The notes under the pieces: generated by a model | The model's input: the letters and a program-made list of their open reading frames with translations, nothing else | What the model was told of the DNA's origin: nothing | Database searches by the model: none | Translations under genes and position numbers: made by a program | In this document: positions 1 through 63,116 of the stretch, one piece after another | Numbering within the stretch: position 1 is the stretch's first letter | Layout of the letters: each line of letters starts with the position of its first letter | Origin: a virus | Direction: 5' to 3' (one strand) | DNA length: 63,116 nucleotides | IMG/VR virus record: IMGVR_UViG_3300004369_000014 | Coordinates: 1-63,116 of that record

Positions 1-110
1 CTTCCCGCCGCATTTCCCGCCGTTCTTCCCGCCATTCTTCCCGCCGCATTTCCCGCCGTTCTTCCCGCCATTCTTCCCGCCGGGATTTGGTCCATACTTC
101 CCACCATTCT
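1..110 (+). repeat. Degenerate 12-bp tandem repeat
   Basis: Imperfect tandem copies of a CTTCCCGCCNTT-like 12-base unit, with interspersed CATTTCCCGCCG variants, fill about the first 90 bases and decay towards 118. The period is a multiple of three and encodes the Phe-Pro-Pro repeats of the partial gene. There are no spacers of unique sequence, so it is not a CRISPR array. Such arrays vary in copy number by slippage. Confidence 0.8.
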
Positions 111-142
111 TCCCACCGTCGTTCGCCGTACCGAAGGGGTGA
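1..142 (+). CDS. 3' end of a Phe/Pro-repeat protein (partial, probably tail-associated)
   Basis: An open frame enters from the left edge at base 2 and ends at TGA 140-142, giving 46 visible residues. They are almost only Phe and Pro with a few His and Gly, in repeats such as FPPHFPPFFPPFFPP, and end SFAVPKG. The frame has no stop through the repeat, and the DNA repeat unit is in phase with the codons, so coding is likely. No fold or family can be assigned from this tail. Phe/Pro- and Gly-rich low-complexity ends occur in phage fibre and structural proteins. The neighbouring prolyl-hydroxylase-like genes make a proline-rich protein here interesting. It could also be a cell-envelope-directed protein. 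The start and most of the gene lie outside the window. Confidence 0.5.
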   Translation, partial: FPPHFPPFFPPFFPPHFPPFFPPFFPPGFGPYFPPFFPPSFAVPKG

Positions 143-181
143 CCGCAGGAAACTGCTGGGCACAGAGGTCTGAGAAGCTTT

Positions 182-1048
182 ATGAGTGACAGGCAGCTTC
201 CCGTTTCTGTATACGACATCGGACTTTCATCTGCCGATGGGTCGGAAAATTCTATCCTCGCTAAGTACAAAGGCAAAGTCACTCTGATCTTTAACGTCGC
301 TGCCGGATGCGGAAATATACCGCAACACATCGCGCTTGAACGACTCAATCAGATCTACAAAGATGAGCCAGACTTCAACATTCTTGCCGTTACGGTCGAC
401 GATTTCTGCTGCCACGGCTATGAAGAGTTCCAAGATGGCTTAAACTCGTACATAGAGAAGAATAATGTAAATCTTCTACCAGGGCAGGTTGCACAGAGCT
501 ACGCGCAAGAGAATTTTGGTGCAACATACTCGTTTTCAGAACTGACAAACGGTAGATACGACAAGCATAGGTACGATCGCAATTTTGTCCCCGGATCAGT
601 AAAAGAGCAAGACATCCATCTTCTTTGGTACTACCTGACTGAAGCGCACAAGGCTGATCTCGCTGAAAACGGTCTTCCGTATCACGACGAGCGCATACCG
701 TGGTCTGACACCTACCGAGTTAGCCCGCCAGACGGGAAGACGGGGTTCACGCCACTGACTGGAAACTTTGAAAAGTTTCTAGTTAGCAGGTCTGGAAGAG
801 TCATACGAAGATACCCCAACGCGTTTCTGCTAGGTGAACGCGACGAAAATAATATTGTGTACCCATGGTTTAATGACACAGACTCCCCATCGGGTGTCCC
901 TGAGTACAAACCAAACCATGAAAAACGTGACGAAGGTCCTGAAAATAACGGGCCGTATCCAACGCCGTACCAAGAACGTGGAATTAGTATGTCGTTAGAA
1001 AGAATTTGTCGCGACATTGATCAATTTATTTCGCAGCAAGTGGAGTAA
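182..1048 (+). CDS. Glutathione-peroxidase-like (thioredoxin-fold) protein
   Basis: 288 residues. The N-terminal part, YKGKVTLIFNVAAGCGN (residues 29-45) followed by PQH, matches the core of glutathione peroxidases (YKGKV-LI-NVAS-C/U-G--PQ), placing the peroxidatic Cys at C43. A later GNFEKFLVSRSGRVIRRY segment (194-211) matches the family's WNF-KFLV-R-G-V--RF strand. Typical members are about 160 residues; here roughly 100 extra residues separate the two halves and the C-terminus is extended. Two catalytic residues are changed: the Gln of CNQFG aligns with D74 and the Trp of WNF with G194. A classical peroxidase mechanism is therefore doubtful and a redox or thiol role is inference. It is the first gene of the oxygenase island; ATG follows a weak GAGG. 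Thioredoxin-fold assignment is secure, substrate unknown. Confidence 0.7.
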   Translation: MSDRQLPVSVYDIGLSSADGSENSILAKYKGKVTLIFNVAAGCGNIPQHIALERLNQIYKDEPDFNILAVTVDDFCCHGYEEFQDGLNSYIEKNNVNLLPGQVAQSYAQENFGATYSFSELTNGRYDKHRYDRNFVPGSVKEQDIHLLWYYLTEAHKADLAENGLPYHDERIPWSDTYRVSPPDGKTGFTPLTGNFEKFLVSRSGRVIRRYPNAFLLGERDENNIVYPWFNDTDSPSGVPEYKPNHEKRDEGPENNGPYPTPYQERGISMSLERICRDIDQFISQQVE

Positions 1049-1091
1049 AATACGTATGTATCATTCGCAGGGACGACAGCAGGACTAAACG

Positions 1092-1745
1092 ATGAGAGAC
1101 ATAGAACAAGAACAAGAGCTAGAAGAGTCTTTGATAGGCTACAATCATTTTGGGCGATCAATAGATCAGATCATCTACGACAAAAATTTTGTAGACAAAG
1201 AAGACGCTCTTTACATCCAAAATTTTGTTCAAACCATTGATGAATGGGAAAACGGAATGCAGGACACGTTTAACGAAGACGGAGACTGCATCTACATGCA
1301 AAACTACTGGTGGAACAGAGTCTGCAGTGGCGAAATCATTAAGCGACTAGACGAAAAAGCTTTTGAAATTATTCAAAAGTACGTCGACAAGATGGCTGAT
1401 CTTATAGAAGAAAAACATGCTGTTGAAGTAGTCGGCAGACCGCCAGTACTTGTTAGGTGGCTTCCTGGGAATAAACAAGAGCCACACGCTGATAAGCAGC
1501 TCAACGATGGGCGACCAAACCCGTTCCCACTCTATGACATCAATTCTGTTATCTACTGGAACGAAGATTTCACTGGCGGTGAGTTCTACTACCCAGAGTA
1601 CGACATAGAGTACAAGATAACAGAAGGCATGGCAGTAGCGCATCCCGGAGACGTAAACTATCTTCACGGAGTTCGCGAGATCATTTCGGGAGTTCGTTGG
1701 ACGACTCCTTCGTTTTACACAGTCACTGGATTCAAGGAGAGATAG
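1092..1745 (+). CDS. 2OG-Fe(II) oxygenase, prolyl-4-hydroxylase-like (copy 1)
   Basis: 217 residues with a full facial triad: H132 and D134 (PHAD), H192 (LHGV) and the 2-oxoglutarate-binding R202 ten residues later in GVRWTTPSF. The strand NEDFTGGEFYYPEYD before the second His is typical of prolyl-4-hydroxylase-like double-stranded beta-helix enzymes (FxGGExxFP). The family couples decarboxylation of 2-oxoglutarate to hydroxylation of a protein side chain or small molecule; which one cannot be told. The N-terminal 110 residues are helical and charged and probably hold the substrate-binding part. It is separated by 43 bases from the peroxidase-like gene and by 3 bases from the next oxygenase, so co-transcription is likely. 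Confidence 0.85.
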   Translation: MRDIEQEQELEESLIGYNHFGRSIDQIIYDKNFVDKEDALYIQNFVQTIDEWENGMQDTFNEDGDCIYMQNYWWNRVCSGEIIKRLDEKAFEIIQKYVDKMADLIEEKHAVEVVGRPPVLVRWLPGNKQEPHADKQLNDGRPNPFPLYDINSVIYWNEDFTGGEFYYPEYDIEYKITEGMAVAHPGDVNYLHGVREIISGVRWTTPSFYTVTGFKER

Positions 1746-1748
1746 AAG

Positions 1749-2456
1749 ATGGAAGTTGCAGGATACGTAGGTCACCCTAATGCGGGGATCGTGCTATACA
1801 AGAACGTATGGCCAAGCGACTCTCAGTTCGTTGAAAGAATTGAAGAGGCTGTCAAGGATAGCGCAAACGAGCGGTACAGGTGGCTGCCGGCAACAGTCGG
1901 CGACTACGAAGTCATGAAGAACTATCGCGATTGCTGGGATCTAAAGATTGGCCAGCGTGATCTTGACTCTCTTCCAGATCAGTTTGCTGATCTCGCAAAT
2001 GTGTATCAAGAAGTAATTGGTGGAGTTCGCGAGTGCGTTCGTCACTACTCTTCTCTATACAATTTGACTTTGGAATATGAAGAGGTCACTAACTTCGTCA
2101 AGTACGAAGAAGGCCAGTTCTTTGGAGTCCACCCCGACTCCGGGTTCGCTTACTTCTGCACTGTTTCTGCGATCGGCTATATCAACGACGACTATGAAGG
2201 CGGAGAGTATATGATGCCTTTCCAGGACGTAGTGTTTAAGCCAGAAAAAGGTGACGTCATTCTTCACCCGTCTAACTTCATCTATGCGCACTCTTCGCGT
2301 CCCGTCACTAGAGGTGTCAAGTACTCTGCGGTGACGATGTACGACTACAACGACAGAAACCACATTCAGCAGAACCAAGCTGGCTACGATCCGACGACGT
2401 ATCCGAAGCCGCAGCTCCCTTCTGCTCCGACTTCGCAAGTTTCTTCTTCAACATGA
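1749..2456 (+). CDS. 2OG-Fe(II) oxygenase with Lys at the 2-oxoglutarate site (copy 2)
   Basis: 235 residues. Metal ligands H128 and D130 (HPDSG) and H181 (YAHSS), with NDDYEGGEYMMPF in between. The residue ten after the distal His is K191, not the Arg seen in the other copies. Collagen-type prolyl 4-hydroxylases also use Lys at this point, so the change is compatible with activity. HPDSG followed by an aromatic stretch and the MYDYNDR end separate it from the WW-x-x-x-GH subgroup further along. The C-terminal 30 residues are Pro/Ser/Thr-rich and probably disordered. It overlaps the next gene by ATGA (2453-2456). The substrate is unknown. Confidence 0.85.
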   Translation: MEVAGYVGHPNAGIVLYKNVWPSDSQFVERIEEAVKDSANERYRWLPATVGDYEVMKNYRDCWDLKIGQRDLDSLPDQFADLANVYQEVIGGVRECVRHYSSLYNLTLEYEEVTNFVKYEEGQFFGVHPDSGFAYFCTVSAIGYINDDYEGGEYMMPFQDVVFKPEKGDVILHPSNFIYAHSSRPVTRGVKYSAVTMYDYNDRNHIQQNQAGYDPTTYPKPQLPSAPTSQVSSST

Positions 2457-3184
2457 AAGTAACTTTAGTAAGAAACAGTCAGAATCCGCCAGAGATCCGC
2501 CCGGCATCGTTTAAAAGAGACTGGATGGACGGAACGTATAATAAGCACGCGTATAGATGTCTGCCTCTTACAGAGGCGAACACTAGCGGCTGGGAGATGA
2601 TCCTGCCGCACGACGTAGTGTTTCAGTGGGACGGAGGCACGTCTGTACCTAAAGTTCTTTCAGGCGGAACAATCACGCACGAAGTAAACGGTCATTCGTA
2701 CGAGTACAACTTAGTTCAGCAGTCCATCGTTGGAATGGCGACGTTCACTCTTGGCTGGACGTTTAAGACACCACCAGGTGTTTGGACGTGGATAACGGGC
2801 TCGCCGAACTACGTCGTAGACGGCGCAGTGCCATTGTCTGCATCAATACCTAGTGACTGGTGGCCAGACGAGGTCAATATGTCGTGGATCATTACCAAGG
2901 TTGGTGAACCAGTGACTTTTGCTGCCGGAACTCCGTTTTTATTTTTCAATTTCTACCAAAGATCGCTTCTTGAGGATACAGAGTTTTCCATCGAGAACAT
3001 GTGGGATAATCAAGAACTAGTAGAGTCTAGGATGTCGTACGGAAACGCGAAGGTTGAAAAGCTCAAGAACGAGCCGTGGACTTGGATGAATGGCATACGA
3101 ACAGGTCTAAACGAAAAAGGCGAACAAATCGGTCCTCGGTACGAGGGACATCTACAGCTTAGGAGCCCGTATGAAGCCTCTTAA
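2453..3184 (+). CDS. DUF6065-like protein
   Basis: 243 residues. The order of motifs, RPASFKRDWMDGT, AYRCLPLTEANTSGWE, a WDGG turn, FKTPPGVWTWITGSPN, SDWWPDEVNMSW and a late WDNQELVESR, is that of the DUF6065 family as I remember it, whose biochemical role is not established. It is Trp-rich and beta-rich, without signal peptide or membrane segment. Genes of this family are often neighbours of 2-oxoglutarate oxygenases and sugar or peptide biosynthesis genes. Here it is sandwiched between oxygenases, overlapping one by 4 bases and the TauD-like one by 14, which argues for translational coupling and a joint pathway. No enzymatic function should be read from it. Confidence 0.65.
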   Translation: MKVTLVRNSQNPPEIRPASFKRDWMDGTYNKHAYRCLPLTEANTSGWEMILPHDVVFQWDGGTSVPKVLSGGTITHEVNGHSYEYNLVQQSIVGMATFTLGWTFKTPPGVWTWITGSPNYVVDGAVPLSASIPSDWWPDEVNMSWIITKVGEPVTFAAGTPFLFFNFYQRSLLEDTEFSIENMWDNQELVESRMSYGNAKVEKLKNEPWTWMNGIRTGLNEKGEQIGPRYEGHLQLRSPYEAS

Positions 3185-4724
3185 AGGCGGAATTGCTGCA
3201 GGCCTCATGCTAGGCTCACTTGGCTTTAAGATAAAAGGCGTTTCAGCTCGCGATGTAATTAACGACTCAGAGTACTTTGCAGAAATACTCGCAAGAAACA
3301 AAATGATCGGATTTATCGGAATGAATCCGACTGATGAAGAGCACGAAGAGCTTCTTAGGGTTCTTTACAGAGGAGAAAAGAAAGAAATCACTCCTGGACT
3401 TTTGTTTGATCAGTGTCACAGATGGAACACACAAACTGAGTCAAGCGAAGAAGTAGATTTTGTCATGCAGAACTGGCATGTCGACAATCCTTTCTTAACG
3501 GACCCGCCGTCTTTTACTTCAATGCACATGCACACGTTTAAGATTCCAAGAGATCGCGGTAGAACGTATTTTGTATCTCTGGCATCTATGTATGAACTCT
3601 GCCCAGATAAGTACAAGCCTCTTCTTGAGCAAGTGAAGTTTGTTCATGGCACAGGAAGTGTAGATTCGGTCGGACGTTCAGCAGATTTTGTTGCTCATCC
3701 TGCGCTGAGAACTCACCCGATCACGGGCGAGACAATGATCTACTGGACAGGTGGAGACACTTATCTAGAGATCGACGAGCCATGGTTTATGAGTTTCAAA
3801 GACTGGGTAAATAGATTCCTGTCTGACGGGTCAAATTGGTACATCTGGGAATGGACAGAAGGCGATTTCATCGTGTGGGACAACAGAGCTGTTCTGCACT
3901 CTGTCGGTCCTGGGTGGTCGCACGATCAAAGAGTTTTTACGCGTGGAGAGATAGGAAAAGAGACTCCTTTCTACGACACCCAAACTACTTCTTTGTTGAA
4001 CCCAGCTTTCGGCGACATTGTTCGCCACAAAGATACGGCAAAGGATACGTCTTACGGTCCCAACCCAGATCACATTCCTCTCGTGTTTACGAAAGGCATT
4101 TACGGACTACCAGAGTGCGCGCAGTACTATCAGCAAACAACGATGTTTGTGTACTCATCAGACGAGTCGATACCAGAAGACGTCTTGAGACTGCAACAAA
4201 CAGTCGACAATGATGAATTCAACGTTGTTGCAGTAAAGCCTGAACCAGGTAATTTCTTAGAGCGCTACAGTAGAAGACTTTTGCCAGACTCTCAAATTGA
4301 AGGTCAGAAGTTTCTTTTTACCCCAAACGGAAATCTAGAAAAGGCGTATCGTCACGACGACGATCTTTTTACTGATGAGTTCGACGAGCAAGGAAGATGG
4401 CCGCCAATACGTTTGATCAACGCGCTTGGTGAATTTCACCCAGACCTTCGACATGCTGGTCACGCTTGGCACTACCCAGACTGGTTTCCGCATCAGCCGC
4501 TACGAAATCGCCCGTGGGACTGGCACAATTTGTCTTTTACTGACTACGAAGGCTTCCCTGGGTCTGAGCCACCATTTGACTATCTAGTTCAGTTTGCAGT
4601 AGACACAGTTTACGGTTGCTTTAATCACTATAGAACAGATGACGAGCGCAGAAAGATGATAGAAGCTATCATAGACTATCTGCAATTTATGCTCGATCTG
4701 GGAGAACACGAAGCCGGTAGATAG
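3171..4724 (+). CDS. TauD/TfdA-like 2OG-Fe(II) dioxygenase with a long C-terminal extension
   Basis: 517 residues. Residues about 30-265 form a TauD-type domain: NWHVDNPF gives H103 and D105, HPITGETMIYW is the conserved middle strand, and WDNRAVLHS gives H243. R254 and R258 lie at +11 and +15 from the distal His, the same spacing as R266 and R270 in E. coli TauD (which bind 2-oxoglutarate and the substrate acid group). So it is a probably active alpha-ketoglutarate dioxygenase of the small-molecule type, different from its P4H-like neighbours. Residues 266-517 are unassigned, rich in Asp, His and aromatics, and end in a helical segment. The ATG overlaps the upstream gene by 14 bases. Substrate unknown; TauD enzymes often act on amino acids or sulfonates. 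Confidence 0.85.
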   Translation: MKPLKGGIAAGLMLGSLGFKIKGVSARDVINDSEYFAEILARNKMIGFIGMNPTDEEHEELLRVLYRGEKKEITPGLLFDQCHRWNTQTESSEEVDFVMQNWHVDNPFLTDPPSFTSMHMHTFKIPRDRGRTYFVSLASMYELCPDKYKPLLEQVKFVHGTGSVDSVGRSADFVAHPALRTHPITGETMIYWTGGDTYLEIDEPWFMSFKDWVNRFLSDGSNWYIWEWTEGDFIVWDNRAVLHSVGPGWSHDQRVFTRGEIGKETPFYDTQTTSLLNPAFGDIVRHKDTAKDTSYGPNPDHIPLVFTKGIYGLPECAQYYQQTTMFVYSSDESIPEDVLRLQQTVDNDEFNVVAVKPEPGNFLERYSRRLLPDSQIEGQKFLFTPNGNLEKAYRHDDDLFTDEFDEQGRWPPIRLINALGEFHPDLRHAGHAWHYPDWFPHQPLRNRPWDWHNLSFTDYEGFPGSEPPFDYLVQFAVDTVYGCFNHYRTDDERRKMIEAIIDYLQFMLDLGEHEAGR

Positions 4725-5582
4725 ATGACAAGCAATCACCTTTTAGATTTAGAAATACCAAAAGGAAAGCATCTTGGCGGAGGTGTTGTTCTTTTCGAGA
4801 ATGTCTTTTCACTCGACTGGGACTGGATGCGCGATTTCTGTAAATCAACGCTCGAAGACGAGAGGTCCCGACAGTATACGAATGGCGTAGACCCGATCTC
4901 TGGCGAAGACGGGTACATCAACAGAAGTGGCTACTTCTTCAATAAAAGATCAGTCGAAGAAATGCCATGGCGTGGAAGCATGGTGCATCAAAACTCAGAA
5001 AAGTCCGTGGTGGAAACGCTAAGCTACATCGAGTCAGTTAGAGACAAGTGTCTACTGAAGTATCTCGAGCATTTTCCTTTAGCTGGCAAATGCATTTGGT
5101 GGAAGATCAAAAGTCATATTGTGGCGTACCCGACGGGGTCGTACCTTGGTATGCATTCTGATGTTTCTACAGACTACGAGTACGGAAAACCTCACCCGGT
5201 AGACCAGCTTGCGACACGAAACACCGTGTCTGTCGTTGCGTATTTAAATGACTGCGTAGACGCTGAAGAAGAGCTAGACGGGACAAACTTTACTGGCGGT
5301 CTACATCATTTTTGCTACTTAGACATCACACATAAGCCCAGGAAAGGCGACATGCTTTTCTTTCCGTCGAACTATGTCGCGGCACATGAAGTGCAGCCAG
5401 TGACTAGCGGTTGGCGCTACTCTTACCTTGGATGGTACTGTCAAGGCACGCCGAACTCGGCCGTTCGCGAAGAAGTCTGCGACCCAGGTGTCGATAGAGA
5501 GCTCGCTGCCATATCCACTAACGTTTACATGGAGACTGGCTATTCTCTTCTTCCACCAACTGGTTCGCTTGAAGACAAGTAG
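4725..5582 (+). CDS. 2OG-Fe(II) oxygenase, WW-GH subgroup (copy 3)
   Basis: 285 residues. Ligands H144 and D146 (MHSDVS), H221 (AAHEV) and R231 (GWRYSYLGW). It belongs to a four-member subgroup in this window that shares an I/LWWK/R segment about 20 residues before the HxD, a Y-x-x-G turn and an LG-x-H-x-D signature, and a SNYV/ANYV stretch before the distal His. The HxD-to-His distance is 77 residues because of an acidic insertion around 176-188. The ATG directly follows the TauD-like stop, and the next gene begins after 9 bases with a GGAGA ribosome site. Function: Fe(II)/2-oxoglutarate hydroxylase, substrate unknown. Confidence 0.85.
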   Translation: MTSNHLLDLEIPKGKHLGGGVVLFENVFSLDWDWMRDFCKSTLEDERSRQYTNGVDPISGEDGYINRSGYFFNKRSVEEMPWRGSMVHQNSEKSVVETLSYIESVRDKCLLKYLEHFPLAGKCIWWKIKSHIVAYPTGSYLGMHSDVSTDYEYGKPHPVDQLATRNTVSVVAYLNDCVDAEEELDGTNFTGGLHHFCYLDITHKPRKGDMLFFPSNYVAAHEVQPVTSGWRYSYLGWYCQGTPNSAVREEVCDPGVDRELAAISTNVYMETGYSLLPPTGSLEDK

Positions 5583-5591
5583 AGGAGAGAT

Positions 5592-6785
5592 ATGAAGATA
5601 GGAATTCTTCATCCCGGAAAGATGGGCAAGTCTCTTGCTCTAGCCTGCAAAAGAAACGGCCACGAAGTCTACTACGCTTCAGAAAAAAGATCTGACGTCA
5701 CGTGCAGAAACGCAAAAGAAGCGGGCGCAATTGATCTTGTTTCTGTAAAAAGAATGTGCAGAGAAGTAGACGTCATCTTCTCAATATGTATGGGAGCCGG
5801 AGTGTTCCCAAACGCATCAGAAGCTGTCAACAATAAGTTTAGCGGTGTATTTGTAGACTTCAACCATATAGGCAACGAGGGACTTGAGAGTGATCTTAGA
5901 TCACTTCTCAGTCAAGGAAACGTTAAGTACGTTGAGGGCTCAATATACGGATGGCCGTATCCGCATGAAAATGACCCGCATGGCGAGAGAACAGTGTACT
6001 TAAACGGCGAGCACGCTAGCGACATAGGACATCTGCTGCATGGAGACGTATTTGATGTTCAAATTGGCGAAACTTCGTCAAAGAACAGAAAGCGTCAGAG
6101 AGAGGAAGAAAACAAATCTTCCAATATTCCATTAGCTAATTACGGAGTCGGTGTTGTTGAGTTTCCAAACGCTTTGGCAGACATCGATGACTCGTTTGTT
6201 GACGAGTGGATGGCAAGAAGACGAGCGTGCGAGCCCAACGATTACTACAAAGATGACGAAGGGTACTACATCAGCCGCGGCGGGTACAGGTTCACCGAGT
6301 CACAGATTCTTTCTGCGCCAGAAAGATTCATGAATCTTACTCCAGACGGCTCACCGCAAGAAGACGTCGACTTCTACAACTTACTAGAAGAAACGATGTT
6401 TAAGTGTATTCACGCGTATTCAATGGAATACCCAGAAGCTAAAGACACGCTGTGGTGGCGAGCAGACGGGCACCTGGCAGCGTACAAGCAAGGCTACTAT
6501 ATGGGATTTCATCACGACACAGCGGTGGGTGGAGCAAGCGGGAATGAGAACCCAGTGTTTCTTACCGTATCGGCGTCTTTGATCGTCTCAGACAGGTGTC
6601 AAGGCGGCGCTCTCCGCTTCAAACATCTTGATAAGGAATTCTTGCCAATAAAAGGAAGCGTGATCATGTACCCCGCCGGCTACATGGGTACGCATGCAGT
6701 CGACAGGGTAGAGTCTGGCGAGCGCATCTCGTATCTCGAGTTCTTCGGGCACGGGACTCGATCTGATCAAACAAGAAGAATATGA
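5592..6785 (+). CDS. Fusion of a Rossmann dehydrogenase-like domain with a 2OG-Fe(II) oxygenase (copy 4)
   Basis: 397 residues. Residues 1-155 look like the NAD(P)-binding domain of 6-phosphogluconate/3-hydroxyacid dehydrogenases: KIGILHPGKMGKSLA with a nucleotide loop, alternating beta-alpha units and VDVIFSICMGAG. The glycine pattern is HPGKMG rather than GxGxxG, and no C-terminal helical dehydrogenase domain follows. A basic linker (163-178) leads to an oxygenase of the WW-GH subgroup with H307, D309 (FHHDT), H368 (THAV) and R378 (GERISY). The two domains are in one uninterrupted frame. An NADPH-linked redox step paired with hydroxylation is a reasonable guess only. It overlaps the next gene by ATGA-like 4 bases (6782-6785). 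Confidence 0.75.
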   Translation: MKIGILHPGKMGKSLALACKRNGHEVYYASEKRSDVTCRNAKEAGAIDLVSVKRMCREVDVIFSICMGAGVFPNASEAVNNKFSGVFVDFNHIGNEGLESDLRSLLSQGNVKYVEGSIYGWPYPHENDPHGERTVYLNGEHASDIGHLLHGDVFDVQIGETSSKNRKRQREEENKSSNIPLANYGVGVVEFPNALADIDDSFVDEWMARRRACEPNDYYKDDEGYYISRGGYRFTESQILSAPERFMNLTPDGSPQEDVDFYNLLEETMFKCIHAYSMEYPEAKDTLWWRADGHLAAYKQGYYMGFHHDTAVGGASGNENPVFLTVSASLIVSDRCQGGALRFKHLDKEFLPIKGSVIMYPAGYMGTHAVDRVESGERISYLEFFGHGTRSDQTRRI

Positions 6786-7483
6786 TAGACCCTCTTCTTG
6801 TTGGCAATGAAGACAGAATTTTAGAATTACAAAATTTTGTAGATGAAAACGAGTGCAAAGATCTAATCAAGCTACTCGAGAAATGCTCTACGTGGACTCC
6901 AGATCAAAACCAAAGCTACTCGCATAAGAACTACGTTCTCGGGTTTTCTGACGAGACATCAAACACAGTAGCGCACAGGGTTAGACAAATATTTCTGAGT
7001 GCTAGTAGCTTGATCAATAAATTCTACGGAGATGACTTTCTCATCGGTAATCCAGGACTTAGACAGTGGCACCCTGGAGAAAGCCTTGGGACTCACGTAG
7101 ACGCGGCAAACGCAAATGGCAAGTACTTCTTTAACACAAGCGGGTTTCGCGGCTCCCAAGATTATGTCCCATGGCCTGCTGTAGATCTTTCTGTTCTACT
7201 GTACTTGAATTCAGATTTTTCAGGCGGGGACTTACATTTTCCGTATCTAAACAAAACAGTTAGACCATCAGAAGGACTTCTTGTTGCTTTTCCTTCTACA
7301 AGGTATTTTGTTCACGAGGTAACAGAGGTCGAGCACGGACTTAGGTACACGGCTTTTTCGTTTCTGTCACGCGTAAACCTTATTGCCTGTATGCTGCGCC
7401 CAGAACTGTCGCCAAATTGGCAAAGATTCTTTTTAAACTCAGAAATGCTAGACGAGTTAGTTATAGAGCTAGATAACAACTAG
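6782..7483 (+). CDS. 2OG-Fe(II) oxygenase (copy 5)
   Basis: 233 residues with H105 and D107 (THVDA), H178 (FVHEV) and R188 (GLRYTAFSF), and LNSDFSGGDLHFPY as the core strand. It lacks the WW-GH signature, so like copies 1 and 2 it represents a separate lineage. It is closest in layout to small P4H/Ofd-like proteins. It is the last rightward gene of the island: its stop TAG (7481-7483) is built from the same CTAG as the stop of the opposing oxygenase gene. No terminator fits between them. Substrate unknown. Confidence 0.85.
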   Translation: MIDPLLVGNEDRILELQNFVDENECKDLIKLLEKCSTWTPDQNQSYSHKNYVLGFSDETSNTVAHRVRQIFLSASSLINKFYGDDFLIGNPGLRQWHPGESLGTHVDAANANGKYFFNTSGFRGSQDYVPWPAVDLSVLLYLNSDFSGGDLHFPYLNKTVRPSEGLLVAFPSTRYFVHEVTEVEHGLRYTAFSFLSRVNLIACMLRPELSPNWQRFFLNSEMLDELVIELDNN

Positions 7484-8277
7484 TGGTCGTACGCTCGTTG
7501 GAAGACTCGTCTGGCTTCAAATTGTTTCTCGTCGACAAGTCTACTAAAGTCGTCGTAAACGCGGTCCATCCATATCTTGCCTTTTTGGTAGCCAAATTCG
7601 TTTACATCTCTCGGAACTATGTTTCTCTCTGGGTCTGGAGAACCATGACCATACCAAGAAACGTAAGAAAGTCTAGTCCCAGAAGTCACGGTCTTCACGC
7701 AATGAGTCCCGACGTAGTTCGATGGAAACATAAGAGTTTCACCAGCGCGCAGCTCTACCTCTAAGTCGTAGTACTCAAAGTACATATTTCCGCCGGAAAA
7801 ATCGTCGTTTATCACAGATGTAGAAGACACGACGTGCTGAACTGCCGCTTGGTCTTTTGGCGTAGTTCCTGGCCTGTAATTAACGTCGTTATCGCTGTGT
7901 GAACCTAACGAGCACCCCGCTTGATACACGGAGACGTGACCTATAGTTCTCCACCAGATTGATCTAAGAGCGTCTTGGTAGACTCCAAGGTACAAAAGCA
8001 ACGTCTGATAGTTGGCTTCTTCAAGTTTTTCTACAAAGTTCTTGTCAAGATTGTCATATATGCGCGTGGGAATAGAAAAGATGTGCTCAACTGGAACTAC
8101 ATGATGACTTTTGTTAATTCCGTGAAGTAAGTTACCTTCACTGTCGTAAACAAACTCGTAGTTGTCTTGAAATGATCTTTCAGTCTCGTCGTGAAGTTTT
8201 TGTATTTCTTCGTCTAAAACTTCAAAACAAGACGAGAACTTTACTATTCCAGGGGCTAGTACAGTAGTCTCAATCAT
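7480..8277 (-). CDS. 2OG-Fe(II) oxygenase, WW-GH subgroup (copy 6)
   Basis: 265 residues from ATG at 8277; an upstream GTG at 8304 in frame would add nine residues but lies inside the preceding gene. Ligands H127 and D129 (SHSDND), H192 (THCV), R202 (GTRLSYVSW). IWWRTIGHVSVYQAG and SNYVGTHCV put it in the same subgroup as copies 3, 4 and 7, and HSDNDVNYR closely resembles HNDNDTNYR of copy 7, so these two are probably a recent tandem duplication. The start overlaps the stop of copy 7 by eight bases. It is convergent with copy 5. Confidence 0.85.
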   Translation of the reverse strand: MIETTVLAPGIVKFSSCFEVLDEEIQKLHDETERSFQDNYEFVYDSEGNLLHGINKSHHVVPVEHIFSIPTRIYDNLDKNFVEKLEEANYQTLLLYLGVYQDALRSIWWRTIGHVSVYQAGCSLGSHSDNDVNYRPGTTPKDQAAVQHVVSSTSVINDDFSGGNMYFEYYDLEVELRAGETLMFPSNYVGTHCVKTVTSGTRLSYVSWYGHGSPDPERNIVPRDVNEFGYQKGKIWMDRVYDDFSRLVDEKQFEARRVFQRAYDH

Positions 8278-9241
8278 ACGGCATGTACGTTCCGGAGGCC
8301 TCACCTTCGAACGCTCTGTCCTGCGTCTTTATCGTACTAGCATGAAACCCAAGAAGTAGATCTCGTTGAAGATCGTAATCTGAGTGCCCAGAGTCTACAA
8401 ACTTTTCATGATCTTGATGAATGAAAGGAAAATACACTGGAGGAAGCCAGTCAACACTTTCTGTTGACTCGACGATCTCCCCGTCGTGCACCATGCCGTG
8501 GCCGTACTGCGCTAGATACGTGTACCTTTCGCCGCTTTCTACCTTTGTCACAGCGTGAGTTCCGACATAGTTTGCAGGAAAAAACACGATGTCGCCGACA
8601 TCTGGCTTTATAAGAACATTAGCGTACGGGAAGTAAAATTCTCCACCTTCGTAATTGTCGTTTAGATACACAAGGGCGTTGACTACTTGGTACATCGCGA
8701 CTTCTCGTTGAGTGAAGTATCTTTGCCCGTCTTTGGTTCTGTAGTTCGTGTCGTTGTCGTTGTGTATTCCAAGCGACGCGCCGGGCACGTACTTTAAAAC
8801 GTGTCCGCGGTTTTTCCACCAAAGAGTATTGATGATCATTGGAAAAAGATCTGTGTATCTAATTAGACAACGGTACAGAGACTTTTCTGTTTCTTCAAAG
8901 AAATTAGCGATGTCGTCAGTGGTGTAGTCTTCTACTGGACCAGGCATTCCGTAGCCGCCAAGTCTCATTGGGAGACCTAAGAGCATCTCGTATGGGAACT
9001 CTCGTCCTTCTCCGTCGAGACAGTACTTCTCTCCGCCTTCTCGTTCACGTATGTCAAAACCGCATGACGGGACATACGCATGCTCGTCGATATATGGGAG
9101 AATCTTGTCTTGCTGCACGTCTACAACGGAATGAAACTGAATAATTCCAGATCCGTGGTTCGTGTAGCGAGTAGAGGCGATCTTTTCAACGTCGCCGTCA
9201 GCAAGTTTGCTGATCTCATATCTTCTTTTCGCGCTAATCAT
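8270..9241 (-). CDS. 2OG-Fe(II) oxygenase, WW-GH subgroup (copy 7)
   Basis: 323 residues. Ligands H160 and D162 (IHNDND), H229 (THAV), R239 (GERYTYLAQYGHG). Core strand LNDNYEGGEFYFPY. LWWKNRGHVLKYVPGASLG marks the subgroup. The N-terminal 130 residues and the 60-residue C-terminal tail are longer than in its neighbour, copy 6. The ATG follows the stop of the methyltransferase-like gene by one base, so the two are likely translated from one leftward mRNA starting near 11881. Hydroxylase with unknown substrate. Confidence 0.85.
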   Translation of the reverse strand: MISAKRRYEISKLADGDVEKIASTRYTNHGSGIIQFHSVVDVQQDKILPYIDEHAYVPSCGFDIREREGGEKYCLDGEGREFPYEMLLGLPMRLGGYGMPGPVEDYTTDDIANFFEETEKSLYRCLIRYTDLFPMIINTLWWKNRGHVLKYVPGASLGIHNDNDTNYRTKDGQRYFTQREVAMYQVVNALVYLNDNYEGGEFYFPYANVLIKPDVGDIVFFPANYVGTHAVTKVESGERYTYLAQYGHGMVHDGEIVESTESVDWLPPVYFPFIHQDHEKFVDSGHSDYDLQRDLLLGFHASTIKTQDRAFEGEASGTYMPYD

Positions 9242-9242
9242 G

Positions 9243-10025
9243 CTATGCCGTCCTAATGCAGACCAAAGATCCCCAGTCTATCGGCACGTGATAAGAATCA
9301 TAGTCTTGTCTTGAGTTTGCGTATCTGTTTACATCACTATGTGCTCTTGTGTGCACGGCGAGGCTGTCGTCGTACATTCTTCCTTGGCCACTCGCGTCGC
9401 GAATAACTAGGAATCCACCGATCTTGACACTATCCATTAGAGTAGCTAAAAATCTAGTGTCGACGTCTAAAACCTCATTTACGTGAACAGAAATAAGGTC
9501 AAACGACTTATCAGTATCTCCAGAGTAGATGTCTTGAACGTCAACTACAGAGTAACCAAAGTCTCCGTAGGTCGTTGAACGCGCGGTCGGGAAGAAAAAT
9601 GTTTCCTGGTAAAACAAGTGGTTGTTGTTGATCAACGTGACGCTGTAGTCGCTACTTGCCAGCATTTTCTGTCTAAACAAGAATGGAGAGCCAGCAGATA
9701 CTAAAACGTCTATCTTCTGCCCGTCTACCGCTTTAGTCGAAAGAGACTTACTAAGCAGCGACTCAAACATCGTCTGAAACGCCATACTCGACCAGACGTG
9801 CGCTAGAACGTCGTATTCAGCTTGGCTGACTATTTCAAAGTCAAGTGCATCTACGTCTCCGCCAATAGCCATCACTCTTTTGTCGATATTAGCGTTCTCA
9901 TTGTGCTGTACGATGTTTAACGCGTAGTCCACCATCATGGTCTGATCAGCGTCGGAAAAGTCGTCTATCCCACAGTTTGTGAAGTGTCTAGCGACTCTCA
10001 TTCTTTCGACTATAGAGTTATTCAT
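9243..10025 (-). CDS. Unassigned protein, weakly methyltransferase-like
   Basis: 260 residues. The second half has a run that looks like strands 4 and 5 of a class I SAM-dependent methyltransferase: FDLISVHVNEVLD, a helix, then KIGGFLVIRDAS. Strand 1 may be KIDVLVSAGSPF but the normal GxGxG loop is not there, so SAM binding is uncertain. I do not recognise a named family. Position directly upstream of two oxygenase genes, with one base between, suggests it acts in the same pathway. It overlaps the upstream small gene by ATGA (10022-10025). Confidence 0.55.
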   Translation of the reverse strand: MNNSIVERMRVARHFTNCGIDDFSDADQTMMVDYALNIVQHNENANIDKRVMAIGGDVDALDFEIVSQAEYDVLAHVWSSMAFQTMFESLLSKSLSTKAVDGQKIDVLVSAGSPFLFRQKMLASSDYSVTLINNNHLFYQETFFFPTARSTTYGDFGYSVVDVQDIYSGDTDKSFDLISVHVNEVLDVDTRFLATLMDSVKIGGFLVIRDASGQGRMYDDSLAVHTRAHSDVNRYANSRQDYDSYHVPIDWGSLVCIRTA

Positions 10026-10399
10026 AGCGACCCCTGATACTCCGCAAGACGACGTTTTCTATACGACCGGCGAGCAGTTAAGGCAAGTATTCCATTTTTC
10101 TTGAATATGAAATCGTTAGAGCCAGTCTTCGGTTTTTCTTTCCACTCATAGGTAGTGTCTTCGGGGTAGTCTCCTGCCATGTCTTCTGTCACGCGTGTCA
10201 CCATTGTCGTCGAGGTTCTTCCGTGAAAAAAGACAGAATCAATTGCAGAGATGATGTCATCTATTACATACTGCGTTGGGTTTGACCCGTCTAGTCCGCA
10301 GATAAAGCAGATCTTCGAAAGTTGACGTTCTTGCCATGACAAATCGGCAGACGCGTCGTAGCTAGAGTAGTTTGGAGTAGAAGATTGACGAATAGTCAT
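10022..10399 (-). CDS. Hypothetical protein (125 aa)
   Basis: Not recognised. It has a predicted helical first half with a single CFIC pair (residues about 31-34), a HGRTSTT stretch, and a very basic C-terminus (RRSYRKRRLAEYQG) which could bind nucleic acid or an acidic partner. The gene is in a tight leftward run with 2- to 4-base spacings or overlaps. Codon use and compact packing support it being real. Confidence 0.6.
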   Translation of the reverse strand: MTIRQSSTPNYSSYDASADLSWQERQLSKICFICGLDGSNPTQYVIDDIISAIDSVFFHGRTSTTMVTRVTEDMAGDYPEDTTYEWKEKPKTGSNDFIFKKNGILALTARRSYRKRRLAEYQGSL

Positions 10400-10401
10400 C
10401 G

Positions 10402-10653
10402 CTATCTCCTGTACTCTTCGGAGACGTCTTCGTCAGGGTCAAACAGAGTACCGCAATAGATAAGTGTGTTGTCTAGCACGAACACTCTTGACCTTACTTC
10501 TTTGTCGTAGACAATAATGTCTTTATTTCTGTCGATGTCTGACACCGGATCGTACCCGAGCATTTGGCTAGCTATGCGTCTATTCTGCGCATTTGCCGTA
10601 TCAGTTCTTCTTTCTTTAGGTCTTTCATTGAATCTGCTGTTCACGAATTTCAC
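10402..10653 (-). CDS. Hypothetical protein (83 aa)
   Basis: Not recognised. GTG start at 10653 overlapping the upstream stop as GTGA. The N-terminus is basic (NERPKERRTD), followed by an Asp-rich centre (DIDRNKDIIVYDKE) and an acidic end (DPDEDVSEEYRR). RIASQMLGYDP resembles a short helix-turn but no DNA-binding family can be named. Part of the small-protein operon read leftward from about 11881. Confidence 0.55.
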   Translation of the reverse strand: MKFVNSRFNERPKERRTDTANAQNRRIASQMLGYDPVSDIDRNKDIIVYDKEVRSRVFVLDNTLIYCGTLFDPDEDVSEEYRR

Positions 10654-10865
10654 GACGACGTTAGCCCCTCTAGGACCGCGGCCTGCTCTTTTAGCGCTAC
10701 GTACGAAGGGTACGAAGGGTGGTTTTCGTCAACTGGTATCACCATCGACCCCGACACTTCTTCTGCGACCATGCCAACAAGCAACGTGACTGTGTAGATC
10801 GAGTACTCGAGAAACTCTATGGCTTCTCTCTTAGCCTCTGCTATTTGTTCTGCTGTTAGAGCCAT
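10650..10865 (-). CDS. Hypothetical small protein (71 aa)
   Basis: Not recognised. ATG at 10865 is chosen over an in-frame GTG at 10877 because GGAGGAAATA lies just before the ATG and would be inside the coding region otherwise. The protein begins with a helical ALTAEQIAEAKREAIEFLEYSIY and continues with a hydrophobic YTVTLLVGMVAEEV that is too short and polar to be a sure membrane segment. Small leftward gene in the 9243-11852 run. Confidence 0.55.
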   Translation of the reverse strand: MALTAEQIAEAKREAIEFLEYSIYTVTLLVGMVAEEVSGSMVIPVDENHPSYPSYVALKEQAAVLEGLTSS

Positions 10866-10881
10866 TATTTCCTCCACGCTG

Positions 10882-11076
10882 TCATTTCTCGTCTAGTGTC
10901 TGTAATTCATTGTAGCATGAAGCCGCATGAAGAACTAGACTATTTCTCGTGCGAGATCGTGAAAACTTAGAAAGGTCTTCTTCTTTTAGCCCAAGAAGAT
11001 GACAAACTGAGCTCACTTGATTTTGCAACCAAACTTTATGATGTTCATTGTTGTAGTGCATCTTTTCTTCTTTCAT
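10882..11076 (-). CDS. Hypothetical small protein, possible distant member of the paralogous set
   Basis: About 64 residues from ATG 11076; a TTG at 11088 and an ATG at 11061 are alternatives and no strong ribosome site decides. CHLLGLKEEDLSKF sits where the three upstream neighbours have their LG-x-D/N-P-x-x-I signature, so it may be a decayed relative, but Pro and Trp are missing. Helical, charged, no known family. Confidence 0.5.
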   Translation of the reverse strand: MKEEKMHYNNEHHKVWLQNQVSSVCHLLGLKEEDLSKFSRSRTRNSLVLHAASCYNELQTLDEK

Positions 11077-11080
11077 CTTT

Positions 11081-11320
11081 CTATTCAAGAGACTGCTGAC
11101 GAAGTTTCAGTGCTCGCAATCTTCCAAGCTGATATTCCAGTTCTCTAGCTCTGTCCAAGTATTTTTCAAGAATCTCGCTGTCACCGACAGTCCACGTAAT
11201 CGGGATATTCTCGGGATCTAGCCCAATGCGCAGACAGAGATCAAACACCTCGAGCTCTACTGTAGCGATTGTCTTCGCTAAGTGAGTTATCTGTTTTCCT
11301 TTTGGGATGTTGAGTTCCAT
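11081..11320 (-). CDS. Small paralogous protein A (LG-x-DP-x-x-I-x-x-x-W family)
   Basis: 79 residues. A helical protein with LRIGLDPENIPITW (residues about 30-43), the signature shared with the next two upstream genes. The second half is a long charged helix (EKYLDRARELEYQLGRLRALK), likely a coiled coil. The ATG follows GAGGACACT. No database family comes to mind; the three copies must derive from tandem duplication. A small helical hairpin binding a phage or host protein is one possibility. Confidence 0.65.
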   Translation of the reverse strand: MELNIPKGKQITHLAKTIATVELEVFDLCLRIGLDPENIPITWTVGDSEILEKYLDRARELEYQLGRLRALKLRQQSLE

Positions 11321-11341
11321 AGTGTCCTCTACAGTAGACTA

Positions 11342-11581
11342 TTAGCCTAGCAATGCGGCACGAGATGTTTGCAGCTCAGCAATTCTGTCTCTAATTTCTA
11401 CTATTTTATTAACCAGTCTTTGCTGCTCTTCTGGGTACTCTGCAGTAGGCCATGACTCGGAGATATCAGAAGGATCTACACCTAGCAAAAGAGAGTGACG
11501 AAAGAGATCTACGTCTAAAGACTGTAGAACTTCATCAATGATTTCTATCTTTTCCGACGCGTCGATAGATATTTCAATCAT
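11342..11581 (-). CDS. Small paralogous protein B
   Basis: 79 residues. LLLGVDPSDISESW (about 31-44) is the shared signature; the flanks are helical, with EEQQRLVNKIVEIRDRIAELQTSR as a probable coiled coil. Same length as protein A and same order of elements. The ATG follows GGAGAG at a usual distance. Function unknown. Confidence 0.65.
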   Translation of the reverse strand: MIEISIDASEKIEIIDEVLQSLDVDLFRHSLLLGVDPSDISESWPTAEYPEEQQRLVNKIVEIRDRIAELQTSRAALLG

Positions 11582-11582
11582 C

Positions 11583-11852
11583 TTACTGACTCTCCAACTT
11601 AGAACGAGTTTCTACCAATCTTTTGTTCGCGGCGAGGGCTTCTACAAGTTGTTCTGCTACGTCAACTGCCTCCACGTCTTCTCCCGGGGCCCAAGTATAG
11701 TCGATGGAGCTCGGGTTAATCCCTAGATAGAGACAGTACTTGTAAATGTCTTTTTGGTTATCAAGCAGCAAGTCATTAACTATCTCGAGCTTTTTCTGCA
11801 CGACCATAGCCGGGATCGCCCCTACTTTTGCCTCTATCGAGTCATCAGTCAT
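11583..11852 (-). CDS. Small paralogous protein C, first gene of the leftward run
   Basis: 89 residues. YLGINPSSIDYTW (about 42-54) is the shared signature; an extra ten residues are present at the N-terminus compared with A and B. The last third is helical (VAEQLVEALAANKRLVETRSKLE). GGAGAC precedes the ATG. It is the promoter-proximal gene of the 11852-to-7480 leftward unit, behind an extended -10 element at 11888-11893. Confidence 0.65.
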   Translation of the reverse strand: MTDDSIEAKVGAIPAMVVQKKLEIVNDLLLDNQKDIYKYCLYLGINPSSIDYTWAPGEDVEAVDVAEQLVEALAANKRLVETRSKLESQ

Positions 11853-12041
11853 CTCAACGTCTCCAAATCGACACGGTCAACAACGAAATTATACCACTAC
11901 GCGCGTGATGCTACCGTGAGTTTGACGTCGACTAGCTCTCTTGAGCAGGCGCTCGATGTGATAGTATTTCATTGAAAACTCTAGAAGAGTCTGGTCTTCT
12001 GCGGCCTGCAAAGAAGTAGAGACTGACGAAGGAGCATTATA
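11853..12041. other. Divergent intergenic region
   Basis: This 189-base gap separates the leftward small genes from the rightward tail-fibre genes and must hold promoters for both. The leftward one is clear (11888-11893). For the right side I see only a poor candidate (TTGAGC near 11940 with TAGTAT 15 bases on). The rightward gene has a good ribosome site, GAAGGAG, before 12042. No RNA gene is visible. Confidence 0.5.
11888..11893 (-). promoter_or_regulatory. Extended -10 promoter for the leftward small-gene/oxygenase unit
   Basis: On the - strand the sequence reads TGGTATAAT: a perfect TATAAT with the TGn extension. No good -35 hexamer is present at 16-18 bases, which is normal for extended -10 promoters. 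The start of transcription would be near 11881, about 29 bases before the ATG at 11852. Confidence 0.6.
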
Positions 12042-12527
12042 ATGGCTATACAGATTAAAGTACGCCGAGGTACGGCGTCCGAATGGACTTCTGCAGATCC
12101 TACACTTGCCGCGGGAGAGATTGGCGCAGAGACAGATACTTCAAAGTTGAAGGTTGGTGATGGATCAACCGCTTGGTCGTCTCTCGCGTACACAGCAGCA
12201 GACGCATCTGCAGCGTATTCGTCCGTGAACACGCAGGCTGGCACGACCTATACTTTTTCTTCCGGTGACGCTACGTCTTTGACGTCGTTTACGTCTTCCT
12301 CGGCGGTTACAGCAACAATACCGCCAAACTCCTCAGTCGCGTTTGCAGTAGGTTCACGTATTGATCTGATACAAAAGGGTACTGGAGAGGTGACAATTGC
12401 CGCTGGAGCAGGTGTTACCGTCAACTCCACCGCGTTGTTCAAGACTCGGACTCAGTACAGCATAATTTCTGCAATTAAACTTGCAACAGATGAATGGGTG
12501 CTTACTGGAGACCTAAAGGTTGTGTAG
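12042..12527 (+). CDS. Tail fibre-like protein with an MTD-type N-terminal motif
   Basis: 161 residues. The first 50 residues (KVRRGTASEWTSADPTLAAGEIG, then KVGDGSTAWSSL) are the trimerising N-terminal motif found in the major tropism determinant and many fibre proteins: RRGT followed by LxxGExGxxxDTxxLKxGDGxTxWxxL. The rest is a small Ser/Thr/Gly-rich beta domain like those that close short fibres. It is likely a structural protein attached to the tail or virion, perhaps for receptor binding. It is followed directly (TAG then ATG) by the next gene. Confidence 0.75.
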   Translation: MAIQIKVRRGTASEWTSADPTLAAGEIGAETDTSKLKVGDGSTAWSSLAYTAADASAAYSSVNTQAGTTYTFSSGDATSLTSFTSSSAVTATIPPNSSVAFAVGSRIDLIQKGTGEVTIAAGAGVTVNSTALFKTRTQYSIISAIKLATDEWVLTGDLKVV

Positions 12528-13079
12528 ATGAGATCAGTCGGCCCAATTTCTTCTGCGTCTACGACCAGAAACGCCTATGCGCACGGCAGAAAACGTTTTT
12601 CATTCAATAGCGCAGTCAAGGCGGCAGTACACGACGAGACGACAGGGACAACGTACGTCGCCGGAGGCTTTACTAATGTAACGGAGATCACGCAGATATC
12701 CACTAGACTAGCAGCGATCACTGGCCTTGGTGCGGAAGCGTATGCGTACGATCTAGACGTTCAGAATGGCATAGTGTACGTAGTCACTCCGGACGGGCTT
12801 GGAGGATTCTATATCGGCGGATCGTTTACGTCGATAAATAACGAATCTAAGTATAGACTAGCGCACTTCGATAGCTACGGAAGACTAGACTCTACATTCA
12901 ACCCAGAATTTTCTGGTGACGTACGTACTGTTGCTGTCTTAGACGACAACGACGAAGTAATGATCATTCAACCAATGAACCCAGACACTGGAGAAAACTG
13001 GGAGTCAGAAGAATTGGCGATGGAGTTTGCAGAAAGATACATGACGCCACCTCCGCCAGAAGAACCTCAGTCCGAGTAG
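12528..13079 (+). CDS. Delta-60-repeat-like protein, probably tail associated
   Basis: 183 residues. GGFYIGGSFTSINNES followed by RLAHFDSYGRLDSTFNP (residues about 86-126) matches a delta-60-type beta repeat, in which GGxF and LDxxFNP bracket short strands; a degenerate earlier copy is VAGGFTNVTE. The C-terminal MIIQPMNPDTGENWESEELAMEFAERY and Pro-rich end resemble small tail-fibre accessory proteins. Its ATG abuts the stop of the MTD-like gene. A fibre or its assembly protein is the most likely role. Confidence 0.6.
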   Translation: MRSVGPISSASTTRNAYAHGRKRFSFNSAVKAAVHDETTGTTYVAGGFTNVTEITQISTRLAAITGLGAEAYAYDLDVQNGIVYVVTPDGLGGFYIGGSFTSINNESKYRLAHFDSYGRLDSTFNPEFSGDVRTVAVLDDNDEVMIIQPMNPDTGENWESEELAMEFAERYMTPPPPEEPQSE

Positions 13080-13158
13080 ACAAAATAGACGTTTTTGTCT
13101 CGTCAAGTGATACTATCTAACAAGTCACACAGACGACAGACACTGACGGAGACACAAC

Positions 13159-13989
13159 TTGATTCTTGGACAAGAACAACAGAAAGAATATCTTTCTAAG
13201 CAATACCCGATGATTGCGACACCGTGTTATGGCGGTCTAGTCCACGAGCCGTATCTTCGTGGAATGACCAGCTTAGCCGGGGCAGCAGCAGGTATTGGTC
13301 TTGCTGTGAACATGGCAACGATAGTGAATGAAAGTCTGGTCACTAGAGCTCGTAATGAACTCGTTAAGTACCTTACGATGACTAACTGCACTCATCTTTT
13401 CTTTATCGACGCAGACATATCATTTACACCAGATGACGTAATTAGAACTATTCTTCACGACAAGGACGTAGTTGTAGGCGCGTATCCGCTTAAGAAAGTG
13501 AGATGGGACCAAATAGATACGTCCAAAGCAAGGTCTGCAGAGGATGTGCAGCGAATGGCCACGGACTATGTCATCAACATTAAATTTGCCGATGACAAGC
13601 AAAAAGAGACTGGACAAGTTCCAGTTGTTGATGGTCTGATTGAGGTACACGACGCTGGCACTGGTTTCATGTGTGTTAAGCGTCATGTCATCGAGAAAAT
13701 GATTGAAGCGTACCCGGAGTCTCACTACATGAAGGAACCAAAGCACGTTATACACGAGGGAGATGACTGTAAACGCTGGGCGCTGTTCGATACAATGATC
13801 GACGAGGATAATCGCTACTTGTCGGAAGACTACACCTTCTGCAGACGCTGGCAGATGCTCGGTGGAAAAATTTGGCTAGACCCCACGACTAGACTCTCTC
13901 ACATCGGCACTCACATGTTCGAGGGCCACTCTATGTTTGACATACATCAAACTGATGTCTCAAGCCCGCAAGGACTGATTGGTGGCTGA
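13159..13989 (+). CDS. GT-A-type glycosyltransferase-like protein
   Basis: 276 residues. MIATPCYGG, then ESLVTRARNELVKYL, then THLFFIDADISF (the DxD metal motif) and DVVVGAYPLKK define a GT2/GT-A nucleotide-sugar transferase fold; GTGFMCVKRHVIEKM and SEDYTFCRRWQMLGGKIWLDP give the acceptor loop and the ED catalytic region. Such proteins in phages modify virion proteins, host surface sugars or DNA bases. The start is TTG at 13159, with CGGAG seven bases before; the next ATG (13210) has no ribosome site. It overlaps the next glycosyltransferase and follows two fibre genes, so glycosylation of tail proteins is possible. Confidence 0.75.
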   Translation: MILGQEQQKEYLSKQYPMIATPCYGGLVHEPYLRGMTSLAGAAAGIGLAVNMATIVNESLVTRARNELVKYLTMTNCTHLFFIDADISFTPDDVIRTILHDKDVVVGAYPLKKVRWDQIDTSKARSAEDVQRMATDYVINIKFADDKQKETGQVPVVDGLIEVHDAGTGFMCVKRHVIEKMIEAYPESHYMKEPKHVIHEGDDCKRWALFDTMIDEDNRYLSEDYTFCRRWQMLGGKIWLDPTTRLSHIGTHMFEGHSMFDIHQTDVSSPQGLIGG

Positions 13990-14887
13990 GCCTCTAGGCG
14001 GCACCGAGCTGCAACGAAATTGGCTTCTTAGCAATCTTCCTAAGCACATTACAGACAGTGTGCAGCTAATCTGTAGACCAGACGACCTAGATATGAGCAA
14101 GAAGAGGGTTCTGTGGGTGCAGGACATGCCTCTAGATGTTCCGTTTCTTACAGACGAAAAATCAAGATCGTTGTTTTCAAAGATCGTCTTTGTCTCCGCG
14201 TGGCAGCAAATGGTGTTTAATCTCAATGCGGGGGTGCCGTTCTCAGACGGAGTTGTCATAAAGAATGCTGTAGATCCAATACCTAGAACGCAAAAGAGCG
14301 ACGACGTCATACGTCTTGTGTATCATCCAACTCCTCACCGCGGTCTTAAGATTCTTGTACCGGTGTTCGAAAGACTATCTGAGAAGTACGACAACATCCA
14401 TCTCGACGTGTTCTCGAACTTTGACATCTACGCTCGTAGTCACCTAAACGCGCAGTTCGAGACTCTGTATGAACGTTGCCGTCAGCACGACAAGATTACG
14501 TACCATGGTTCACAGCCAAACAGCGTAGTCAGAGACGCGCTTGCTGAGTCGCATATCTTTGCATACCCGAGTATTTGGCGCGAAACGTCGTGCATGTCAG
14601 CCATGGAAGCTATGACTGCTCGATGTATAACCGTTGCTCCAAACTACGGCGCCTTGCCGGAGACTCTAGCAAACTTCAACGTCTCGTATGACTGGACAGA
14701 AGATCAGGGTGCTCATGAGCGTCTCTTCGAAAAGAAACTCGAGCAGGCAATAGAAATGATCGGAAAAGACGAAACCGAAGATTTACTTGACGCTCAGAAA
14801 TCGTATGCTGATCGTTTTTATAGCAAAGAAATTCGTCTTCACCAGTGGGTTGAATTTCTTAGTTTTTTGATACAAGACAACTACTAA
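13982..14887 (+). CDS. GT-B glycosyltransferase (GT4-like)
   Basis: About 301 residues. KIVFVSAWQQMVF in the first half and HRGLKILVPVFERL, KITYHGSQPNSVVRDALAESHIFAYPS and RETSCMSAMEAM in the second are the usual GT4 C-terminal landmarks, including the E-x7-E nucleotide-sugar motif. The N-terminal domain is short for GT4. GTG at 13982 is preferred (AAGGA seven bases before); TTG at 13979 is possible. The 5' end overlaps the upstream GT-A gene. Donor and acceptor are unknown. It ends 40 bases before the convergent WhiB gene; no clear terminator lies between. Confidence 0.75.
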   Translation: MAEPLGGTELQRNWLLSNLPKHITDSVQLICRPDDLDMSKKRVLWVQDMPLDVPFLTDEKSRSLFSKIVFVSAWQQMVFNLNAGVPFSDGVVIKNAVDPIPRTQKSDDVIRLVYHPTPHRGLKILVPVFERLSEKYDNIHLDVFSNFDIYARSHLNAQFETLYERCRQHDKITYHGSQPNSVVRDALAESHIFAYPSIWRETSCMSAMEAMTARCITVAPNYGALPETLANFNVSYDWTEDQGAHERLFEKKLEQAIEMIGKDETEDLLDAQKSYADRFYSKEIRLHQWVEFLSFLIQDNY

Positions 14888-14927
14888 AGTTTTTACACCG
14901 ATATCTTTGGGAAAATTTCGTAGAATG

Positions 14928-15446
14928 TCACTCAGACTTCGTCTCCGGGCTTGACTTCTTAGGCTTGACTTGCTTCTTTTTAGAAGTCTCGTTCTTTTTT
15001 CTACTAGCGTGATACGCGGTCACGGCATTCGCGCTAGTTCTGCTTCTCCACACGAAGTTGCACTCTTCACAGCGGACGAGTTTCATTGTAGTCCACCGTC
15101 CGCCCTCTGGTGACGGTGCGACGACAACGTGAAGCTTTATCGGACGAGCGCTGCAATACGGACAGTTCGGAAATCTGTTTCTTCTGATTTCTTTGCCTTC
15201 GTGCGATACAGATAGAGCTCTTCTGATTTCCGCTTCGTCCTTACCGCCCCAGACTCCCCATATTTCTTTGTTCTCCAACGCGTGTTTCAGGCACTCTTTC
15301 CTCACGGGGCAGACGAAACATAGATTCTTTGCGTCGTATCTTTCTCTCGGCACGTTAGAGAAAAAGTACTTAGACATCCACTTGTTCTTTGGCTTACTGC
15401 ATTCGGCATCATCGGTCCACTCGAAGTCGCCTATGCCTTTTGACAT
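14928..15446 (-). CDS. WhiB-family regulator with a C-terminal zinc ribbon
   Basis: 172 residues. Residues 10-75 are WhiB-like: C16, then C43-x2-C46-x5-C52 (the four Fe-S ligands), and GVWGG at 64-68. WhiB proteins carry a [4Fe-4S] cluster and bind the sigma-A subunit of RNA polymerase in actinobacteria; phage copies can repress host transcription. Unlike the usual 80-100-residue forms, a second module follows: C95-x2-C98 and C126-x2-C129, a zinc ribbon, and a Lys-rich tail. That extension could add DNA binding. WhiB is the best host marker in this window. It overlaps the upstream gene by 16 bases. Confidence 0.9.
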   Translation of the reverse strand: MSKGIGDFEWTDDAECSKPKNKWMSKYFFSNVPRERYDAKNLCFVCPVRKECLKHALENKEIWGVWGGKDEAEIRRALSVSHEGKEIRRNRFPNCPYCSARPIKLHVVVAPSPEGGRWTTMKLVRCEECNFVWRSRTSANAVTAYHASRKKNETSKKKQVKPKKSSPETKSE

Positions 15447-15781
15447 TCAAGTTCCACCCACGTTATTTTCACTATTTGGTCTACTATGTCTCCGTCTCTA
15501 GTTTCGCCAAACTCGTCACAGGTGCAAAGATCAAACGACCCGTCCACCGTCCCCGCGTATCCGTAGGTGATGTGAGCAACTTCTGAATATCTGTAGCCTT
15601 CACCGAGAGAAACAGCAATGCCTTCTCTCTGCAGTGCCGACGCTATTGATCTTTTAACAAGATCGTTGTCAAGATCTACATGATCGTTGGTGTAGAAAAC
15701 AACGTCAGATCTGTCAAACTGACCATAGTCCTCTCCGGTCCATTCTGACCAGAGAGATTCGCCCACACGTGAGTCTTTCAT
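15431..15781 (-). CDS. Hypothetical protein upstream of WhiB
   Basis: 116 residues, not recognised. Acidic, with AHITYGYAGTVDGSFDLCTCDEFG in the second half; the CTC pair could be metal-binding but no full motif is present. No Shine-Dalgarno lies before the ATG and a TACAAT element is only 11 bases upstream, which would give a nearly leaderless mRNA. It overlaps and presumably is co-expressed with WhiB. Confidence 0.6.
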   Translation of the reverse strand: MKDSRVGESLWSEWTGEDYGQFDRSDVVFYTNDHVDLDNDLVKRSIASALQREGIAVSLGEGYRYSEVAHITYGYAGTVDGSFDLCTCDEFGETRDGDIVDQIVKITWVELECQKA

Positions 15782-15791
15782 ATCACGTTTA

Positions 15792-15797
15792 ATTGTA
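15792..15797 (-). promoter_or_regulatory. Candidate -10 element for the WhiB gene pair
   Basis: TACAAT on the - strand, five of six matches to TATAAT, with a start near 15785, four bases before the ATG at 15781. No -35 of note. The closeness would make a leaderless transcript, a form common in actinobacteria. The 97-base gap 15782-15878 contains nothing else I can name. Confidence 0.35.
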
Positions 15798-15878
15798 TCT
15801 TATGACCCTAGTCTCTCAGGACTATTGTCACCACTAATCAGCAGTCTTGAGCGTCTTAGATGACAGCTCAGACGTGAA

Positions 15879-16391
15879 TCAAGAGGCTAAAACATATCCG
15901 TCGTTGTGCGGCCACAGGTACTCGTACGTTTCTGGTCTGACTCCAGAGTCTTCTTGCCAGTTGAACTGCGAGTACCACTCGTAGTTCTTGCACAGCAGGG
16001 CAGTACGATGAGTCGAGCACAGCGCAGAAAAGTATTCAGTGTCTATCATCCACGGAGGCAGAACGTACTCGCTTGAGATCCTGCCTAGCTCTACAGCTTT
16101 GTCATACGTAGCAAGAGTCTTCTCGAGCAGTGTTGATCTGTAGCCGCGCGATAGCCACTCGAAGTACGTAGAAAGAGTGTAAGAAACAAATACAGTTTCG
16201 TACCCTCTCCACATCTTGACTACAGGGTGGTTTGACCAGCCTTTAGGGTCACGGTCGTTACCGTCTGGGTCTAACCGTGTGATCGTCAAAAGACACTGCC
16301 AGGCCTCGAGTGTCTGCTTATGCAGACGCTTGTTGTCTAGAACAGCGGCCGTAGCCTCGAATGAGTCAGTTGAAATAAGAAATGATTGCAT
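15879..16391 (-). CDS. MSMEG_6728 / pyrimidine-dimer-glycosylase-like protein
   Basis: 170 residues from ATG 16391, which has GGAGAGACA before it; the open frame reaches 16517 but that would run into the methyltransferase gene. MQSFLISTDSFEATAAVLDNKRLHKQ, NHPVVKMWRGYE, FEWLSRGY and PPWM are the hallmarks of the MSMEG_6728-type family, often annotated as pyrimidine dimer DNA glycosylase/endonuclease V. In T4 the enzyme DenV repairs UV dimers; for this family that activity is by annotation rather than demonstrated, as far as I know. Trp-rich and found often in actinobacteria and their phages. Confidence 0.6.
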   Translation of the reverse strand: MQSFLISTDSFEATAAVLDNKRLHKQTLEAWQCLLTITRLDPDGNDRDPKGWSNHPVVKMWRGYETVFVSYTLSTYFEWLSRGYRSTLLEKTLATYDKAVELGRISSEYVLPPWMIDTEYFSALCSTHRTALLCKNYEWYSQFNWQEDSGVRPETYEYLWPHNDGYVLAS

Positions 16392-16415
16392 TGTCTCTCC
16401 GTCGTTTGTTTGTAC

Positions 16416-16421
16416 AATATA
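16416..16421 (-). promoter_or_regulatory. Extended -10 promoter upstream of the MSMEG_6728-like gene
   Basis: TGTTATATT on the - strand: TATATT with a TGn extension. The predicted start near 16409 leaves an 18-base leader that contains the GGAGAG ribosome site of the gene starting at 16391. It lies in the 49-base gap after the methyltransferase stop. Confidence 0.5.
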
Positions 16422-16440
16422 ACATACGGAGATTAGAGAA

Positions 16441-17682
16441 TCATTTCTGATAGAAGTTCTTCTTGACGAAGTTCCGGCTAAAGCCCTTGTCAGTGTCGAG
16501 AAGGTACTCGCGGTCACCGATCAGTTCACCGCTCGGTCCGCTTGGTTGGCCACTGAGTGCCGCTCTCGCGGACTCTCCGATCCAGTTAGCGGCTTGTACC
16601 GCCACTGCTTTGCCCCACGTCGACCCTAGGGCAGAATAGCCCTTGACACTAGCGAACTCCCAGTCGTCTGGTAGACCTTGAATTCTTGCTGCCTCACGAT
16701 GGGTAATTCGTCTTGGCTGCGTCGGATGCACAACGTGTTCGAGAGCGCTACCTGTGAGAACGTGGCAATGAGAATTTGCGTCCCAGCGGGCTGGAAGAGA
16801 AAATCCCATGTAGAAGTCGTTCTCACGGATCTTCTCTTCTTTGTTGCTCCACGACTGAGGGAACTTGTCTCCGTTTTTTTCTACGGCAAGTTTTAGTGCC
16901 TCGTTGAGAGGCATCATCTGTTCCCAGCCTTCGTTACCGATGATGTCAAAGATTTCTTTGATTCTCTGCGACTCAAGATTATCTTTGTTCACGTGGCCAT
17001 CAACCAGTCCGCTTTGATTTCTTAGATGAGAAACGAACTTCGTCCCTTCGGAGCAGTACGGCTGCTTGTCCCACGTAATCTCAAGACGCTCGAGGTCACC
17101 GATCACATCCATCATCGTAGGCAGCTCTGCTGGGGTCTCGACGTGCGCGCCGAATGGCATACCTTGCTCTACAGCTACCCAGAAGTATCTCATTCGATAT
17201 GAGAATCCACCGACCTGGAGATTGTTGTGCTTGACGTGATACAGGTCGTACTTCTTTCCAGATAGCTCTTCTACCATGTCTCGGTACTGAACCATCACGT
17301 TGCGCCCCTGCGTGTACGCCTGCTGCACGCATTCGAAGATAATCATCTTCGGTTGAATCTTAGCAGCGTACTTCATAAACGCTCGTGTGTGCTCGTGCGC
17401 CTTAGCGTCTGGCCCTCTGTTAGCAGGGCCTGACCACAGCGACCAGCCAGAACACGGCGGGCAGCCAAGAACTACGTCAGCTTCTTGAGTAGGCCAGTCT
17501 TCGGGGTCGTCGGAGAAATAAGACGCCCAGTTGTCACCGAGGTGCTTTCTGTTTGCTTGAGCCACCGGATTACCGAAGTCCAGCGTGCCTGTCCGTAGTG
17601 ACATGTCAAACCCGGAGTTTACAAATCCAAGACTCATAAATCCAGCCAAGCCGTTGCAGTCGATAAAGTTTAGATCACTCAT
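16441..17682 (-). CDS. C5-cytosine DNA methyltransferase
   Basis: 413 residues. GCPPCSGWS carries the catalytic C77 (motif IV), FECVQ (E117) is motif VI in place of the usual ENV, YRMRYFWVAV is motif VIII, RRITHREAARIQGLPDDW is motif IX, and GKAVAVQAANWIG is motif X. SAM-binding motif I is the N-terminal CNGLAGFMSLGF. About 150 residues between VIII and IX hold the target recognition domain. It methylates a specific cytosine sequence, protecting phage DNA from restriction or marking it. With an hmC pathway in the same genome its target might be remaining cytosine. The start overlaps the upstream stop (TAATG). Confidence 0.9.
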   Translation of the reverse strand: MSDLNFIDCNGLAGFMSLGFVNSGFDMSLRTGTLDFGNPVAQANRKHLGDNWASYFSDDPEDWPTQEADVVLGCPPCSGWSLWSGPANRGPDAKAHEHTRAFMKYAAKIQPKMIIFECVQQAYTQGRNVMVQYRDMVEELSGKKYDLYHVKHNNLQVGGFSYRMRYFWVAVEQGMPFGAHVETPAELPTMMDVIGDLERLEITWDKQPYCSEGTKFVSHLRNQSGLVDGHVNKDNLESQRIKEIFDIIGNEGWEQMMPLNEALKLAVEKNGDKFPQSWSNKEEKIRENDFYMGFSLPARWDANSHCHVLTGSALEHVVHPTQPRRITHREAARIQGLPDDWEFASVKGYSALGSTWGKAVAVQAANWIGESARAALSGQPSGPSGELIGDREYLLDTDKGFSRNFVKKNFYQK

Positions 17683-17993
17683 TAGCCCTCCGAGTTCTTG
17701 TCATCAGAAATACCGACTTCATAGCCGCACGCGGCGTAACCCGCGATGTCTGTCCACGTGTCTGCTTGAAATCCGTAGTTTGACGCGTGGCGAGCAAGTT
17801 TTACGGCAATCATTGCCATTGCGACTTCTTCTCTTGTAAACTTTCTGCCAAAGATCACGCTCCACATCTGCGCGATTCTTCCGAAGTTTTCTTCAGGCCC
17901 ACCGTACTGTTTGTCTCGTTGGCCGGAGATGATCTTTGCAGCTTCAATAAGCATCTTCTCGCGGTCACTGACTTCTTTCTTAAGGCCGCTCAT
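17682..17993 (-). CDS. DUF6378-like protein
   Basis: 103 residues from ATG 17993, which overlaps the upstream stop (ATGA). AKIISGQRDKQYGGPEENFGRIAQMW, then REEVAMAMIAVKLARHA and DTWTDIAGYAACGYEV, is the pattern of the DUF6378 family, common in phages and without assigned activity. Soluble, helical, with acidic residues in a pattern reminiscent of all-alpha NTP pyrophosphohydrolases, but without a full motif. Co-transcribed with the neighbouring small genes. Confidence 0.7.
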   Translation of the reverse strand: MSGLKKEVSDREKMLIEAAKIISGQRDKQYGGPEENFGRIAQMWSVIFGRKFTREEVAMAMIAVKLARHASNYGFQADTWTDIAGYAACGYEVGISDDKNSEG

Positions 17994-18187
17994 GAGTCTC
18001 GTTTGACGCGTATCGTGCATCTTCCGACGTAATAGTCTCGATCTTTAGCGCGTTCTATGACTACCTCAGAATCAGGGGGTAGCAGCGGGCTAGAGCTCTC
18101 AGACACGACACCCCACTCGTACGTTAGCTGCTCTAGAACTTCAGACAGTGTATGCCCAGAAGTTTCTAAATTGACTAGGATTCGCAT
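17990..18187 (-). CDS. Hypothetical small protein
   Basis: 65 residues from ATG 18187, which overlaps the upstream stop (TAATG). MRILVNLETSGHTLSEVLEQL then a beta-rich segment SEVVIERAKDRDYYVGRCTIRVKR. Not recognised; no motif. Both ends overlap neighbours, which supports coding. Confidence 0.6.
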   Translation of the reverse strand: MRILVNLETSGHTLSEVLEQLTYEWGVVSESSSPLLPPDSEVVIERAKDRDYYVGRCTIRVKRDS

Positions 18188-18399
18188 TATTCGTACACTT
18201 CCCACTCGCTTAGATCTTCGAATTCAGCCAAGTAGCCGTAGCCTAGGACTGGTTTCTCTGGCCCTCCAGCGACAAACACTCTACTATTTGATTCGTCACT
18301 GCACGAGCAGTCCATACGATCTCCAGAACTAAAAGATTGGACAGTGTCTCCGCAAGTGAGACACTTGACTTTGTGAGTGATCTGTCTTTCTGTGCTCAT
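18187..18399 (-). CDS. Small zinc-finger-like protein
   Basis: 70 residues. KCLTCGDTVQS, then DRMDCSC, gives a C-x2-C...C-x-C set that should bind one zinc; the sequence resembles the small DUF7695-like proteins (KCxxCGDxxxS...CxC...VxGG). The C-terminal half is acidic and aromatic. Function unknown; small zinc proteins of this kind are common in phage early regions. Confidence 0.6.
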   Translation of the reverse strand: MSTERQITHKVKCLTCGDTVQSFSSGDRMDCSCSDESNSRVFVAGGPEKPVLGYGYLAEFEDLSEWEVYE

Positions 18400-18412
18400 T
18401 TTCGTCTGTTTG

Positions 18413-18643
18413 TTAGATTCTTTTTTCTAACTTATACGGAGGGTGACGAGCTTCGTGTATTTCTGGAGTGATTTCATCGATAGTTTTCACGTAGACATCT
18501 CCTGAAATGACGCGCAGAACTTCTACCATTCTTCCGTTATGCAGCGTCCCCGCGTCTGTTGCGTACGCGTTTCTTTTCACGCGTAGAACCTGTCCCGGCT
18601 CTATAGCAGAAGGATCAACGTCTACCCAAGTTTCACTCGCCAT
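18413..18643 (-). CDS. Hypothetical small protein, SH3-like
   Basis: 76 residues from ATG 18643; the longer frame to 18859 is out of the question since it would cover the dUTPase gene. ETWVDVDPSAIEPGQVLRVKRNAY, then HNGRMVEVLRVISGDVYVKT, suggests a small beta-barrel (SH3/KOW-like) that might bind nucleic acid. No family named. Overlaps the upstream gene by 11 bases. Confidence 0.55.
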   Translation of the reverse strand: MASETWVDVDPSAIEPGQVLRVKRNAYATDAGTLHNGRMVEVLRVISGDVYVKTIDEITPEIHEARHPPYKLEKRI

Positions 18644-19121
18644 TGGCCAATTTTTCGATTGCCGGCGGGCATGAAACTTCTGGGCAAGAAGAAACGTCGT
18701 AATCGTCAAGAGCCCTAAAACACTTCTTGCACTTGACTCCGTCGTCAAGAACCCTGTAGCCCTTGCGCTGTCTTTCTGCGTTGACCTGCATTTTCTTGAG
18801 ATATTCTTCGTCAAGCTCCGCGTCTGTTGCGCCAGCGGCGCACAGGATGTTCGCGACAAAGTGAAGAACGTCTACACACTCCTTGACGATTTCTTTTCTA
18901 TCAGCGTACGGATTGTCGTGCTGCCAAGGCTTCCACGAGATCGCCTTACGAACCTCGGCGAGTTCATCATCGATAGCAAGCATGTTCCACCGAAGGTACT
19001 CGATGAGTTGAGTAAGATCTTCGGGCGCGTCGCTATGAAACACAGAATAGTCTGCGCCGTAGACATCGCGCTGAAGTTGAGACGTTTTCTCAAGCCAAGA
19101 GTTAAACAGATACGTTGTCAT
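18633..19121 (-). CDS. All-alpha dUTPase/dCTPase (T4 gp56-like)
   Basis: 162 residues from ATG 19121 (an in-frame TTG at 19136 is the alternative). The all-alpha NTP-pyrophosphohydrolase residues are E53 and E56 (DDELAEV), WKPW (63-66), E81 and D84 and H87 (KECVDVLHF), and the end NAERQRKGY. WKPW, the ExxD-x-x-HF helix and the N--RQ-RGY ending are shared with T4 gp56, which hydrolyses dCTP and dUTP to supply dCMP and keep cytosine out of DNA. A zinc-ribbon-like tail (C131, C134 and two further Cys) is added. Specificity for dCTP versus dUTP cannot be read from sequence. It fits an hmC pathway. Confidence 0.8.
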   Translation of the reverse strand: MTTYLFNSWLEKTSQLQRDVYGADYSVFHSDAPEDLTQLIEYLRWNMLAIDDELAEVRKAISWKPWQHDNPYADRKEIVKECVDVLHFVANILCAAGATDAELDEEYLKKMQVNAERQRKGYRVLDDGVKCKKCFRALDDYDVSSCPEVSCPPAIEKLANGE

Positions 19122-20145
19122 GTGAGTCCAATCCAATCGTTTGTAGTAGATGCCATATTGCGTTTTCTGGGTCTTTTATAGAAGACAGATAAGCAGACCG
19201 TTGCGCCTCAGCGAGATCGCGTCTTTCATCAACAGACATGTGTTCGACGGTCGCCGGTATCGCTGCCCACGCGTCCCCGAGCGCTAATGAATAGCGCCAT
19301 TCAGTGCATATAGGGAGTTGATGCTGCATCGCCTGAGAGTATCTACGCGACCACCAAGGAGCTCCAGATGGTCCTGGAGAAATAATAGCGCCGATGCACG
19401 AGCGCATGACCATGTCCGCGTCTACGTCTGACGACCCTTTGTTTTGCTTCATCAAAACGTAGTCGTTCTTCATCGTGCTCGACACAGACTTGAACCACTT
19501 AGTCTTATCGTTGTCGACGCACCACGATGAGCGAGAAAGGCTACTTGACGTAGCACGAGGCTCACGTAACCTAAACGCATCAAGATTCACGCCTCTGAGA
19601 TTACCTCTTGCCATCCCGAACAGCAGATTTTCAACCTCTTGCGTTTCCACGAATGGCGTGCTTGGGTACAAGGTCACAGTGTACCACTCGTACAGAAGAA
19701 ATTCAACTGCCTTCTCTACTTTAGCAAGAGCTTTTTTGTCTTCAAAGATTCTTGAGCGCTCTTTTCTCGCCGAGTACAGGGGCTTAAACAGAGAAAGAAA
19801 AGATTTGTCTACAGCCGTTAGATTTCTTCTAACTGAGCTGGGATCTGTAGTGTCTATAGCTAGAACTAAGCGACTCGGATCCGTGTTGATCAGCGTAGAG
19901 ATCACACTTAACGCTCCGTAAGCGTAATTAGCAGTCAAACTAAGAATAGGAGAAACTCCAACAATTACCTTATCAAAGGCAGTCAGATGCTCGTACCCCA
20001 TGTCTGCACTCGGGGCGCCTATGGTGACATCAACACCAGCATCACTAAGCACTGAGTGAATTTCTCCGCTAAACGAAGCAGATCTTTGTATCAAGTTAGG
20101 CGAGCACTGCGGCGCTGTCATGCCAGTGATGAAGACTGACGCCAT
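19102..20145 (-). CDS. GT-B-like protein, paralogue 2 (candidate base glycosyltransferase)
   Basis: 347 residues. It is a paralogue of the upstream gene: VFITGMTAPQ at its start aligns with ILMTGFTALQ there, and PWWSRRYSQAM (about 258-268) followed by LGDAW aligns with GWWRSRFMYAA followed by LGDAY. Fold looks like a GT-B glycosyltransferase (two Rossmann-like halves, a late WW-x-R signature). No named family; T4 alpha- and beta-glucosyltransferases are the functional analogues I would compare. The homology sets the start at ATG 20145, a 28-base overlap with the upstream gene. Glucosylation of hmC is inference from context. Confidence 0.55.
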   Translation of the reverse strand: MASVFITGMTAPQCSPNLIQRSASFSGEIHSVLSDAGVDVTIGAPSADMGYEHLTAFDKVIVGVSPILSLTANYAYGALSVISTLINTDPSRLVLAIDTTDPSSVRRNLTAVDKSFLSLFKPLYSARKERSRIFEDKKALAKVEKAVEFLLYEWYTVTLYPSTPFVETQEVENLLFGMARGNLRGVNLDAFRLREPRATSSSLSRSSWCVDNDKTKWFKSVSSTMKNDYVLMKQNKGSSDVDADMVMRSCIGAIISPGPSGAPWWSRRYSQAMQHQLPICTEWRYSLALGDAWAAIPATVEHMSVDERRDLAEAQRSAYLSSIKDPENAIWHLLQTIGLDSHDNVSV

Positions 20146-21353
20146 TCGTGCCCCCCATTTTTTGACAGTTTGTAACCTTTGTCTTCTGCAACAGCTCGGT
20201 TGATTATTTTGTTTACGTGCGAAACAAAAGAATCGTACGATGGCATATGAGCACGAAGCGTGTCTGCCTGCGCTGTTGCTGCCTGCTCGAGCTCAGAGTC
20301 GGACATCGACTCGACCTGCTTGATTGTAAGCTTGTACGCGTCACCAAGAGGCGCGCCTTCTCCCTTATCTGTAACCAAGATCGAACGGACTCGCGCTGCG
20401 TACATGAAGCGGCTTCTCCACCAACCGCTGCCTGCGTGCGGGTACGGAGGCGAAAGAATTCCCCAGTAGTTGTTGTAAAACGCTAGAACGTCTTCTTCGC
20501 TATCAAGCCGTTGACCGCCAAATTTCTTAATTAGCTTACGACTGCCAACAATTTCTACAGGCCACTCAGGATTCTTTTTCTCAAGCCACGTGTCGTGAGG
20601 CATAAGAGCGCCAAGAACCCATGCACGACTCTTCTGTTCTGCGGGCAGCGGCTCGCATGAGTTTAGGATGTCGTAGATTGTAGCGCTTGGATCGAGTGCT
20701 TCTATTCCTGCCATTTCCTTAGGCATTCTCTTTCGAACAAGAGATCTGTCGCCGAAGCTGTACATAGGGCATACTGGCACAAGGCCTCTTTCCCATCTGT
20801 CAGCAAGAAGCGCTCTACCGGACTCGACGAGCTGTCCTTCATATTCTCTAACATTGTCGTCATTGTCGTTAAAGAAGTATCTGCCAATGCCGCACTTCTT
20901 CTCCGCCTCGGGATTTGCCTTGACTATGCGATCGAGCGCTGCCTTTGCGTCTTCGTATGAGTAGTACGTCGCGTCTTCGCTACCACGCAGGGCAGAACCA
21001 GAGAGAAGATACTTGTAGAGTATCTCTGGGTGACGAACAAGTGAACGACATGCGTTGAATACCGAGGCAAACTGCCAATCGTCAAAAAATCCAACAGCGG
21101 GAAGACCGGAGCTCAGCGTATATAGTGCGCCCATAGCACCTTGACGGCCGTTCAAGGAGTTCAACGGACCTAGATTTACCCACGCCGCGTCGTAAGACGA
21201 AAGATCTTCGCCTGGAGTAACTCGTCTCCAGTCTACAGAGTGGCCACTCTCCTCGAGAGCTTTTACGATCGAGGCAGGTACGTCTATCTTTTTGATAGTG
21301 CGATGCTCTGTATTGATCTGCAGAGCAGTAAAGCCTGTCATAAGTATTTTCAT
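20118..21353 (-). CDS. GT-B-like protein, paralogue 1 (candidate base glycosyltransferase)
   Basis: 411 residues. KILMTGFTALQINT, a helix, SYDAAWVNLGPLNSLN and LPAVGFFDDWQF form an N-terminal Rossmann half like that of T4 beta-glucosyltransferase in topology; WPVEIVGSRKLIKKFG and SGWWRSRFMYAARVRSILVTD (about 305-325) form the second half. AAGGAAG precedes the ATG. Paralogous to its downstream partner, and both lie 1.4-4.9 kb from the C5-methyltransferase. Two enzymes could attach sugars in different linkages or build a disaccharide, as in T-even phages. This role is inferred. It could instead glycosylate a protein. Confidence 0.55.
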   Translation of the reverse strand: MKILMTGFTALQINTEHRTIKKIDVPASIVKALEESGHSVDWRRVTPGEDLSSYDAAWVNLGPLNSLNGRQGAMGALYTLSSGLPAVGFFDDWQFASVFNACRSLVRHPEILYKYLLSGSALRGSEDATYYSYEDAKAALDRIVKANPEAEKKCGIGRYFFNDNDDNVREYEGQLVESGRALLADRWERGLVPVCPMYSFGDRSLVRKRMPKEMAGIEALDPSATIYDILNSCEPLPAEQKSRAWVLGALMPHDTWLEKKNPEWPVEIVGSRKLIKKFGGQRLDSEEDVLAFYNNYWGILSPPYPHAGSGWWRSRFMYAARVRSILVTDKGEGAPLGDAYKLTIKQVESMSDSELEQAATAQADTLRAHMPSYDSFVSHVNKIINRAVAEDKGYKLSKNGGHEWRQSSSLA

Positions 21354-21371
21354 TGACTTCCTTTCGACTAT

Positions 21372-21410
21372 GCAAGATGGCCGCCTGCGCTAGGCAGGCG
21401 ACCATGTTGC
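21372..21410 (-). terminator. Long hairpin after the SSB gene
   Basis: GCAA-g-ATGG-c-CGCCTGC, loop GCTAG, GCAGGCG-a-CCAT-g-TTGC: a 15-pair stem with three single mismatches, 14 bases after the SSB stop on the - strand. There is no U-run, so it may stop transcription poorly and instead protect the 3' end of the SSB message. Just downstream is the AAGGAAG ribosome site of the next gene. Confidence 0.65.
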
Positions 21411-21423
21411 GACTGTCAGTTGA

Positions 21424-22020
21424 TCAGAACGGCGCTGCCGGCGGCGTCGATGCGTCCTGAGCGGGAGCAACCTGTGCTTCAACAGGCGCCGGTGCCGGAG
21501 CAGGCGCGGGAGCAGCAGCTTCTGCTACTGGAGCCGGTGCCGGTGCCGGGGCAGGGGCTGGAGCGGGAGCCGGAGCAGCTGCAACAGCAGGAGCGGGCGA
21601 CGCAGCGGCAGCAGGCGCGACCGCATAGTACGCCTTGATCTCGTTCTTCTTTTGTCCCTGCCAAGTACGCGAGCCGACCTGTGCGCGGAAGCTACGACCC
21701 TTGAGAGTCTGCTCAATCTGAGCGTTGCTCGGGTTAGTCGAGAAGTAGTCTCTGTTCAGGCCGAGGGCATTCATCTTGCGGAAGAAGATACCGAGCGCAG
21801 ACGGATTGTCTGTCGAAACAACGAGGTTGTCCCAGACAAGTCGTTTTGCGTGCGCGCCGGACTGAACCTGCGCCTTGACGGCGAACATCGTCTTTCCAGT
21901 CTGCGTGACCTTAGCCTGTGCTTCTACGATCGTCAGATCGTAGTCGCCGTCCGGAAGCGGGTCGTAGTTTCCTACGTCACCTGCGTCCTTGATGAGATCT
22001 CCCCAATTAAGTGAGCTCAT
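21424..22020 (-). CDS. Single-stranded DNA-binding protein (phage type) with Ala/Pro tail
   Basis: 198 residues. Residues 1-130 (LPDGDYDLTIVEAQAKVTQTGKTMFAVKAQV, LVWDNLVVSTDNPSALGIFFRKMNALGL, LKGRSFRAQVGSRTWQGQKKNEIKAYY) form a compact OB-fold SSB of the type found in actinophages next to Sak4 and RecB-like genes. The rest is a low-complexity Ala/Pro tract of about 65 residues ending TPPAAPF. The terminal Pro-Phe recalls the IPF end of bacterial SSB but lacks the Asp run. GGAGACATATC precedes the ATG. Binds ssDNA in replication and recombination. A strong hairpin follows the gene. Confidence 0.8.
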   Translation of the reverse strand: MSSLNWGDLIKDAGDVGNYDPLPDGDYDLTIVEAQAKVTQTGKTMFAVKAQVQSGAHAKRLVWDNLVVSTDNPSALGIFFRKMNALGLNRDYFSTNPSNAQIEQTLKGRSFRAQVGSRTWQGQKKNEIKAYYAVAPAAAASPAPAVAAAPAPAPAPAPAPAPAPVAEAAAPAPAPAPAPVEAQVAPAQDASTPPAAPF

Positions 22021-22060
22021 GATATGTCTCCTTTGTGTAGTTGATTACTTACTAACATGG

Positions 22061-22804
22061 TCACGACTGCTTCGGACCAAACACGAGGTCGAGCATCGCT
22101 TCAACCCCGAGATCTTTTTGCTCTACTACCTTACCGAGTCGGCCCTGCACTCGTTCGCCGGCTTCATGCTGCGCCGTGCGCTCGACATACATGCGCCGAG
22201 CCTTGTACGGGGGCTGCGTAGGATCTTCATTGTGAAACTCCTCGACTGACAGAGCGCCGAGAATGTCGTAAAAGTACGGAGCTTGAATGGCAAGCTGGCC
22301 CTGAAGGTACGGACGGTAGCGACCGTCTTGGCCCTGACGCGCCATTGCAGTCAAGACAACGGCCTCAAGAGGCGCAGTTGGGTGCATCGTAAGGTCGCGA
22401 AGATCGCGAAGCAGTGCACCCATGTGGCGAAGAAGCTCACCCCACTGCTGCATCTGCATCTGATTCTTACCGGCGATGTTGTCGACGCACTTTACTTGAA
22501 GCTCAGAAACTGAGTCGATGATCAGTGACTTGAACTGGTGCTTGCCGAGCTGTAGCCACTGGTACGCCTTGAGAACCGTATCGTATTCAACGACGTTCAC
22601 GACACATGTGTCCCAGGTGCCATCTGCTACGGGCGGCTCTTCGCGCAACGGATCCCAGTACTTTACATTGATTGGCAAGAATCTGTGTCCGCCTTCAACG
22701 TCGAGCATCAATCGAGGGTACGGAGCAGTCACTGCAAAGGTCGACTTACCGACCTTAGACTCTCCATAGACCATGATTGTCAGCGATCTTTGTACTCCTG
22801 ACAT
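22061..22804 (-). CDS. Sak4-like RecA-fold ATPase
   Basis: About 247 residues from ATG 22804 (GTG 22810 possible). Walker A GESKVGKST near residue 14, Walker B SLIIDSV with Asp near 97, and a MARQGQDGRYRPYLQGQ segment. This is the phage Sak4/Rad51-like single-strand annealing ATPase family, usually beside SSB as here. It acts in recombination-dependent replication and repair. No RecA C-terminal domain. The GTG would overlap the RecB-like stop; AAGGAAG favours the ATG. Confidence 0.8.
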   Translation of the reverse strand: MSGVQRSLTIMVYGESKVGKSTFAVTAPYPRLMLDVEGGHRFLPINVKYWDPLREEPPVADGTWDTCVVNVVEYDTVLKAYQWLQLGKHQFKSLIIDSVSELQVKCVDNIAGKNQMQMQQWGELLRHMGALLRDLRDLTMHPTAPLEAVVLTAMARQGQDGRYRPYLQGQLAIQAPYFYDILGALSVEEFHNEDPTQPPYKARRMYVERTAQHEAGERVQGRLGKVVEQKDLGVEAMLDLVFGPKQS

Positions 22805-22806
22805 AG

Positions 22807-23766
22807 TCACTCACTTCCTTTTATCTCTGATGATTGATAGTAGCCGTACGGGTCGTCTACCTTGTATAGCTCTGTGATCGCGTGTTCGGCAGCGCTTCCG
22901 TCGTCGAACAGAGGGCAGATCCCAAAGAATTGGCACTTCCACTTGCAATCTCGGCTGGGACGAGGATACGCCACAAAGTGGTGATCTCCTCCTTCATCCA
23001 GCGCCTTTCTCACGCTCAGCATGTCGCCGATCGTTCCGTGTATCCGATTCCAAAATGCGCGTAAAGCAAAAGAGTTATGTCGGACTTCAAACTGATCATA
23101 GAAAGGAGGCTTAGCGTTGGCTGTCCTCTTTACTTTCTTCAGCATTGTGAAGATGCCGCCCTCACAGCGCTCGCCTTCCTTGTTCTGCGCGGCCTCGAGA
23201 AGCATGTACGTAAGTATTTGCTCGTTCATATGGGCAAGGCTCGCAAACTCCGCGAACGATCCGCCAACTGTCTTAAAGTCTCTAAACATGCGAACGCCAT
23301 CGGCTTTGCGACGAACACGCATGTCGAGCTTGCCTTGAAGCTCAACCTGGCCGTCGAATAGAGGTAGACTGATAATTTCTTCTGTAGAAATCATCTCGAG
23401 TTCAGCGTCAATGCCGTTTTCATCTACCCACTGCAGATATCCTTCGAGCATGATTCTTCCAAGTTCAGCCTCGGTCTCAAGCTCAACGGTGTCGCGGTAG
23501 CTGTCGATCAATGCTTGCTTGTCTGCTTGAACGTACTTTGCGTACGCTTCAAGAAGCGGCGTGCCGGTCGAGTAATACTCGTCAAGTGCGGCATGAACTC
23601 GTGACCCAAGAGCAAGAGCTCCAGTGAAATTCTCAGTCTGGGGCTTCAGCCGTCTGTAGTACGCTAGCCACCACTTTCTTCTACAGTCTTTGAAAGTCTG
23701 TATCTCAGAATTAGAAAGTCTGATGGGCTCTTTAGAAAGAGTTACCGGGGTTTCTGTGATTGTCAC
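22807..23766 (-). CDS. Cas4/RecB-like PD-(D/E)XK exonuclease
   Basis: 319 residues. LSNSEIQTFKDCRRKWW and GSRVHAALDEYY (H58) are the N-terminal motifs; GKLDMRV (D148) and FRDFKTV (D163, K165) form the nuclease active site. C28 together with C274, C278 and C284 make a probable [4Fe-4S] cluster as in Cas4 and AddB. It degrades DNA ends, working with the Sak4 ATPase and SSB. GTG at 23766 starts one base inside the helicase stop (TAGTG). No CRISPR array is nearby, so an adaptation role is unlikely. Confidence 0.85.
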   Translation of the reverse strand: MTITETPVTLSKEPIRLSNSEIQTFKDCRRKWWLAYYRRLKPQTENFTGALALGSRVHAALDEYYSTGTPLLEAYAKYVQADKQALIDSYRDTVELETEAELGRIMLEGYLQWVDENGIDAELEMISTEEIISLPLFDGQVELQGKLDMRVRRKADGVRMFRDFKTVGGSFAEFASLAHMNEQILTYMLLEAAQNKEGERCEGGIFTMLKKVKRTANAKPPFYDQFEVRHNSFALRAFWNRIHGTIGDMLSVRKALDEGGDHHFVAYPRPSRDCKWKCQFFGICPLFDDGSAAEHAITELYKVDDPYGYYQSSEIKGSE

Positions 23767-25565
23767 TATGATCCAGTCTTTTCTTGAAGAAGCATCTTCA
23801 GTAGTTGATCCTTGTCTTTTACAACTTGCTCAAAGTTGTCAGCCTTCGAATCGAGAACTTGAATAACTCGCTCTTCGATTGTTCCGTCGGTGACATAGTC
23901 AGTGATCACGATACTGTCGTGAATTTCACTTCCAATTCTGTGCACTCTGTCTAGTGCCTGCTTATAGTCGACCAGTGACCAGGGACGCTGAAGCATGATT
24001 AGCCGACGCGCCGCCGTTAGGGTCACACCGACGCCACCCGCTTGAGCGGTGAATAGAACCCACTTAGTAGTGCCATTCTGAAAATCGTCGATCGCCTTTT
24101 GACGTTCTTCTTCGGTCTGCGCGCCGGTGATTAGACCATGTGGAATTTTGGCCTTCTCAAGACGAGCGCTAAGAAGCTCGATGAGCTGCCTAGATACTGC
24201 GCACACAGCAACGGAGTCTCCTTCAAAGTCGCCATTTTCAATGTCGCTCATGATCGCATCGATCTTGCACGAAGGTTCGGAAAGACGAAGACTTATTTCT
24301 CCGGAAATCTCGTCCACATCTAGAGTAGCGTAAGAACTCGCGAACTGAAGAAGACGGATAGTTTGAGTGAGAGGGCTAGGCGCCGCGATTGCGTCGTCAC
24401 CCTCGAGAACAGCAATCATCGAGTCGCGCATTTCTTCGTACGCCTTGCGCTGCTTAGTCGACATTTCGACGTCGCGTCGTTCTTTAATCACTGGAGGCAA
24501 CCAAGGTAGCACTCGTGCCTTAAGCATTCGTCGCATTCTTGGATTGATAGCCGCGTAGAACTCGTCGGTCATATGAGGCTTAACGCCAAGCACCATCATG
24601 CCACCGAACGCGTTGAGCATGGTATCAACCATGCGGTCGATCCAGCGAGTCTTGCTCGGCCATTCTTCCGGAGATAGCCAGTGCAAAATCGTCCAAAGAT
24701 CAAGAACGTTGTTTGCAATCGGAGTGCCTGTCAGCGCGAATCTAATGTCTGCATCGCCGGTCGCTGCCCACAGCGCGCGAGTCTGCTTGCTCTTTGGATC
24801 CTTTGACCTATGGATCTCGTCCGCAACGACTGACTTAAAGTCGATCTTGTTTAACTCGCGAATATGAACCTCGCAGCGATTCTCGCTTACCTTGTCGTCG
24901 TGGCCGCCGCAGTCTACGCAGCGCGCGAGTGCAACAGATCCATAAGGCGCAAGTCTTGAATGTGCTCTCAGCGACTCCCAGTTGATGACGTAGACATCTA
25001 CATCTTCTTCGGCGAACTGTTTGCGCCGTAGAGCCGCGGAACCACTGATGACCTGAACCTTGACTCCAGGCCACCACATCTCGAACTCTCTCTTCCAGTT
25101 TTTCTTGAGAGTGTTCGGGCAGACTACAAGAGCTGGAAAGACTTGTTCTCCTCTAGTGAAAAGCTCAAACAGCGCGCGAATAGTCTGCGCTGTCTTCCCT
25201 AGCCCGGGTTCGTCAGCAAGAAGAGCGCGTCGTGCAGCGGCAAGAAACTGCACGCCGGCACGTTGATGTGGGAACAGCTTTTCGTCTCCACCAGCGTCTT
25301 CGAGCTCACGTAGCTCGTTGCATGGGGCAACTCTTGTTGCTAGTTCGTTTTTTGCCCACTCGGTGAGGTTTGGCCCAATCTGAAGATCAGACTTAAAGAC
25401 CGACCGAAGAGCTAGGCACGTTGCCCAGCCGAGTGGCGCCTTCCAGTGCTTGTCAGAGGCCGACCACGTCGCTCCTGGGATACTTTTACACAGTTCTTTA
25501 TACCGCCACTCAGTGTCAATTTTGATCGACTTACCGTCGGCAGACAACTCAACGTCAACTGGCAC
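23766..25565 (-). CDS. SNF2/SWI-like DNA helicase with an inserted zinc finger
   Basis: 599 residues. A 90-residue HARP-like N-terminal domain (WRYKELCKSIPGATWSASDKHW), then FPHQRAGVQFL, Walker A DEPGLGKTAQ (about 117-126), VVADEIHRSKD (DEAH-type), FALTGTPIANN, and the C-terminal VLFTAQAGGVGVTLTAA and LDRVHRIG motifs of SF2/SNF2 ATPases. A Cys cluster (CVDCG...CEVH, about 218-235) is inserted before motif II. Such proteins remodel stalled forks, like SMARCAL1 or T4 UvsW. GTG start with AGAGG seven bases before. An extended -10 promoter lies 30 bases upstream. Confidence 0.9.
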   Translation of the reverse strand: MPVDVELSADGKSIKIDTEWRYKELCKSIPGATWSASDKHWKAPLGWATCLALRSVFKSDLQIGPNLTEWAKNELATRVAPCNELRELEDAGGDEKLFPHQRAGVQFLAAARRALLADEPGLGKTAQTIRALFELFTRGEQVFPALVVCPNTLKKNWKREFEMWWPGVKVQVISGSAALRRKQFAEEDVDVYVINWESLRAHSRLAPYGSVALARCVDCGGHDDKVSENRCEVHIRELNKIDFKSVVADEIHRSKDPKSKQTRALWAATGDADIRFALTGTPIANNVLDLWTILHWLSPEEWPSKTRWIDRMVDTMLNAFGGMMVLGVKPHMTDEFYAAINPRMRRMLKARVLPWLPPVIKERRDVEMSTKQRKAYEEMRDSMIAVLEGDDAIAAPSPLTQTIRLLQFASSYATLDVDEISGEISLRLSEPSCKIDAIMSDIENGDFEGDSVAVCAVSRQLIELLSARLEKAKIPHGLITGAQTEEERQKAIDDFQNGTTKWVLFTAQAGGVGVTLTAARRLIMLQRPWSLVDYKQALDRVHRIGSEIHDSIVITDYVTDGTIEERVIQVLDSKADNFEQVVKDKDQLLKMLLQEKTGS

Positions 25566-25594
25566 TATGATACCTCTTCGTCATTTCGTACTTG

Positions 25595-25600
25595 ACTATA
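25595..25600 (-). promoter_or_regulatory. Extended -10 promoter before the helicase gene
   Basis: TGGTATAGT on the - strand, the same TGG-extended form as the one at 11888. It lies in the 86-base gap between the resolvase and helicase genes; predicted start about 25588, 23 bases before the GTG. No -35 matches. Confidence 0.55.
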
Positions 25601-25651
25601 CCACATACTACACGTAAATAGCTGAAGAACAGAAGTTTTTTTGTAGTATGC

Positions 25652-26116
25652 CTATTCTACAAGTTTTCTTGGCACCCAGCCATTCTTAACGGCGTACAGA
25701 AGACCGTGTCGCATCGCGTCCAACGCGTGACCTTCTCCGCCTCTATGCCAATACCCGAGCTTCTTAAGCGCGTCGTTCGGGAACATTCTCTTTGCGTCTG
25801 ATGGAGACTGAAACACGATCTTGTCGATGTCAAGTCCTTCTGAGTTGACAAGATACTTTAGAATCCCAATTTGCTCGAGACTGTACGGCGCCTGCGAGTT
25901 CTTGACCGTCTGGGCGTTGATCGTGAATCTTTCGCACACGACGGCGATTTCTGCTTCGAATATTCTTGCGTTACGCAAGGTGTTGAGTATCGGGACGTGG
26001 TAGTCTTCAAACATATACTCGCCGGAATCGACAAGCTCAGGAGCTTCGCCCTTGTTGTATGTAAAGCTGGCTATGCCGCTTTTCTTACCAGGATCGACAG
26101 CAAGAATTATTTTCAT
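25652..26116 (-). CDS. RuvC-like Holliday junction resolvase
   Basis: 154 residues from ATG 26116, overlapping the upstream stop as ATGA. IILAVDPGKKSG (D8), AVVCERF (E62) and GEGHALDAMRHGLLY (H130, D133) give the RuvC/RNase H-fold acidic residues. The gene resolves branched DNA before packaging. Slightly shorter than bacterial RuvC. Next to the DNA polymerase and helicase as expected of a replication module. Confidence 0.85.
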   Translation of the reverse strand: MKIILAVDPGKKSGIASFTYNKGEAPELVDSGEYMFEDYHVPILNTLRNARIFEAEIAVVCERFTINAQTVKNSQAPYSLEQIGILKYLVNSEGLDIDKIVFQSPSDAKRMFPNDALKKLGYWHRGGEGHALDAMRHGLLYAVKNGWVPRKLVE

Positions 26117-26433
26117 GTCCACACCACCCTCGAGACTCCAGCTCTGCCAAGAATACTTTTGCACTTTTTGCACGGCTCAGACGGAGCTGGAGACCCGTCT
26201 GCGGACACCCTAGCGATGTAGACATTGGAGCCAGACGCTAGAGTTCCGGCGGCGGCTATTGCCGCAAACTCAGCATGAACGTGCGCAGTTCTCCACGAAA
26301 CTCTCGGGTCACCGATCTTCTTATTTGTAGTGATCGAGAGTATCTTTCCGTTGCGAACAACAACGCAGCCGTGTTTATGTCTGCACTTGCTCTTCTTTGC
26401 AGCGTCTACAGCGAGCTCGAGGTACCTGTTCAT
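26113..26433 (-). CDS. Cytidine/deoxycytidylate deaminase-family protein
   Basis: 106 residues from ATG 26433, overlapping the polymerase stop (ATGA). HVHAEFAAIA (H53, E55) and PCKKCKS (C88, C91) are the zinc-binding deaminase motifs; the CDA fold is otherwise minimal. Its substrate (a cytidine nucleoside, nucleotide or RNA base) cannot be told. It is distinct from the larger dCMP deaminase at 28243, so the phage has two. Confidence 0.8.
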   Translation of the reverse strand: MNRYLELAVDAAKKSKCRHKHGCVVVRNGKILSITTNKKIGDPRVSWRTAHVHAEFAAIAAAGTLASGSNVYIARVSADGSPAPSEPCKKCKSILGRAGVSRVVWT

Positions 26434-28256
26434 CCGTACTTGTCGCCCCACGTCTCAAGAGGCCCGTCGATGCCAGCAGTAAGCGGCACCGCCCATCCTT
26501 CAGATGTTGTCATGCACTCTTTGACTGCGTTCATTACCTCGGTGACGTCTTTCCTTGGGGCTTGTAGAACGATCTCGTCGTGCACTGGCACAATGAGAAG
26601 CTCGGTAAGATCCGCTTGATCGAGTTTGACCAAGTTAGCCTTGAACACTTCAGCAGCTCCACCCTGAATTAAGTAATTCACGAGAGTGTACACGCGGTCT
26701 TCGTCACACGGGAGCCGGCGGCCAGTCCAGGTGTAGACGTAACCTTGGCCTTCGGTCTTTAGACGACGCATCCCGATGTCTTCAATCTGTCTTTGGAAGT
26801 ACGCCATTCCCGGAAAGCGATTGTCAAACGCGTCTGAGACTGCGCGCATTTGAGGCTCAGCAACTCCGGCAGTCAGTGCTTGTTTCGCAACACCGGCTCC
26901 GTAGAGTCTGCCGTAAACTGTACCTTTGATCAATCCGCGACGTTTATCTGACTTTGTCATTGACGGGTCGTTGTAGATCTCGCGGCCAATCTCCGTGAAC
27001 GGGTCAGACCCTGTCGCGTCAGCGTGATTGAAAAGATTGATGAGGTTTGGATCGCTTGAAAGACTTGCAAACATGCGAAACTCGACCTGGTCAAGGTCTG
27101 ATGTGATGATGACATGGTCTTCATCTTTGGGGATAAACGCGCGGCGTACTACGTCGTCTCCCTTCGGCAGAGTCTGGAGCGCAGGATTAGTGATCGACAT
27201 GCGACTTGTTCGTGCGCCAAGAGTCTTAACAGATGGATGAACTATCCCGTCTATCGACTCGGTCAGAAAGTTACTGAAATACGTGTTTGCGAGCTTGTCG
27301 GCTTTTCTCTGCTTAAGTACTGTGTCGGCAAGAGCCGAAATTTCCGCGTTGTCGTTTATAGACAAAAGCTTTAGCTGATCTTTAGTGCACGACTTTTGAC
27401 CAGTCGGAGTGTATTCAGTAATTTCAGCACCAAGTGACTCAAACAGTCTGACGAGTTGAACGTTGCTGGTTATCGACACGCCGTTGTACGTGTCTTTAGC
27501 CCATTTCTTTACAGACTCGGTATACGCTGTGAGCTCGTCGTACTTCTTCTTGGAGTACTCGAGATCTACACGTGCGCCGTTGATCTCCATGCGCGTGACA
27601 ATCTTTCTTGCGGCCATCTCGAGTTCGTAGGCTTTACGGTACGGGCCTTCGGGCCCGCACTTATCCCAAAACAGCTCCCAAAGACGAGTCGTCAACACAC
27701 AGTCGAGAGCGCCGTACGACCAGTACGGTTGAAAGTTTGTAGGTACAGTTCCCCATGTCCAACCGTTCTTGACGAGCTCAACGTCAAGAGTTTCTTGTAA
27801 GGCAACAGCACGGCTATCAACGTGCAGCGCGGCAAGACGCTTTAGAGCACCAGAGCCAAGTGGATCAACAACGTGGGCCATAATCATTGTGTCGTGCGCA
27901 CGATGCCAAGGAATGTCCCAGCGTGACTGAATAGCAAACCATCTTGCCTCGAACGCAATGTTGTGACATATCAGCGGGCCGTCAAACTTGTCCATTGCCT
28001 CGTAGAATACGCCTGACCATTCTTCCCAAGGTATTGACCAGCCTTGTTCTCCGTCTCCAACCTGCACAAGACGAAGTCTTCCATGCCACGGCGACAGCGC
28101 GTGATCTCTCGGATTGCCCGGCAACTCGCCTGTTTCTGTGTCGACTGATATAGCGTTGTGAGGTCGACGTTGGCCAAGCCAGTGAATAAAATCTGCAGCT
28201 TTCTGCGAAGTATCAACAAGATGGAGTTGCACGTTTGATAGATCAGCAGTCGCCAT
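26430..28256 (-). CDS. polA: Family A DNA polymerase with 3'-5' exonuclease
   Basis: 608 residues from ATG 28256 (GGAG five bases before; GTG 28262 is possible). SVDTETGELPG (exonuclease I; D39, E41), a polymerase motif A DLDQVEFRMFASL, a motif B helix RRGLIKGTVYGRLYGAG and motif C VPVHDEIV. In the motif B helix the residue that decides dideoxy sensitivity is Tyr, as in T7 polymerase, rather than Phe as in E. coli Pol I. No 5'-nuclease domain is present. It copies the phage genome, with the helicase, SSB and resolvase around it. If hm-dCTP is made, this enzyme must accept it. Confidence 0.95.
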   Translation of the reverse strand: MATADLSNVQLHLVDTSQKAADFIHWLGQRRPHNAISVDTETGELPGNPRDHALSPWHGRLRLVQVGDGEQGWSIPWEEWSGVFYEAMDKFDGPLICHNIAFEARWFAIQSRWDIPWHRAHDTMIMAHVVDPLGSGALKRLAALHVDSRAVALQETLDVELVKNGWTWGTVPTNFQPYWSYGALDCVLTTRLWELFWDKCGPEGPYRKAYELEMAARKIVTRMEINGARVDLEYSKKKYDELTAYTESVKKWAKDTYNGVSITSNVQLVRLFESLGAEITEYTPTGQKSCTKDQLKLLSINDNAEISALADTVLKQRKADKLANTYFSNFLTESIDGIVHPSVKTLGARTSRMSITNPALQTLPKGDDVVRRAFIPKDEDHVIITSDLDQVEFRMFASLSSDPNLINLFNHADATGSDPFTEIGREIYNDPSMTKSDKRRGLIKGTVYGRLYGAGVAKQALTAGVAEPQMRAVSDAFDNRFPGMAYFQRQIEDIGMRRLKTEGQGYVYTWTGRRLPCDEDRVYTLVNYLIQGGAAEVFKANLVKLDQADLTELLIVPVHDEIVLQAPRKDVTEVMNAVKECMTTSEGWAVPLTAGIDGPLETWGDKYG

Positions 28257-28725
28257 TGTCACTCCATATTACGTCAAGTTTGATGCCGCACGCGCGCAGA
28301 TAGTCGAAAACTACTTCAGGCTCGCGATGACGGTCTTCAGGTCTGACGACGCACACAACCTTGGACACTCCAGAGTTGCTGACTAGCTTCGCACACTGCA
28401 TACACGGCGCGCTTGTTACGTACAGCGTTCCGTTTAGAACGCTAGACCTGTCGACATACATCAACGCATTTGCCTCGGCGTGTATCGCCGGACAGGCGTC
28501 GTAGAGATTATCGAGAGCCGATTCTCCACGCGCTCTCTGGCACCAGTTGATACAGTCTCCCTCATGGGGCCAACTGGCCGCTGGCCCATTGTACCCCGTT
28601 GCGCATATTCTTTGGTTTTCTGAAACTATTACTGCGCCGATCTGGGCTCTAGAGCACCTAGATCTTCTACTAACAGTTTCAGCAACGCTCAACCACGTTT
28701 CATCCCACGTTGGTCTGTTGATCAT
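28243..28725 (-). CDS. dCMP deaminase
   Basis: 160 residues from ATG 28725 (GTG 28731 is in frame). AIHAEANALMY (H82, E84) and APCMQCAKLV (C108, C111) bind zinc; RSRCSRAQIGAVIV and ICATGYNGPA are the dCMP-deaminase family motifs. It converts dCMP to dUMP. In T4 it feeds dTMP synthesis; here no classic thymidylate synthase is visible in the window, so host ThyX or ThyA would have to use the dUMP. It overlaps the polymerase start by 14 bases. Confidence 0.9.
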   Translation of the reverse strand: MINRPTWDETWLSVAETVSRRSRCSRAQIGAVIVSENQRICATGYNGPAASWPHEGDCINWCQRARGESALDNLYDACPAIHAEANALMYVDRSSVLNGTLYVTSAPCMQCAKLVSNSGVSKVVCVVRPEDRHREPEVVFDYLRACGIKLDVIWSDNGDC

Positions 28726-28727
28726 TG

Positions 28728-28925
28728 TCACTCGTCATCTTCGTCCGTTACCTCAAGCATCGAGGATATTTCTTCAGTCATTCCCATAAATAGCATTCTC
28801 GCTACTAAGTCTAGCCCATCTCGTCTGCTAAAGCCAGCCTTACGCAAAGTCGTATAGACCTCGTGCATTCCGATAGCGGCTTCTTCCATCGGTGACGCGT
28901 ACTCTTCTTCCCAGTCTTCGCTCAT
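28728..28925 (-). CDS. Hypothetical small acidic protein
   Basis: 65 residues. Acidic ends (SEDWEEEY, EVTDEDDE) around a helical GMHEVYTTLRKAGFSRRDGLDLVARML. Not recognised. It overlaps both neighbours (ATGA at its start; four bases at its end) and is therefore translated with the nucleotide-metabolism genes. Possibly a small adaptor; no evidence beyond composition. Confidence 0.6.
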   Translation of the reverse strand: MSEDWEEEYASPMEEAAIGMHEVYTTLRKAGFSRRDGLDLVARMLFMGMTEEISSMLEVTDEDDE

Positions 28926-29785
28926 TGACTTGCCTTTCGTGCGTTTTTGGCTGCTGCGTCAATCATCACGTCGGCGTACCAAGAAGCATTCTGCGACAAT
29001 CTTGGCAAGATTCTATCATCGGTGACACCGAGAAGGGCGTCAAGAGCCTGCGTCTCTACTTCGTCCCACGACGATCCTTGTATGAAAGGAATCTTCTGGC
29101 TTGAAGAAGTTTTAGTCAAGTTTTCGGCAACTTCGTAATGTTGCTCATAGATATGAAGAGAACCGACATGATGAGAGTACGTCCCAGGCTGAATTCCTAG
29201 AACACTGCACATCGCTAGTTGCACCCTAGTGAACTGAAAGAAATCGTAAGCAGCGCCAAGCCAAACGTCATTCGACCGCATGTAGACGCTCATGTTAAGC
29301 TTTCCGTTGCGAATTCTAAACTGATGAAGAATAGTGCAAGGGTAGTCGCGCTTGTTTGGCTGATTGTCGTACTCCGGGTTCCATATCGTGATGACAGCCT
29401 GACGGGTGTCAGAATCGTTCTTTAACTTGTCGACAGCTTCTTTGTACTGGCCTTTTGTTCTTAGACCGTAGGCTCCGTGAAATATACCGTTATCCTCTGC
29501 GTAGTTTATAAACTGAGGTCCAACGGCGATCACAAGCTCAGGCATAGAAACCCCAGAAAGAAGTTGACAAGCTTCAACTGCACCGATCCCTGGGACGGCT
29601 CCACGGCCAACACCGAGCGGTAACGTCGAGTAGACGTTGTCGATAAAAATTGTCGCGTCTTCAATTTCGCGAGTCTTCATACCGCGTGGAGAGACAGTTC
29701 GTCCGTTACGAAGAACATGGTGCACAAGATCTACGTAGCCGTTTACTCCGTCTTCGATGTGAATAGAGGTTACGGAAGTATCCAA
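28922..29785 (-). CDS. ThyA-family enzyme, probably dCMP hydroxymethylase (T4 gp42-like)
   Basis: 287 residues. A thymidylate-synthase fold: DSDTRQAVI, catalytic C150 in YPCTILHQF, MRSNDVWLG and VGSLHIYEQH. In thymidylate synthases a fixed Asn lies 31 residues after the Cys (C146 and N177 in E. coli) and selects dUMP. Here residue 181 is Asp. T4 dCMP hydroxymethylase has Asp there (C148, D179), and also shares Cys-Thr after the nucleophile, MRSNDV and VGSLH. So the enzyme most likely hydroxymethylates dCMP. The start is TTG at 29785 with AAAGG before it, inside the end of the kinase gene. Alternative: a thymidylate synthase with altered specificity. Confidence 0.8.
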   Translation of the reverse strand: MDTSVTSIHIEDGVNGYVDLVHHVLRNGRTVSPRGMKTREIEDATIFIDNVYSTLPLGVGRGAVPGIGAVEACQLLSGVSMPELVIAVGPQFINYAEDNGIFHGAYGLRTKGQYKEAVDKLKNDSDTRQAVITIWNPEYDNQPNKRDYPCTILHQFRIRNGKLNMSVYMRSNDVWLGAAYDFFQFTRVQLAMCSVLGIQPGTYSHHVGSLHIYEQHYEVAENLTKTSSSQKIPFIQGSSWDEVETQALDALLGVTDDRILPRLSQNASWYADVMIDAAAKNARKASQ

Positions 29786-30771
29786 TTTACGTACCTTTCG
29801 TCGATGCCGTACGCGTAGCTTTGCATCGCTTCTCCGTACAGCTTTTTGTCAGCATGATGAAATCTTCTTACGTATTGCGGATGCGGAAAAACAATGTACT
29901 CCTGTGCGCACAGAGCTTTAGTCTTGACGTGCCGATCAGCAAGTCTACCAAGAACGATAATCTTTGGCCAATGCAGCACTTCAAGAAGAATGTCTAGTCT
30001 TTCGCCGGAAAAATCTTCAGAGTTGATAATTCCTACGTCTCGCCAGAGAGGCTCTGGAAGAGCGTTTAACAGATAGTCCCCAGAGTTACCGCCGACTGGC
30101 ATGAACGGAAGTATCGTCTCGGTCGGGTCTTTTCTCTTATCGCCAATAAGAAGAACTCTAGGGCGCGCTGGGCCGATGTACTCTGGAAACGCGGCGATAC
30201 CTGCCGCGTCATCGGCCCGCTCTGCCGCGGCAGTAATGATCGCAGACGCAACACTTTTAACGTACTTCTCTCCGTCAGGCACCTCTATCTTTGCCTGAAT
30301 AGAGTGAGTTTTTGCCTGTGTAGACTCGTAAAGAGACAGAATTTCTTCCATTTCTTCGACGTCTACAAAATCATCACCACGAGAAAGAATTCTCTTCTTG
30401 ATTACGTCAAGTGGCTGATAGACCCAGAACTGGGCCATACCGCGAGACGCCATAAACAGCTCAACCCAGCGCCAGCCGGCGATGCCCAGAAGGCCATAAC
30501 CGTCTGTGTTTGTCTGCGGGCGCTTGAGCTTGGCGTAGGTGCACTCGCCCCAGTGCCATCGATCCGCTACGGCAAGTTCCTTAGTCCAGTCGATGCTTTC
30601 AATATCAACCGCGTACTCGTGCAGCACCCAGCGACGAGTTAGCTCCTCGGGTCTACCCTTGTGAAACTCGTGAATACGAGAAGCAGGTGACTCAGAGCGT
30701 AGTTGCTCTTTTATCGCCGCGGCTATTGAACTTTTGCCAGAAGCGTCGGTGCCTTCAAGAACAATGAACAT
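29770..30771 (-). CDS. Deoxynucleoside monophosphate kinase fused to a UDG-like domain
   Basis: 333 residues. Residues 1-185 are a thymidylate-kinase-type dNMP kinase: FIVLEGTDASGKSS (P-loop 7-15), ADRWHWGE (the DR motif) and a lid SRGDDF. Residues about 198-310 resemble the uracil-DNA-glycosylase superfamily: VLLIGDKRKDP, PFMPVGGNSGDYLLNAL, a mid strand IIVLGRLADRHV and FPHPQYVRRF (the HP-containing end motif). No catalytic Asp/His pair is certain, so the domain may bind rather than cut. A kinase able to phosphorylate hm-dCMP (T4 gp1) would be the next step after the enzyme encoded downstream. Confidence 0.75.
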   Translation of the reverse strand: MFIVLEGTDASGKSSIAAAIKEQLRSESPASRIHEFHKGRPEELTRRWVLHEYAVDIESIDWTKELAVADRWHWGECTYAKLKRPQTNTDGYGLLGIAGWRWVELFMASRGMAQFWVYQPLDVIKKRILSRGDDFVDVEEMEEILSLYESTQAKTHSIQAKIEVPDGEKYVKSVASAIITAAAERADDAAGIAAFPEYIGPARPRVLLIGDKRKDPTETILPFMPVGGNSGDYLLNALPEPLWRDVGIINSEDFSGERLDILLEVLHWPKIIVLGRLADRHVKTKALCAQEYIVFPHPQYVRRFHHADKKLYGEAMQSYAYGIDERYVNWILP

Positions 30772-30794
30772 GCGTCTCTCCGTAGATCTTGGTG

Positions 30795-30800
30795 ATTATA
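30795..30800 (-). promoter_or_regulatory. -10 element upstream of the kinase gene
   Basis: A perfect TATAAT on the - strand (CATGTATAATC) in the 58-base gap before the kinase ATG at 30771; GGAGAGACGC is the ribosome site. No -35 of note. It may drive the kinase and the genes below. Confidence 0.45.
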
Positions 30801-30829
30801 CATGGCATGATCGCCGAGAGCATGAAGAA

Positions 30830-31306
30830 CTACGGAATGACCTCGATGCGATACACTTTTTCAATTGCCTTGTCGGTCTTTGACGCCTCCTCGAGAAGAC
30901 GCTGCGCGACGTTAGTCAGGTATCTTGCCCCGCTTTCGTCGTATTTGTACAACGCCTCGAGAACCGCGGAAGGGTCATCACTTACCTGCGCCCAGTGACG
31001 ATTCTTTTCTGGAAATACGACTCCCGCAGCCAAAGAAGGGCTGCACGAGTCACACGAGACCAGATCTCTCGGATTGTCTATTGATTTAGTTGCTACTTCG
31101 TTGAGTCCGTATCTCTTCACAAGATGACAGGTCGCGGAGTGGTAAACAACAGAAACACCTACGCGCGAAAGCACGTACGAACCACTTTCTGTCTTGTACA
31201 GCTCAAACTCAATCCATCTCAGCGAGTCCCGTCTGTAAGACGAAGATTTTCCAAGTAGAGCGCCATTGAACTGTAGTGTTCTGTCGCCGTCTTTTACATG
31301 AATCAT
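30830..31306 (-). CDS. Hypothetical protein (158 aa)
   Basis: ATG at 31306 is chosen because the longer frame up to 31447 would cover the coiled-coil gene. Visible residues: a beta-rich half (LQFNGALLGKSSSYR, LRWIEFELYKTESGSYVLSRVGVSVVYH) with a CDSC pair near the middle and a helical end (ARYLTNVAQRLLEEASK). Not recognised; the YHSATCHLVKRYG motif is unusual. Lies between tail and nucleotide-metabolism genes. Confidence 0.6.
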   Translation of the reverse strand: MIHVKDGDRTLQFNGALLGKSSSYRRDSLRWIEFELYKTESGSYVLSRVGVSVVYHSATCHLVKRYGLNEVATKSIDNPRDLVSCDSCSPSLAAGVVFPEKNRHWAQVSDDPSAVLEALYKYDESGARYLTNVAQRLLEEASKTDKAIEKVYRIEVIP

Positions 31307-31385
31307 AATGTGTTCGCCTGGCCCTCGGTCTTTTCCGTTTGGTGAAATTTTATCCTGTGCGTGGGAGACGAATGGTACGTGACTA

Positions 31386-31577
31386 TCAAGATTGACTTGC
31401 CTGCTTAGAAGGCGACTTTTTCTCCTTCTCTTGCCCCGCTGGCACAAGCGACTCTTTTAGCGCCTCTATCTGCGCTGACATCTGCTTTATTTTGGTGTCT
31501 TTAACTACAATCTCGGTCATTAGCTGTCCGATCTTTTCGTTGTACACCTGGATTAAGACGTTTACGTCTATGTCCAC
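31386..31577 (-). CDS. Small coiled-coil protein
   Basis: 63 residues, GTG start with GGAGATTCT. A heptad-like helix (IGQLMTEIVVKDTKIKQMSAQIEALKESL) followed by a Lys/Ser/Gln tail. Not recognised. Dimeric coiled coil is likely; role unknown. First gene after the tail fibre group on the - strand. Confidence 0.6.
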   Translation of the reverse strand: MDIDVNVLIQVYNEKIGQLMTEIVVKDTKIKQMSAQIEALKESLVPAGQEKEKKSPSKQASQS

Positions 31578-31597
31578 AGAATCTCCTTGTCGTTCGT

Positions 31598-32737
31598 CTA
31601 TCTATCGTAGTCGTACAGTGGATATTTTACTCGTATAGGGTCACTACTTTGTCTCTTTTTGAATGTTTTATACTGCTCAGATAGCCAAGACTTAAACAAC
31701 GGCGGCTGCTCTGGGTCTTCTAAATCGTCTTCAAGAGCTGTAGGATCGTTCAACACGTATTTGCCGACGGCCTCTGGTTCAAGCGCTAGAAGCTCTTCTC
31801 GTACGTTCATTGGCATCCGCGTCGCTTGAAGAATTTGATGACAAATCTCAGCGGTCGGCTCGGTATTGCCTAGCTCTGTGTACGCCCACGCCCACTCGAT
31901 GATTAGTCGAAACAGCTCGTGAATAGTTCTCGCGGCGCACTGCGGGTGCAACGTCCAATGACTGTCAGCACCGCGATCGGCGAACAAGGTGTCTACGTCG
32001 TTGTATGTGATCATCGCAATCGGCGATAGATCTAAAACGGTGTCGTATCTGTGGACTATCTGCGTTTCTTTTTGAAGCTCAAATAGTTCTGTCCATATAG
32101 CCTGCGATCTTTCATTAAGCTCAGTCGTACCGTGAGTAACTTCTTCTAAGCTTTTGGTCATGAAGTTTGTTGCAGAGCAAGCTGCAGCGTACATATGGTT
32201 TTCTTCTTTCGGTACAGACTTCCATATTCTGTACGCGCGCAGTCTTCTTTCTGGGTTCTGGTCTCTTAATTGAATGTCCCATTCATTAGCTGAAGAATTC
32301 CACTCGACTTCGAAAAAACTTGGCATCTCTGGCTTTTCTACAGGCGGCTTCCAGTGCTTGTAGACGTCGTCCCATACCCAACTGTCGTGCGGTCTATGAG
32401 AGCCGTCGATGTGGTCTGTCAAATCGTCAAATTCACCTTTATCAATGATGTAAATTGCACTACTGTCGACAGAGCTGATCAGTATCTTTTGGCTTGAGTT
32501 TGAGTATACAAAAATCTTTAGACTCTCTAGGTTGTGCTCTTGTATTGAAAAAAGACTGCGGGCTTGCTCTGTTACGGATGAAAAGTCGTAAGAATCGCTA
32601 AATGCACTAATGCACACCTGCCCGTGGAGGCATTGCAATTTGTGTGCTAACGCGCCTTTTGGCATCACACTTTCACCAAGCTGCTCAAAGACGTCTAAAC
32701 CTTGAACGTTTTCTATGTATGTTAAGTACTTCATCAT
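31598..32737 (-). CDS. Unassigned protein at the distal end of the tail cluster
   Basis: 379 residues, not recognised. The middle has a WVWDDVYKHWKPPVEKP tract often seen in proteins of phage tail loci, an R-A-Y-R-I-W turn and an acidic DDLEDPEQPP near the end. A double ATG with AGGAG. Follows the FnIII tail protein by five bases, so a tail fibre accessory protein or assembly factor is plausible. No fold can be named. Confidence 0.5.
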   Translation of the reverse strand: MMKYLTYIENVQGLDVFEQLGESVMPKGALAHKLQCLHGQVCISAFSDSYDFSSVTEQARSLFSIQEHNLESLKIFVYSNSSQKILISSVDSSAIYIIDKGEFDDLTDHIDGSHRPHDSWVWDDVYKHWKPPVEKPEMPSFFEVEWNSSANEWDIQLRDQNPERRLRAYRIWKSVPKEENHMYAAACSATNFMTKSLEEVTHGTTELNERSQAIWTELFELQKETQIVHRYDTVLDLSPIAMITYNDVDTLFADRGADSHWTLHPQCAARTIHELFRLIIEWAWAYTELGNTEPTAEICHQILQATRMPMNVREELLALEPEAVGKYVLNDPTALEDDLEDPEQPPLFKSWLSEQYKTFKKRQSSDPIRVKYPLYDYDR

Positions 32738-32742
32738 TTCTC

Positions 32743-34572
32743 CTAGTCGCCCGGGTCTATCAATGGCAGGTAGCTGTACTGAAATTCAGCCTCTTTCAAT
32801 GACGATGTAGACCCCGCGTTTCTTTCCACTTCAAATTTAAAAGTCCAACAATTGGAGATGCCGCCGTACGATTGATTCGGCGTTATTGTGTTGCTAAGTG
32901 GTATGCCGCTAACAGTGTAAGGTCCGGAATCTAATGAAACAGAGGCATTGTAGTACGGGCCAAAAGAGCTGTTTACCCACACCTCGACGTCCGGGGAGCT
33001 GTACTTACTGTAGAATCTAAGAGCATCGAGTCTAACGCTCGTCGCTCCAGCAGGCAAATTTGGCCGAGCAGCAACAGTAACAGTTTCAATCTCGCCGTTC
33101 CCTTGCGCCTTCTTTACAGTCGTTGTTCCACTTTGAATTTGATAGTTCAGAGATCCGACGGCTAGGGTCAAACCGACATCGGTGGTATAGTTTGCATCGA
33201 CGACTTCGAAACTATTAGTTTGAATATTTGACGCAGAAAAATATGATCCACCTAGTAATGAAATGCTGCCGCCCGACGCGGAGTACGTTTGTATGTTTCC
33301 TCCGAAGGCAGACGAGTCTACGGCTGGGTACACTCCATTAGTTGGCGCTAAATAGAGTCTTCTCCCGCTTTGCGATTGAACGTACCACGATTTGTTGTAG
33401 CTACTGTTGTTACTGCCGGAAATATTGACTAAGCTGCCGTTTGTGTACGACACCACTGGGTCTGCTTGAAAGAACGCCGACACGTACGTGTCTCCTTTAG
33501 GGTACGATGCAGTCGACATTGCTTGGTATATGTATGAGATAGAAGTGTTTAGCAGCCCATAAGAAGTCTGATAACCGTGGCTTGGCGCAGTAAGTGCAAC
33601 TGTGCTGCCTGACTTAAACAACGCAGTTATAGAGCCGTACACAGTTGTGTAAGTTGGCACTTCCTCGTCTACATCACTAACCCAGAACGTGCTTAAACTG
33701 TTATCTGACGCCCTGCTCGCTGACGTCGCAGACGAGTAGTTGCTTGACGAACCGTACGCGGCTTGAGAAAAGTAAAATGTCTCATTCGCTGACGCGTAGC
33801 CACTGACGCTGGGGACGTACACCCGTGAACCGTAATACTTAGTTGTAGTGAACGTGCTTGACGTACTAGAAGTCGTCGGGCCTTCTTCGTACACCGTGTA
33901 GCCGTAGAAAAAGTAGCGAGTGTTTGACGACAAGCCCGAGAAAGTCAGGTACGTGTCGATATTGCTCGTTGTGTAGGCGCCAAAGCCGGGCAGATCAATG
34001 ACACTTGGGTCACCGCCACGGTATATAACCAGTCGTCGGCTAACGCCTCCAGTGTGTTGAACTCTGATTGTAATACTGTTTGTGGTTTTGTCGAACACAC
34101 TAAGTGTTGGCGCTACTGGGGTTTGAGTCGTTATCGTCACCGACGACGCGCCGCTCGTTGCGACGACACTTCCACTCTTTAGATACTCAGAGACTGCGGA
34201 TATCGTGTACGACGTCGACTCAGTGAGAGAAGAACTAGTGTACGTCGTTGAAATCGTCCCTGTCGTGCCTGCTGCACTCGGAAGATACGTGTAGCCAGAG
34301 CCTGCTGTCACGTTCTGTATTCTGATTCTTACTGAGTAGCCAGGCGGCGGCGCAGTAGAAAGAGACACTCCTGCTGTTACAGTTTTCAACGTACGTGCGC
34401 TGTCTGTCAGAGTAGGAGCGACCGCAGGCCCTGGAAATAGAGTAAAAAAGACTTCCCACGACGAGCCATTGTAGATCTCGCCCTTTTGAACGTCAACCCA
34501 GTTTGAGCCATCGTAGATTTTTGGATTAGTCGACTCTTCCCAGCTCGACCCGTTATAGATGTTGATCGCCAT
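32743..34572 (-). CDS. Tail fibre/minor tail protein with fibronectin-type repeats
   Basis: 609 residues. It opens with three copies of an IY(N/D)GS(S/N)W motif (IYNGSSWEES, IYDGSNWVDV, IYNGSSWEVF) that recurs in phage tail proteins. Two fibronectin-III-like beta domains follow (about 50-145 and 150-240) with Ser/Thr/Tyr-rich strands, then long beta-structured segments to the end. No enzyme motif. It is a tail-tip or fibre protein, a candidate receptor binder. The codon use is like the neighbours. Confidence 0.75.
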   Translation of the reverse strand: MAINIYNGSSWEESTNPKIYDGSNWVDVQKGEIYNGSSWEVFFTLFPGPAVAPTLTDSARTLKTVTAGVSLSTAPPPGYSVRIRIQNVTAGSGYTYLPSAAGTTGTISTTYTSSSLTESTSYTISAVSEYLKSGSVVATSGASSVTITTQTPVAPTLSVFDKTTNSITIRVQHTGGVSRRLVIYRGGDPSVIDLPGFGAYTTSNIDTYLTFSGLSSNTRYFFYGYTVYEEGPTTSSTSSTFTTTKYYGSRVYVPSVSGYASANETFYFSQAAYGSSSNYSSATSASRASDNSLSTFWVSDVDEEVPTYTTVYGSITALFKSGSTVALTAPSHGYQTSYGLLNTSISYIYQAMSTASYPKGDTYVSAFFQADPVVSYTNGSLVNISGSNNSSYNKSWYVQSQSGRRLYLAPTNGVYPAVDSSAFGGNIQTYSASGGSISLLGGSYFSASNIQTNSFEVVDANYTTDVGLTLAVGSLNYQIQSGTTTVKKAQGNGEIETVTVAARPNLPAGATSVRLDALRFYSKYSSPDVEVWVNSSFGPYYNASVSLDSGPYTVSGIPLSNTITPNQSYGGISNCWTFKFEVERNAGSTSSLKEAEFQYSYLPLIDPGD

Positions 34573-34586
34573 ACCAACTCAGCCCG

Positions 34587-35999
34587 TCATGACGTAGATA
34601 GATAGATGTTCCCGGCAGTTGTACTTGCTGGACGGCTGGCCTCTGCGCCGTACGCTATATTTCTAAAGTAAAATCCGCCGTTTACGTTGTTGTATTGAAG
34701 AGAGTACGCCGGGCCATTAAATGTTGCTCCGTTGATCATCGTGCCGAACTCTATTTTCTGGGCATCAGAACCATTAGCGCCACCAGACATTTGAAGTGAT
34801 CCGTTGTCTCCAGCACGAATTGACGGAGTGTTTGAATCAGTCTCCCCTGAGAGACCCGCGTAAAAACGTATTGAGTCGCTCTGTGCTGTACCGCTGAACT
34901 CCTGCGGCACGATAGCGACGGCTCCGTAGTCCCCAAAGCCCGGGTCTGACGCTGTTCTTGTTCTATATTCTGAAGAAACTAAAGTCGACGACTGAACGGT
35001 GCCAACTACGGCAAGAGTGTTTGAAGTTGGGTCCCACGACAACTTGTCTTCGAGAGAAAACTTACCAGTGTTGTCGACGTAAAACGGAGTGTTTGCATTG
35101 TTCCACGTGCCGGTGCCGATATAGATACTGGAGGACGATATCGTCAGTCCACCAACTGTTCCGGCCGTAAGCGCGTCGCCGTTGTCAAAAGTGCCAGGTG
35201 TCGTCCCATCGGTGAACTTGAGAGTGCCTTGAATTGACAGAGTAGAGCCGTCCCATGACAGTTTGTTGCCAAGAGAGAAGCTTCCGGTATTGCTGACGTA
35301 AAACGCGGTGTTGTCGTTGTTAAACGTTCCTTCTCCATAGTAGATAGCAGACTCAGATATCGTCAGCCCTGCTATGCTGCCAGACGTCGCCGTCAATGCG
35401 CCAGTGAGGTCTACACTAAACGGCGCTGCTCCAAATGTTGCGCCGCCGGCATATATTCCATTGCTGTCTGCTTTGAAGACTGTGCTGCCGGCACCGATGG
35501 AGATGGTGACACCAACGATGCTAATGCTGCTAAGCGTACCGGTGACAATGTTTCCGGCGTCAATATTTGACACCGTGATCTGGCTAGCGTCAATGGTCCC
35601 CGCGGTGATTTTGTCTGCGCTAAGACTCGCTAGCGCGTTGTCGCCTAGGCTGAAACCAACCCAGTTGGGTGCAGCACCTTCAGTGTCGTTTCTATAGATC
35701 TTGTTGTCGTCGTCAGTGTCGAACCACAGGTCGCCAATTCCATAGAACGAACCGCCACTTGGCGCATCAGGCTGTCTATAGATCGCGTTCTTTTGGTTTG
35801 CAGTTGACTGAATGTACTGTGTAACGTCGGAGTCTAGCGCCGGCAGTTGAATGGCGTTCGGCGCAATGTTGCTTGGAATAATTACTCTAGAGCCGATACG
35901 TGTCGCCACCGGTCGACGTTGAACGGCGGCAAGCTTCTGCTCAGTTCTTAAGAAGCGCTGTCCGATCGTTCTGCGACTTCTTCTAAGGTTACTGGCCAA
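34587..35999 (-). CDS. Minor tail protein/fibre with repeated beta modules
   Basis: 470 residues. After a basic N-terminus (residues 1-35) there are KITAGTIDASQI and NIVTGTLSS motifs of the tail-tip J/DUF1983-type proteins, then two copies of one repeat: GLTISESAIYYGEGTFNNDN-TAFYVSNTGSFSLGNKLSWD and GLTISSSSIYIGTGTWNNAN-TPFYVDNTGKFSLEDKLSWD. The start is TTG at 35999 with GGGAGGTG seven bases before; no ATG fits. It overlaps the Gp37-like gene by 11 bases. Structural, likely at the tail tip. Confidence 0.75.
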   Translation of the reverse strand: MASNLRRSRRTIGQRFLRTEQKLAAVQRRPVATRIGSRVIIPSNIAPNAIQLPALDSDVTQYIQSTANQKNAIYRQPDAPSGGSFYGIGDLWFDTDDDNKIYRNDTEGAAPNWVGFSLGDNALASLSADKITAGTIDASQITVSNIDAGNIVTGTLSSISIVGVTISIGAGSTVFKADSNGIYAGGATFGAAPFSVDLTGALTATSGSIAGLTISESAIYYGEGTFNNDNTAFYVSNTGSFSLGNKLSWDGSTLSIQGTLKFTDGTTPGTFDNGDALTAGTVGGLTISSSSIYIGTGTWNNANTPFYVDNTGKFSLEDKLSWDPTSNTLAVVGTVQSSTLVSSEYRTRTASDPGFGDYGAVAIVPQEFSGTAQSDSIRFYAGLSGETDSNTPSIRAGDNGSLQMSGGANGSDAQKIEFGTMINGATFNGPAYSLQYNNVNGGFYFRNIAYGAEASRPASTTAGNIYLSTS

Positions 36000-37965
36000 T
36001 CTTGTCCACCTCCCACTCTGGGATCAGAAGAACTTCTACTTCTTCTGGAAACGCAACACCGTCAGGCACGTTGATCTTGATGTTTTCTATCTTTCGCACA
36101 ATGATTTCATCTCGTGGCTCAAGATCGCTAGAGAGTCTCATGCGAATAAACTCGTCGTCAATGATGATCGCGCACCAGTCTCCAGGAGCGTATTGGCCAA
36201 TAGACGGCGACATCGTGCCGTTGATAGAGATCTTGATGTCAGACACAGGAGGCCGCATCTCTACTAGATAGCGTTGAGCGTAGCTGTACAATCTCTCTTC
36301 ATCGTACTCGTTTTGAATGTTAGTCTCGCCGTCGAGCAACGGCCATCCAAGATCAAGAAGGTCAGTAGCTGTCGCTACAGCGTATGGCTGGCTTGCTTCG
36401 TCGCCGAGATCTGGAATGTTGCCTACAACAAAAAACCGAGTCGCTGCGTTTTCAGCACTTTCATCAATAGTGACGTTATTGACGTTTCCAGGGTACTCGA
36501 AAACTAGTTGATCAGCACCATATCTGCTAAGCGGTGCGGCTTGCCCTGGGTCGGGTGGATCGGGAAAGTTAATTGGAAGCAAGACAAATGTTCTTGTAAA
36601 AGACAAGGTTGTTGGGTCGTACGCGCAGTCGATTCTGTATTCAAAGCCGCTTGGCACGTCTGAGTACTCGTCTAGCTCTTCACCAACTGACCGTAGCTCG
36701 TACCCTCTGTACGTTTGATTAGGGACTGAAACTTCGCTGTAGTCGCCTGTAGAGTACTCGATGCCAATGTTCGAGTTTCCTGGAAACGGTCCGTACGTCC
36801 CAGAAGATACACTTGGGGTCTTTGTCACAGATCCGGCAACTACGGTCTCAGCAACATCTTCGTTATTACCAAAGATCATGTACGTGAACGTAGTAGCAGT
36901 TGGCGCCGACTCTACTTGCTTAACTCCGTCAAGCAACACGAACGTCGCGGCAGGGTCATCTACGTTTGAGATACTTACAATATCGCCAGCGGAAAGATTG
37001 TGAGCAGATGCCGTGGTCAACGTGACGATGTTCAACGACACTGACTTTGACGTTACAGACGTTGTCGCGCCCGACACAGCAGTCGACGGCACGTTAGCGT
37101 CTTCAAGAGCGAATGTCACCGTATTGTCTGTGACGTTTGTAAGCGAGTGCCGCCCGTTGAACGTAGAGTCGACGTTTCTCACAAGAACAGATTGACCGGC
37201 GATCAGCTCATGATTGCCAGACGTCGTCAAGGTGGCAATGTTACTGGACAGCTCTTTGTTTACCACAGAGTAGTTGATCGAGTTGTACGGTTCTATTTCC
37301 CCGTTGGGAAACTCTATCCCTGTGAAGTCGATACTTAGCTCGTCTAGAAGCTGGCGAACGTAGTCGTAGGTGTCTACTCTAACCTTTACAGTCACATTTT
37401 CATACGTTCCACCTGGCAATGACGGAATACTTACAGAAAACGAGGTACTCGAGAGACCTGGAGAAATTATGGTGTAGTACCCATCGTAGACAAAGTTAGA
37501 GATCTCGTAGAACTCTATCTTCACAGGCATTCCTACAGAGAAGTCAAACTGGCCGCTGTCAAGGGTTACAGTTGCTACGCCGAGTGAAGACGTGAGAGTG
37601 GCACCGAAGTTGTGGCTGTACGTTTTCCAAATGTTTCTGTGATGAAGATAACTGGTGAACTCTGACGCGCTCACTGTCATGGTCTTTTCCATCGCGGAGT
37701 ACGCTCTACTCCAGATGATCCCGCCCCACACACACTCGCTGTTTCTGACTACATACAGAGATGTTCTTCCCGGCATTGTCGAATCATAGAGATTCATCGC
37801 GGCAGTTCTGTCTATGACCGCGATACTGCCGCTAAATGATCCGGCGCTTTTCAATGATCTTTCGTATGACACTCCAGTAAAAGGAATCTCAGCGAGTATC
37901 GTGTTCGACATCAAGTCAGCAACAAAATACCGATACTTTGGCGCCGTCGGGTCAAATACAGACAT
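35989..37965 (-). CDS. Minor tail protein, Gp37-like baseplate/hub protein
   Basis: 658 residues. MSNTILAEIPFTGVSYERSLKSAGSFSGSI, TSLYVVRNSECVWGGIIWSRAY and the late YAQRYLVEMRPPVSDIKISI, PGDWCAIIIDD match the Siphovirus ReqiPepy6 Gp37-like tail proteins common in actinophages. Two copies of a mobile beta module (about 235-300 and 300-375; SSNIATLTTSGNHELIAGQSV is the first) are inserted in the middle. Sits below the Dit-like protein, as hubs do. Confidence 0.8.
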   Translation of the reverse strand: MSVFDPTAPKYRYFVADLMSNTILAEIPFTGVSYERSLKSAGSFSGSIAVIDRTAAMNLYDSTMPGRTSLYVVRNSECVWGGIIWSRAYSAMEKTMTVSASEFTSYLHHRNIWKTYSHNFGATLTSSLGVATVTLDSGQFDFSVGMPVKIEFYEISNFVYDGYYTIISPGLSSTSFSVSIPSLPGGTYENVTVKVRVDTYDYVRQLLDELSIDFTGIEFPNGEIEPYNSINYSVVNKELSSNIATLTTSGNHELIAGQSVLVRNVDSTFNGRHSLTNVTDNTVTFALEDANVPSTAVSGATTSVTSKSVSLNIVTLTTASAHNLSAGDIVSISNVDDPAATFVLLDGVKQVESAPTATTFTYMIFGNNEDVAETVVAGSVTKTPSVSSGTYGPFPGNSNIGIEYSTGDYSEVSVPNQTYRGYELRSVGEELDEYSDVPSGFEYRIDCAYDPTTLSFTRTFVLLPINFPDPPDPGQAAPLSRYGADQLVFEYPGNVNNVTIDESAENAATRFFVVGNIPDLGDEASQPYAVATATDLLDLGWPLLDGETNIQNEYDEERLYSYAQRYLVEMRPPVSDIKISINGTMSPSIGQYAPGDWCAIIIDDEFIRMRLSSDLEPRDEIIVRKIENIKINVPDGVAFPEEVEVLLIPEWEVDKIGQ

Positions 37966-37985
37966 TGCTAATTCTCATTTCGTCT

Positions 37986-39191
37986 CTACGCAATCCAGCC
38001 CGAACGATAGTAGATCGTAAGACTTGCTGGTGAATTCGCGTCTCCTTCATCTTCAAACAATATGTCGTTGTCGCCTGCTGCTAGAGTAATCCAATCGGTC
38101 AATGTATCAACTTTAACTCTGGCGCCGATCTTTTCACCGTTGACAGCGACTTCTTTTGTGTACGTGTCGATTTCCATGATGTCGACGTCTCGGACTACGG
38201 TACCACCTGACGCGGTAGACGAGACGTTAGAAGACAAGATAGCGTATGAAACAGAAGTCGAGCTTGGGACAGAGCTAACGATATGCTCACCGTCGAACGT
38301 CGAATCTACCCCAGAAACCGTGATGTAGTCACCGGCAAGAATGTCATGAGTTGTTGTAAATGTCAGTGTAGCCACGTTGTTCGATAGAGCTTTTGTAGAA
38401 ACTGCCTCAGTAGCAACGTCTCTCAGTGGCTCTACTATCGTCAGAAGCTCGTCGTTGGCAGAGTTGTAGATAATTGCTGGACCAAGTATCGGTCCAGTTA
38501 TTTCTAAGAACATACTAACTTCGGTGTTTCCAAGATTAGTAAGCGTGGCTTCACCGGTCTCGCCTGTAGATGAGTTTGCGCACGGGACGGTAGCAACGTC
38601 GTAGCCCTCAAGGTCATCGTCGTTCCACGAGTACTTAATTGGATCTGCAGCTCGTAAACCGATGGAAAACTCTGTTTTTCCTCTGGCGGTTATGGTTTCA
38701 ATGTTTGGTCTGCCGCTCAGTCTTACGAAGGCAGCTCTTGTTGGGTTTTCTCTTGTCTTTAACCACGCGCCTTGTCGCACAAGGGCAGTAGCGTCGACAA
38801 GTGCCTGTCTCGCTATCGGCACGTACGACGAGTCAGGCGGCATGAAAACACCTTCGACTGTGATCTGTCTTGCTGCCCATCTTCCCGAAGTGTCGTACGA
38901 ACCGTCGCCCCACCCGCGTGTGACGTCTGGGATTTCTGGATCTGGATGCACCCACCAGCCTTCAATGTTCGTGCAGACCCAGACAACATTGTTCGCGTCG
39001 ATCTTATTTAGCACGAGGTCACCGATACTGATGTCCTCTTTCAGATTCATTCCAAACGGATTTGGAATGGGTACCGGCCGCATCGAGTTATCTACGGCTA
39101 CTGTCTCTTGCAACTGAGTTACTACGTCATAGTACGGACCGTCGTTGTACGGTCCTTCTCCATACTTTACGGTTGGAGTATACGTTGACAT
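37986..39191 (-). CDS. Distal tail protein (Dit-like)
   Basis: 401 residues. VVWVCTNIEGWWVHPDPEIPD, ARQITVEGVFMPPDSS, GAWLKTRE and FSIGLRAADPIKY match the first-half pattern of siphovirus distal tail proteins. The middle carries one copy of the mobile beta module (SNNVATLTFTTTHDILAGDYI, about 265-330), and the C-terminus ends in a small beta domain. It connects the tail tube to the hub protein. Downstream of the tape measure and one fibre gene. Confidence 0.75.
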   Translation of the reverse strand: MSTYTPTVKYGEGPYNDGPYYDVVTQLQETVAVDNSMRPVPIPNPFGMNLKEDISIGDLVLNKIDANNVVWVCTNIEGWWVHPDPEIPDVTRGWGDGSYDTSGRWAARQITVEGVFMPPDSSYVPIARQALVDATALVRQGAWLKTRENPTRAAFVRLSGRPNIETITARGKTEFSIGLRAADPIKYSWNDDDLEGYDVATVPCANSSTGETGEATLTNLGNTEVSMFLEITGPILGPAIIYNSANDELLTIVEPLRDVATEAVSTKALSNNVATLTFTTTHDILAGDYITVSGVDSTFDGEHIVSSVPSSTSVSYAILSSNVSSTASGGTVVRDVDIMEIDTYTKEVAVNGEKIGARVKVDTLTDWITLAAGDNDILFEDEGDANSPASLTIYYRSGWIA

Positions 39192-39226
39192 GTTGACGTC
39201 CTAGCGAGTCTCTATCTGAGCGTCGG

Positions 39227-40612
39227 TCAGAAGCTCGTTGACGGCGTGCCGCCGTCGATGCTCGTCGATCCGATTTGCGCCCAGCTGCTGCTAAAGTAGA
39301 TGTACAGAACTTCAGTATCTGACTTAAACCACAGATCTCCTTCAGACGGTGTAGACGGCGCTGTAGCAGCCACAGTCATTGACGCCCCAGACGCGCCGGT
39401 GGCGATCGTCGTGGGGGCGAACTTGGCACCGTCATATGCAAGTACCTGGCCGCTCGTGGCTCCAGTCGTGTCGATTTCAATTGAGTCAACGTACAACGTT
39501 GTTGCTGTTACGCTCGAGAACACGACAGACGCCGTATTTGCTACGTCTTGCCCAATTGCAATAGTTGCTGTCGAGCCCTCACCTGGCGTATGAGTTACAG
39601 TGACGCCAGTGCCGCCAGATACGTCAGAAACGTAGTTTCCTGTCGTGTCAGTGCCAAGTTCAATCGCATCGTTTACCCACGCTGCGCCGTCCCACTTCAG
39701 GAAATCACCGGACGTGACAGTAGTAATTGTTACGTCGCCAACGTCGTCGAGATTATTTACTATAGGAATGTCTGCGGGCTGCCAGTCGCTAGACGCTGAC
39801 ACGTACTTTAAGAACTGGCCATCGCTTGGCGACGAGACGCTGACGTTAGTTAGATCATTAAGAGACGCGTCTAAGGCGATTGTCCCAGTCGAACCTTCGC
39901 TGGGCGTATGAGTGATTGAAATGCCTGTGCCGGCAGAAAGATCTACCATGTAGTTGCCGGTTGTATCGGTGCCAAGCTCGACTGAATTGGCGCTGATTGT
40001 GGCGTTCAACGTGACTGTTCCGCTAGCAAGATCTGTCAGCGTAGCGCTGGCGTTTCCTGTAACGTCTCCTGTAAGCTCGACTGTGATCGTAGGATCTGGC
40101 TTGCTAAGAATGTTTGACCATTCTACGTTGGCGTCAAGCTCGCCTTTCGTTCCTGAGAACACCTCCGACGAGTTCGTGGCATCGGGTATAAACGTAAACT
40201 TACCAGTCGAGTCGTCGTACCCAAAGAATCCAATCTTGGCAGAAGATCCATTGTGCCAACGGAACTCAATTCCACGGTCCTTATTGTCATCTGACGCTGG
40301 TGCAGTATTTCCACCAAGAGTGAATATCGGATCTGTGACTGAAACGGTTGTGGAAGTCACTGTTGTTGTAGATCCAGTGACAATAAGATTTCCAGTGATC
40401 GACACGTTTCCGGAGACTGTCAAAGATGAGAGCGTCCCCACGGACGTGAGACTTGAGCCAACAACGTCTGACGCCAATGAAAATTCAAGGGTATTGGAGT
40501 CATAGGTAAACCGGTCGTCGATCGACAAGATCGCCGCGTTGAGCACAGTGCCCCAACCGAGATCACCAGACTCTGGGAGCTCTGTTAAGTTGTCTACTAA
40601 GTACGTTGCCAC
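39227..40612 (-). CDS. Tail fibre-like protein with tandem beta repeats
   Basis: 461 residues. Ser/Thr/Gly-rich with a first segment TVSGNVSITGNLIVTGST (a left-handed beta fibre motif) and a repeated pair VELGTDTTGNYMVDLSAGTGISITHTPSEGST / IELGTDTTGNYVSDVSGGTGVTVTHTPGEGST (about 210-245 and 310-345). SEGDLWFKSDTEVLYIYF near the end is a common tail-fibre C-terminal motif. GTG start with GGAGAACTC. A fibre next to the tape measure. Confidence 0.75.
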   Translation of the reverse strand: MATYLVDNLTELPESGDLGWGTVLNAAILSIDDRFTYDSNTLEFSLASDVVGSSLTSVGTLSSLTVSGNVSITGNLIVTGSTTTVTSTTVSVTDPIFTLGGNTAPASDDNKDRGIEFRWHNGSSAKIGFFGYDDSTGKFTFIPDATNSSEVFSGTKGELDANVEWSNILSKPDPTITVELTGDVTGNASATLTDLASGTVTLNATISANSVELGTDTTGNYMVDLSAGTGISITHTPSEGSTGTIALDASLNDLTNVSVSSPSDGQFLKYVSASSDWQPADIPIVNNLDDVGDVTITTVTSGDFLKWDGAAWVNDAIELGTDTTGNYVSDVSGGTGVTVTHTPGEGSTATIAIGQDVANTASVVFSSVTATTLYVDSIEIDTTGATSGQVLAYDGAKFAPTTIATGASGASMTVAATAPSTPSEGDLWFKSDTEVLYIYFSSSWAQIGSTSIDGGTPSTSF

Positions 40613-40647
40613 GAGTTCTCCGTTTCAGTCTCTTGACTAATCATAAC

Positions 40648-43600
40648 TTACGCCGCGCCCCTGCGAAGCTGGAACGCGAGTTGACGAGACACCATCGACG
40701 CCACCTCTGCCTCGTCCATTCCCTTCGACGGGTAGACGTTAATAACAACATCCTTGCCGGCGCCTGGGCCAGCAAGCATCTGAATCATCGCCTTGTCTCG
40801 TCGAGACAGCCCATCTGGGTCAAGAGGCTCGACTCTTTCAGCGCGACCCGCCTCGCCAATAACAGTCAGCAGCCCACCTCTTCGTGGAGAGACGATTCCA
40901 CCTTCAGCCATCCCTGCCGCGTTGATACGAGATCTGTAGTACTCCTCGTAGGCTTTAGCTTGTGTTGGCGTAGCTTGATCAACATTCCATGTAACTCTTC
41001 CGAACTCAACTTTGTCGATTTCGCTAATGTTTTTGGCAAGTGGAATCTTGTTGTAGGCTCTAATAAGCAGGTTTATCGCGCTAATTGCAAGATTGACCCC
41101 ACCTTCGACTGCAGCGATGATTCCGTTTATTACCGTCGCAATTACACTCACGACTGCGTTAAACGCGGTCTGTGCGACGCTCTCCATTACCCCAAAGACA
41201 GCCGAGAAGACAGTTCCGATCCCCTCAATTGCGCCCTTGATTATCGCGACACCGGTGTCAATAGCTAGTTTTATTCCGTCCCATACGGTAGTAAAGACTT
41301 TCTCAATGCCGCTCCATACAGTTTCAAAGACATCTCCGATAGAAGTGAATGTCGGTTTGATGACGTTGTTCCAGACCCAACTTATAGCAGCCGAGATCGC
41401 GTCCCATATGGTTGTAAAGACAGAACTAATCGTGTCCCACACAGTCTTAAATACTTCAAGTGTCGCTTCAAACACGGGCTTAATAACGTTTTCCCAGACC
41501 CAGCTAATCGCTGCTGAGATCGCGTCCCAAATTGGGTCAAATACGAGCTTGATGCCACGCCAGATGTATCCGAAGTATTCGCCGATCGCGCTGAATACAA
41601 ACATGAAGGCGTCTTTGATAGCAGTGAACGCCGCGCCGAAGTGCTCTCTTACACCGTCCATGTCTCCACGGAATAAGGCGAAGATACCCTGCACGAACTC
41701 CCATACGCCTTGGAAGACCTTGATGATGGCGCCTACGGCGTAGATGAATATGTTGATGCCTGTCGTGACGGCGTCGATCGCTCTTACGAGAACTACCTCG
41801 ATGATCGGGACTATGTACGTAGCTACGAAGTCTCCGAGCTTGCCGAATATCTTCTGTAGTCCGTCTGCAGCACCGCCGGCTCCACCAAACTTGCTCAGCA
41901 CCTTGTCGATAGCGTCCTTAATTCTATTGAACGCTTCGATAAGCTTCTTGACAAGAACGTCGTATAGTTTCTTTACTGCCTCGCGGAATTTTTCGCTGTT
42001 CTGCCACATCAGCACCAGCGCGGTGACAATGGCGCCGATCCATCCGGCGAACCTCAACTTCGTGAGAAGGCTCATGTTTTTGAGCATGCCTTGTTTTCCA
42101 AGAAGTCCGCTGACTTTGCTTATCGCTTTTCCAATTTTAACGAAGTATCCGGCAAAAGCATTACCAAAGAACTTACCAACCCTAGCCATAAGAGAGAGGG
42201 CTTTGACCGTGCCCATGATCGGCGCGATAATAAGAAGAATCTTTTGCACCGTCTCGTTGCCGAACACCGAGTTGAGAACGTCAAGTCCTTTACCAAGAGT
42301 TTTAAAGAACGCCTCTATTGAGCCGGTTTCAGTAAACTTCATTATCAATGAAGTAAGTTTACCCAGAAACTCGGCGAAAGAAGGTGCGGCACTCTGTAGA
42401 GTATCGAGTATGCCGTACAGCGCAGGCACGAATTCACTTCTAAGAATGTCTGCTGTTGTTCCTATCGCTTGATTTTCTCCAAGTTTAAGAAAAAACTTAA
42501 CTATGTCGACGATAAGACTTGATACTTTCCCTGCGTTCTCTGCTACGTTTATAAAAAACTGTTCAAGTCTTCCATTGTCGAGAAGTTCCTGCGTGTATTC
42601 TTCAAATCGTGCAGTTGACTCAGTGAACATGTCAAGAAGCATTTGACCGCCGCTCCCTGGCCCTGTCGCGGCTCGGCCGATGTTCATCAGCGCGCCGCCG
42701 ATGTTGCCAAAGATCTCGCCGAGCTGCGCGGCTACGTCTCCAGCCTTACTGAACGTGTCCGTTAGCTCACCGGTGGCGAGCTTCGCGTTTTGCGTCTCTT
42801 GCCAACCTGTTGTAAGAGTGACAAGCCAATCTGTAAATCTGCGAATCAACGGATCTGCTGCAGCAAGAAGCGACAAAAATACGTCGTAAAGATTTCCTGT
42901 AACTACACCTAGCTTGCTAATTGTGTCGACGTTCGTCGCGGCGACTGCGTCGAGCTTGTCTAAGTTTCTTCCCTCTGTAACAAAGTTTGAGAAGTCAATT
43001 GCAGCGAGACCGAGAGCCTTACCGGTTTCTTCAATAATTGGTATTAGTCTTGGGAAAAGATTCTGTACAAGATTATCTATTGCAAGTTGCAGCGGCGGGA
43101 GTAGCGCCTCTGCTGCGGCGTCTTTTAGCTCTTGTAGCTTTGGCTTGATTGAAATTAAGTAATCTACAAACCTCTTTGCAGCTTCAGTAAGTTTGTCATA
43201 CGCATCTGTCGCTGCAGCTCCTCCGCCGGCCTCGGCGGTCTTCTTTTTCGCTTCAGCAAGTGCCTCTTCAGCGTCAACCTGTGCGCGCAGCGCGTCGCGT
43301 TCAGTACGAGCAAGATCGGCAGCCGCGTCTTCGACAGCGCGCGTCGCGTTGACAACCTGCTCTGACCCCTCAACACCTTTCGCGTTTGCCTCTTCAGTTT
43401 CCTTAGCGAGATCAGCGTTTCGATCTTTCGCGCGGCGCAGGTTGAGATCAGCCTCGGCGTATGCCAGCTCTGCCTCACGACGCGCTCTTGAGTTCGGCGG
43501 AAGATCTTGAACTCGAGCGAGAGTCTCTCTTGCTTTCTCGAGCTCAATAGCGGCTCTTTTTTCTGAGATAGCTGCATCTTCTGCGTCGAAGTTGAGCTGC

Positions 43601-44223
43601 TGAAGACTTTCTGCAGCTTCCTTTCTTGCGTCTGTCAGTCTCTCTTCGGCGTCAGTAAGATTTCTACTCGCTCGAGCAAGTGACTCTCTGTTGTTTTCAA
43701 GAACTCTTGCTAAGCTCTTTTCAGCAGCTTCTATTCGTTTTCTTCTCGCCTCTTCAGCAGCCTCACCGCCACCGCCACCACCGCCGCCGGTTCTGGTCAT
43801 CTGATTGAGCGCTTCACCTATCCCACCAAACGCGAGCTTCGCGACGATGGCGGCTTGACCGATCGCGGTGAGAATAGAAGGTAGCGCAATTAGAGCCGGA
43901 GTTGCTGAAAGTACTGAAGCACTCAGCGCGACAAATCCCGAGACAAGAGACGAAATTGATCCAATAGCAACAGCTATCGCGGGACCGATCGCGTATCCAG
44001 TGGTGACCATTCTAAAGAATGCGTCGTTCGCCCGTATCGCGTTTTGTTGGAACTGAGAAAGATTTCGAGAGCCTCTTCTCAGACCGTTCGAGAACGCTGA
44101 ACCTGACTGATTTCCAGACCGCGAGAACTGAGAATTCAGACCAGAAAGAGATCTGTTTACGTCGTTCTGAAAGCCTGTCGTAATCGCATGAACGGCAATA
44201 TACGCATTACCAATGATGGCCAA
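40648..44223 (-). CDS. Tail tape measure protein
   Basis: 1191 residues, the longest tail gene. Highly helical, with Ala/Glu-rich coiled coils at about 150-330, hydrophobic stretches at about 60-130 and about 740-760 and 820-850, and a Trp-rich repeated block WDAISAAISWVWENVIKP near 900-960 that is typical of tape measures. It fixes tail length and helps DNA entry; tail length should be around 170-180 nm if 1.5 angstrom per residue holds. Start is TTG 44223 with GGAGGTG seven bases before. It directly follows the chaperone frameshift region. Confidence 0.9.
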   Translation of the reverse strand: MAIIGNAYIAVHAITTGFQNDVNRSLSGLNSQFSRSGNQSGSAFSNGLRRGSRNLSQFQQNAIRANDAFFRMVTTGYAIGPAIAVAIGSISSLVSGFVALSASVLSATPALIALPSILTAIGQAAIVAKLAFGGIGEALNQMTRTGGGGGGGGEAAEEARRKRIEAAEKSLARVLENNRESLARASRNLTDAEERLTDARKEAAESLQQLNFDAEDAAISEKRAAIELEKARETLARVQDLPPNSRARREAELAYAEADLNLRRAKDRNADLAKETEEANAKGVEGSEQVVNATRAVEDAAADLARTERDALRAQVDAEEALAEAKKKTAEAGGGAAATDAYDKLTEAAKRFVDYLISIKPKLQELKDAAAEALLPPLQLAIDNLVQNLFPRLIPIIEETGKALGLAAIDFSNFVTEGRNLDKLDAVAATNVDTISKLGVVTGNLYDVFLSLLAAADPLIRRFTDWLVTLTTGWQETQNAKLATGELTDTFSKAGDVAAQLGEIFGNIGGALMNIGRAATGPGSGGQMLLDMFTESTARFEEYTQELLDNGRLEQFFINVAENAGKVSSLIVDIVKFFLKLGENQAIGTTADILRSEFVPALYGILDTLQSAAPSFAEFLGKLTSLIMKFTETGSIEAFFKTLGKGLDVLNSVFGNETVQKILLIIAPIMGTVKALSLMARVGKFFGNAFAGYFVKIGKAISKVSGLLGKQGMLKNMSLLTKLRFAGWIGAIVTALVLMWQNSEKFREAVKKLYDVLVKKLIEAFNRIKDAIDKVLSKFGGAGGAADGLQKIFGKLGDFVATYIVPIIEVVLVRAIDAVTTGINIFIYAVGAIIKVFQGVWEFVQGIFALFRGDMDGVREHFGAAFTAIKDAFMFVFSAIGEYFGYIWRGIKLVFDPIWDAISAAISWVWENVIKPVFEATLEVFKTVWDTISSVFTTIWDAISAAISWVWNNVIKPTFTSIGDVFETVWSGIEKVFTTVWDGIKLAIDTGVAIIKGAIEGIGTVFSAVFGVMESVAQTAFNAVVSVIATVINGIIAAVEGGVNLAISAINLLIRAYNKIPLAKNISEIDKVEFGRVTWNVDQATPTQAKAYEEYYRSRINAAGMAEGGIVSPRRGGLLTVIGEAGRAERVEPLDPDGLSRRDKAMIQMLAGPGAGKDVVINVYPSKGMDEAEVASMVSRQLAFQLRRGAA

Positions 44224-44277
44224 GTGTCTTCACCTCCTTCCATCAACTCAGTCGTATTTATTCTACAACATCTGAGA

Positions 44278-45053
44278 CTACCCTAGAGGACCATCTAACG
44301 CTGAACCAAAGGGCAGACTGGAGTTTGCATTGACGCGTGACGGTGGGACGTAGGGCTTCGGTGGAAACGGGCTTGACGATCTTTCAGCAGGATCTAGCGG
44401 AGTCGGCATTTCGTCGTACTCTACTTCGCTTTCTGGCAGTCCGATCTTGTTGTCATCTATATACGATCTGCGCCCCGTGGAGCTATTGCTGTTTGCTGTA
44501 GCATGTTTGTATGGCCTGCCGTAGAGAGACGAGTACAGTTCAGTCCTAGTTGAGTTGATAGCGTCAGACTGCTCCGCTGACGTTATGCCAATAACGTCAT
44601 CCTCGAAGAAGAAGTGAAGAACGTCAAGCAGATCAGAAGAATCAAGAGTGGTTAACGAGACGCCGTTGCAAATTGCCTTGCCGTTGACGTACGGCCAGAG
44701 ATCTAGTCCCCAGTCGAGGAGGGCTCTGACAGCTCCGTAGGGCGGTTACCATACGTCTCCATCAGCCAACTAACTATTTCCATTAGGCTTTCAAGAGACA
44801 CAGCTTTGTCCGGGTCACTAATCATCGCGTCAAATCTTTCGTGACTTTCTGGATACAAAACGGCAGAGAAAAAGTCAAGAAGAACGGTAGCGTTTTCGCT
44901 GGTATTGCTGTCGTCTGACGTTCTTTTTGCGAACTCGAGCATTAGCTTACCAGGCACGTTTGGCCTGCACGAAAACATTTCTCCGTACAGTTGAAATTCA
45001 ACATTATCAGTTTCTTCGTGTGCCGGTGAGCCGAAGTCCTTAAACTTCTTCAT
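44278..45053 (-). CDS. Tail assembly chaperone, -1 frameshift product (gpGT-like)
   Basis: The -1 frame relative to the short chaperone is open from about 44742 (just after TAA in that frame) to TAG 44280-44278. It reads PPYGAVRALLDWGLDLWPYVNGK and then VSLTTLDSSDLLDVLHFFFEDD, which is the usual second chaperone part of phage tails (DWGLDLWPY...LLDVLHYLFEED). It ends in a Pro/Ser-rich tail. The frameshift must occur within about 44742-44706. I see no perfect X-XXY-YYZ slip site; CCGCCCT and GCCCTCC are the candidates. The whole region 44224-44702, otherwise empty, is explained by it. Confidence 0.75.
44703..45053 (-). CDS. Tail assembly chaperone, short form (gpG-like)
   Basis: 116 residues. 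Position just upstream of the tape measure and a frame ending EIVSWLMETYGNRPTELSE mark it as the first tail chaperone of siphoviruses. The sequence (VEFQLYGEMFSCRPNVPGKLMLEFAKR) is the actinophage-type chaperone. It keeps the tape measure protein soluble. The stop TAG ends at 44703; near the end a -1 frame opens that continues to 44278. Confidence 0.85.
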   Translation of the reverse strand: MKKFKDFGSPAHEETDNVEFQLYGEMFSCRPNVPGKLMLEFAKRTSDDSNTSENATVLLDFFSAVLYPESHERFDAMISDPDKAVSLESLMEIVSWLMETYGNRPTELSEPSSTGD

Positions 45054-45087
45054 AGTGTACCTCTTTCTATGTGTCTTGGTAGAAACA

Positions 45088-45207
45088 TCAAACTTCGTAG
45101 TTGATTGAAAAATTTCTTAACACAGTAGGTGGTGGAAACAAGGCGTCGCTCTGCTCTATCTCAAGCAGAAGCCGGCTGTCCTTAATCGCGTCGTCTACTG
45201 TTATCAT
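45088..45207 (-). CDS. Small ORF (39 aa) between chaperone and connector genes
   Basis: ATG at 45207 opens a frame MITVDDAIKDSRLLLEIEQ... ending in VLRNFSINYEV, stop 45090-45088. AGGATGAATGATAG upstream is a modest ribosome site. The sequence has normal phage-like codons and fills a gap of 228 bases that would otherwise be empty. No match is known to me. It could be a small tail protein or only a chance frame. Confidence 0.4.
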   Translation of the reverse strand: MITVDDAIKDSRLLLEIEQSDALFPPPTVLRNFSINYEV

Positions 45208-45281
45208 CTATCATTCATCCTAGCAAGTCCGTCATGCTAATTGTATATCATCGAGACGCAGCAGATGATCTTAGCAGGTGA

Positions 45282-45746
45282 CTAAGCCAAAGCAAGAGGC
45301 AAGTTATCAGTAAGATATCTATTCGGCCTTGTCCCTGGGTGAAGAACAATATCAGTAAAGACAACCTTGCCTTTAGACACGAATCTAAGCATCTTTGGTG
45401 GTTTAGCCACTATTACATGCGGCTTGGTGCCCTCGTGATGCATTAGAGCGTAACTAAGTGGAGAACCTACCAGCATCTTTTGACCGATTGGAGTGCGCTC
45501 ATGATTCATGTGAATCGACAACTTAAGCGCGCCGGTGCGAATTCCCGCCTGCGCCTTCGCGGCCCACATCACCTTGGCAGCGCGCCGCTCAAGGTCTCTA
45601 CCGACTGGGCCACCGCGTTGCTTAAGTACATAGTCAAGTTCAGCATAGTCCCAGATGACAATGACTTTGCCATACACGGAGAACGGATTTCTTCCAGACA
45701 GTCCGCCGCCTCCACCTGGCCCAGTGCGAATTGGGACGAGACTCAT
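45282..45746 (-). CDS. HK97 gp10-like head-tail protein (tail completion)
   Basis: 154 residues. DLERRAAKVMWAAKAQAGIRTGALKLSI and VGSPLSYALMHHEGTKPH are typical of the HK97 gp10/neck (tail completion) family. A Gly-rich start (TGPGGGGGLSGRN) precedes. ATG overlaps the next upstream gene (ATGA). Likely joins the tail to the head connector. Confidence 0.75.
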   Translation of the reverse strand: MSLVPIRTGPGGGGGLSGRNPFSVYGKVIVIWDYAELDYVLKQRGGPVGRDLERRAAKVMWAAKAQAGIRTGALKLSIHMNHERTPIGQKMLVGSPLSYALMHHEGTKPHVIVAKPPKMLRFVSKGKVVFTDIVLHPGTRPNRYLTDNLPLALA

Positions 45747-46249
45747 GGGATCGCCATGGTCAACTGAAGAGTGACCATCTGGAATCCACCTTCAGGCGGT
45801 GGGATTTCTACAGAGCCAATCACTCCGACTCCGTACCCGTACTCACCTTCCCACTGGTCAAAAAGATTCATCGACTGAAGAAGCACCCAGGAATCAACGG
45901 CAGTAATTTTCGCGCCGTCCATAATTTTTTCTGCTGTTGGTGGTCTGCCATTGACGGACATTACTGGTATCTCTCGAGCAAGAGTGACAAGAACTACTGC
46001 GCTACGAGCAACGTTGCACCGCTGCGGCCGAGACTGTTGATCGCCAGGAGGGCCTAAATACGCTTGAACAAGCGTAACGGCAAGCTGTTCGCAGTCGATC
46101 GCCGCTTGCCCGACTGACCAGTAGCGCTTTGCGGGCAGTGGGACGCTGTACGACTGAAACGTCGAGACTACCTTGTCAAGAATTCCGTCGAGCATATCGA
46201 CGACATTCAATGCGTCCGAGTCTACTCCAGAGATATCAACTGTTGCCAT
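45743..46249 (-). CDS. Probable tail terminator protein
   Basis: 168 residues. It lies in the neck slot, between the head-tail connector and the gp10-like protein, where the tail terminator is coded. A beta/alpha protein with RSAVVLVTLAREIPVM and EGGFQMVTLQLTMAIP strands, compatible with the gpU/terminator fold, but no sure sequence match. QQSRPQRCNVAR is a Cys- and Arg-rich loop. Position is the main evidence. Confidence 0.55.
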   Translation of the reverse strand: MATVDISGVDSDALNVVDMLDGILDKVVSTFQSYSVPLPAKRYWSVGQAAIDCEQLAVTLVQAYLGPPGDQQSRPQRCNVARSAVVLVTLAREIPVMSVNGRPPTAEKIMDGAKITAVDSWVLLQSMNLFDQWEGEYGYGVGVIGSVEIPPPEGGFQMVTLQLTMAIP

Positions 46250-46256
46250 GTTATAA

Positions 46257-47618
46257 CTATACCGTGTAAGCGTTTATGAGCGGTGTTGCCAATGAAACAC
46301 TGAGATTGCCGGAGCAGATGTACACGGTTTCTGTAGTACCATCTATCTGTCTGCTGGCGTAAAGATCCCATGTCCCTGGATCTACCATACCAAGCAAGCC
46401 TCTAATGTCAGAATAGTCGATTGACACAGTGATTCTGTCGTCTGTTGACGCCGTTATTGTGCCAGACGCTGACGTCGAGGCCACGTCTGAAGCAGTCACT
46501 GCGTATTGCACTGTAGTTGCAGATGGCACCTGCGTCACAGTATATGTGCCATTGAAAGTCGCGTCTACATCCGCAACAACTATTTCGGCGTCTACATATA
46601 GTCCATGAGCGGAAGAAGTTGTCAAAGTTGCAACGTTACTTGAGAGCTCCTTGTTTACTACAACTAGCGCCGATGGCGTCGGGTCAGTCAACGTAGCGGC
46701 GCCATCTAAAGTCACTGAGCTTGTTTCTGCCCAGTTTCTAGCAACAACTTCCGCAGTCCACGTAGAGGTATCAGTCAGGTACTCTGCATTTATCGACTCT
46801 AAGGAGACGTTCATGCTGCCCGACCCGCCAGCAGTAACAGCTATGTCAAGGTCGCTAGCTGTGTACTTGAGCGCCTTTGGTGTGTTTCTTCTCGCGCGAG
46901 GTACGTCTGGAGTAAAAACTCTTGCCTTCGCTACGGCCTTGTGCGGGTTGACTGATTTCAAGAACATGTCAACTGCGTACAGTCCTGTGCGCATTTCTTG
47001 GATGAAGTCCTGGCTGTCAAGTAGAGTGTACGAGATGCCTTGACGTGCAATTGATGTAATTCTTTGTGGCAGCGCGCAGTCGTCGTCGTTATTGAACAGT
47101 TTTACAAACTCAATTGCAAGGGTTCTTGCTGCCATTCTACCTAGCGTTGGCGGATCTACTCCGTAGCTGTACGTTACCTCGACGTTGCACGGCGTCCATC
47201 GAACACCTGTTACGGCGTGAATTGTGGAGTGATCAACAAGGTAGTACTTGTCTGGGCTGATTACCTCTCCGACTCTGTTTCTAATTGTGTGAATCTTTGT
47301 GACGGGGCGACCGCGAAGACGAATTCTTGAAGAAGATGTTGTACCGTCAGTGGCGATGTCTTCGTAGAAGTCAAGATTGTCTGAAAAGATGTTGTATATA
47401 TCGCCGTCAATAAGGACAGCGTCGTTATTCTTAACCGACGGGCCGTAGCGGTACGTTCTACCAGCGCAAACGTATCTCTCAGTTACAGTAGTGACGCCGC
47501 TATACTTTCTGCCAGACAGCGCCCAAAGAAGATATGACGCTGACTTAGCAGCTTCATACGAGAACTCAGTATCTTCGTATTCACCGAGTTCTTCAGGTGT
47601 GATCCAGAGATTGGACAT
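46257..47618 (-). CDS. Head-tail connector-like protein with an extra beta module
   Basis: 453 residues. ITPEELGEYEDTEFSYEAAKSASYLLWALSGRKYSG is the alpha-helical start of head-tail adaptor (gp6/gp15-type) proteins. A typical adaptor is 100-200 residues; here an acidic middle and one copy of the mobile beta module (SSNVATLTTSSAHGLYVDAEIV, about 310-385) extend it. It should join the portal to the tail. A strong hairpin lies just upstream of its start, after the major tail gene. Confidence 0.65.
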   Translation of the reverse strand: MSNLWITPEELGEYEDTEFSYEAAKSASYLLWALSGRKYSGVTTVTERYVCAGRTYRYGPSVKNNDAVLIDGDIYNIFSDNLDFYEDIATDGTTSSSRIRLRGRPVTKIHTIRNRVGEVISPDKYYLVDHSTIHAVTGVRWTPCNVEVTYSYGVDPPTLGRMAARTLAIEFVKLFNNDDDCALPQRITSIARQGISYTLLDSQDFIQEMRTGLYAVDMFLKSVNPHKAVAKARVFTPDVPRARRNTPKALKYTASDLDIAVTAGGSGSMNVSLESINAEYLTDTSTWTAEVVARNWAETSSVTLDGAATLTDPTPSALVVVNKELSSNVATLTTSSAHGLYVDAEIVVADVDATFNGTYTVTQVPSATTVQYAVTASDVASTSASGTITASTDDRITVSIDYSDIRGLLGMVDPGTWDLYASRQIDGTTETVYICSGNLSVSLATPLINAYTV

Positions 47619-47642
47619 CTTTCCTCGTCTCTACTGCCGTAA

Positions 47643-47692
47643 ACTCAAGCGGCGCGTCCTATGTATTCTACACATAGAACGCGCCGTTGAGT
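47643..47692 (-). terminator. Long hairpin after the major tail protein gene
   Basis: ACTCAA(g)CGGCGCGT, inner CTATGT...ACATAG, ACGCGCCGTTGAGT: a stem of about 20 base pairs with a one-base bulge and a small internal loop, at 10 bases after the stop at 47702 on the - strand. A weak TTT follows on the - side. It should act as a terminator or as an RNA stabiliser for a highly expressed gene. Confidence 0.75.
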
Positions 47693-47701
47693 GTGCGTTT
47701 A

Positions 47702-48745
47702 TCAGGACGTCGGATCCTCGGTGGAGGCGATGATGAAGTCGATGTCCTCGTCCTCGTTGTAGTTGACGTTGCCAGGTACGTTGTAGTCAGTCGTCGAACC
47801 TTGCGACGTGAAGTCGGTGACCTCACGGCTATTTGCCGCAACATCCGCTGTACCGCTGTCAGACGTTGAGGCGATGTCAGACGCTGTCTTAGCGTACGTA
47901 AACGTTGTTGTTGTTGGTACAGCAACAATCGTAAACGTTCCGTTCAGATCGGTGTTTGTCAGGCCGGCAACAACAACTGTGTCTCCTGCGGCAAAGTTGT
48001 GAGCGGCGCTTGTCGTGATCGTAGCGACGTTCGACGTAAGAGCCACGTTTGTGATAGTAGCGGAGAGATCTCCGTGCCACGTGTAGAAGCCCTTGCGGCC
48101 AGTTGGCGCCCAAGCTGCGCGTGAGTACGAGTACGGACGCTCTGCTGCTGCGGGGAACTCCCAGCGCTCGTCGAGGCCGGACGAGAACAACGAGTTTCCA
48201 AGGCCATAACCTTCGAAAGTTGTTGCAATCATGCCGTTCTCGATGACACGATCACCTGAGAGACGGAGACGACAGTACGGGAAGACCCAGTGGAAGTACG
48301 GATTTGTTCCAGCGCGCTTGCCGTCAGCAACAGCAAACGACCAGCACTCGATCGCGACGCCAAGGCCGGCAGGGTCGTCGCCAATTGCAGGTGACGACCA
48401 GCCGATGCTCTTGCGATCGGGCGATGCGTACGTTCCATAGTTCTTTCGAAGCAAAAGACCACCGGAGAGAAGGTGAGTAAGCTCGGGATCGGGCTCGCAG
48501 ATAGCGAGTTCCATCGTCACTCTCTTAAGTGTGTCAGGCGCTTGGTACGAAACGCAGATCGAGCCATTTGCTGACTTTTCTACGATTTCGTCGCCAGACT
48601 CATACTCTGGAGTGAACGACAGACGCATGAACGCGCTCGTCGTGTAGCTGTCGCCTGGTTCGTTGCTTAGAGCACCGGTGGCATCAAGACGCGTCACGCG
48701 AACTGATACTCCTTGAATACTCGCGGCGTAGTCCTGAGTTGCCAT
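47702..48745 (-). CDS. Major tail protein (probable)
   Basis: 347 residues. SIQGVSVRVTRLDATGALSNEPGDSYTTSAFMRLSFTPEYESGDEI and CVSYQAPDTLKRVTMELAICEPDPELTHLLSGG are the core of actinophage tail tube proteins. One copy of the mobile beta module (TSNVATITTSAAHNFAAGDTV, about 230-305) is fused at the C-terminal side and would project from the tube. AAGGAGAACAC precedes the ATG, a very good ribosome site, and a hairpin follows the gene. Both fit high expression. Confidence 0.75.
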   Translation of the reverse strand: MATQDYAASIQGVSVRVTRLDATGALSNEPGDSYTTSAFMRLSFTPEYESGDEIVEKSANGSICVSYQAPDTLKRVTMELAICEPDPELTHLLSGGLLLRKNYGTYASPDRKSIGWSSPAIGDDPAGLGVAIECWSFAVADGKRAGTNPYFHWVFPYCRLRLSGDRVIENGMIATTFEGYGLGNSLFSSGLDERWEFPAAAERPYSYSRAAWAPTGRKGFYTWHGDLSATITNVALTSNVATITTSAAHNFAAGDTVVVAGLTNTDLNGTFTIVAVPTTTTFTYAKTASDIASTSDSGTADVAANSREVTDFTSQGSTTDYNVPGNVNYNEDEDIDFIIASTEDPTS

Positions 48746-48784
48746 GTGTTCTCCTTAACAGAAATCTGCCTTTGCAGACAAATC

Positions 48785-49654
48785 TTATACCGACAAATCG
48801 ACCCTGACAGTGAGGTGCACTGATGAGTCAAAATACACAGCCGCGGGGCGAATTGCCTTGAGCCGCATGTCATTTTGATTTCCATTAACGTCATACGCCT
48901 GAGAAAGATTGTCGTTCACGACGTCAATTTTACCGACGTAGGCTTTTACTGCTCCAGTGGCGTACATCCACTTATTTGTGGCTGAAGCCGCGGCGCCAGT
49001 AGCCCCTGTCGGTCCAGTGCCTGAGTAGCCAGAGCCGATGACAATCGGAGTACCACTAACAGTTTGCAGGTGATTCTCCTTGTGAAAAATCATGTAACTA
49101 CTAGAAAGAAGAGTTGCAACGTCACGGGTCATGTGAATGATGCCTTGTTCACCGCATGGTGATACGCTACCGATTGTAAAGTCAAGCAACGCTAGAGCCT
49201 CAACAGGTGTTAGGGCAGTTCCACTGTTCAATATTGTTGCCGCAGACGCAGTTACTAAAGACTTGTTGCTGTGACTTTCTGCTGCTCTAATTGGGCCATC
49301 CCACAATTCTTTTTCGATGGCCTTCTGAGTCACGCCTTCAACTTGTCGCTTAATCCGTTCTACTCTGTCGAGACCAAGAAAACCCATGGTCGACACAATT
49401 TCTTCTACCTCGATGAAAAACGGGTCGATCTCTTCGTTACGCGTTGGTGTCGCGTTACTCGTTACTGTAGCAGACGACGTGTCTGTGCTGTCCCAAAGTT
49501 TGGCGGAATACAATTCCGTATCCCATTCTTGGGCGAATCCTCGAATCCATCTGTCTTCATTCGTTGAGCTGCTGGGCTTGACAACGGTAAATAGACCATA
49601 TTCTGCCGGAATTATTGCCGGAGCCTCTACTACGCCGTTCTTTGGAAAAGCCAT
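48785..49654 (-). CDS. Unassigned virion protein beside the capsid gene
   Basis: 289 residues. RWIRGFAQEWDTELYSAKLWD, FFIEVEEIVSTMGFLGLDRVERIKRQVEG, GIIHMTRDVATLLSSSYMI and KWMYATGAVKAYVG are features of a capsid-region protein seen after the major capsid gene in actinophages; the DVATLL and RAAESH parts hint at a capsid-like fold. A collagen-like GTGPTGATGAA lies at about 218-228. It may be a second capsid or head-closure protein. I cannot give a specific name. Confidence 0.6.
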   Translation of the reverse strand: MAFPKNGVVEAPAIIPAEYGLFTVVKPSSSTNEDRWIRGFAQEWDTELYSAKLWDSTDTSSATVTSNATPTRNEEIDPFFIEVEEIVSTMGFLGLDRVERIKRQVEGVTQKAIEKELWDGPIRAAESHSNKSLVTASAATILNSGTALTPVEALALLDFTIGSVSPCGEQGIIHMTRDVATLLSSSYMIFHKENHLQTVSGTPIVIGSGYSGTGPTGATGAAASATNKWMYATGAVKAYVGKIDVVNDNLSQAYDVNGNQNDMRLKAIRPAAVYFDSSVHLTVRVDLSV

Positions 49655-49690
49655 CGATGAATCCTCGCTCTGCGATTCTGTGTAGAGTTT

Positions 49691-49722
49691 GCCCCTCCGA
49701 AGTTTTTACACTCCGGAGGGGC
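49691..49722 (-). terminator. Perfect 9-bp hairpin after the major capsid gene
   Basis: GCCCCTCCG, loop of 14, CGGAGGGGC: a perfect nine-base-pair GC-rich stem 20 bases after the capsid stop at 49743 on the - strand. The loop is A-rich on that strand, and there is no U-run after the stem. It is probably a terminator or an mRNA stabiliser. Confidence 0.7.
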
Positions 49723-49742
49723 GTACTCAGTTACTAGTTGGA

Positions 49743-51689
49743 TCAGTATTCGATCGCAGCAGCCGTGGCGCCACCTGTCGTGTCACGGAGGGCAGCAGCC
49801 ACTCCGTTCACGCTGATGGTCGATGTCACGACGAGCGACTCGATACCAACCTTGGCGATACCCTCGAAGGTTTCAACGAACATCTTGTAGTCGTTGGTGC
49901 CGACGAGTGTCGAATCACGGATGATTCCGAGGTCCAAGGTTCCGCCGTCGAGGAACAGGAACGTTCCTTCGGAGAACATGTACCACGTGAAGGTATCGCT
50001 GAACTCGTTCATAGCTCCGGTGCTCTGCGCGCTAGCGACGTTGAGGTCGGGGCTGAACGTGATGTTTACACCGCGAGCGGCGAGGTAACCCTCGACTTCG
50101 CCGTAGGCGTTGAGTGTGCTGTCACCAGGCATCGACAGAGCGAGGTCCGCAACCATGGCGTCCTTGATCCACGAGGGAGCGAGGACTCGGAGCGGCATGT
50201 CGGCGTCAAGACGGTGACGGCTGCGGTACGCCGAAGCGGCGCGGCCAACCTGAACGAGGAAGTCACGAGCAACACCGATGAGGCTTGTTGACGAGATAGC
50301 CGTCGAGCCGGCTGTGAGCTTCGAAGCCAAGTACTGCTCAGCCTCACGGGCGTGCTGAATCAGAGCAAGCTCGTTGTGACGAGCAATCAACTCTGGGTAC
50401 GCACGTGTCATGAGGTTACCGAACTGGAGCTGCAGGGTGACAGCGTCGGTGGCGACGGTTGTCTCTGTAGCAGCAGCAACGGTGAGGCTTGCCTTGGTGT
50501 CGGTGCCCGGGTCGGTGTCGACGACGTTGGTCCACACGCCTACGGCGTCAGCGTAGCTGCTCAGCACCGGCGGAACGATGTAGCGGATACCGCCACGGTC
50601 AGCCTGGAAACGGGGCAGCGAGTCACGGATCGGACGAACCGTGGTGCCGAAGCCGAAGATGTCGTACTTGACTTCGAACGGTGTGCTGTGACCACCAGAA
50701 GCGACGATAGCCTCGGGGCTAGCGACATTCTTGATCTTCACGATGTTCGAGTCAGTGTCCTGCGTGAGGATTCTGTCTTCGTTGTACTTGGTTGTAATCG
50801 ACGCGACGATGTGCTGTTCGCCGTCGCCACCCTTTACACGGCGGAGACCGTGCAAGCGGGAGGCCATCGCCTCGGCAATTTCTTGGTAGTTAGCCATCTG
50901 AGCGCCAGCCGTGTAGCCAGGGATGTCGGCACCAGCGGTGATAACCACCGGAGCCTGAGCTGCCTGGATGTTCGGGCGACGGTCGGCTGGAGCCTGGACT
51001 TCTACGTCCTGGCCCTCTTCTGCGGCGGCAGTCATTGGTGCCTCCTGACCTTCCTGCTCATCTTGAGCGATTTCTGTGGTTGTTGAAAGTTCGGCATCAA
51101 CTTCAACCTCGACTGAGGCTTCTGTTGAAACTTCTGGCGTCTCTTCTTGCGCAGCTTCGACAGCAAGTTCTTCAGCCGGCGCCTCAACTGCAACTTCTTC
51201 AACAGCGAGTTCCGCTGTCGCCTCTGTTTCAGTTGCTGCGTCTGTGGCTTCGACTGCTGCCTCTGCTTCTGCGACTACTTCTGTAACTACTTCTTCGGTT
51301 GAAAGCTCTGAAACCTCTTCAGTAGCAGTTGACGCTTCAGACATCTTCGACTCTTCCTCTTCCATGGTGGGAGCAGCAGGAATTTCTTCCTCCTTCTCTT
51401 CCTCCATAGCTTCAGGAGCCTCAGCATCCTCTTCCATCGCACCCTTGACGCGGTTCGCGGCCTCTGCGGCGCGGGCAGCAAGCTCTTGAGCTAGTGCCTG
51501 GCGACGCTTCGACTCTCCACGAACGGTGTCGAGCATGTCAGCAAGAGTTGTCATCTTCTCAACTGTTTCTGGAGTTGGATCTTCGCCCTCAACCGTTTCA
51601 AACTCCGAAACAATCGCGCTCTGAAGTTCGACGACTTCGTCGTCAGTCAGATCTGAGATCGTGTCGAGCATTTGCTTGATACGGTCCAC
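49743..51689 (-). CDS. Major capsid protein with long acidic N-terminal region
   Basis: 648 residues, GTG start with GGAGGAGGGACA. Residues about 1-85 form a coiled coil (QMLDTISDLTDDEVVELQSAIV), 85-235 are extremely acidic with Glu/Ala/Val/Thr repeats (EEVVTEVVAEAEAAVEA), and about 240-648 are the HK97-fold core: GFGTTVRPIRDSLPRFQADRGGIRYI, AREAEQYLASKL, RHRLDADMPLRVLAPSWIKDAMVADLALS. The N-terminal part is like a delta/scaffold domain normally cleaved by the prohead protease, encoded by the polyprotein upstream. A 7-bp hairpin sits in its 5' leader. Confidence 0.9.
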   Translation of the reverse strand: MDRIKQMLDTISDLTDDEVVELQSAIVSEFETVEGEDPTPETVEKMTTLADMLDTVRGESKRRQALAQELAARAAEAANRVKGAMEEDAEAPEAMEEEKEEEIPAAPTMEEEESKMSEASTATEEVSELSTEEVVTEVVAEAEAAVEATDAATETEATAELAVEEVAVEAPAEELAVEAAQEETPEVSTEASVEVEVDAELSTTTEIAQDEQEGQEAPMTAAAEEGQDVEVQAPADRRPNIQAAQAPVVITAGADIPGYTAGAQMANYQEIAEAMASRLHGLRRVKGGDGEQHIVASITTKYNEDRILTQDTDSNIVKIKNVASPEAIVASGGHSTPFEVKYDIFGFGTTVRPIRDSLPRFQADRGGIRYIVPPVLSSYADAVGVWTNVVDTDPGTDTKASLTVAAATETTVATDAVTLQLQFGNLMTRAYPELIARHNELALIQHAREAEQYLASKLTAGSTAISSTSLIGVARDFLVQVGRAASAYRSRHRLDADMPLRVLAPSWIKDAMVADLALSMPGDSTLNAYGEVEGYLAARGVNITFSPDLNVASAQSTGAMNEFSDTFTWYMFSEGTFLFLDGGTLDLGIIRDSTLVGTNDYKMFVETFEGIAKVGIESLVVTSTISVNGVAAALRDTTGGATAAAIEY

Positions 51690-51712
51690 TGTCCCTCCTC
51701 CGGGCCAGTCAC

Positions 51713-51733
51713 GGTAGTCAACTGTAGACTACC
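51713..51733. promoter_or_regulatory. Perfect hairpin in the leader of the capsid gene
   Basis: GGTAGTC, loop AACTGTA, GACTACC: a perfect seven-base stem on both strands, 24-44 bases before the GTG at 51689. Its loop and stem do not cover the ribosome site GGAGGAGGG. It could be an RNA processing point, an attenuator or a protein-binding site. A TTGACA at 51814-51819 upstream has no partner -10 and is not called a promoter. Confidence 0.4.
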
Positions 51734-51810
51734 TCGGGTTTCTGTCCAAGGGAGGGACTCTTCGCCAGATCGCCAAGAGGCACTCACCTATGGAGTACTT
51801 TAACATACAA

Positions 51811-52383
51811 TTATGTCAATAACCGCAGAAGAGTGCTCATCTCAGATGAGACCTCAGACTGCGAGAAAACGTCACTTCCAGACTTGTACGACGCGAGTTT
51901 TTTATTTACCTCTGCGGCGTCTTCCTCGCCGATCTTCTCCTCGACCCTGGTCATCATGTCTTCGATGAGGTCCCGTAGAACTGGCGGTAGATCACTAAAC
52001 TTGACCTTCTCAGTATCGGCACCAAAAGGGAGAGGTAGGTTCGCTAGTGCCGTGCCAAGCAGTCTAGCTGATTCTCTAACATTTTCAATTGATTTTGGGT
52101 TCAATCCACCTGCGTCTAGCCGATCCAGCACGGCTTTTAGCTGATTTGCAGCGGTAACAGCCGCGCTGTAGTTTCCAGCGTTTTCTAGATTCTCGATCTC
52201 TTCTACTCGCTGCACGGCGTTTTGCAGGCCAGAGACTCCAAGGTTCTCCTTCAATCGAGCAAGAACTACTCGAAACTTACCCTTGGCATCGCGAGGTTGA
52301 TCTACGCCTGACGTGTAGATCGTGTTTTCGCGGTCATACTTCGGCGCTGCTACAACTGCTTTTGGATTCTTGGAATTAGTCAC
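51811..52383 (-). CDS. Unassigned head-cluster protein (scaffold-like)
   Basis: 190 residues, GTG start overlapping the polyprotein stop by eight bases. Helical, with heptads (ALARLKENLGVSGLQNAVQRVEEIENLE; NAANQLKAVLDRLDAGG) and a DLIEDMMTRVEEKIGEEDAAEVNKKL helix. Basic N-terminus. Position between protease polyprotein and capsid suggests a scaffold or head-assembly helper. No family known to me. Confidence 0.55.
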   Translation of the reverse strand: MTNSKNPKAVVAAPKYDRENTIYTSGVDQPRDAKGKFRVVLARLKENLGVSGLQNAVQRVEEIENLENAGNYSAAVTAANQLKAVLDRLDAGGLNPKSIENVRESARLLGTALANLPLPFGADTEKVKFSDLPPVLRDLIEDMMTRVEEKIGEEDAAEVNKKLASYKSGSDVFSQSEVSSEMSTLLRLLT

Positions 52384-55300
52384 GCTTTTTCACTATCCCA
52401 TCGGGTATAAGAGCGAATCTACAGTAGCCCATCGGTTCTACCTCTGCGGCAATGATTTTGCAGGAAGACCCTCCATCGTAGAGCATGCAGTTGGCGCAGG
52501 TTACTCCGTATTCTGCGTTTTCATTTTCTGCGGCAGACTCATACCCTGCCCAGATGCCGGTATCGTCTTCATTGAACTTGCCGTACTTGTTCGCGATCTC
52601 GATGAGTGCGTTAGCCAGATCTCGCTCCTCGGCAACAATAACTCCAGCTGTAGCGATCAACGCGTCAGCTAGAGCTTTTGGGCTATCGCCACCCTCCACG
52701 GCTGTCTGCGCGGACGCGACTCTGGCCTTGATGTCGTCGACAATCTCGTCGTCGATGAGACCAGCAGACTTCCACTTGTCCGGGATGAGATCCGCGCGGC
52801 GAAGACCACGCGCGCGCTTCATGATGTGACGACGAACAAGCGCGCGCTTGCTTGGCTTCGAGCGACCGTACGCTTGAATCGCGTCCTTTAGCTCCTCGAT
52901 GTTGCGGATTGGGTACGAGCCGTCAGGCAGAGCCTTTCCTTCGGCAGCAAGCTTCTTTCTTGTTCTCATCGAGATATAACCAAGTGAATCGTATGGCTCA
53001 GTCGAACGAACTCTGCTTGAGAGCTCGTCAGCCTTGGCTTGAAGTTCGGCTTGCTTTTCTTCCCTCAACGCGGCAAACTTAGCGCGCGCCTCCTCCGCCT
53101 GAGCGGAAAGCACCGTAGGATCTTGGCGAACACCTGTCTTGATCTCTAGCTCTTCAAGTCGACTACTGAAATCGCGCAACGGGTCAGTCTTCATCTTCGC
53201 AAGAGTCATCGCGCCAGCAGCTACAAGTGCGTATACCTGACCACTAGCGACTCTTGCACGAGCGATTGGGAAGCCTGGAACGTTGACCTGGCAGACAGCA
53301 ACAAGCTCGAGTTGACCCTTGATCGGGCGCCAATCGCCTGACGGCGCAGACGCGCGTAGCGCGCGGATCTGCTCTGGAGAGGCTGACGGCCGAAGAGCGC
53401 CAGCTACCCAGATCCCGAACGCGTCTTCTCCGGCGTGCACGTCGGCGATTGCTGAACCGGTGTCGTCGTAGTGCTTTGCGGCATCGGCAGCGCTTGCCTC
53501 GAGTGACGCGTGACCACCGGCAAGCGTAAGCTGCCCGACGGGGTAGTCCTTGCCGTCATCGGCGCGAAGAACTCCAGTGTGGAAGTACGCATACTTGCTG
53601 CGGCTACGAGGAGGGCGAGTGCCGTACGACATTCCAATGTGATCTTGGTTCCAGGCTGCAATGTGGCCAAACACTCGACCGAAGTCGTCAACGGTGAGTG
53701 GAGTCGCCTGCTTTAGCTTCGGGTCAGCGAACCACTCGGCGGGCGGAACAGTTGGAATTGAGCTCGCAATCATTCCACAAGCAACGAGCGACTGTGCGTC
53801 AGCGTCGTCAACATTATCGATGTACACACCGTCAGGAACGTTTTCCATGACATCCTCCTGCTGATCGAAGACTTCGTTTTCTCCGTCTTCGTTTATGTAG
53901 ATCTTGCATTCTTCAAATGCAGGCTTCGGCACAATGGTAACAGCCATCACTCTGGCCTTGTCTACCTTGATCTTTCCTCCGCCTATCTTGTCTTTCTTAC
54001 TAGCCTCGTCTTCGTCGTCGGCCTCTTCGCTTGCTTCGAACTTATCGAGGTCAGCGGATACGCCGCGAATGAAACCTTCTCTGATCATTCTCTCGGCTTC
54101 TTTTCCGTACGAACCGGTGTCGAATACACCGTACGCGTTTCCGATGCCGTTTTCTGTGCGCTCCATATGGTCAATTCGGCCGACGACTACAGAGCCGTCG
54201 TGACCATCTGACGTCTTGAGCTGCCACAGCAGCGGAAGCGGCAGCTCGCGAATACTAATCGAGTCTTTCTTGAAGACACGACCGTCACCTGTTTCAGTTT
54301 CTTCAGGAATGACGAGCGGTATCGAGAATCTTGAGCCATTTCTAATTTCTCCACCTGACACCATAGCCTCCGACTCCGTCTGATCGTGTAGTGCTGCGCG
54401 GATACGCGCGAACGCAAGAACGTGGCTTTCTTCTCCTACAGCAAGGTTGTCGTATGAGCTTCCGCGAATTCCACGACGGCCTTGCTTCTTTTTCTTCCCG
54501 ACGTTGTACTTGCTACCGGGCCAGACACCGGTCGCTTCTTTGTGACGCAATGCGCAATACCCCTTGGCGCGTGGGCCCATGTACTTACGAAGATGGCGAT
54601 AGCAGCGAGTCCAGTCGCCTGGCGTGTTCCAGCGAATCTTAAGAGCCCCACGGCCGAACAACCAATACCGACGTAGTTTCTCTGCCTTGCCTCTATTTCT
54701 ATCCAGGCCACCTGCTGCGGAGAGAGGGTTGATGTCGGCGAGGTATAGCTCTAGAAGCTTAGCATCGAGATCGAAGACTTGGTAGCCAGACGAGGTCATG
54801 GCGCCATCTACCTGCTCAAGAACGTCGGTGTATGACCCATCGTCAAGCGCCACCACAGGCGGCGGTGTTGCAGACTTCAGATCTGAAAGAATCTGCGTGT
54901 CCTTAACCCACTTGCCGTCTTCACGCTTGAACGTCATCGGCGACGTTGTGTTTGAAGTGGCAGGAACAATGCTTACAAGATCCATAACCGCCGATGGATC
55001 ATCGGGAGAGACAATCGCCAAGTGCATTGGCTCGACGTCACTTGTCTCAGGTGTAAGTTCTTCACCAACTCCATCTGTGCCGGGCTCCTCGGCAGGCTCA
55101 GCCGCAGAGGTGATCGGGCTGTACCAGAGGTTGTTTTCTTTCTTCTTGAAGAAGTCTTGAAGCAGTGGATGTTGACGCCCGTCTTCGGTGTAGAGAGTCT
55201 TACCGCTCTTCTCTTCAAGATCTTTCAGATAGTCAGATTTTTGCGTAGGAGGCGCGTTGTCTCCGGGCATCTTTGCCTCGACGCTGTCACGGTAAGGTTG

Positions 55301-56800
55301 AATACGCATCCTGTCGTCGTCGGCCGGCATCAAGTTCTGTTGACGCTCGCTCATGACCCAGGCTGGGAAGTCGCTAATGACCTGCTGTAGATCGCCGGAC
55401 GTCAGAGCCGGCAAGCCATTCGGCACGTAAGCGTTCGGCCTGTCAATCGGCGCACGGGGCTGCGCAAGAATACCTGATGTATCGAGCGGCGTGTCGAATC
55501 TGTTAGACGGCACTTCGGCGATAGCAGTAGGTGAAAACGTATCTGCGCCTTCGGTTCTTCTTGCATCAACGTTCTCTACAGACCCGTCGTCGTACTTCAC
55601 ACTGACCGTGCCGCTGTCTGGGTTAATGCTCGTAATGTTCCCGGTCTTCGACGCGTTTCCGTCGACTACTACTCGTGAGCCCATCTTCGAGAACTTGCCA
55701 CTCTTGTCTCTGACCTGACGTCTTGCCTTCTGTGACCGCTCTTCTGGAGTGTACTCGCCGTCTTCTGGGTCTACACCACCTTCGCCTGCAGCAATTAACG
55801 TAGAGTCGACGACTACCCAGTCGATTTCGTCTGCCGCATCAGCGACAAGATTTGCTTCTTCTTCGTCAAGATCACCGACAGAAACCGAGCTAAATGGTTT
55901 TTCCTGGAGGTGAGCAGACAGAACAAGAGCCGAGTTAGCATCAATTAAGATGTGATGCTTCTCTACCTTGTCGTACGGATCGTCGAGTGAGCGATCGTAT
56001 GTGGCAATGTCGCTGTCGACATGGCCAAGGTCGTCCCACGAACCATCGTCCCAGACAAACACGAGACCCTCTGGGTCTATCATGTACAGTCTGTCTATAC
56101 CGCTCCCATCGAGACGAACACGTGCCGCAAATTCCGGCGCGAACCCAGTTTCACTACGTGCCCTAGCGATCTCGAAGGCTTCCGTCCGTGAACTAAACAG
56201 ATTTGAGTTTGAAAAAGTATCGCCGTACTCATGAGAAGCGGAAGCCTTAACACCTTTTTTATTCTCGCGTTCGACGATTTGTTTTGCCCATCGCCACGCC
56301 GGGTCTCCGCCCCACAGCGCCCATGCAATTCTCCCGTTCGAGGGAAAACCGTCTTGGCCCGGCTTGTAGCCCTTGGCTCTCTTATCTACCTCATGGCGAG
56401 GAAAATACTTAGCGATGTGACGAACTTTATTGATGCCGATCTGCCCGCCTTTTGCAAGAGTTCTTGCCGTGTTTAGGCCGACTGGAGTTCCTCCGCGCTT
56501 ATGCTCTTTTCTCCATTCAAGCGCGCGTTTCGCCTCTTCTTGCGCCGCCTTTGGGATAGTGTACATGCGTCCCGCCGAAGCTGTGACGGTTTCTATAGAC
56601 AGATCTGTAAGAGAGCTTGCTGCCAGCTCAAGATGAATGCGATCGCCATCACCAGTCGGGCGCGCCCACGGTAGATACGACGACAGGTCAGAAAGAAGAC
56701 CAACGTCGTCGATCATATTTGTCGACTTGTTGACCGTTACAGCGCGTATACCGTCGGTGTACAAGGCATAGTTTTCGGCTTCACCGTGTAGAGAAATCAT
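52376..56800 (-). CDS. Giant head maturation protease polyprotein
   Basis: 1474 residues with several modules. Residues 100-185 (GLNTARTLAKGGQIGINKVRHIAKYFPRHEVDK ... GRIAWALWGGD) and 690-770 (GGLDRNRGKAEKLRRYW ... MGPRAKGYCALRHKE) are modules I recognise from capsid-region proteins of actinophages. About 820-960 is the HK97-like prohead protease: SDGHDG with His near 867 and GVSADL with Ser near 913. Residues 1040-1180 (AAWNQDHIGMSYGTRPPRSRSKYAYFHTG ... GEDAFGIWVAGALRP) are another conserved module. A DUF6582-like basic region (1275-1345) and a Cys-rich end (C-x2-C ... GYC) follow. It should cleave the capsid delta domain. Most phages encode these as separate genes. Confidence 0.85.
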   Translation of the reverse strand: MISLHGEAENYALYTDGIRAVTVNKSTNMIDDVGLLSDLSSYLPWARPTGDGDRIHLELAASSLTDLSIETVTASAGRMYTIPKAAQEEAKRALEWRKEHKRGGTPVGLNTARTLAKGGQIGINKVRHIAKYFPRHEVDKRAKGYKPGQDGFPSNGRIAWALWGGDPAWRWAKQIVERENKKGVKASASHEYGDTFSNSNLFSSRTEAFEIARARSETGFAPEFAARVRLDGSGIDRLYMIDPEGLVFVWDDGSWDDLGHVDSDIATYDRSLDDPYDKVEKHHILIDANSALVLSAHLQEKPFSSVSVGDLDEEEANLVADAADEIDWVVVDSTLIAAGEGGVDPEDGEYTPEERSQKARRQVRDKSGKFSKMGSRVVVDGNASKTGNITSINPDSGTVSVKYDDGSVENVDARRTEGADTFSPTAIAEVPSNRFDTPLDTSGILAQPRAPIDRPNAYVPNGLPALTSGDLQQVISDFPAWVMSERQQNLMPADDDRMRIQPYRDSVEAKMPGDNAPPTQKSDYLKDLEEKSGKTLYTEDGRQHPLLQDFFKKKENNLWYSPITSAAEPAEEPGTDGVGEELTPETSDVEPMHLAIVSPDDPSAVMDLVSIVPATSNTTSPMTFKREDGKWVKDTQILSDLKSATPPPVVALDDGSYTDVLEQVDGAMTSSGYQVFDLDAKLLELYLADINPLSAAGGLDRNRGKAEKLRRYWLFGRGALKIRWNTPGDWTRCYRHLRKYMGPRAKGYCALRHKEATGVWPGSKYNVGKKKKQGRRGIRGSSYDNLAVGEESHVLAFARIRAALHDQTESEAMVSGGEIRNGSRFSIPLVIPEETETGDGRVFKKDSISIRELPLPLLWQLKTSDGHDGSVVVGRIDHMERTENGIGNAYGVFDTGSYGKEAERMIREGFIRGVSADLDKFEASEEADDEDEASKKDKIGGGKIKVDKARVMAVTIVPKPAFEECKIYINEDGENEVFDQQEDVMENVPDGVYIDNVDDADAQSLVACGMIASSIPTVPPAEWFADPKLKQATPLTVDDFGRVFGHIAAWNQDHIGMSYGTRPPRSRSKYAYFHTGVLRADDGKDYPVGQLTLAGGHASLEASAADAAKHYDDTGSAIADVHAGEDAFGIWVAGALRPSASPEQIRALRASAPSGDWRPIKGQLELVAVCQVNVPGFPIARARVASGQVYALVAAGAMTLAKMKTDPLRDFSSRLEELEIKTGVRQDPTVLSAQAEEARAKFAALREEKQAELQAKADELSSRVRSTEPYDSLGYISMRTRKKLAAEGKALPDGSYPIRNIEELKDAIQAYGRSKPSKRALVRRHIMKRARGLRRADLIPDKWKSAGLIDDEIVDDIKARVASAQTAVEGGDSPKALADALIATAGVIVAEERDLANALIEIANKYGKFNEDDTGIWAGYESAAENENAEYGVTCANCMLYDGGSSCKIIAAEVEPMGYCRFALIPDGIVKKRD

Positions 56801-57504
56801 TATTTACCTCTACCAGATTGTACATCATCTGTAATAGGTCCACCAACAGCCCAGGCGTCACACGTTCTGCTCGCGGCGCACTTGAAGTCGAAGGCCTCGC
56901 AGTACCCGAGTTCGGCAGCGACTATCGAGTCCCACGGATCTTCAGCCAACGACTGAGAATCTAGACCGTCAGCGATGCAGTTCTTCATCTCTGTAGTGAC
57001 GATGAAAAACACACAGTTTCCGCACGTGCTTCTTCTGGCCTCATCGGCGCTGACGCTCCACGTGTCGGCGCGCTCCTGCCAGTACTCGTCGTTCGGTTCC
57101 TTCGGGTTGAGCGGCCCGTAGTTTGCCACGTCGATCGCGCGCTTGCGATTCTTAAGGTTCAGTGCGATGTCGCTCGTTGGCGGCGGGCATTCCTGTGATT
57201 CAGCGGCTGCCGTCACGGTGGCAGGTCGCTTTCTCTCGAGATCGTCGTATTCGCGGATGTAGTCAACGTCGACGAACTCGATCGAGTACTTAGGATCGTC
57301 GAAGTCGAGCACGAGAGTGCCGCTGACGCGCCACCACGAACCATTGTCGCGAACGTACATCGAGTTCGTCTCGGACGAGCTATATACTAAATACTCGACG
57401 TTGCCCGTCTCGAGGTTAGTGACCGAGTATAGGTCGTCCTCGTTCTCTAGTTTCTGCGGCCATACGCTTCTTACAGCCGTCTCATCTACCTCAACGTTAG
57501 CCAT
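56800..57504 (-). CDS. Cys-rich head-region protein
   Basis: 234 residues. The second half NYGPLNPKEPNDEYWQERADTWSVSADEARRSTCGNCVFF ... GYCEAFDFKCAASRTCDAWAVGGPI matches a Cys-rich module that I remember from marine phage genomes; six or more Cys could bind zinc or an Fe-S cluster. The first half (ENEDDLYSVTNLETGNVEYLVYS) is a small beta domain. A similar Cys pattern ends the polyprotein. The TAATG overlap with the polyprotein indicates coupled translation. Role unknown, probably virion or head assembly. Confidence 0.65.
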   Translation of the reverse strand: MANVEVDETAVRSVWPQKLENEDDLYSVTNLETGNVEYLVYSSSETNSMYVRDNGSWWRVSGTLVLDFDDPKYSIEFVDVDYIREYDDLERKRPATVTAAAESQECPPPTSDIALNLKNRKRAIDVANYGPLNPKEPNDEYWQERADTWSVSADEARRSTCGNCVFFIVTTEMKNCIADGLDSQSLAEDPWDSIVAAELGYCEAFDFKCAASRTCDAWAVGGPITDDVQSGRGK

Positions 57505-57510
57505 GCGAAG

Positions 57511-57852
57511 CTATCCTCGCTTTGCTTCCTGTAGAGCGGCCCATGCAGAACCATCACTCTCTTGTATAGCTCTTATTTTATATTGAACTTCGCGACTGGA
57601 GAATCTCGCGGAGCCTTCTTTGTCGTCGAAGACGAGCGAGCCACCTTCGTCTATCTCGTACTCGATCGCGTTGTAGAACCCTTGGGCGACTACCTTTTCT
57701 CCGTCTTGGTTGATGTTCAAAAGCCGCGTGATGACCCTGCGCAGTCCACGAGCCTCTCCTGAGAGGCATTCGAGAATCGCCGGCTCGCCGAGAAGATTTC
57801 TACCAATCAGTCCTTTTTCGCTATCTTCGGGCGCAAGAACCAGTTTTCTCAT
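57511..57852 (-). CDS. Hypothetical protein in the head cluster
   Basis: 113 residues from ATG 57852, overlapping the giant gene's stop as ATGA. RKLVLAPEDSEKGLIGRNLLGEPAILECLSGEARG then a beta-rich VAQGFYNAIEYEIDEGGSLVFDDKE. Not recognised. It lies between the giant helicase gene and the Cys-rich protein, all read leftward. Confidence 0.55.
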   Translation of the reverse strand: MRKLVLAPEDSEKGLIGRNLLGEPAILECLSGEARGLRRVITRLLNINQDGEKVVAQGFYNAIEYEIDEGGSLVFDDKEGSARFSSREVQYKIRAIQESDGSAWAALQEAKRG

Positions 57853-60800
57853 ATCGTGCCTCCTTCCTTTCCGTACGAGCCGAGGTTTGGTTTCCACTCG
57901 TTAGGATCTTTGATCTCTCTTGGAAGAACAAAAAACTCGTTTACTGGTCTGCCGTTGATCTCAGTTACGCCTCGGCCGTGCGCTTCCTTAAGAAGAGCGT
58001 CTCTAAGGACTTTAGATACAAAGACCTTACTCGCTCCAGATAGCGGCAGGTGATCTCTGATCGTCAGTTCGTACGAGCTCGGAACCAACCTGTCAAGATA
58101 GCTCGTTCCTTCAGGCTTCGCGCCGTAAAGATCACTGTAGTTCGACCACACGTCGAGTCTTCGAAGAACCTCGATCGTGTCGTCGCCTTCCCACACAAAC
58201 TCTACGTCTGTCCCACGTTTGATGTCTCCTTCAAATGTGGTCTTAGAGAACCAATTTTTCTCTGGTTTTAAGTACACGTAGTTTGCTCCGCCTGTAGCCA
58301 TGTCTTCGATAAACGACTGCCCTCTGAACTGTGATCCGTTGCTGAATCGCTTTACCGTTGAGAGCAGCGCGAATTTTTCGTCGGTTAGCTTGTCTAAGAA
58401 GCCTGCGGCCCACGGCTCTACGTCCGCGTCAAACGCTGACTCCGGTCTGCTGTAATACGAGTGTGAGAGCTCTTGTACTCCGGTCTCTCTTGCAATCGCT
58501 CTGGCGGCTTCTACGGGCATCTTTATCTCGGCCATACCGTACGGAGTTGTCTCGATGGTGACTTCACCAGCGATCGAGACCCCCAGTCGATCCTCAACCT
58601 CGGCGGCCGCGTATTCAGCGGTACCTGGCTGAGTTTCTACGGTTCTTTCGGTCCTACCACCGAACGTTATAGCAAGTTCCTTTTCTGTCATTGACCGCAG
58701 GTCTGACTCTGTCGACGGCCTATTAGCTCTGACGCCGACCGCCTCAAACGCGTCGGCGATCGCGAGATCGTCCGGGTAGTCTGAGAACGTCACGGTCACG
58801 GATCTATCGAGCGACGTTGCTGACGTCGGCGCAAGAGAGGGATCGAGGCGCGAGTACCCTAGATACGTGTCAGTTGGCTCAAGAACCGTGACGATGAACC
58901 GGCCGTCTGGGTCGGTGTACGTCGAGATGTCTCCTGTGTCTTCAGACACCCTGTAGTCCGAGTCTAGTTCGACAATTCTTCCTTTTTCGTCTACAGATGA
59001 CTTTCTAAACGATATCTTCTGACCGTTCTTTCTCGTCCACGGTAGCTCCTGCGTTTTTGAGTTTTTGTTTATCAAGCTCTTTAGCTTTGAGTACGCCTCA
59101 GTCGAAAGAATAAACTTCATCCGGAGCCTTTCGTCTCCGTCCGAAGATCCAGAGGTCTTGATCACGCCGAACGAAACCTGCATTCTTTCGATGTCCGGTC
59201 CATCAACCATCGACTGCATCTCGACTGCCGGCGTGTTGCGCACAAGATCGATCGCCTCACGTACCGGTAGCGTTGCTGACAAACCGGCGCCCTGAAGTGG
59301 CGCTGCCCATGGGGACTCGGGGGACTCGGCCCCCGAAGGGGCCTCAGCTTTTGGGCGGTCTGCCTCTTCTCCAGACCACTCTTCTTCTCGAGCCTTCTCC
59401 TCGATGTTCTCGCGAAGAGCCTCCGTGGTTCCGGCCTTAGGCTCGCCCGCCGCGTCGCCTCCTCCGTCTGAGTCAGGACCGTCAGGCGGCTTGACCCCAA
59501 CGGGACCTTCTCCGTCGTCACCACCGTTGCCAGATCGTTCTTCGAACAAGGCAAGCTGCTCTTCGTACTTCGGAGGCTTTCTCTCTCCGTCCTGCTTCTT
59601 CGACATATCAATCCACGGAGAGTTGTCGTCGTCGTCAGTGATCACAGTAAGAGTACTTGTGCCCTTTGAGTCGATGTAGGTACGTGGGCCCCATTTCTTC
59701 TTCTGCTTTTCTGGCAAAGTATCTGGATCGCGGTGATCGACATCTTTCAAGATATAGACGTTGTTCCATCCGCCGCTCTTGTTGTACCGTACGACCGTAC
59801 CGGCGTACCCCCACTTGTCTCTGACTCTCATGCCGGGGGTGATGAAGACTCCATTCTTGTCTAAGCCCTTGCCGCTCTTCTCCGGTGGTAGGTCCTTACC
59901 AACAAGAATTCCTGACTCCGCCGACCTATCGATGACTCTTCTTGCATCTCTAACCATGTCAGCAAAGTTATCGTTCATCGCGCGATCGCTCTTCGACAGG
60001 CCCTTAGCTTCTCTAAACGCTGTCTCGATCTCGATTAGCTGGTCAGCAGCCTCGTCAGCAGTGATGTCTCCGTTCTTGAATCTTTCGATGATATCGACGG
60101 CCTTCTGAAGTTCCTTAGCCGCCTTCTTCTCGGCAGGGTCTCCGAATTCTAACGAGTCGTCAATCTGCTCTACGATAAGGTTAAGTTCGTCGTCAACTCT
60201 TTCTTCGTACGACTTGGCCGGCGACTTAGACGGGACGTTTTCTGTTTGAACAGAAACGTCTTGACTACGCTCAGGAGCGTCGACTGTGACAAGAGCGCTT
60301 GCCTCTCCCGGAGCGTACGCGTCTGGCGTCTCCGCGGTGCCTGACGGGCCAGGCGGAGGCGGAGGGATGTCACTTGGCAGATCTACCGAAGGCTCGTCTG
60401 CTGCCTCCGGCGCACCTAACATGTCGTCGTCGCTAGTGTAGTCATACACCCAGTCAAGAGCGCCTGGATCCAATCTTTTCTTAGCGCGAGTAACTGCAAC
60501 GTAGTCAAGCTTGAGCTCTTCCGGCGCCGGCATTGTGGCCTCGCCGGTCTCTTTGTCGATTCTTGGCCCCCAGAAGTCTCCGCCGATACGAACGCTGTCC
60601 CACTCGAGACCCTTGGATCTGTGAGCAGTGGTCACCACGACGTCGATCTTCCTCGAGTCTGCAGCAGACGGGCCGCCCATCGCCTCTCGGAGGCCATTAA
60701 GTGCCGCCAAGCGAGACTCATCAGTCTTGTACGACTTATACCACGTCTTCGTCTCTGGCCGCCACTTGAAGCCTACAGCCTTCGCCGCTTCCCTGTTCGG

Positions 60801-63116
60801 GTACATGCTCTTTCCAGTTAGACGAATCTCATCGCCGACTATCTCGTATTGAACACCGTCGACTAGATCTCCCGACGCTCCGGAGACTCCGGACATTTCT
60901 GCGAGCCCGCCTGTTTCTCCAACACCCGCGCTCGGCGCGACGCCGTCTTCGCTGCTCTTGTAGATGACAAGTCTGTCGAGCATCTCGTCGACACCGTCAA
61001 ATCCGATGTCGTCGATGAGATCTAGAAGCTTTCCAACCTTGCGGTTTTCTCCGCTTTCTACGTCCTTGACGAGCTCGTCCCATGACGAGTACGGTGCGAT
61101 ATCGTCGTGAATCTTTCTCGGTCGAGTTGACGGCGACGCGCCAGACTGGAGCCACCTTGCTGACTCGTTGAAGGACTTTAGGTCGTCCTTGTAGTTCTTA
61201 GTTACTCCAACTACACGACCACGGCTGAGTTCGCTGAAGATCTCTTTGATCGCGCCGGCATTTGTTCGCACGAGAACTGCGTCGGCATCTTCCATTGACC
61301 CTGAAGGAAGAATCTCTCCGTTCGGGCCAGCTCCCTCGATCTTGTCCTTCGACCCGATCAGCGTGAGGAACCTGTTGCCCATGCCGGCAACCTCGGGACC
61401 GAATCTCCACGACTTCGTCAGCGGAAGGTCGTTTGGCGCCTCGATGCCGTCGAGCTGGTCGACAGCGCCGCGGAATCCGTAGATCGCCTGGTTGCTGTCG
61501 CCTACGTAGACGACCTGGATGTTCTGATCGCCGATGACCTTGCCGAGCACAGGGTTGATGTCCTGTGCCTCGTCGAAGAAGATGACGTCTGCTCCGTACG
61601 TAACACCGGAGTCGGTGCGGCTAAGGTCGGGGCGTGACAGTGCCCAGATCTTAGTTAGGTGACTGTTCGTAACACGGAGCACTCCGTCTGGGTCGTTAAT
61701 GTCTTTCCACCATGCGTTCGCCCACTCGAGCATTTGCGGCGTGACATTGTCGAACGAGAAGTGCTGCGGTCCGATCGCGTCGTCGGCACTGATCGTGAAG
61801 TTGTTGACAGCGTTGCGGATTTCCTTGACGACGTCGGCTGCCGATAGCACTTGCTCGGGATCATCAGGATTTCTCACTCCGGTGATGCCGAAGTTCGCCG
61901 CGACGTCCTTGATCTTGACCAGTGCGTTCTTGTTATTCATCTTCGCGCGGATCTTGGGGTCGCTCGCTCGATACGCGATCGAGTCGGCAGTTCTCGACTC
62001 GACGTTGCCCGGCATCTTTGCGTCGGCCTCGAGCTGAATCGACTTGTTGAACGCAACGTAGATGATTCGCTTGTTCGGCTGCTCCTTCTGAAGTCGACGA
62101 GCGATCAACTGAAGAGTACTGGTCTTGCCGGTGCCGGCAAGCGCGCGGGCAACGGTGTTCTCACCCGTCATTACGGCGTCAACGATCGCTCGCTGCTGCT
62201 CTGTCGGCGGGAACTTCTCGTCGGCGTACGGGTCCTTGACGTCGACGCCGTCCTTGTCAACGCGGTCGATGTTCGACTGTTGAGCAGACGGAACGTCTTC
62301 GGTGTCGACCGGCTCGATGATCGGAGCGTTGACGCGCTTGATGAGATCGTCGACGCTCGGAACGTCGCACGGGCCTTCGTTGTTTCCAACAGCCGCGGTG
62401 ATTCCGGAGCCGCCGCAGTTCCACGCCGCGGCAATCGCCTTCGCTGCCTCGTACTCGGCAAGATCAGCCTTGTACTGCTCGAGCTCCGCCTGGTAGAACG
62501 CACTCTGCGCGGCGTCCTTCTCGAACGAGCCGTCGACATCAAGAATTGTCGTCGGAGTATCGGGATTGTCGACAGCCCGGGTCAGCATCGCGTCGATGAT
62601 GTTCCACGACGCCTCGGCATCGGCGTCAGCGCGGTGCCAGTCGGGAAGGTCTACGCCGAGGAACTCGGCGACCGGACCAAGACTGTTCGACGCGCGGCGC
62701 TTGCCGTCAGAACCGACCTGCATCGGGCCGATCGGCTTCTTGGCTGACCACTTCGGAAGACTGCCAGCGGCGATGTCCTTCGAGTCGATCGTGCCGGCGA
62801 TGTCGAGCTCAAGACCTTGCTCGTTGAGCGTTCTTTGAAGAACCTCGAGATCAAACGGAACGTACTGACCGCCAAGAATTGGCGACTCTCCGGCGAACTC
62901 GATGAACTTCTCGTGTACCTCGCGCATCGACGGCTGAGACGTCAGCCACTCGTCGGTGACCGGTGACCCGTCCATCTGCTTGAGGTTGTCGCGAGACCAC
63001 TTCGTCATCGGTGTCTCGGGGTTCATGTAGACGTTGAACCGATCGACGACCTTGCCGTCTCGAACGCGAACGGCGCCGAGTTGAATCGGACGGTTCAGTG
63101 CGTCCGGCTCGTCGTC
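57849..63116 (-). CDS. Giant exonuclease-helicase protein of the head cluster (5' end cut by window edge)
   Basis: The frame is open to the right edge: 1755 residues are visible and no start is seen; the first in-frame ATG, 63026, lies inside a conserved domain. Numbered from that Met: the upstream 30 residues plus 1-150 are a DEDDh (DnaQ-like) exonuclease (IQLGAVRVRDGKVV; GQYVPFD; HRADADA). At 273-545 is a UvrD/Rep-type helicase: ALAGTGKTST, FFDEAQDINP, YVGDSNQAIYGFRG. After a linker, 737-785 resembles DUF5710, and 799-850 has TTAHRSKGLEWD and DYVAVTRAKK. Then come about 350 disordered, acidic and Pro-rich residues, and several unassigned C-terminal domains. A helicase-nuclease in the virion gene block may be packaged and injected; that is inference. 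Confidence 0.85.
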   Translation of the reverse strand, partial: DDEPDALNRPIQLGAVRVRDGKVVDRFNVYMNPETPMTKWSRDNLKQMDGSPVTDEWLTSQPSMREVHEKFIEFAGESPILGGQYVPFDLEVLQRTLNEQGLELDIAGTIDSKDIAAGSLPKWSAKKPIGPMQVGSDGKRRASNSLGPVAEFLGVDLPDWHRADADAEASWNIIDAMLTRAVDNPDTPTTILDVDGSFEKDAAQSAFYQAELEQYKADLAEYEAAKAIAAAWNCGGSGITAAVGNNEGPCDVPSVDDLIKRVNAPIIEPVDTEDVPSAQQSNIDRVDKDGVDVKDPYADEKFPPTEQQRAIVDAVMTGENTVARALAGTGKTSTLQLIARRLQKEQPNKRIIYVAFNKSIQLEADAKMPGNVESRTADSIAYRASDPKIRAKMNNKNALVKIKDVAANFGITGVRNPDDPEQVLSAADVVKEIRNAVNNFTISADDAIGPQHFSFDNVTPQMLEWANAWWKDINDPDGVLRVTNSHLTKIWALSRPDLSRTDSGVTYGADVIFFDEAQDINPVLGKVIGDQNIQVVYVGDSNQAIYGFRGAVDQLDGIEAPNDLPLTKSWRFGPEVAGMGNRFLTLIGSKDKIEGAGPNGEILPSGSMEDADAVLVRTNAGAIKEIFSELSRGRVVGVTKNYKDDLKSFNESARWLQSGASPSTRPRKIHDDIAPYSSWDELVKDVESGENRKVGKLLDLIDDIGFDGVDEMLDRLVIYKSSEDGVAPSAGVGETGGLAEMSGVSGASGDLVDGVQYEIVGDEIRLTGKSMYPNREAAKAVGFKWRPETKTWYKSYKTDESRLAALNGLREAMGGPSAADSRKIDVVVTTAHRSKGLEWDSVRIGGDFWGPRIDKETGEATMPAPEELKLDYVAVTRAKKRLDPGALDWVYDYTSDDDMLGAPEAADEPSVDLPSDIPPPPPGPSGTAETPDAYAPGEASALVTVDAPERSQDVSVQTENVPSKSPAKSYEERVDDELNLIVEQIDDSLEFGDPAEKKAAKELQKAVDIIERFKNGDITADEAADQLIEIETAFREAKGLSKSDRAMNDNFADMVRDARRVIDRSAESGILVGKDLPPEKSGKGLDKNGVFITPGMRVRDKWGYAGTVVRYNKSGGWNNVYILKDVDHRDPDTLPEKQKKKWGPRTYIDSKGTSTLTVITDDDDNSPWIDMSKKQDGERKPPKYEEQLALFEERSGNGGDDGEGPVGVKPPDGPDSDGGGDAAGEPKAGTTEALRENIEEKAREEEWSGEEADRPKAEAPSGAESPESPWAAPLQGAGLSATLPVREAIDLVRNTPAVEMQSMVDGPDIERMQVSFGVIKTSGSSDGDERLRMKFILSTEAYSKLKSLINKNSKTQELPWTRKNGQKISFRKSSVDEKGRIVELDSDYRVSEDTGDISTYTDPDGRFIVTVLEPTDTYLGYSRLDPSLAPTSATSLDRSVTVTFSDYPDDLAIADAFEAVGVRANRPSTESDLRSMTEKELAITFGGRTERTVETQPGTAEYAAAEVEDRLGVSIAGEVTIETTPYGMAEIKMPVEAARAIARETGVQELSHSYYSRPESAFDADVEPWAAGFLDKLTDEKFALLSTVKRFSNGSQFRGQSFIEDMATGGANYVYLKPEKNWFSKTTFEGDIKRGTDVEFVWEGDDTIEVLRRLDVWSNYSDLYGAKPEGTSYLDRLVPSSYELTIRDHLPLSGASKVFVSKVLRDALLKEAHGRGVTEINGRPVNEFFVLPREIKDPNEWKPNLGSYGKEGGTI

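Follow-up and report, generated by a model that had tools for sequence, protein, structure and literature searches.

Polyvalent proteins, a class published by Iyer, Burroughs, Anand, de Souza and Aravind in 2017 (PMC5512222), are very large chains that join at least two unrelated activities and are encoded near phage late or virion genes; ART, kinase and helicase modules are found among them. Their ARTs belong to the Tox-ART-HYD2 clade and their kinases are of a truncated Ser/Thr type. UvrD helicases are described there only for giant proteins of actinomycete plasmids, and DnaQ is absent from the main text. The DarB protein of phage P1, encoded with Ulx beside the portal and prohead protease genes, is a giant helicase-containing protein that resides in the virion head; its first 30 residues direct packaging, and it acts after injection (PMC9024508). 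No consensus packaging signal was found among the Dar proteins of P1 (PMC9024508). Outside T4 Alt, P1 DarB and the virion RNA polymerases, the loading of large enzymes into heads and their work in the first minutes of infection are poorly known.

The window analysed here is the whole of IMG/VR record IMGVR_UViG_3300004369_000014 (63,116 nt). At its right end it encodes part of a giant protein of this known kind, comparable with P1 DarB in its helicase and in the slot beside portal and protease. Several differences from the described systems were found. The ART-like domain of the giant gives DarT-like fold matches rather than belonging to the Tox-ART-HYD2 clade, and the kinases of its relatives give HipA/CtkA-like ones; whereas DarB combines a methylase with an SNF2 (SF2) helicase, the giant combines DnaQ, UvrD (SF1) and an ART-like domain. 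No match to a DarB-type N6-adenine methylase or to SNF2 was found in the window fragment or in the relatives L005 and L016. As far as the literature searched shows, three features are new: the pairing of DnaQ with UvrD, the DarT-like end and the common RD motif.

The giant protein at the contig edge

The features of the locus are listed in Table 1. The frame of the giant is free of stops over all its 1,755 codons, for which the chance at the given composition is about 1e-36, and continues past the right contig edge. The sequence-only reading had taken it for an incomplete helicase-exonuclease of at least 1755 residues; the open frame and its incompleteness stand, but the extent of the missing part had not been recognised. 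Judged from the relatives, the full protein has about 3,600-3,900 residues, of which the ORF covers the C-terminal ~45%; some 1,830-2,130 residues and the exonuclease motif I (FDYETTG) fall outside the contig. A circular contig as the source of the missing N-terminus was rejected, as tblastn found no piece of the giant at the left end; portal and Dps were likewise not found in the window contig by tblastn.

Immediately downstream come the protease, scaffold-like and major capsid genes, in agreement with the earlier placement beside the capsid-protease genes. The DSL-LC01 homologue of gpX is annotated as a high potential iron-sulfur protein. The replication genes, earlier assigned to 22000-30000, were located at 22-30.8 kb and include Sak4, a Cas4-type exonuclease, a separate DNA helicase, DNA polymerase, dCMP deaminase and thymidylate synthase.

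Table 1. Features of the giant-protein locus in the window (all on the minus strand).
Feature	Coordinates	Strand	Evidence or remark
Giant polyvalent protein, C-terminal fragment, 1,755 aa visible	57849..63116	-	5' end beyond contig edge
DnaQ-like (DEDDh) 3'-5' exonuclease, ORF aa 1-190	62547..63116	-	RNase_T, phrog_192, alignment with 9 relatives
Conserved Cys-containing linker WNCG...GPC, ORF aa ~210-260	62337..62489	-	Also in DSL-LC01
UvrD/Rep-like SF1 helicase, ORF aa 289-891	60444..62252	-	Pfam, PHROGs, motifs
Acidic, Pro/Ala-rich linker, ORF aa 893-985	60162..60440	-	Composition
Helical segment and probable SH3/KOW-like domain, ORF aa 985-1165	59622..60164	-	Fold assigned by eye only
Second acidic linker, ORF aa 1165-1262	59331..59624	-	Composition
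Domain, ORF aa 1282-1464	58725..59273	-	Structure model
Candidate C-terminal DarT/ART-like domain, ORF aa 1536-1736	57909..58511	-	Structure model, fold matches, alignment
128 aa ORF downstream of giant, without family match	57511..57897	-
Conserved head-slot gene 'gpX', Cys-rich	56800..57504	-	Conservation
Protease-containing head protein, 1,474 aa	52376..56800	-	RDKSGKF motif at aa 364
Scaffold-like protein	51811..52383	-	Motif RDAKGKF at aa 31
Major capsid protein	49743..51689	-	phrog_777, E 2.3e-81

The exonuclease and helicase domains

Pfam, PHROGs and motif analysis agree with the sequence-only reading that a DnaQ-like exonuclease and a UvrD/Rep-like helicase share one frame. The exonuclease was matched by Pfam RNase_T (ORF aa 7-173, E 1.4e-6) and by the PHROGs polymerase exonuclease subunit phrog_192 (E 1.4e-17). 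Motifs II (FD) and III (H..D) are present; motif I (D-x-E) falls past the edge in the window and was aligned in L005, L015, L016, L097 and L113. The Cys-containing linker is kept in DSL-LC01, although its giant lacks both exonuclease and helicase.

The helicase was matched by Pfam UvrD-helicase (E 2.7e-9), UvrD_C (E 5.8e-7) and the PHROGs DNA helicase phrog_1967 (ORF aa 275-883, E 2.1e-79). Its motifs are intact (Walker A AGTGKT, DEAQD, GDxNQAIY, SWRFGP, TAHRSKGLEW and VAVTRAKK), and Walker A, DEx(Q)D, III, TxHxxKGLEW and VI (VAxTRA) follow in the order of SF1 UvrD/Rep-like enzymes. A small insert is located at about aa 735-810.

Homologues and gene order

The full-length relatives in L005 (4,611 aa) and L016 (5,188 aa) are encoded immediately after portal(-Dps) and ahead of protease-scaffold-capsid. 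In the equivalent slot, the cultured Arthrobacter phages Racecar and Atuin (laboratory host A. globiformis B-2979) and the Actinomycetia phage DSL-LC01 have proteins of 2,709-3,289 aa. Giant multi-enzyme proteins occupy this position in isolates as well as in many metagenomic contigs, with the order portal-[Dps]-giant-protease-capsid; because isolates show an equivalent slot, an assembly artefact is excluded. In L016, the portal (652-2376), a middle gene (2373-3044) and the giant (3041-18607) overlap their neighbours by 4 nt, and therefore are probably co-expressed. The conserved N-terminal region gave one 19-residue match only in a search of genome contigs, and no host was assigned.

Across the giants the N-terminal region is conserved, the modules (WYL, ART-like, HipA-like kinase, DnaQ, UvrD and Nudix) are shuffled, and a further domain closes the chain at or close to its C-terminus; for example, Nudix PF00293 scores above the cut-off in L016. 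With DnaQ, UvrD and a DarT-like domain in the window chain, and WYL, kinase, Nudix and ART-like modules added by the relatives, the domain combination and the gene context near virion genes fit the published definition (PMC5512222), as had been suggested from the sequence alone. The zincin-like metallopeptidase (HExxH) is common, not obligatory, in polyvalent proteins; a regex search outside the reach of which lies the window N-terminus found no HExxH in the giants of the window (fragment), L005, L015, L016, DSL-LC01 and Atuin, and found THEFGH at aa 2601 of the Racecar giant, near its C-terminus.

The DSL-LC01 giant (WJZ48510, 3,289 aa, 'hypothetical protein') resembles the others in its N-terminal 330 aa (48%) and in its WYL, ART-like, kinase and C-terminal regions (L005 regions 1-325, 1207-1995 and 3210-4411), but has no DnaQ-UvrD module. 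The giants of L111 and L118 also keep the DarT-like domain with neither DnaQ nor helicase. Since some giants are without the pair, the slot does not require it. Folding of the ART-like and kinase region of L005 (4 rows) produced a weak model (pLDDT 53), in which only the kinase half showed clear fold matches, of HipA/CtkA-like type; the other half (aa 1541-1725) is called ART-like by eye.

Phylogeny of the helicases

The tree separated the helicases of 15 giants and two plasmid giants from six stand-alone phage helicases (support 95/96). One helicase clade persists across diverged giants, and it groups with helicases of giant proteins on actinobacterial plasmids, a link between head proteins of phages and transfer proteins of plasmids. 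Racecar gp78 and Atuin gp71, both named 'DNA helicase', share the slot, the RD-motif N-terminus and a related helicase (41.6% and 35.5% identity); however, no DnaQ or ART/kinase modules were recognisable by BLAST against L005. Cultured Arthrobacter phages possess a relative of the giant. The plasmid giants WP_328384361 (5,177 aa) and WP_328491297 (4,453 aa) carry a UvrD helicase of 32-39% identity in BLAST, whereas their remaining modules are not common at the BLAST level; WP_328491297 is encoded near a 'phage portal protein'.

Linkers and the C-terminal domain

The acidic linker of the sequence-only reading was recovered as two D/E- and P/G/S/A-rich stretches, and the region between them is conserved in L005, L015, L016, L097 and DSL-LC01. 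The domains behind them had been called unknown; they are present, but for one of them a DarT/ART-like fold, which had gone unrecognised, is supported by model and sequence. This last domain is a candidate DarT/ART-like enzyme on its structure model and sequence. Every top fold match of the model was a DarT, with Z 6.6-7.7, a range where common arrangement alone can be meant. Pfam DarT matched one relative (E 0.0011) and the L117 C-terminus (E 1.1e-5, six-frame search), both below the Pfam cut-off, which no member of the domain reaches. Arg1590 and Glu1683, which by position may correspond to the DarT catalytic pair, are invariant across all nine aligned relatives; the identity to DarT enzymes is only ~10%. 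No match at E <= 0.001 was returned by a BFVD fold search with the C-terminal model, and no convincing one by a PDB sequence search with the kinase, ART-like and C-terminal profiles. The domain at aa 1282-1464 weakly resembles a triphosphate-tunnel (Cet1/CYTH) fold (Z <=4.9, VIA-align), which is not claimed.

Proposed role and alternatives

Sequence comparison best supports two of the earlier suggestions, a polyvalent protein and one that is carried in the virion and acts on entering DNA. We consider it probable, at about 0.78, that the giant is packed in the head and injected with the genome, and that its DnaQ-UvrD module acts on DNA at entry. The giant would be produced alongside the head proteins and directed into the capsid by a signal probably in its N-terminal region, as the analogy with DarB suggests, and would enter the cell with the genome and act within the first minutes of infection. 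DnaQ-UvrD may form a translocating 3'-5' helicase-exonuclease that processes or clears the incoming genome ends before phage replication enzymes exist; the DarT-like domain might use NAD+ to modify host macromolecules or DNA. The phage's own rather than host DNA is only moderately favoured as the substrate of the pair. No paper on the virion proteins of Racecar or DSL-LC01 was found in the literature searched.

Thymidine in single-stranded DNA is the target of known DarT toxins. A packaged giant could be turned against the host chromosome, which the helicase opens, the exonuclease degrades and the DarT-like domain ADP-ribosylates on single strands until host replication stops. A nuclease, a helicase and a DarT-like domain on one chain make a coherent set for such an attack; but no sign of a means to spare phage DNA was seen, and L111 and L118 show that the combination is not obligatory, which leaves this unlikely. 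A role in which the giant would occupy or process DNA ends and so counter host defences of the RecBCD/AddAB type, or others that act on ends, is rather doubtful. Its union of a UvrD-type helicase with a nuclease recalls the RecB/AddA logic, and for plasmid polyvalent proteins that carry UvrD an action on transferred ssDNA has been proposed (PMC5512222); however, homology to RecBCD inhibitors was not found, and the nuclease is of the RNase_T/DnaQ type, whereas RecBCD/AddAB join a RecB-family nuclease to their SF1 helicase.

DnaQ and UvrD are classic replication and repair enzymes, and the best-matching families bear the names DNA helicase and polymerase exonuclease subunit, as would suit a replication or recombination protein merely sited in the structural cluster and acting in late replication. 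This is improbable: a helicase, a polymerase and an exonuclease of the phage are already encoded at 22-28 kb (separate helicases and exonucleases are also present in the replication module of Racecar), the giant-borne helicases stand apart from the sampled stand-alone ones, and fusion to ART-like, kinase and Nudix modules in a portal-protease slot is kept in distant phages. That the giant is a structural or DNA-packaging protein with relic enzymes, for which the slot and the conserved ends around variable middles might speak, is very improbable, given intact helicase motifs and visible DnaQ residues in the window and relatives and one helicase clade kept across diverged giants.

The RD motif

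For the preferred reading, entry with the genome, a candidate head-packaging tag was found by sequence comparison. The motif RDxxG[KR][FW] recurs in giants, protease proteins and the scaffold; in the giants it lies in an RDxxG[KR][FW]-MGG segment of the conserved N-terminal region, which in the window protein is cut off by the contig edge. Racecar gp78 has it as RDKNGRW within its first ~60 residues. The recurrence offers a concrete packaging hypothesis; should it be confirmed, foreign proteins might be directed into actinophage heads by such an N-terminal tag. It is conceivable, though doubtful, that the helicase-exonuclease and a DarT-like DNA ADP-ribosyltransferase cooperate at genome entry, delivered by this tag, which the scaffold and protease proteins of the same phages would share.

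The motif was picked after being noticed, and the enrichment figures are thus descriptive: two of the four slot genes of Racecar and one gene elsewhere carry it. Strict head specificity was ruled out by the two copies in Racecar gp166, outside the head genes. Forza gp78 has the variant RGADGRF. In DSL-LC01 the motif is restricted to three slot genes. The L117 homologue of the scaffold-like protein is fused to protease and Dps.

Exonuclease-helicase fragment of a giant protein

Given the base composition of the window, an open frame as long as the ORF at its right end is expected by chance with a probability of about 1e-36. Residues 7-173 match Pfam RNase_T, Pfam UvrD-helicase and UvrD_C are also matched, and residues 275-883 correspond to PHROGs helicase family 1967 (E = 2.1e-79). 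These matches agree with the sequence-only reading of a helicase-exonuclease, and its claim that the replication genes sit apart was borne out (see the table). The helicase motifs are all intact; the DnaQ domain contains motifs II and III, and alignment with relatives places motif I (FDYETTG in these) just past the window edge.

Sequence comparison shows that the ORF is a fragment of a giant. The 4,611-residue giant of the viral relative L005 includes a part 60% identical to the window exonuclease-helicase, and the window sequence starts at the equivalent of its residue 2,128. By comparison with L005, L016 (5,188 residues) and L097, the full window giant is estimated at about 3,600-3,900 residues. 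The missing part is absent from the left end of the window.

Features of the window and of related viral records
Record	Position	Feature
Window	1-350 (minus-strand reading)	Repeats of low complexity at left contig end, GGKNGGK / AGRTAGN
Window	22-30 kb	Sak4, Cas4-type exonuclease, separate helicase, DNA polymerase, dCMP deaminase, thymidylate synthase
Window	52376-56800; 56800-57504	Head proteins with similar Cys-rich stretches, CxNC...C...YC
Window	57849-63116 (-)	Exonuclease-helicase ORF; 1,755 stop-free codons, open at right contig end
Window	62337-62489	Short conserved Cys motif WNCG...GPC adjoining the exonuclease-helicase module
L005	2501-3604	Dps/ferritin-like gene between portal and giant; Pfam Ferritin E = 3.5e-15
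L109, the L015 contig (IMGVR_UViG_3300017747_002675)	10045-15843	Another giant (1,932 aa) immediately following the first
L117 (IMGVR_UViG_3300032288_000087)	10223-15766	Single 1,847-aa protein: head protease, Dps/ferritin-like domain, scaffold
L013 (Racecar)	11081-12013	gp166, 310 aa, outside the head cluster; two tandem RDSKGRF copies at C-terminus

Gene neighbourhood and proposed role

Where the flanks are complete in close relatives, the giant gene comes immediately after the portal, or after the portal and a Dps/ferritin-like or DUF5824-like gene; a protease-containing protein, a scaffold-like protein and the major capsid protein are encoded 3' of it. The isolates DSL-LC01, Racecar and Atuin share this gene order, which is therefore not an assembly artefact. 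The 4-nt overlaps among portal, middle gene and giant in L016 suggest one operon. The fusion in L117 of proteins encoded separately elsewhere supports the slot genes building the head interior.

The best reading is that the giant would be packed in the head and injected as a polyvalent protein, and that its DnaQ-UvrD pair would act at entry on DNA ends or single strands. P1 DarB is an experimental precedent: its gene lies beside the portal and prohead protease, and virions contain the protein, whose first 30 residues direct a reporter into the head (PMC9024508). A weapon against host DNA is a less likely alternative, and an anti-RecBCD role is slightly less likely still. A plain replication role is disfavoured.

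The literature searched, which took in few subscription journals and preprints, contained no phage head-slot giant with a DnaQ-UvrD module, no DarT-like C-terminal domain of such giants and no motif common to giants, scaffold and protease proteins.

The Dps/ferritin-like gene also lies between portal and giant in L097, L104, L106 and L107; its product is possibly a packaged DNA-binding protein. The DSL-LC01 homologue of the smaller Cys-rich window protein is annotated as a high potential iron-sulfur protein. Might the Cys-rich stretches of both head proteins form an Fe-S or zinc site?

Modular architecture and C-terminal domain

The giants have conserved ends and a variable middle. Their modules occur in differing mixes, including the N-terminal region (about 330 residues), WYL, ART-like, HipA-like kinase, DnaQ, UvrD, Nudix (above the Pfam cut-off in L016) and the C-terminal domain. 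The window, L005, L015, L016, L097 and L117 carry both DnaQ and UvrD, and L018 and L022 carry diverged forms of both. UvrD without DnaQ was found in Racecar, Atuin, L017 and L019-L021; DnaQ without UvrD in L104 and L113; and neither in DSL-LC01, L106, L107, L111 and L118. DSL-LC01 lacks the exonuclease-helicase module yet retains the WNCG...GPC motif, which is possibly a module boundary. The kinase is putatively HipA-like from conserved residues and the best fold matches of a weak structure model (CtkA/HipT, E = 1.8e-4); the middle ART-like region was assigned by eye. The second L015 giant has an RD motif and kinase-like and DarT-like domains, and ends in the C-terminal domain common to the first; the two are tandem polyvalent proteins.

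The C-terminal domain was modelled from a nine-row alignment (pLDDT 71, pTM 0.76). For its last 200 residues, Foldseek matches 1-4 were DarT structures. VIA-align matches 1-7 were all DarT, with Z of 6.6-7.7, insufficient alone for a DarT assignment; RNA 2'-phosphotransferases and further ADP-ribosyltransferases ranked next. Pfam DarT matches, all below the curated cut-off, lend independent support at the sequence level in one family member (E = 0.0011) and in the giant C-termini of L117 (E = 1.1e-5) and L016 (E = 0.007). R1590 and E1683 are invariant in 9/9 rows. Because of the fold matches, Pfam matches and invariant residues, the domain is predicted to be DarT/ART-like.

A shared RD motif

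In giants with a complete N-terminal region, the motif R-D-x-x-G-[KR]-[FW] lies at residue 13-19 or about 195-218; its pattern had no match in the diverged giants L018 and L021. The motif also occurs in protease-containing proteins, a scaffold-like protein and the product of a DSL-LC01 gene located between those for portal and giant. In most cases xxMGG and a beta-rich stretch come after it. All three RD-motif proteins of DSL-LC01 are encoded between portal and capsid; Racecar has the motif in two of four genes of this interval, against one elsewhere, gp166, possibly a further packaged protein. Shuffling predicts about 0.7 matches in all three proteomes together. The enrichment (P about 1e-4 each, gp166 left out for Racecar) is descriptive only, since the motif had been spotted by eye ahead of the count and homologous proteins are non-independent. 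Packaging tag and scaffold contact are its candidate roles.

Helicase phylogeny and plasmid giants

The maximum-likelihood tree put six stand-alone phage helicases apart from those of 15 giants and two giant plasmid proteins (support 95/96). As row choice was non-exhaustive and several branches are long, the tree is moderate evidence that giant-borne helicases are separate. The grouping agrees with the giant polyvalent proteins with UvrD helicases on record from actinomycete plasmids (PMC5512222). One of the two plasmid UvrD giants is encoded near an annotated portal gene: on the Streptomyces zaomyceticus plasmid NZ_CP107934.1, probably a phage-plasmid, the phage portal gene is followed by a 4,453-aa UvrD giant with RDSKGRF close to its N-terminus.
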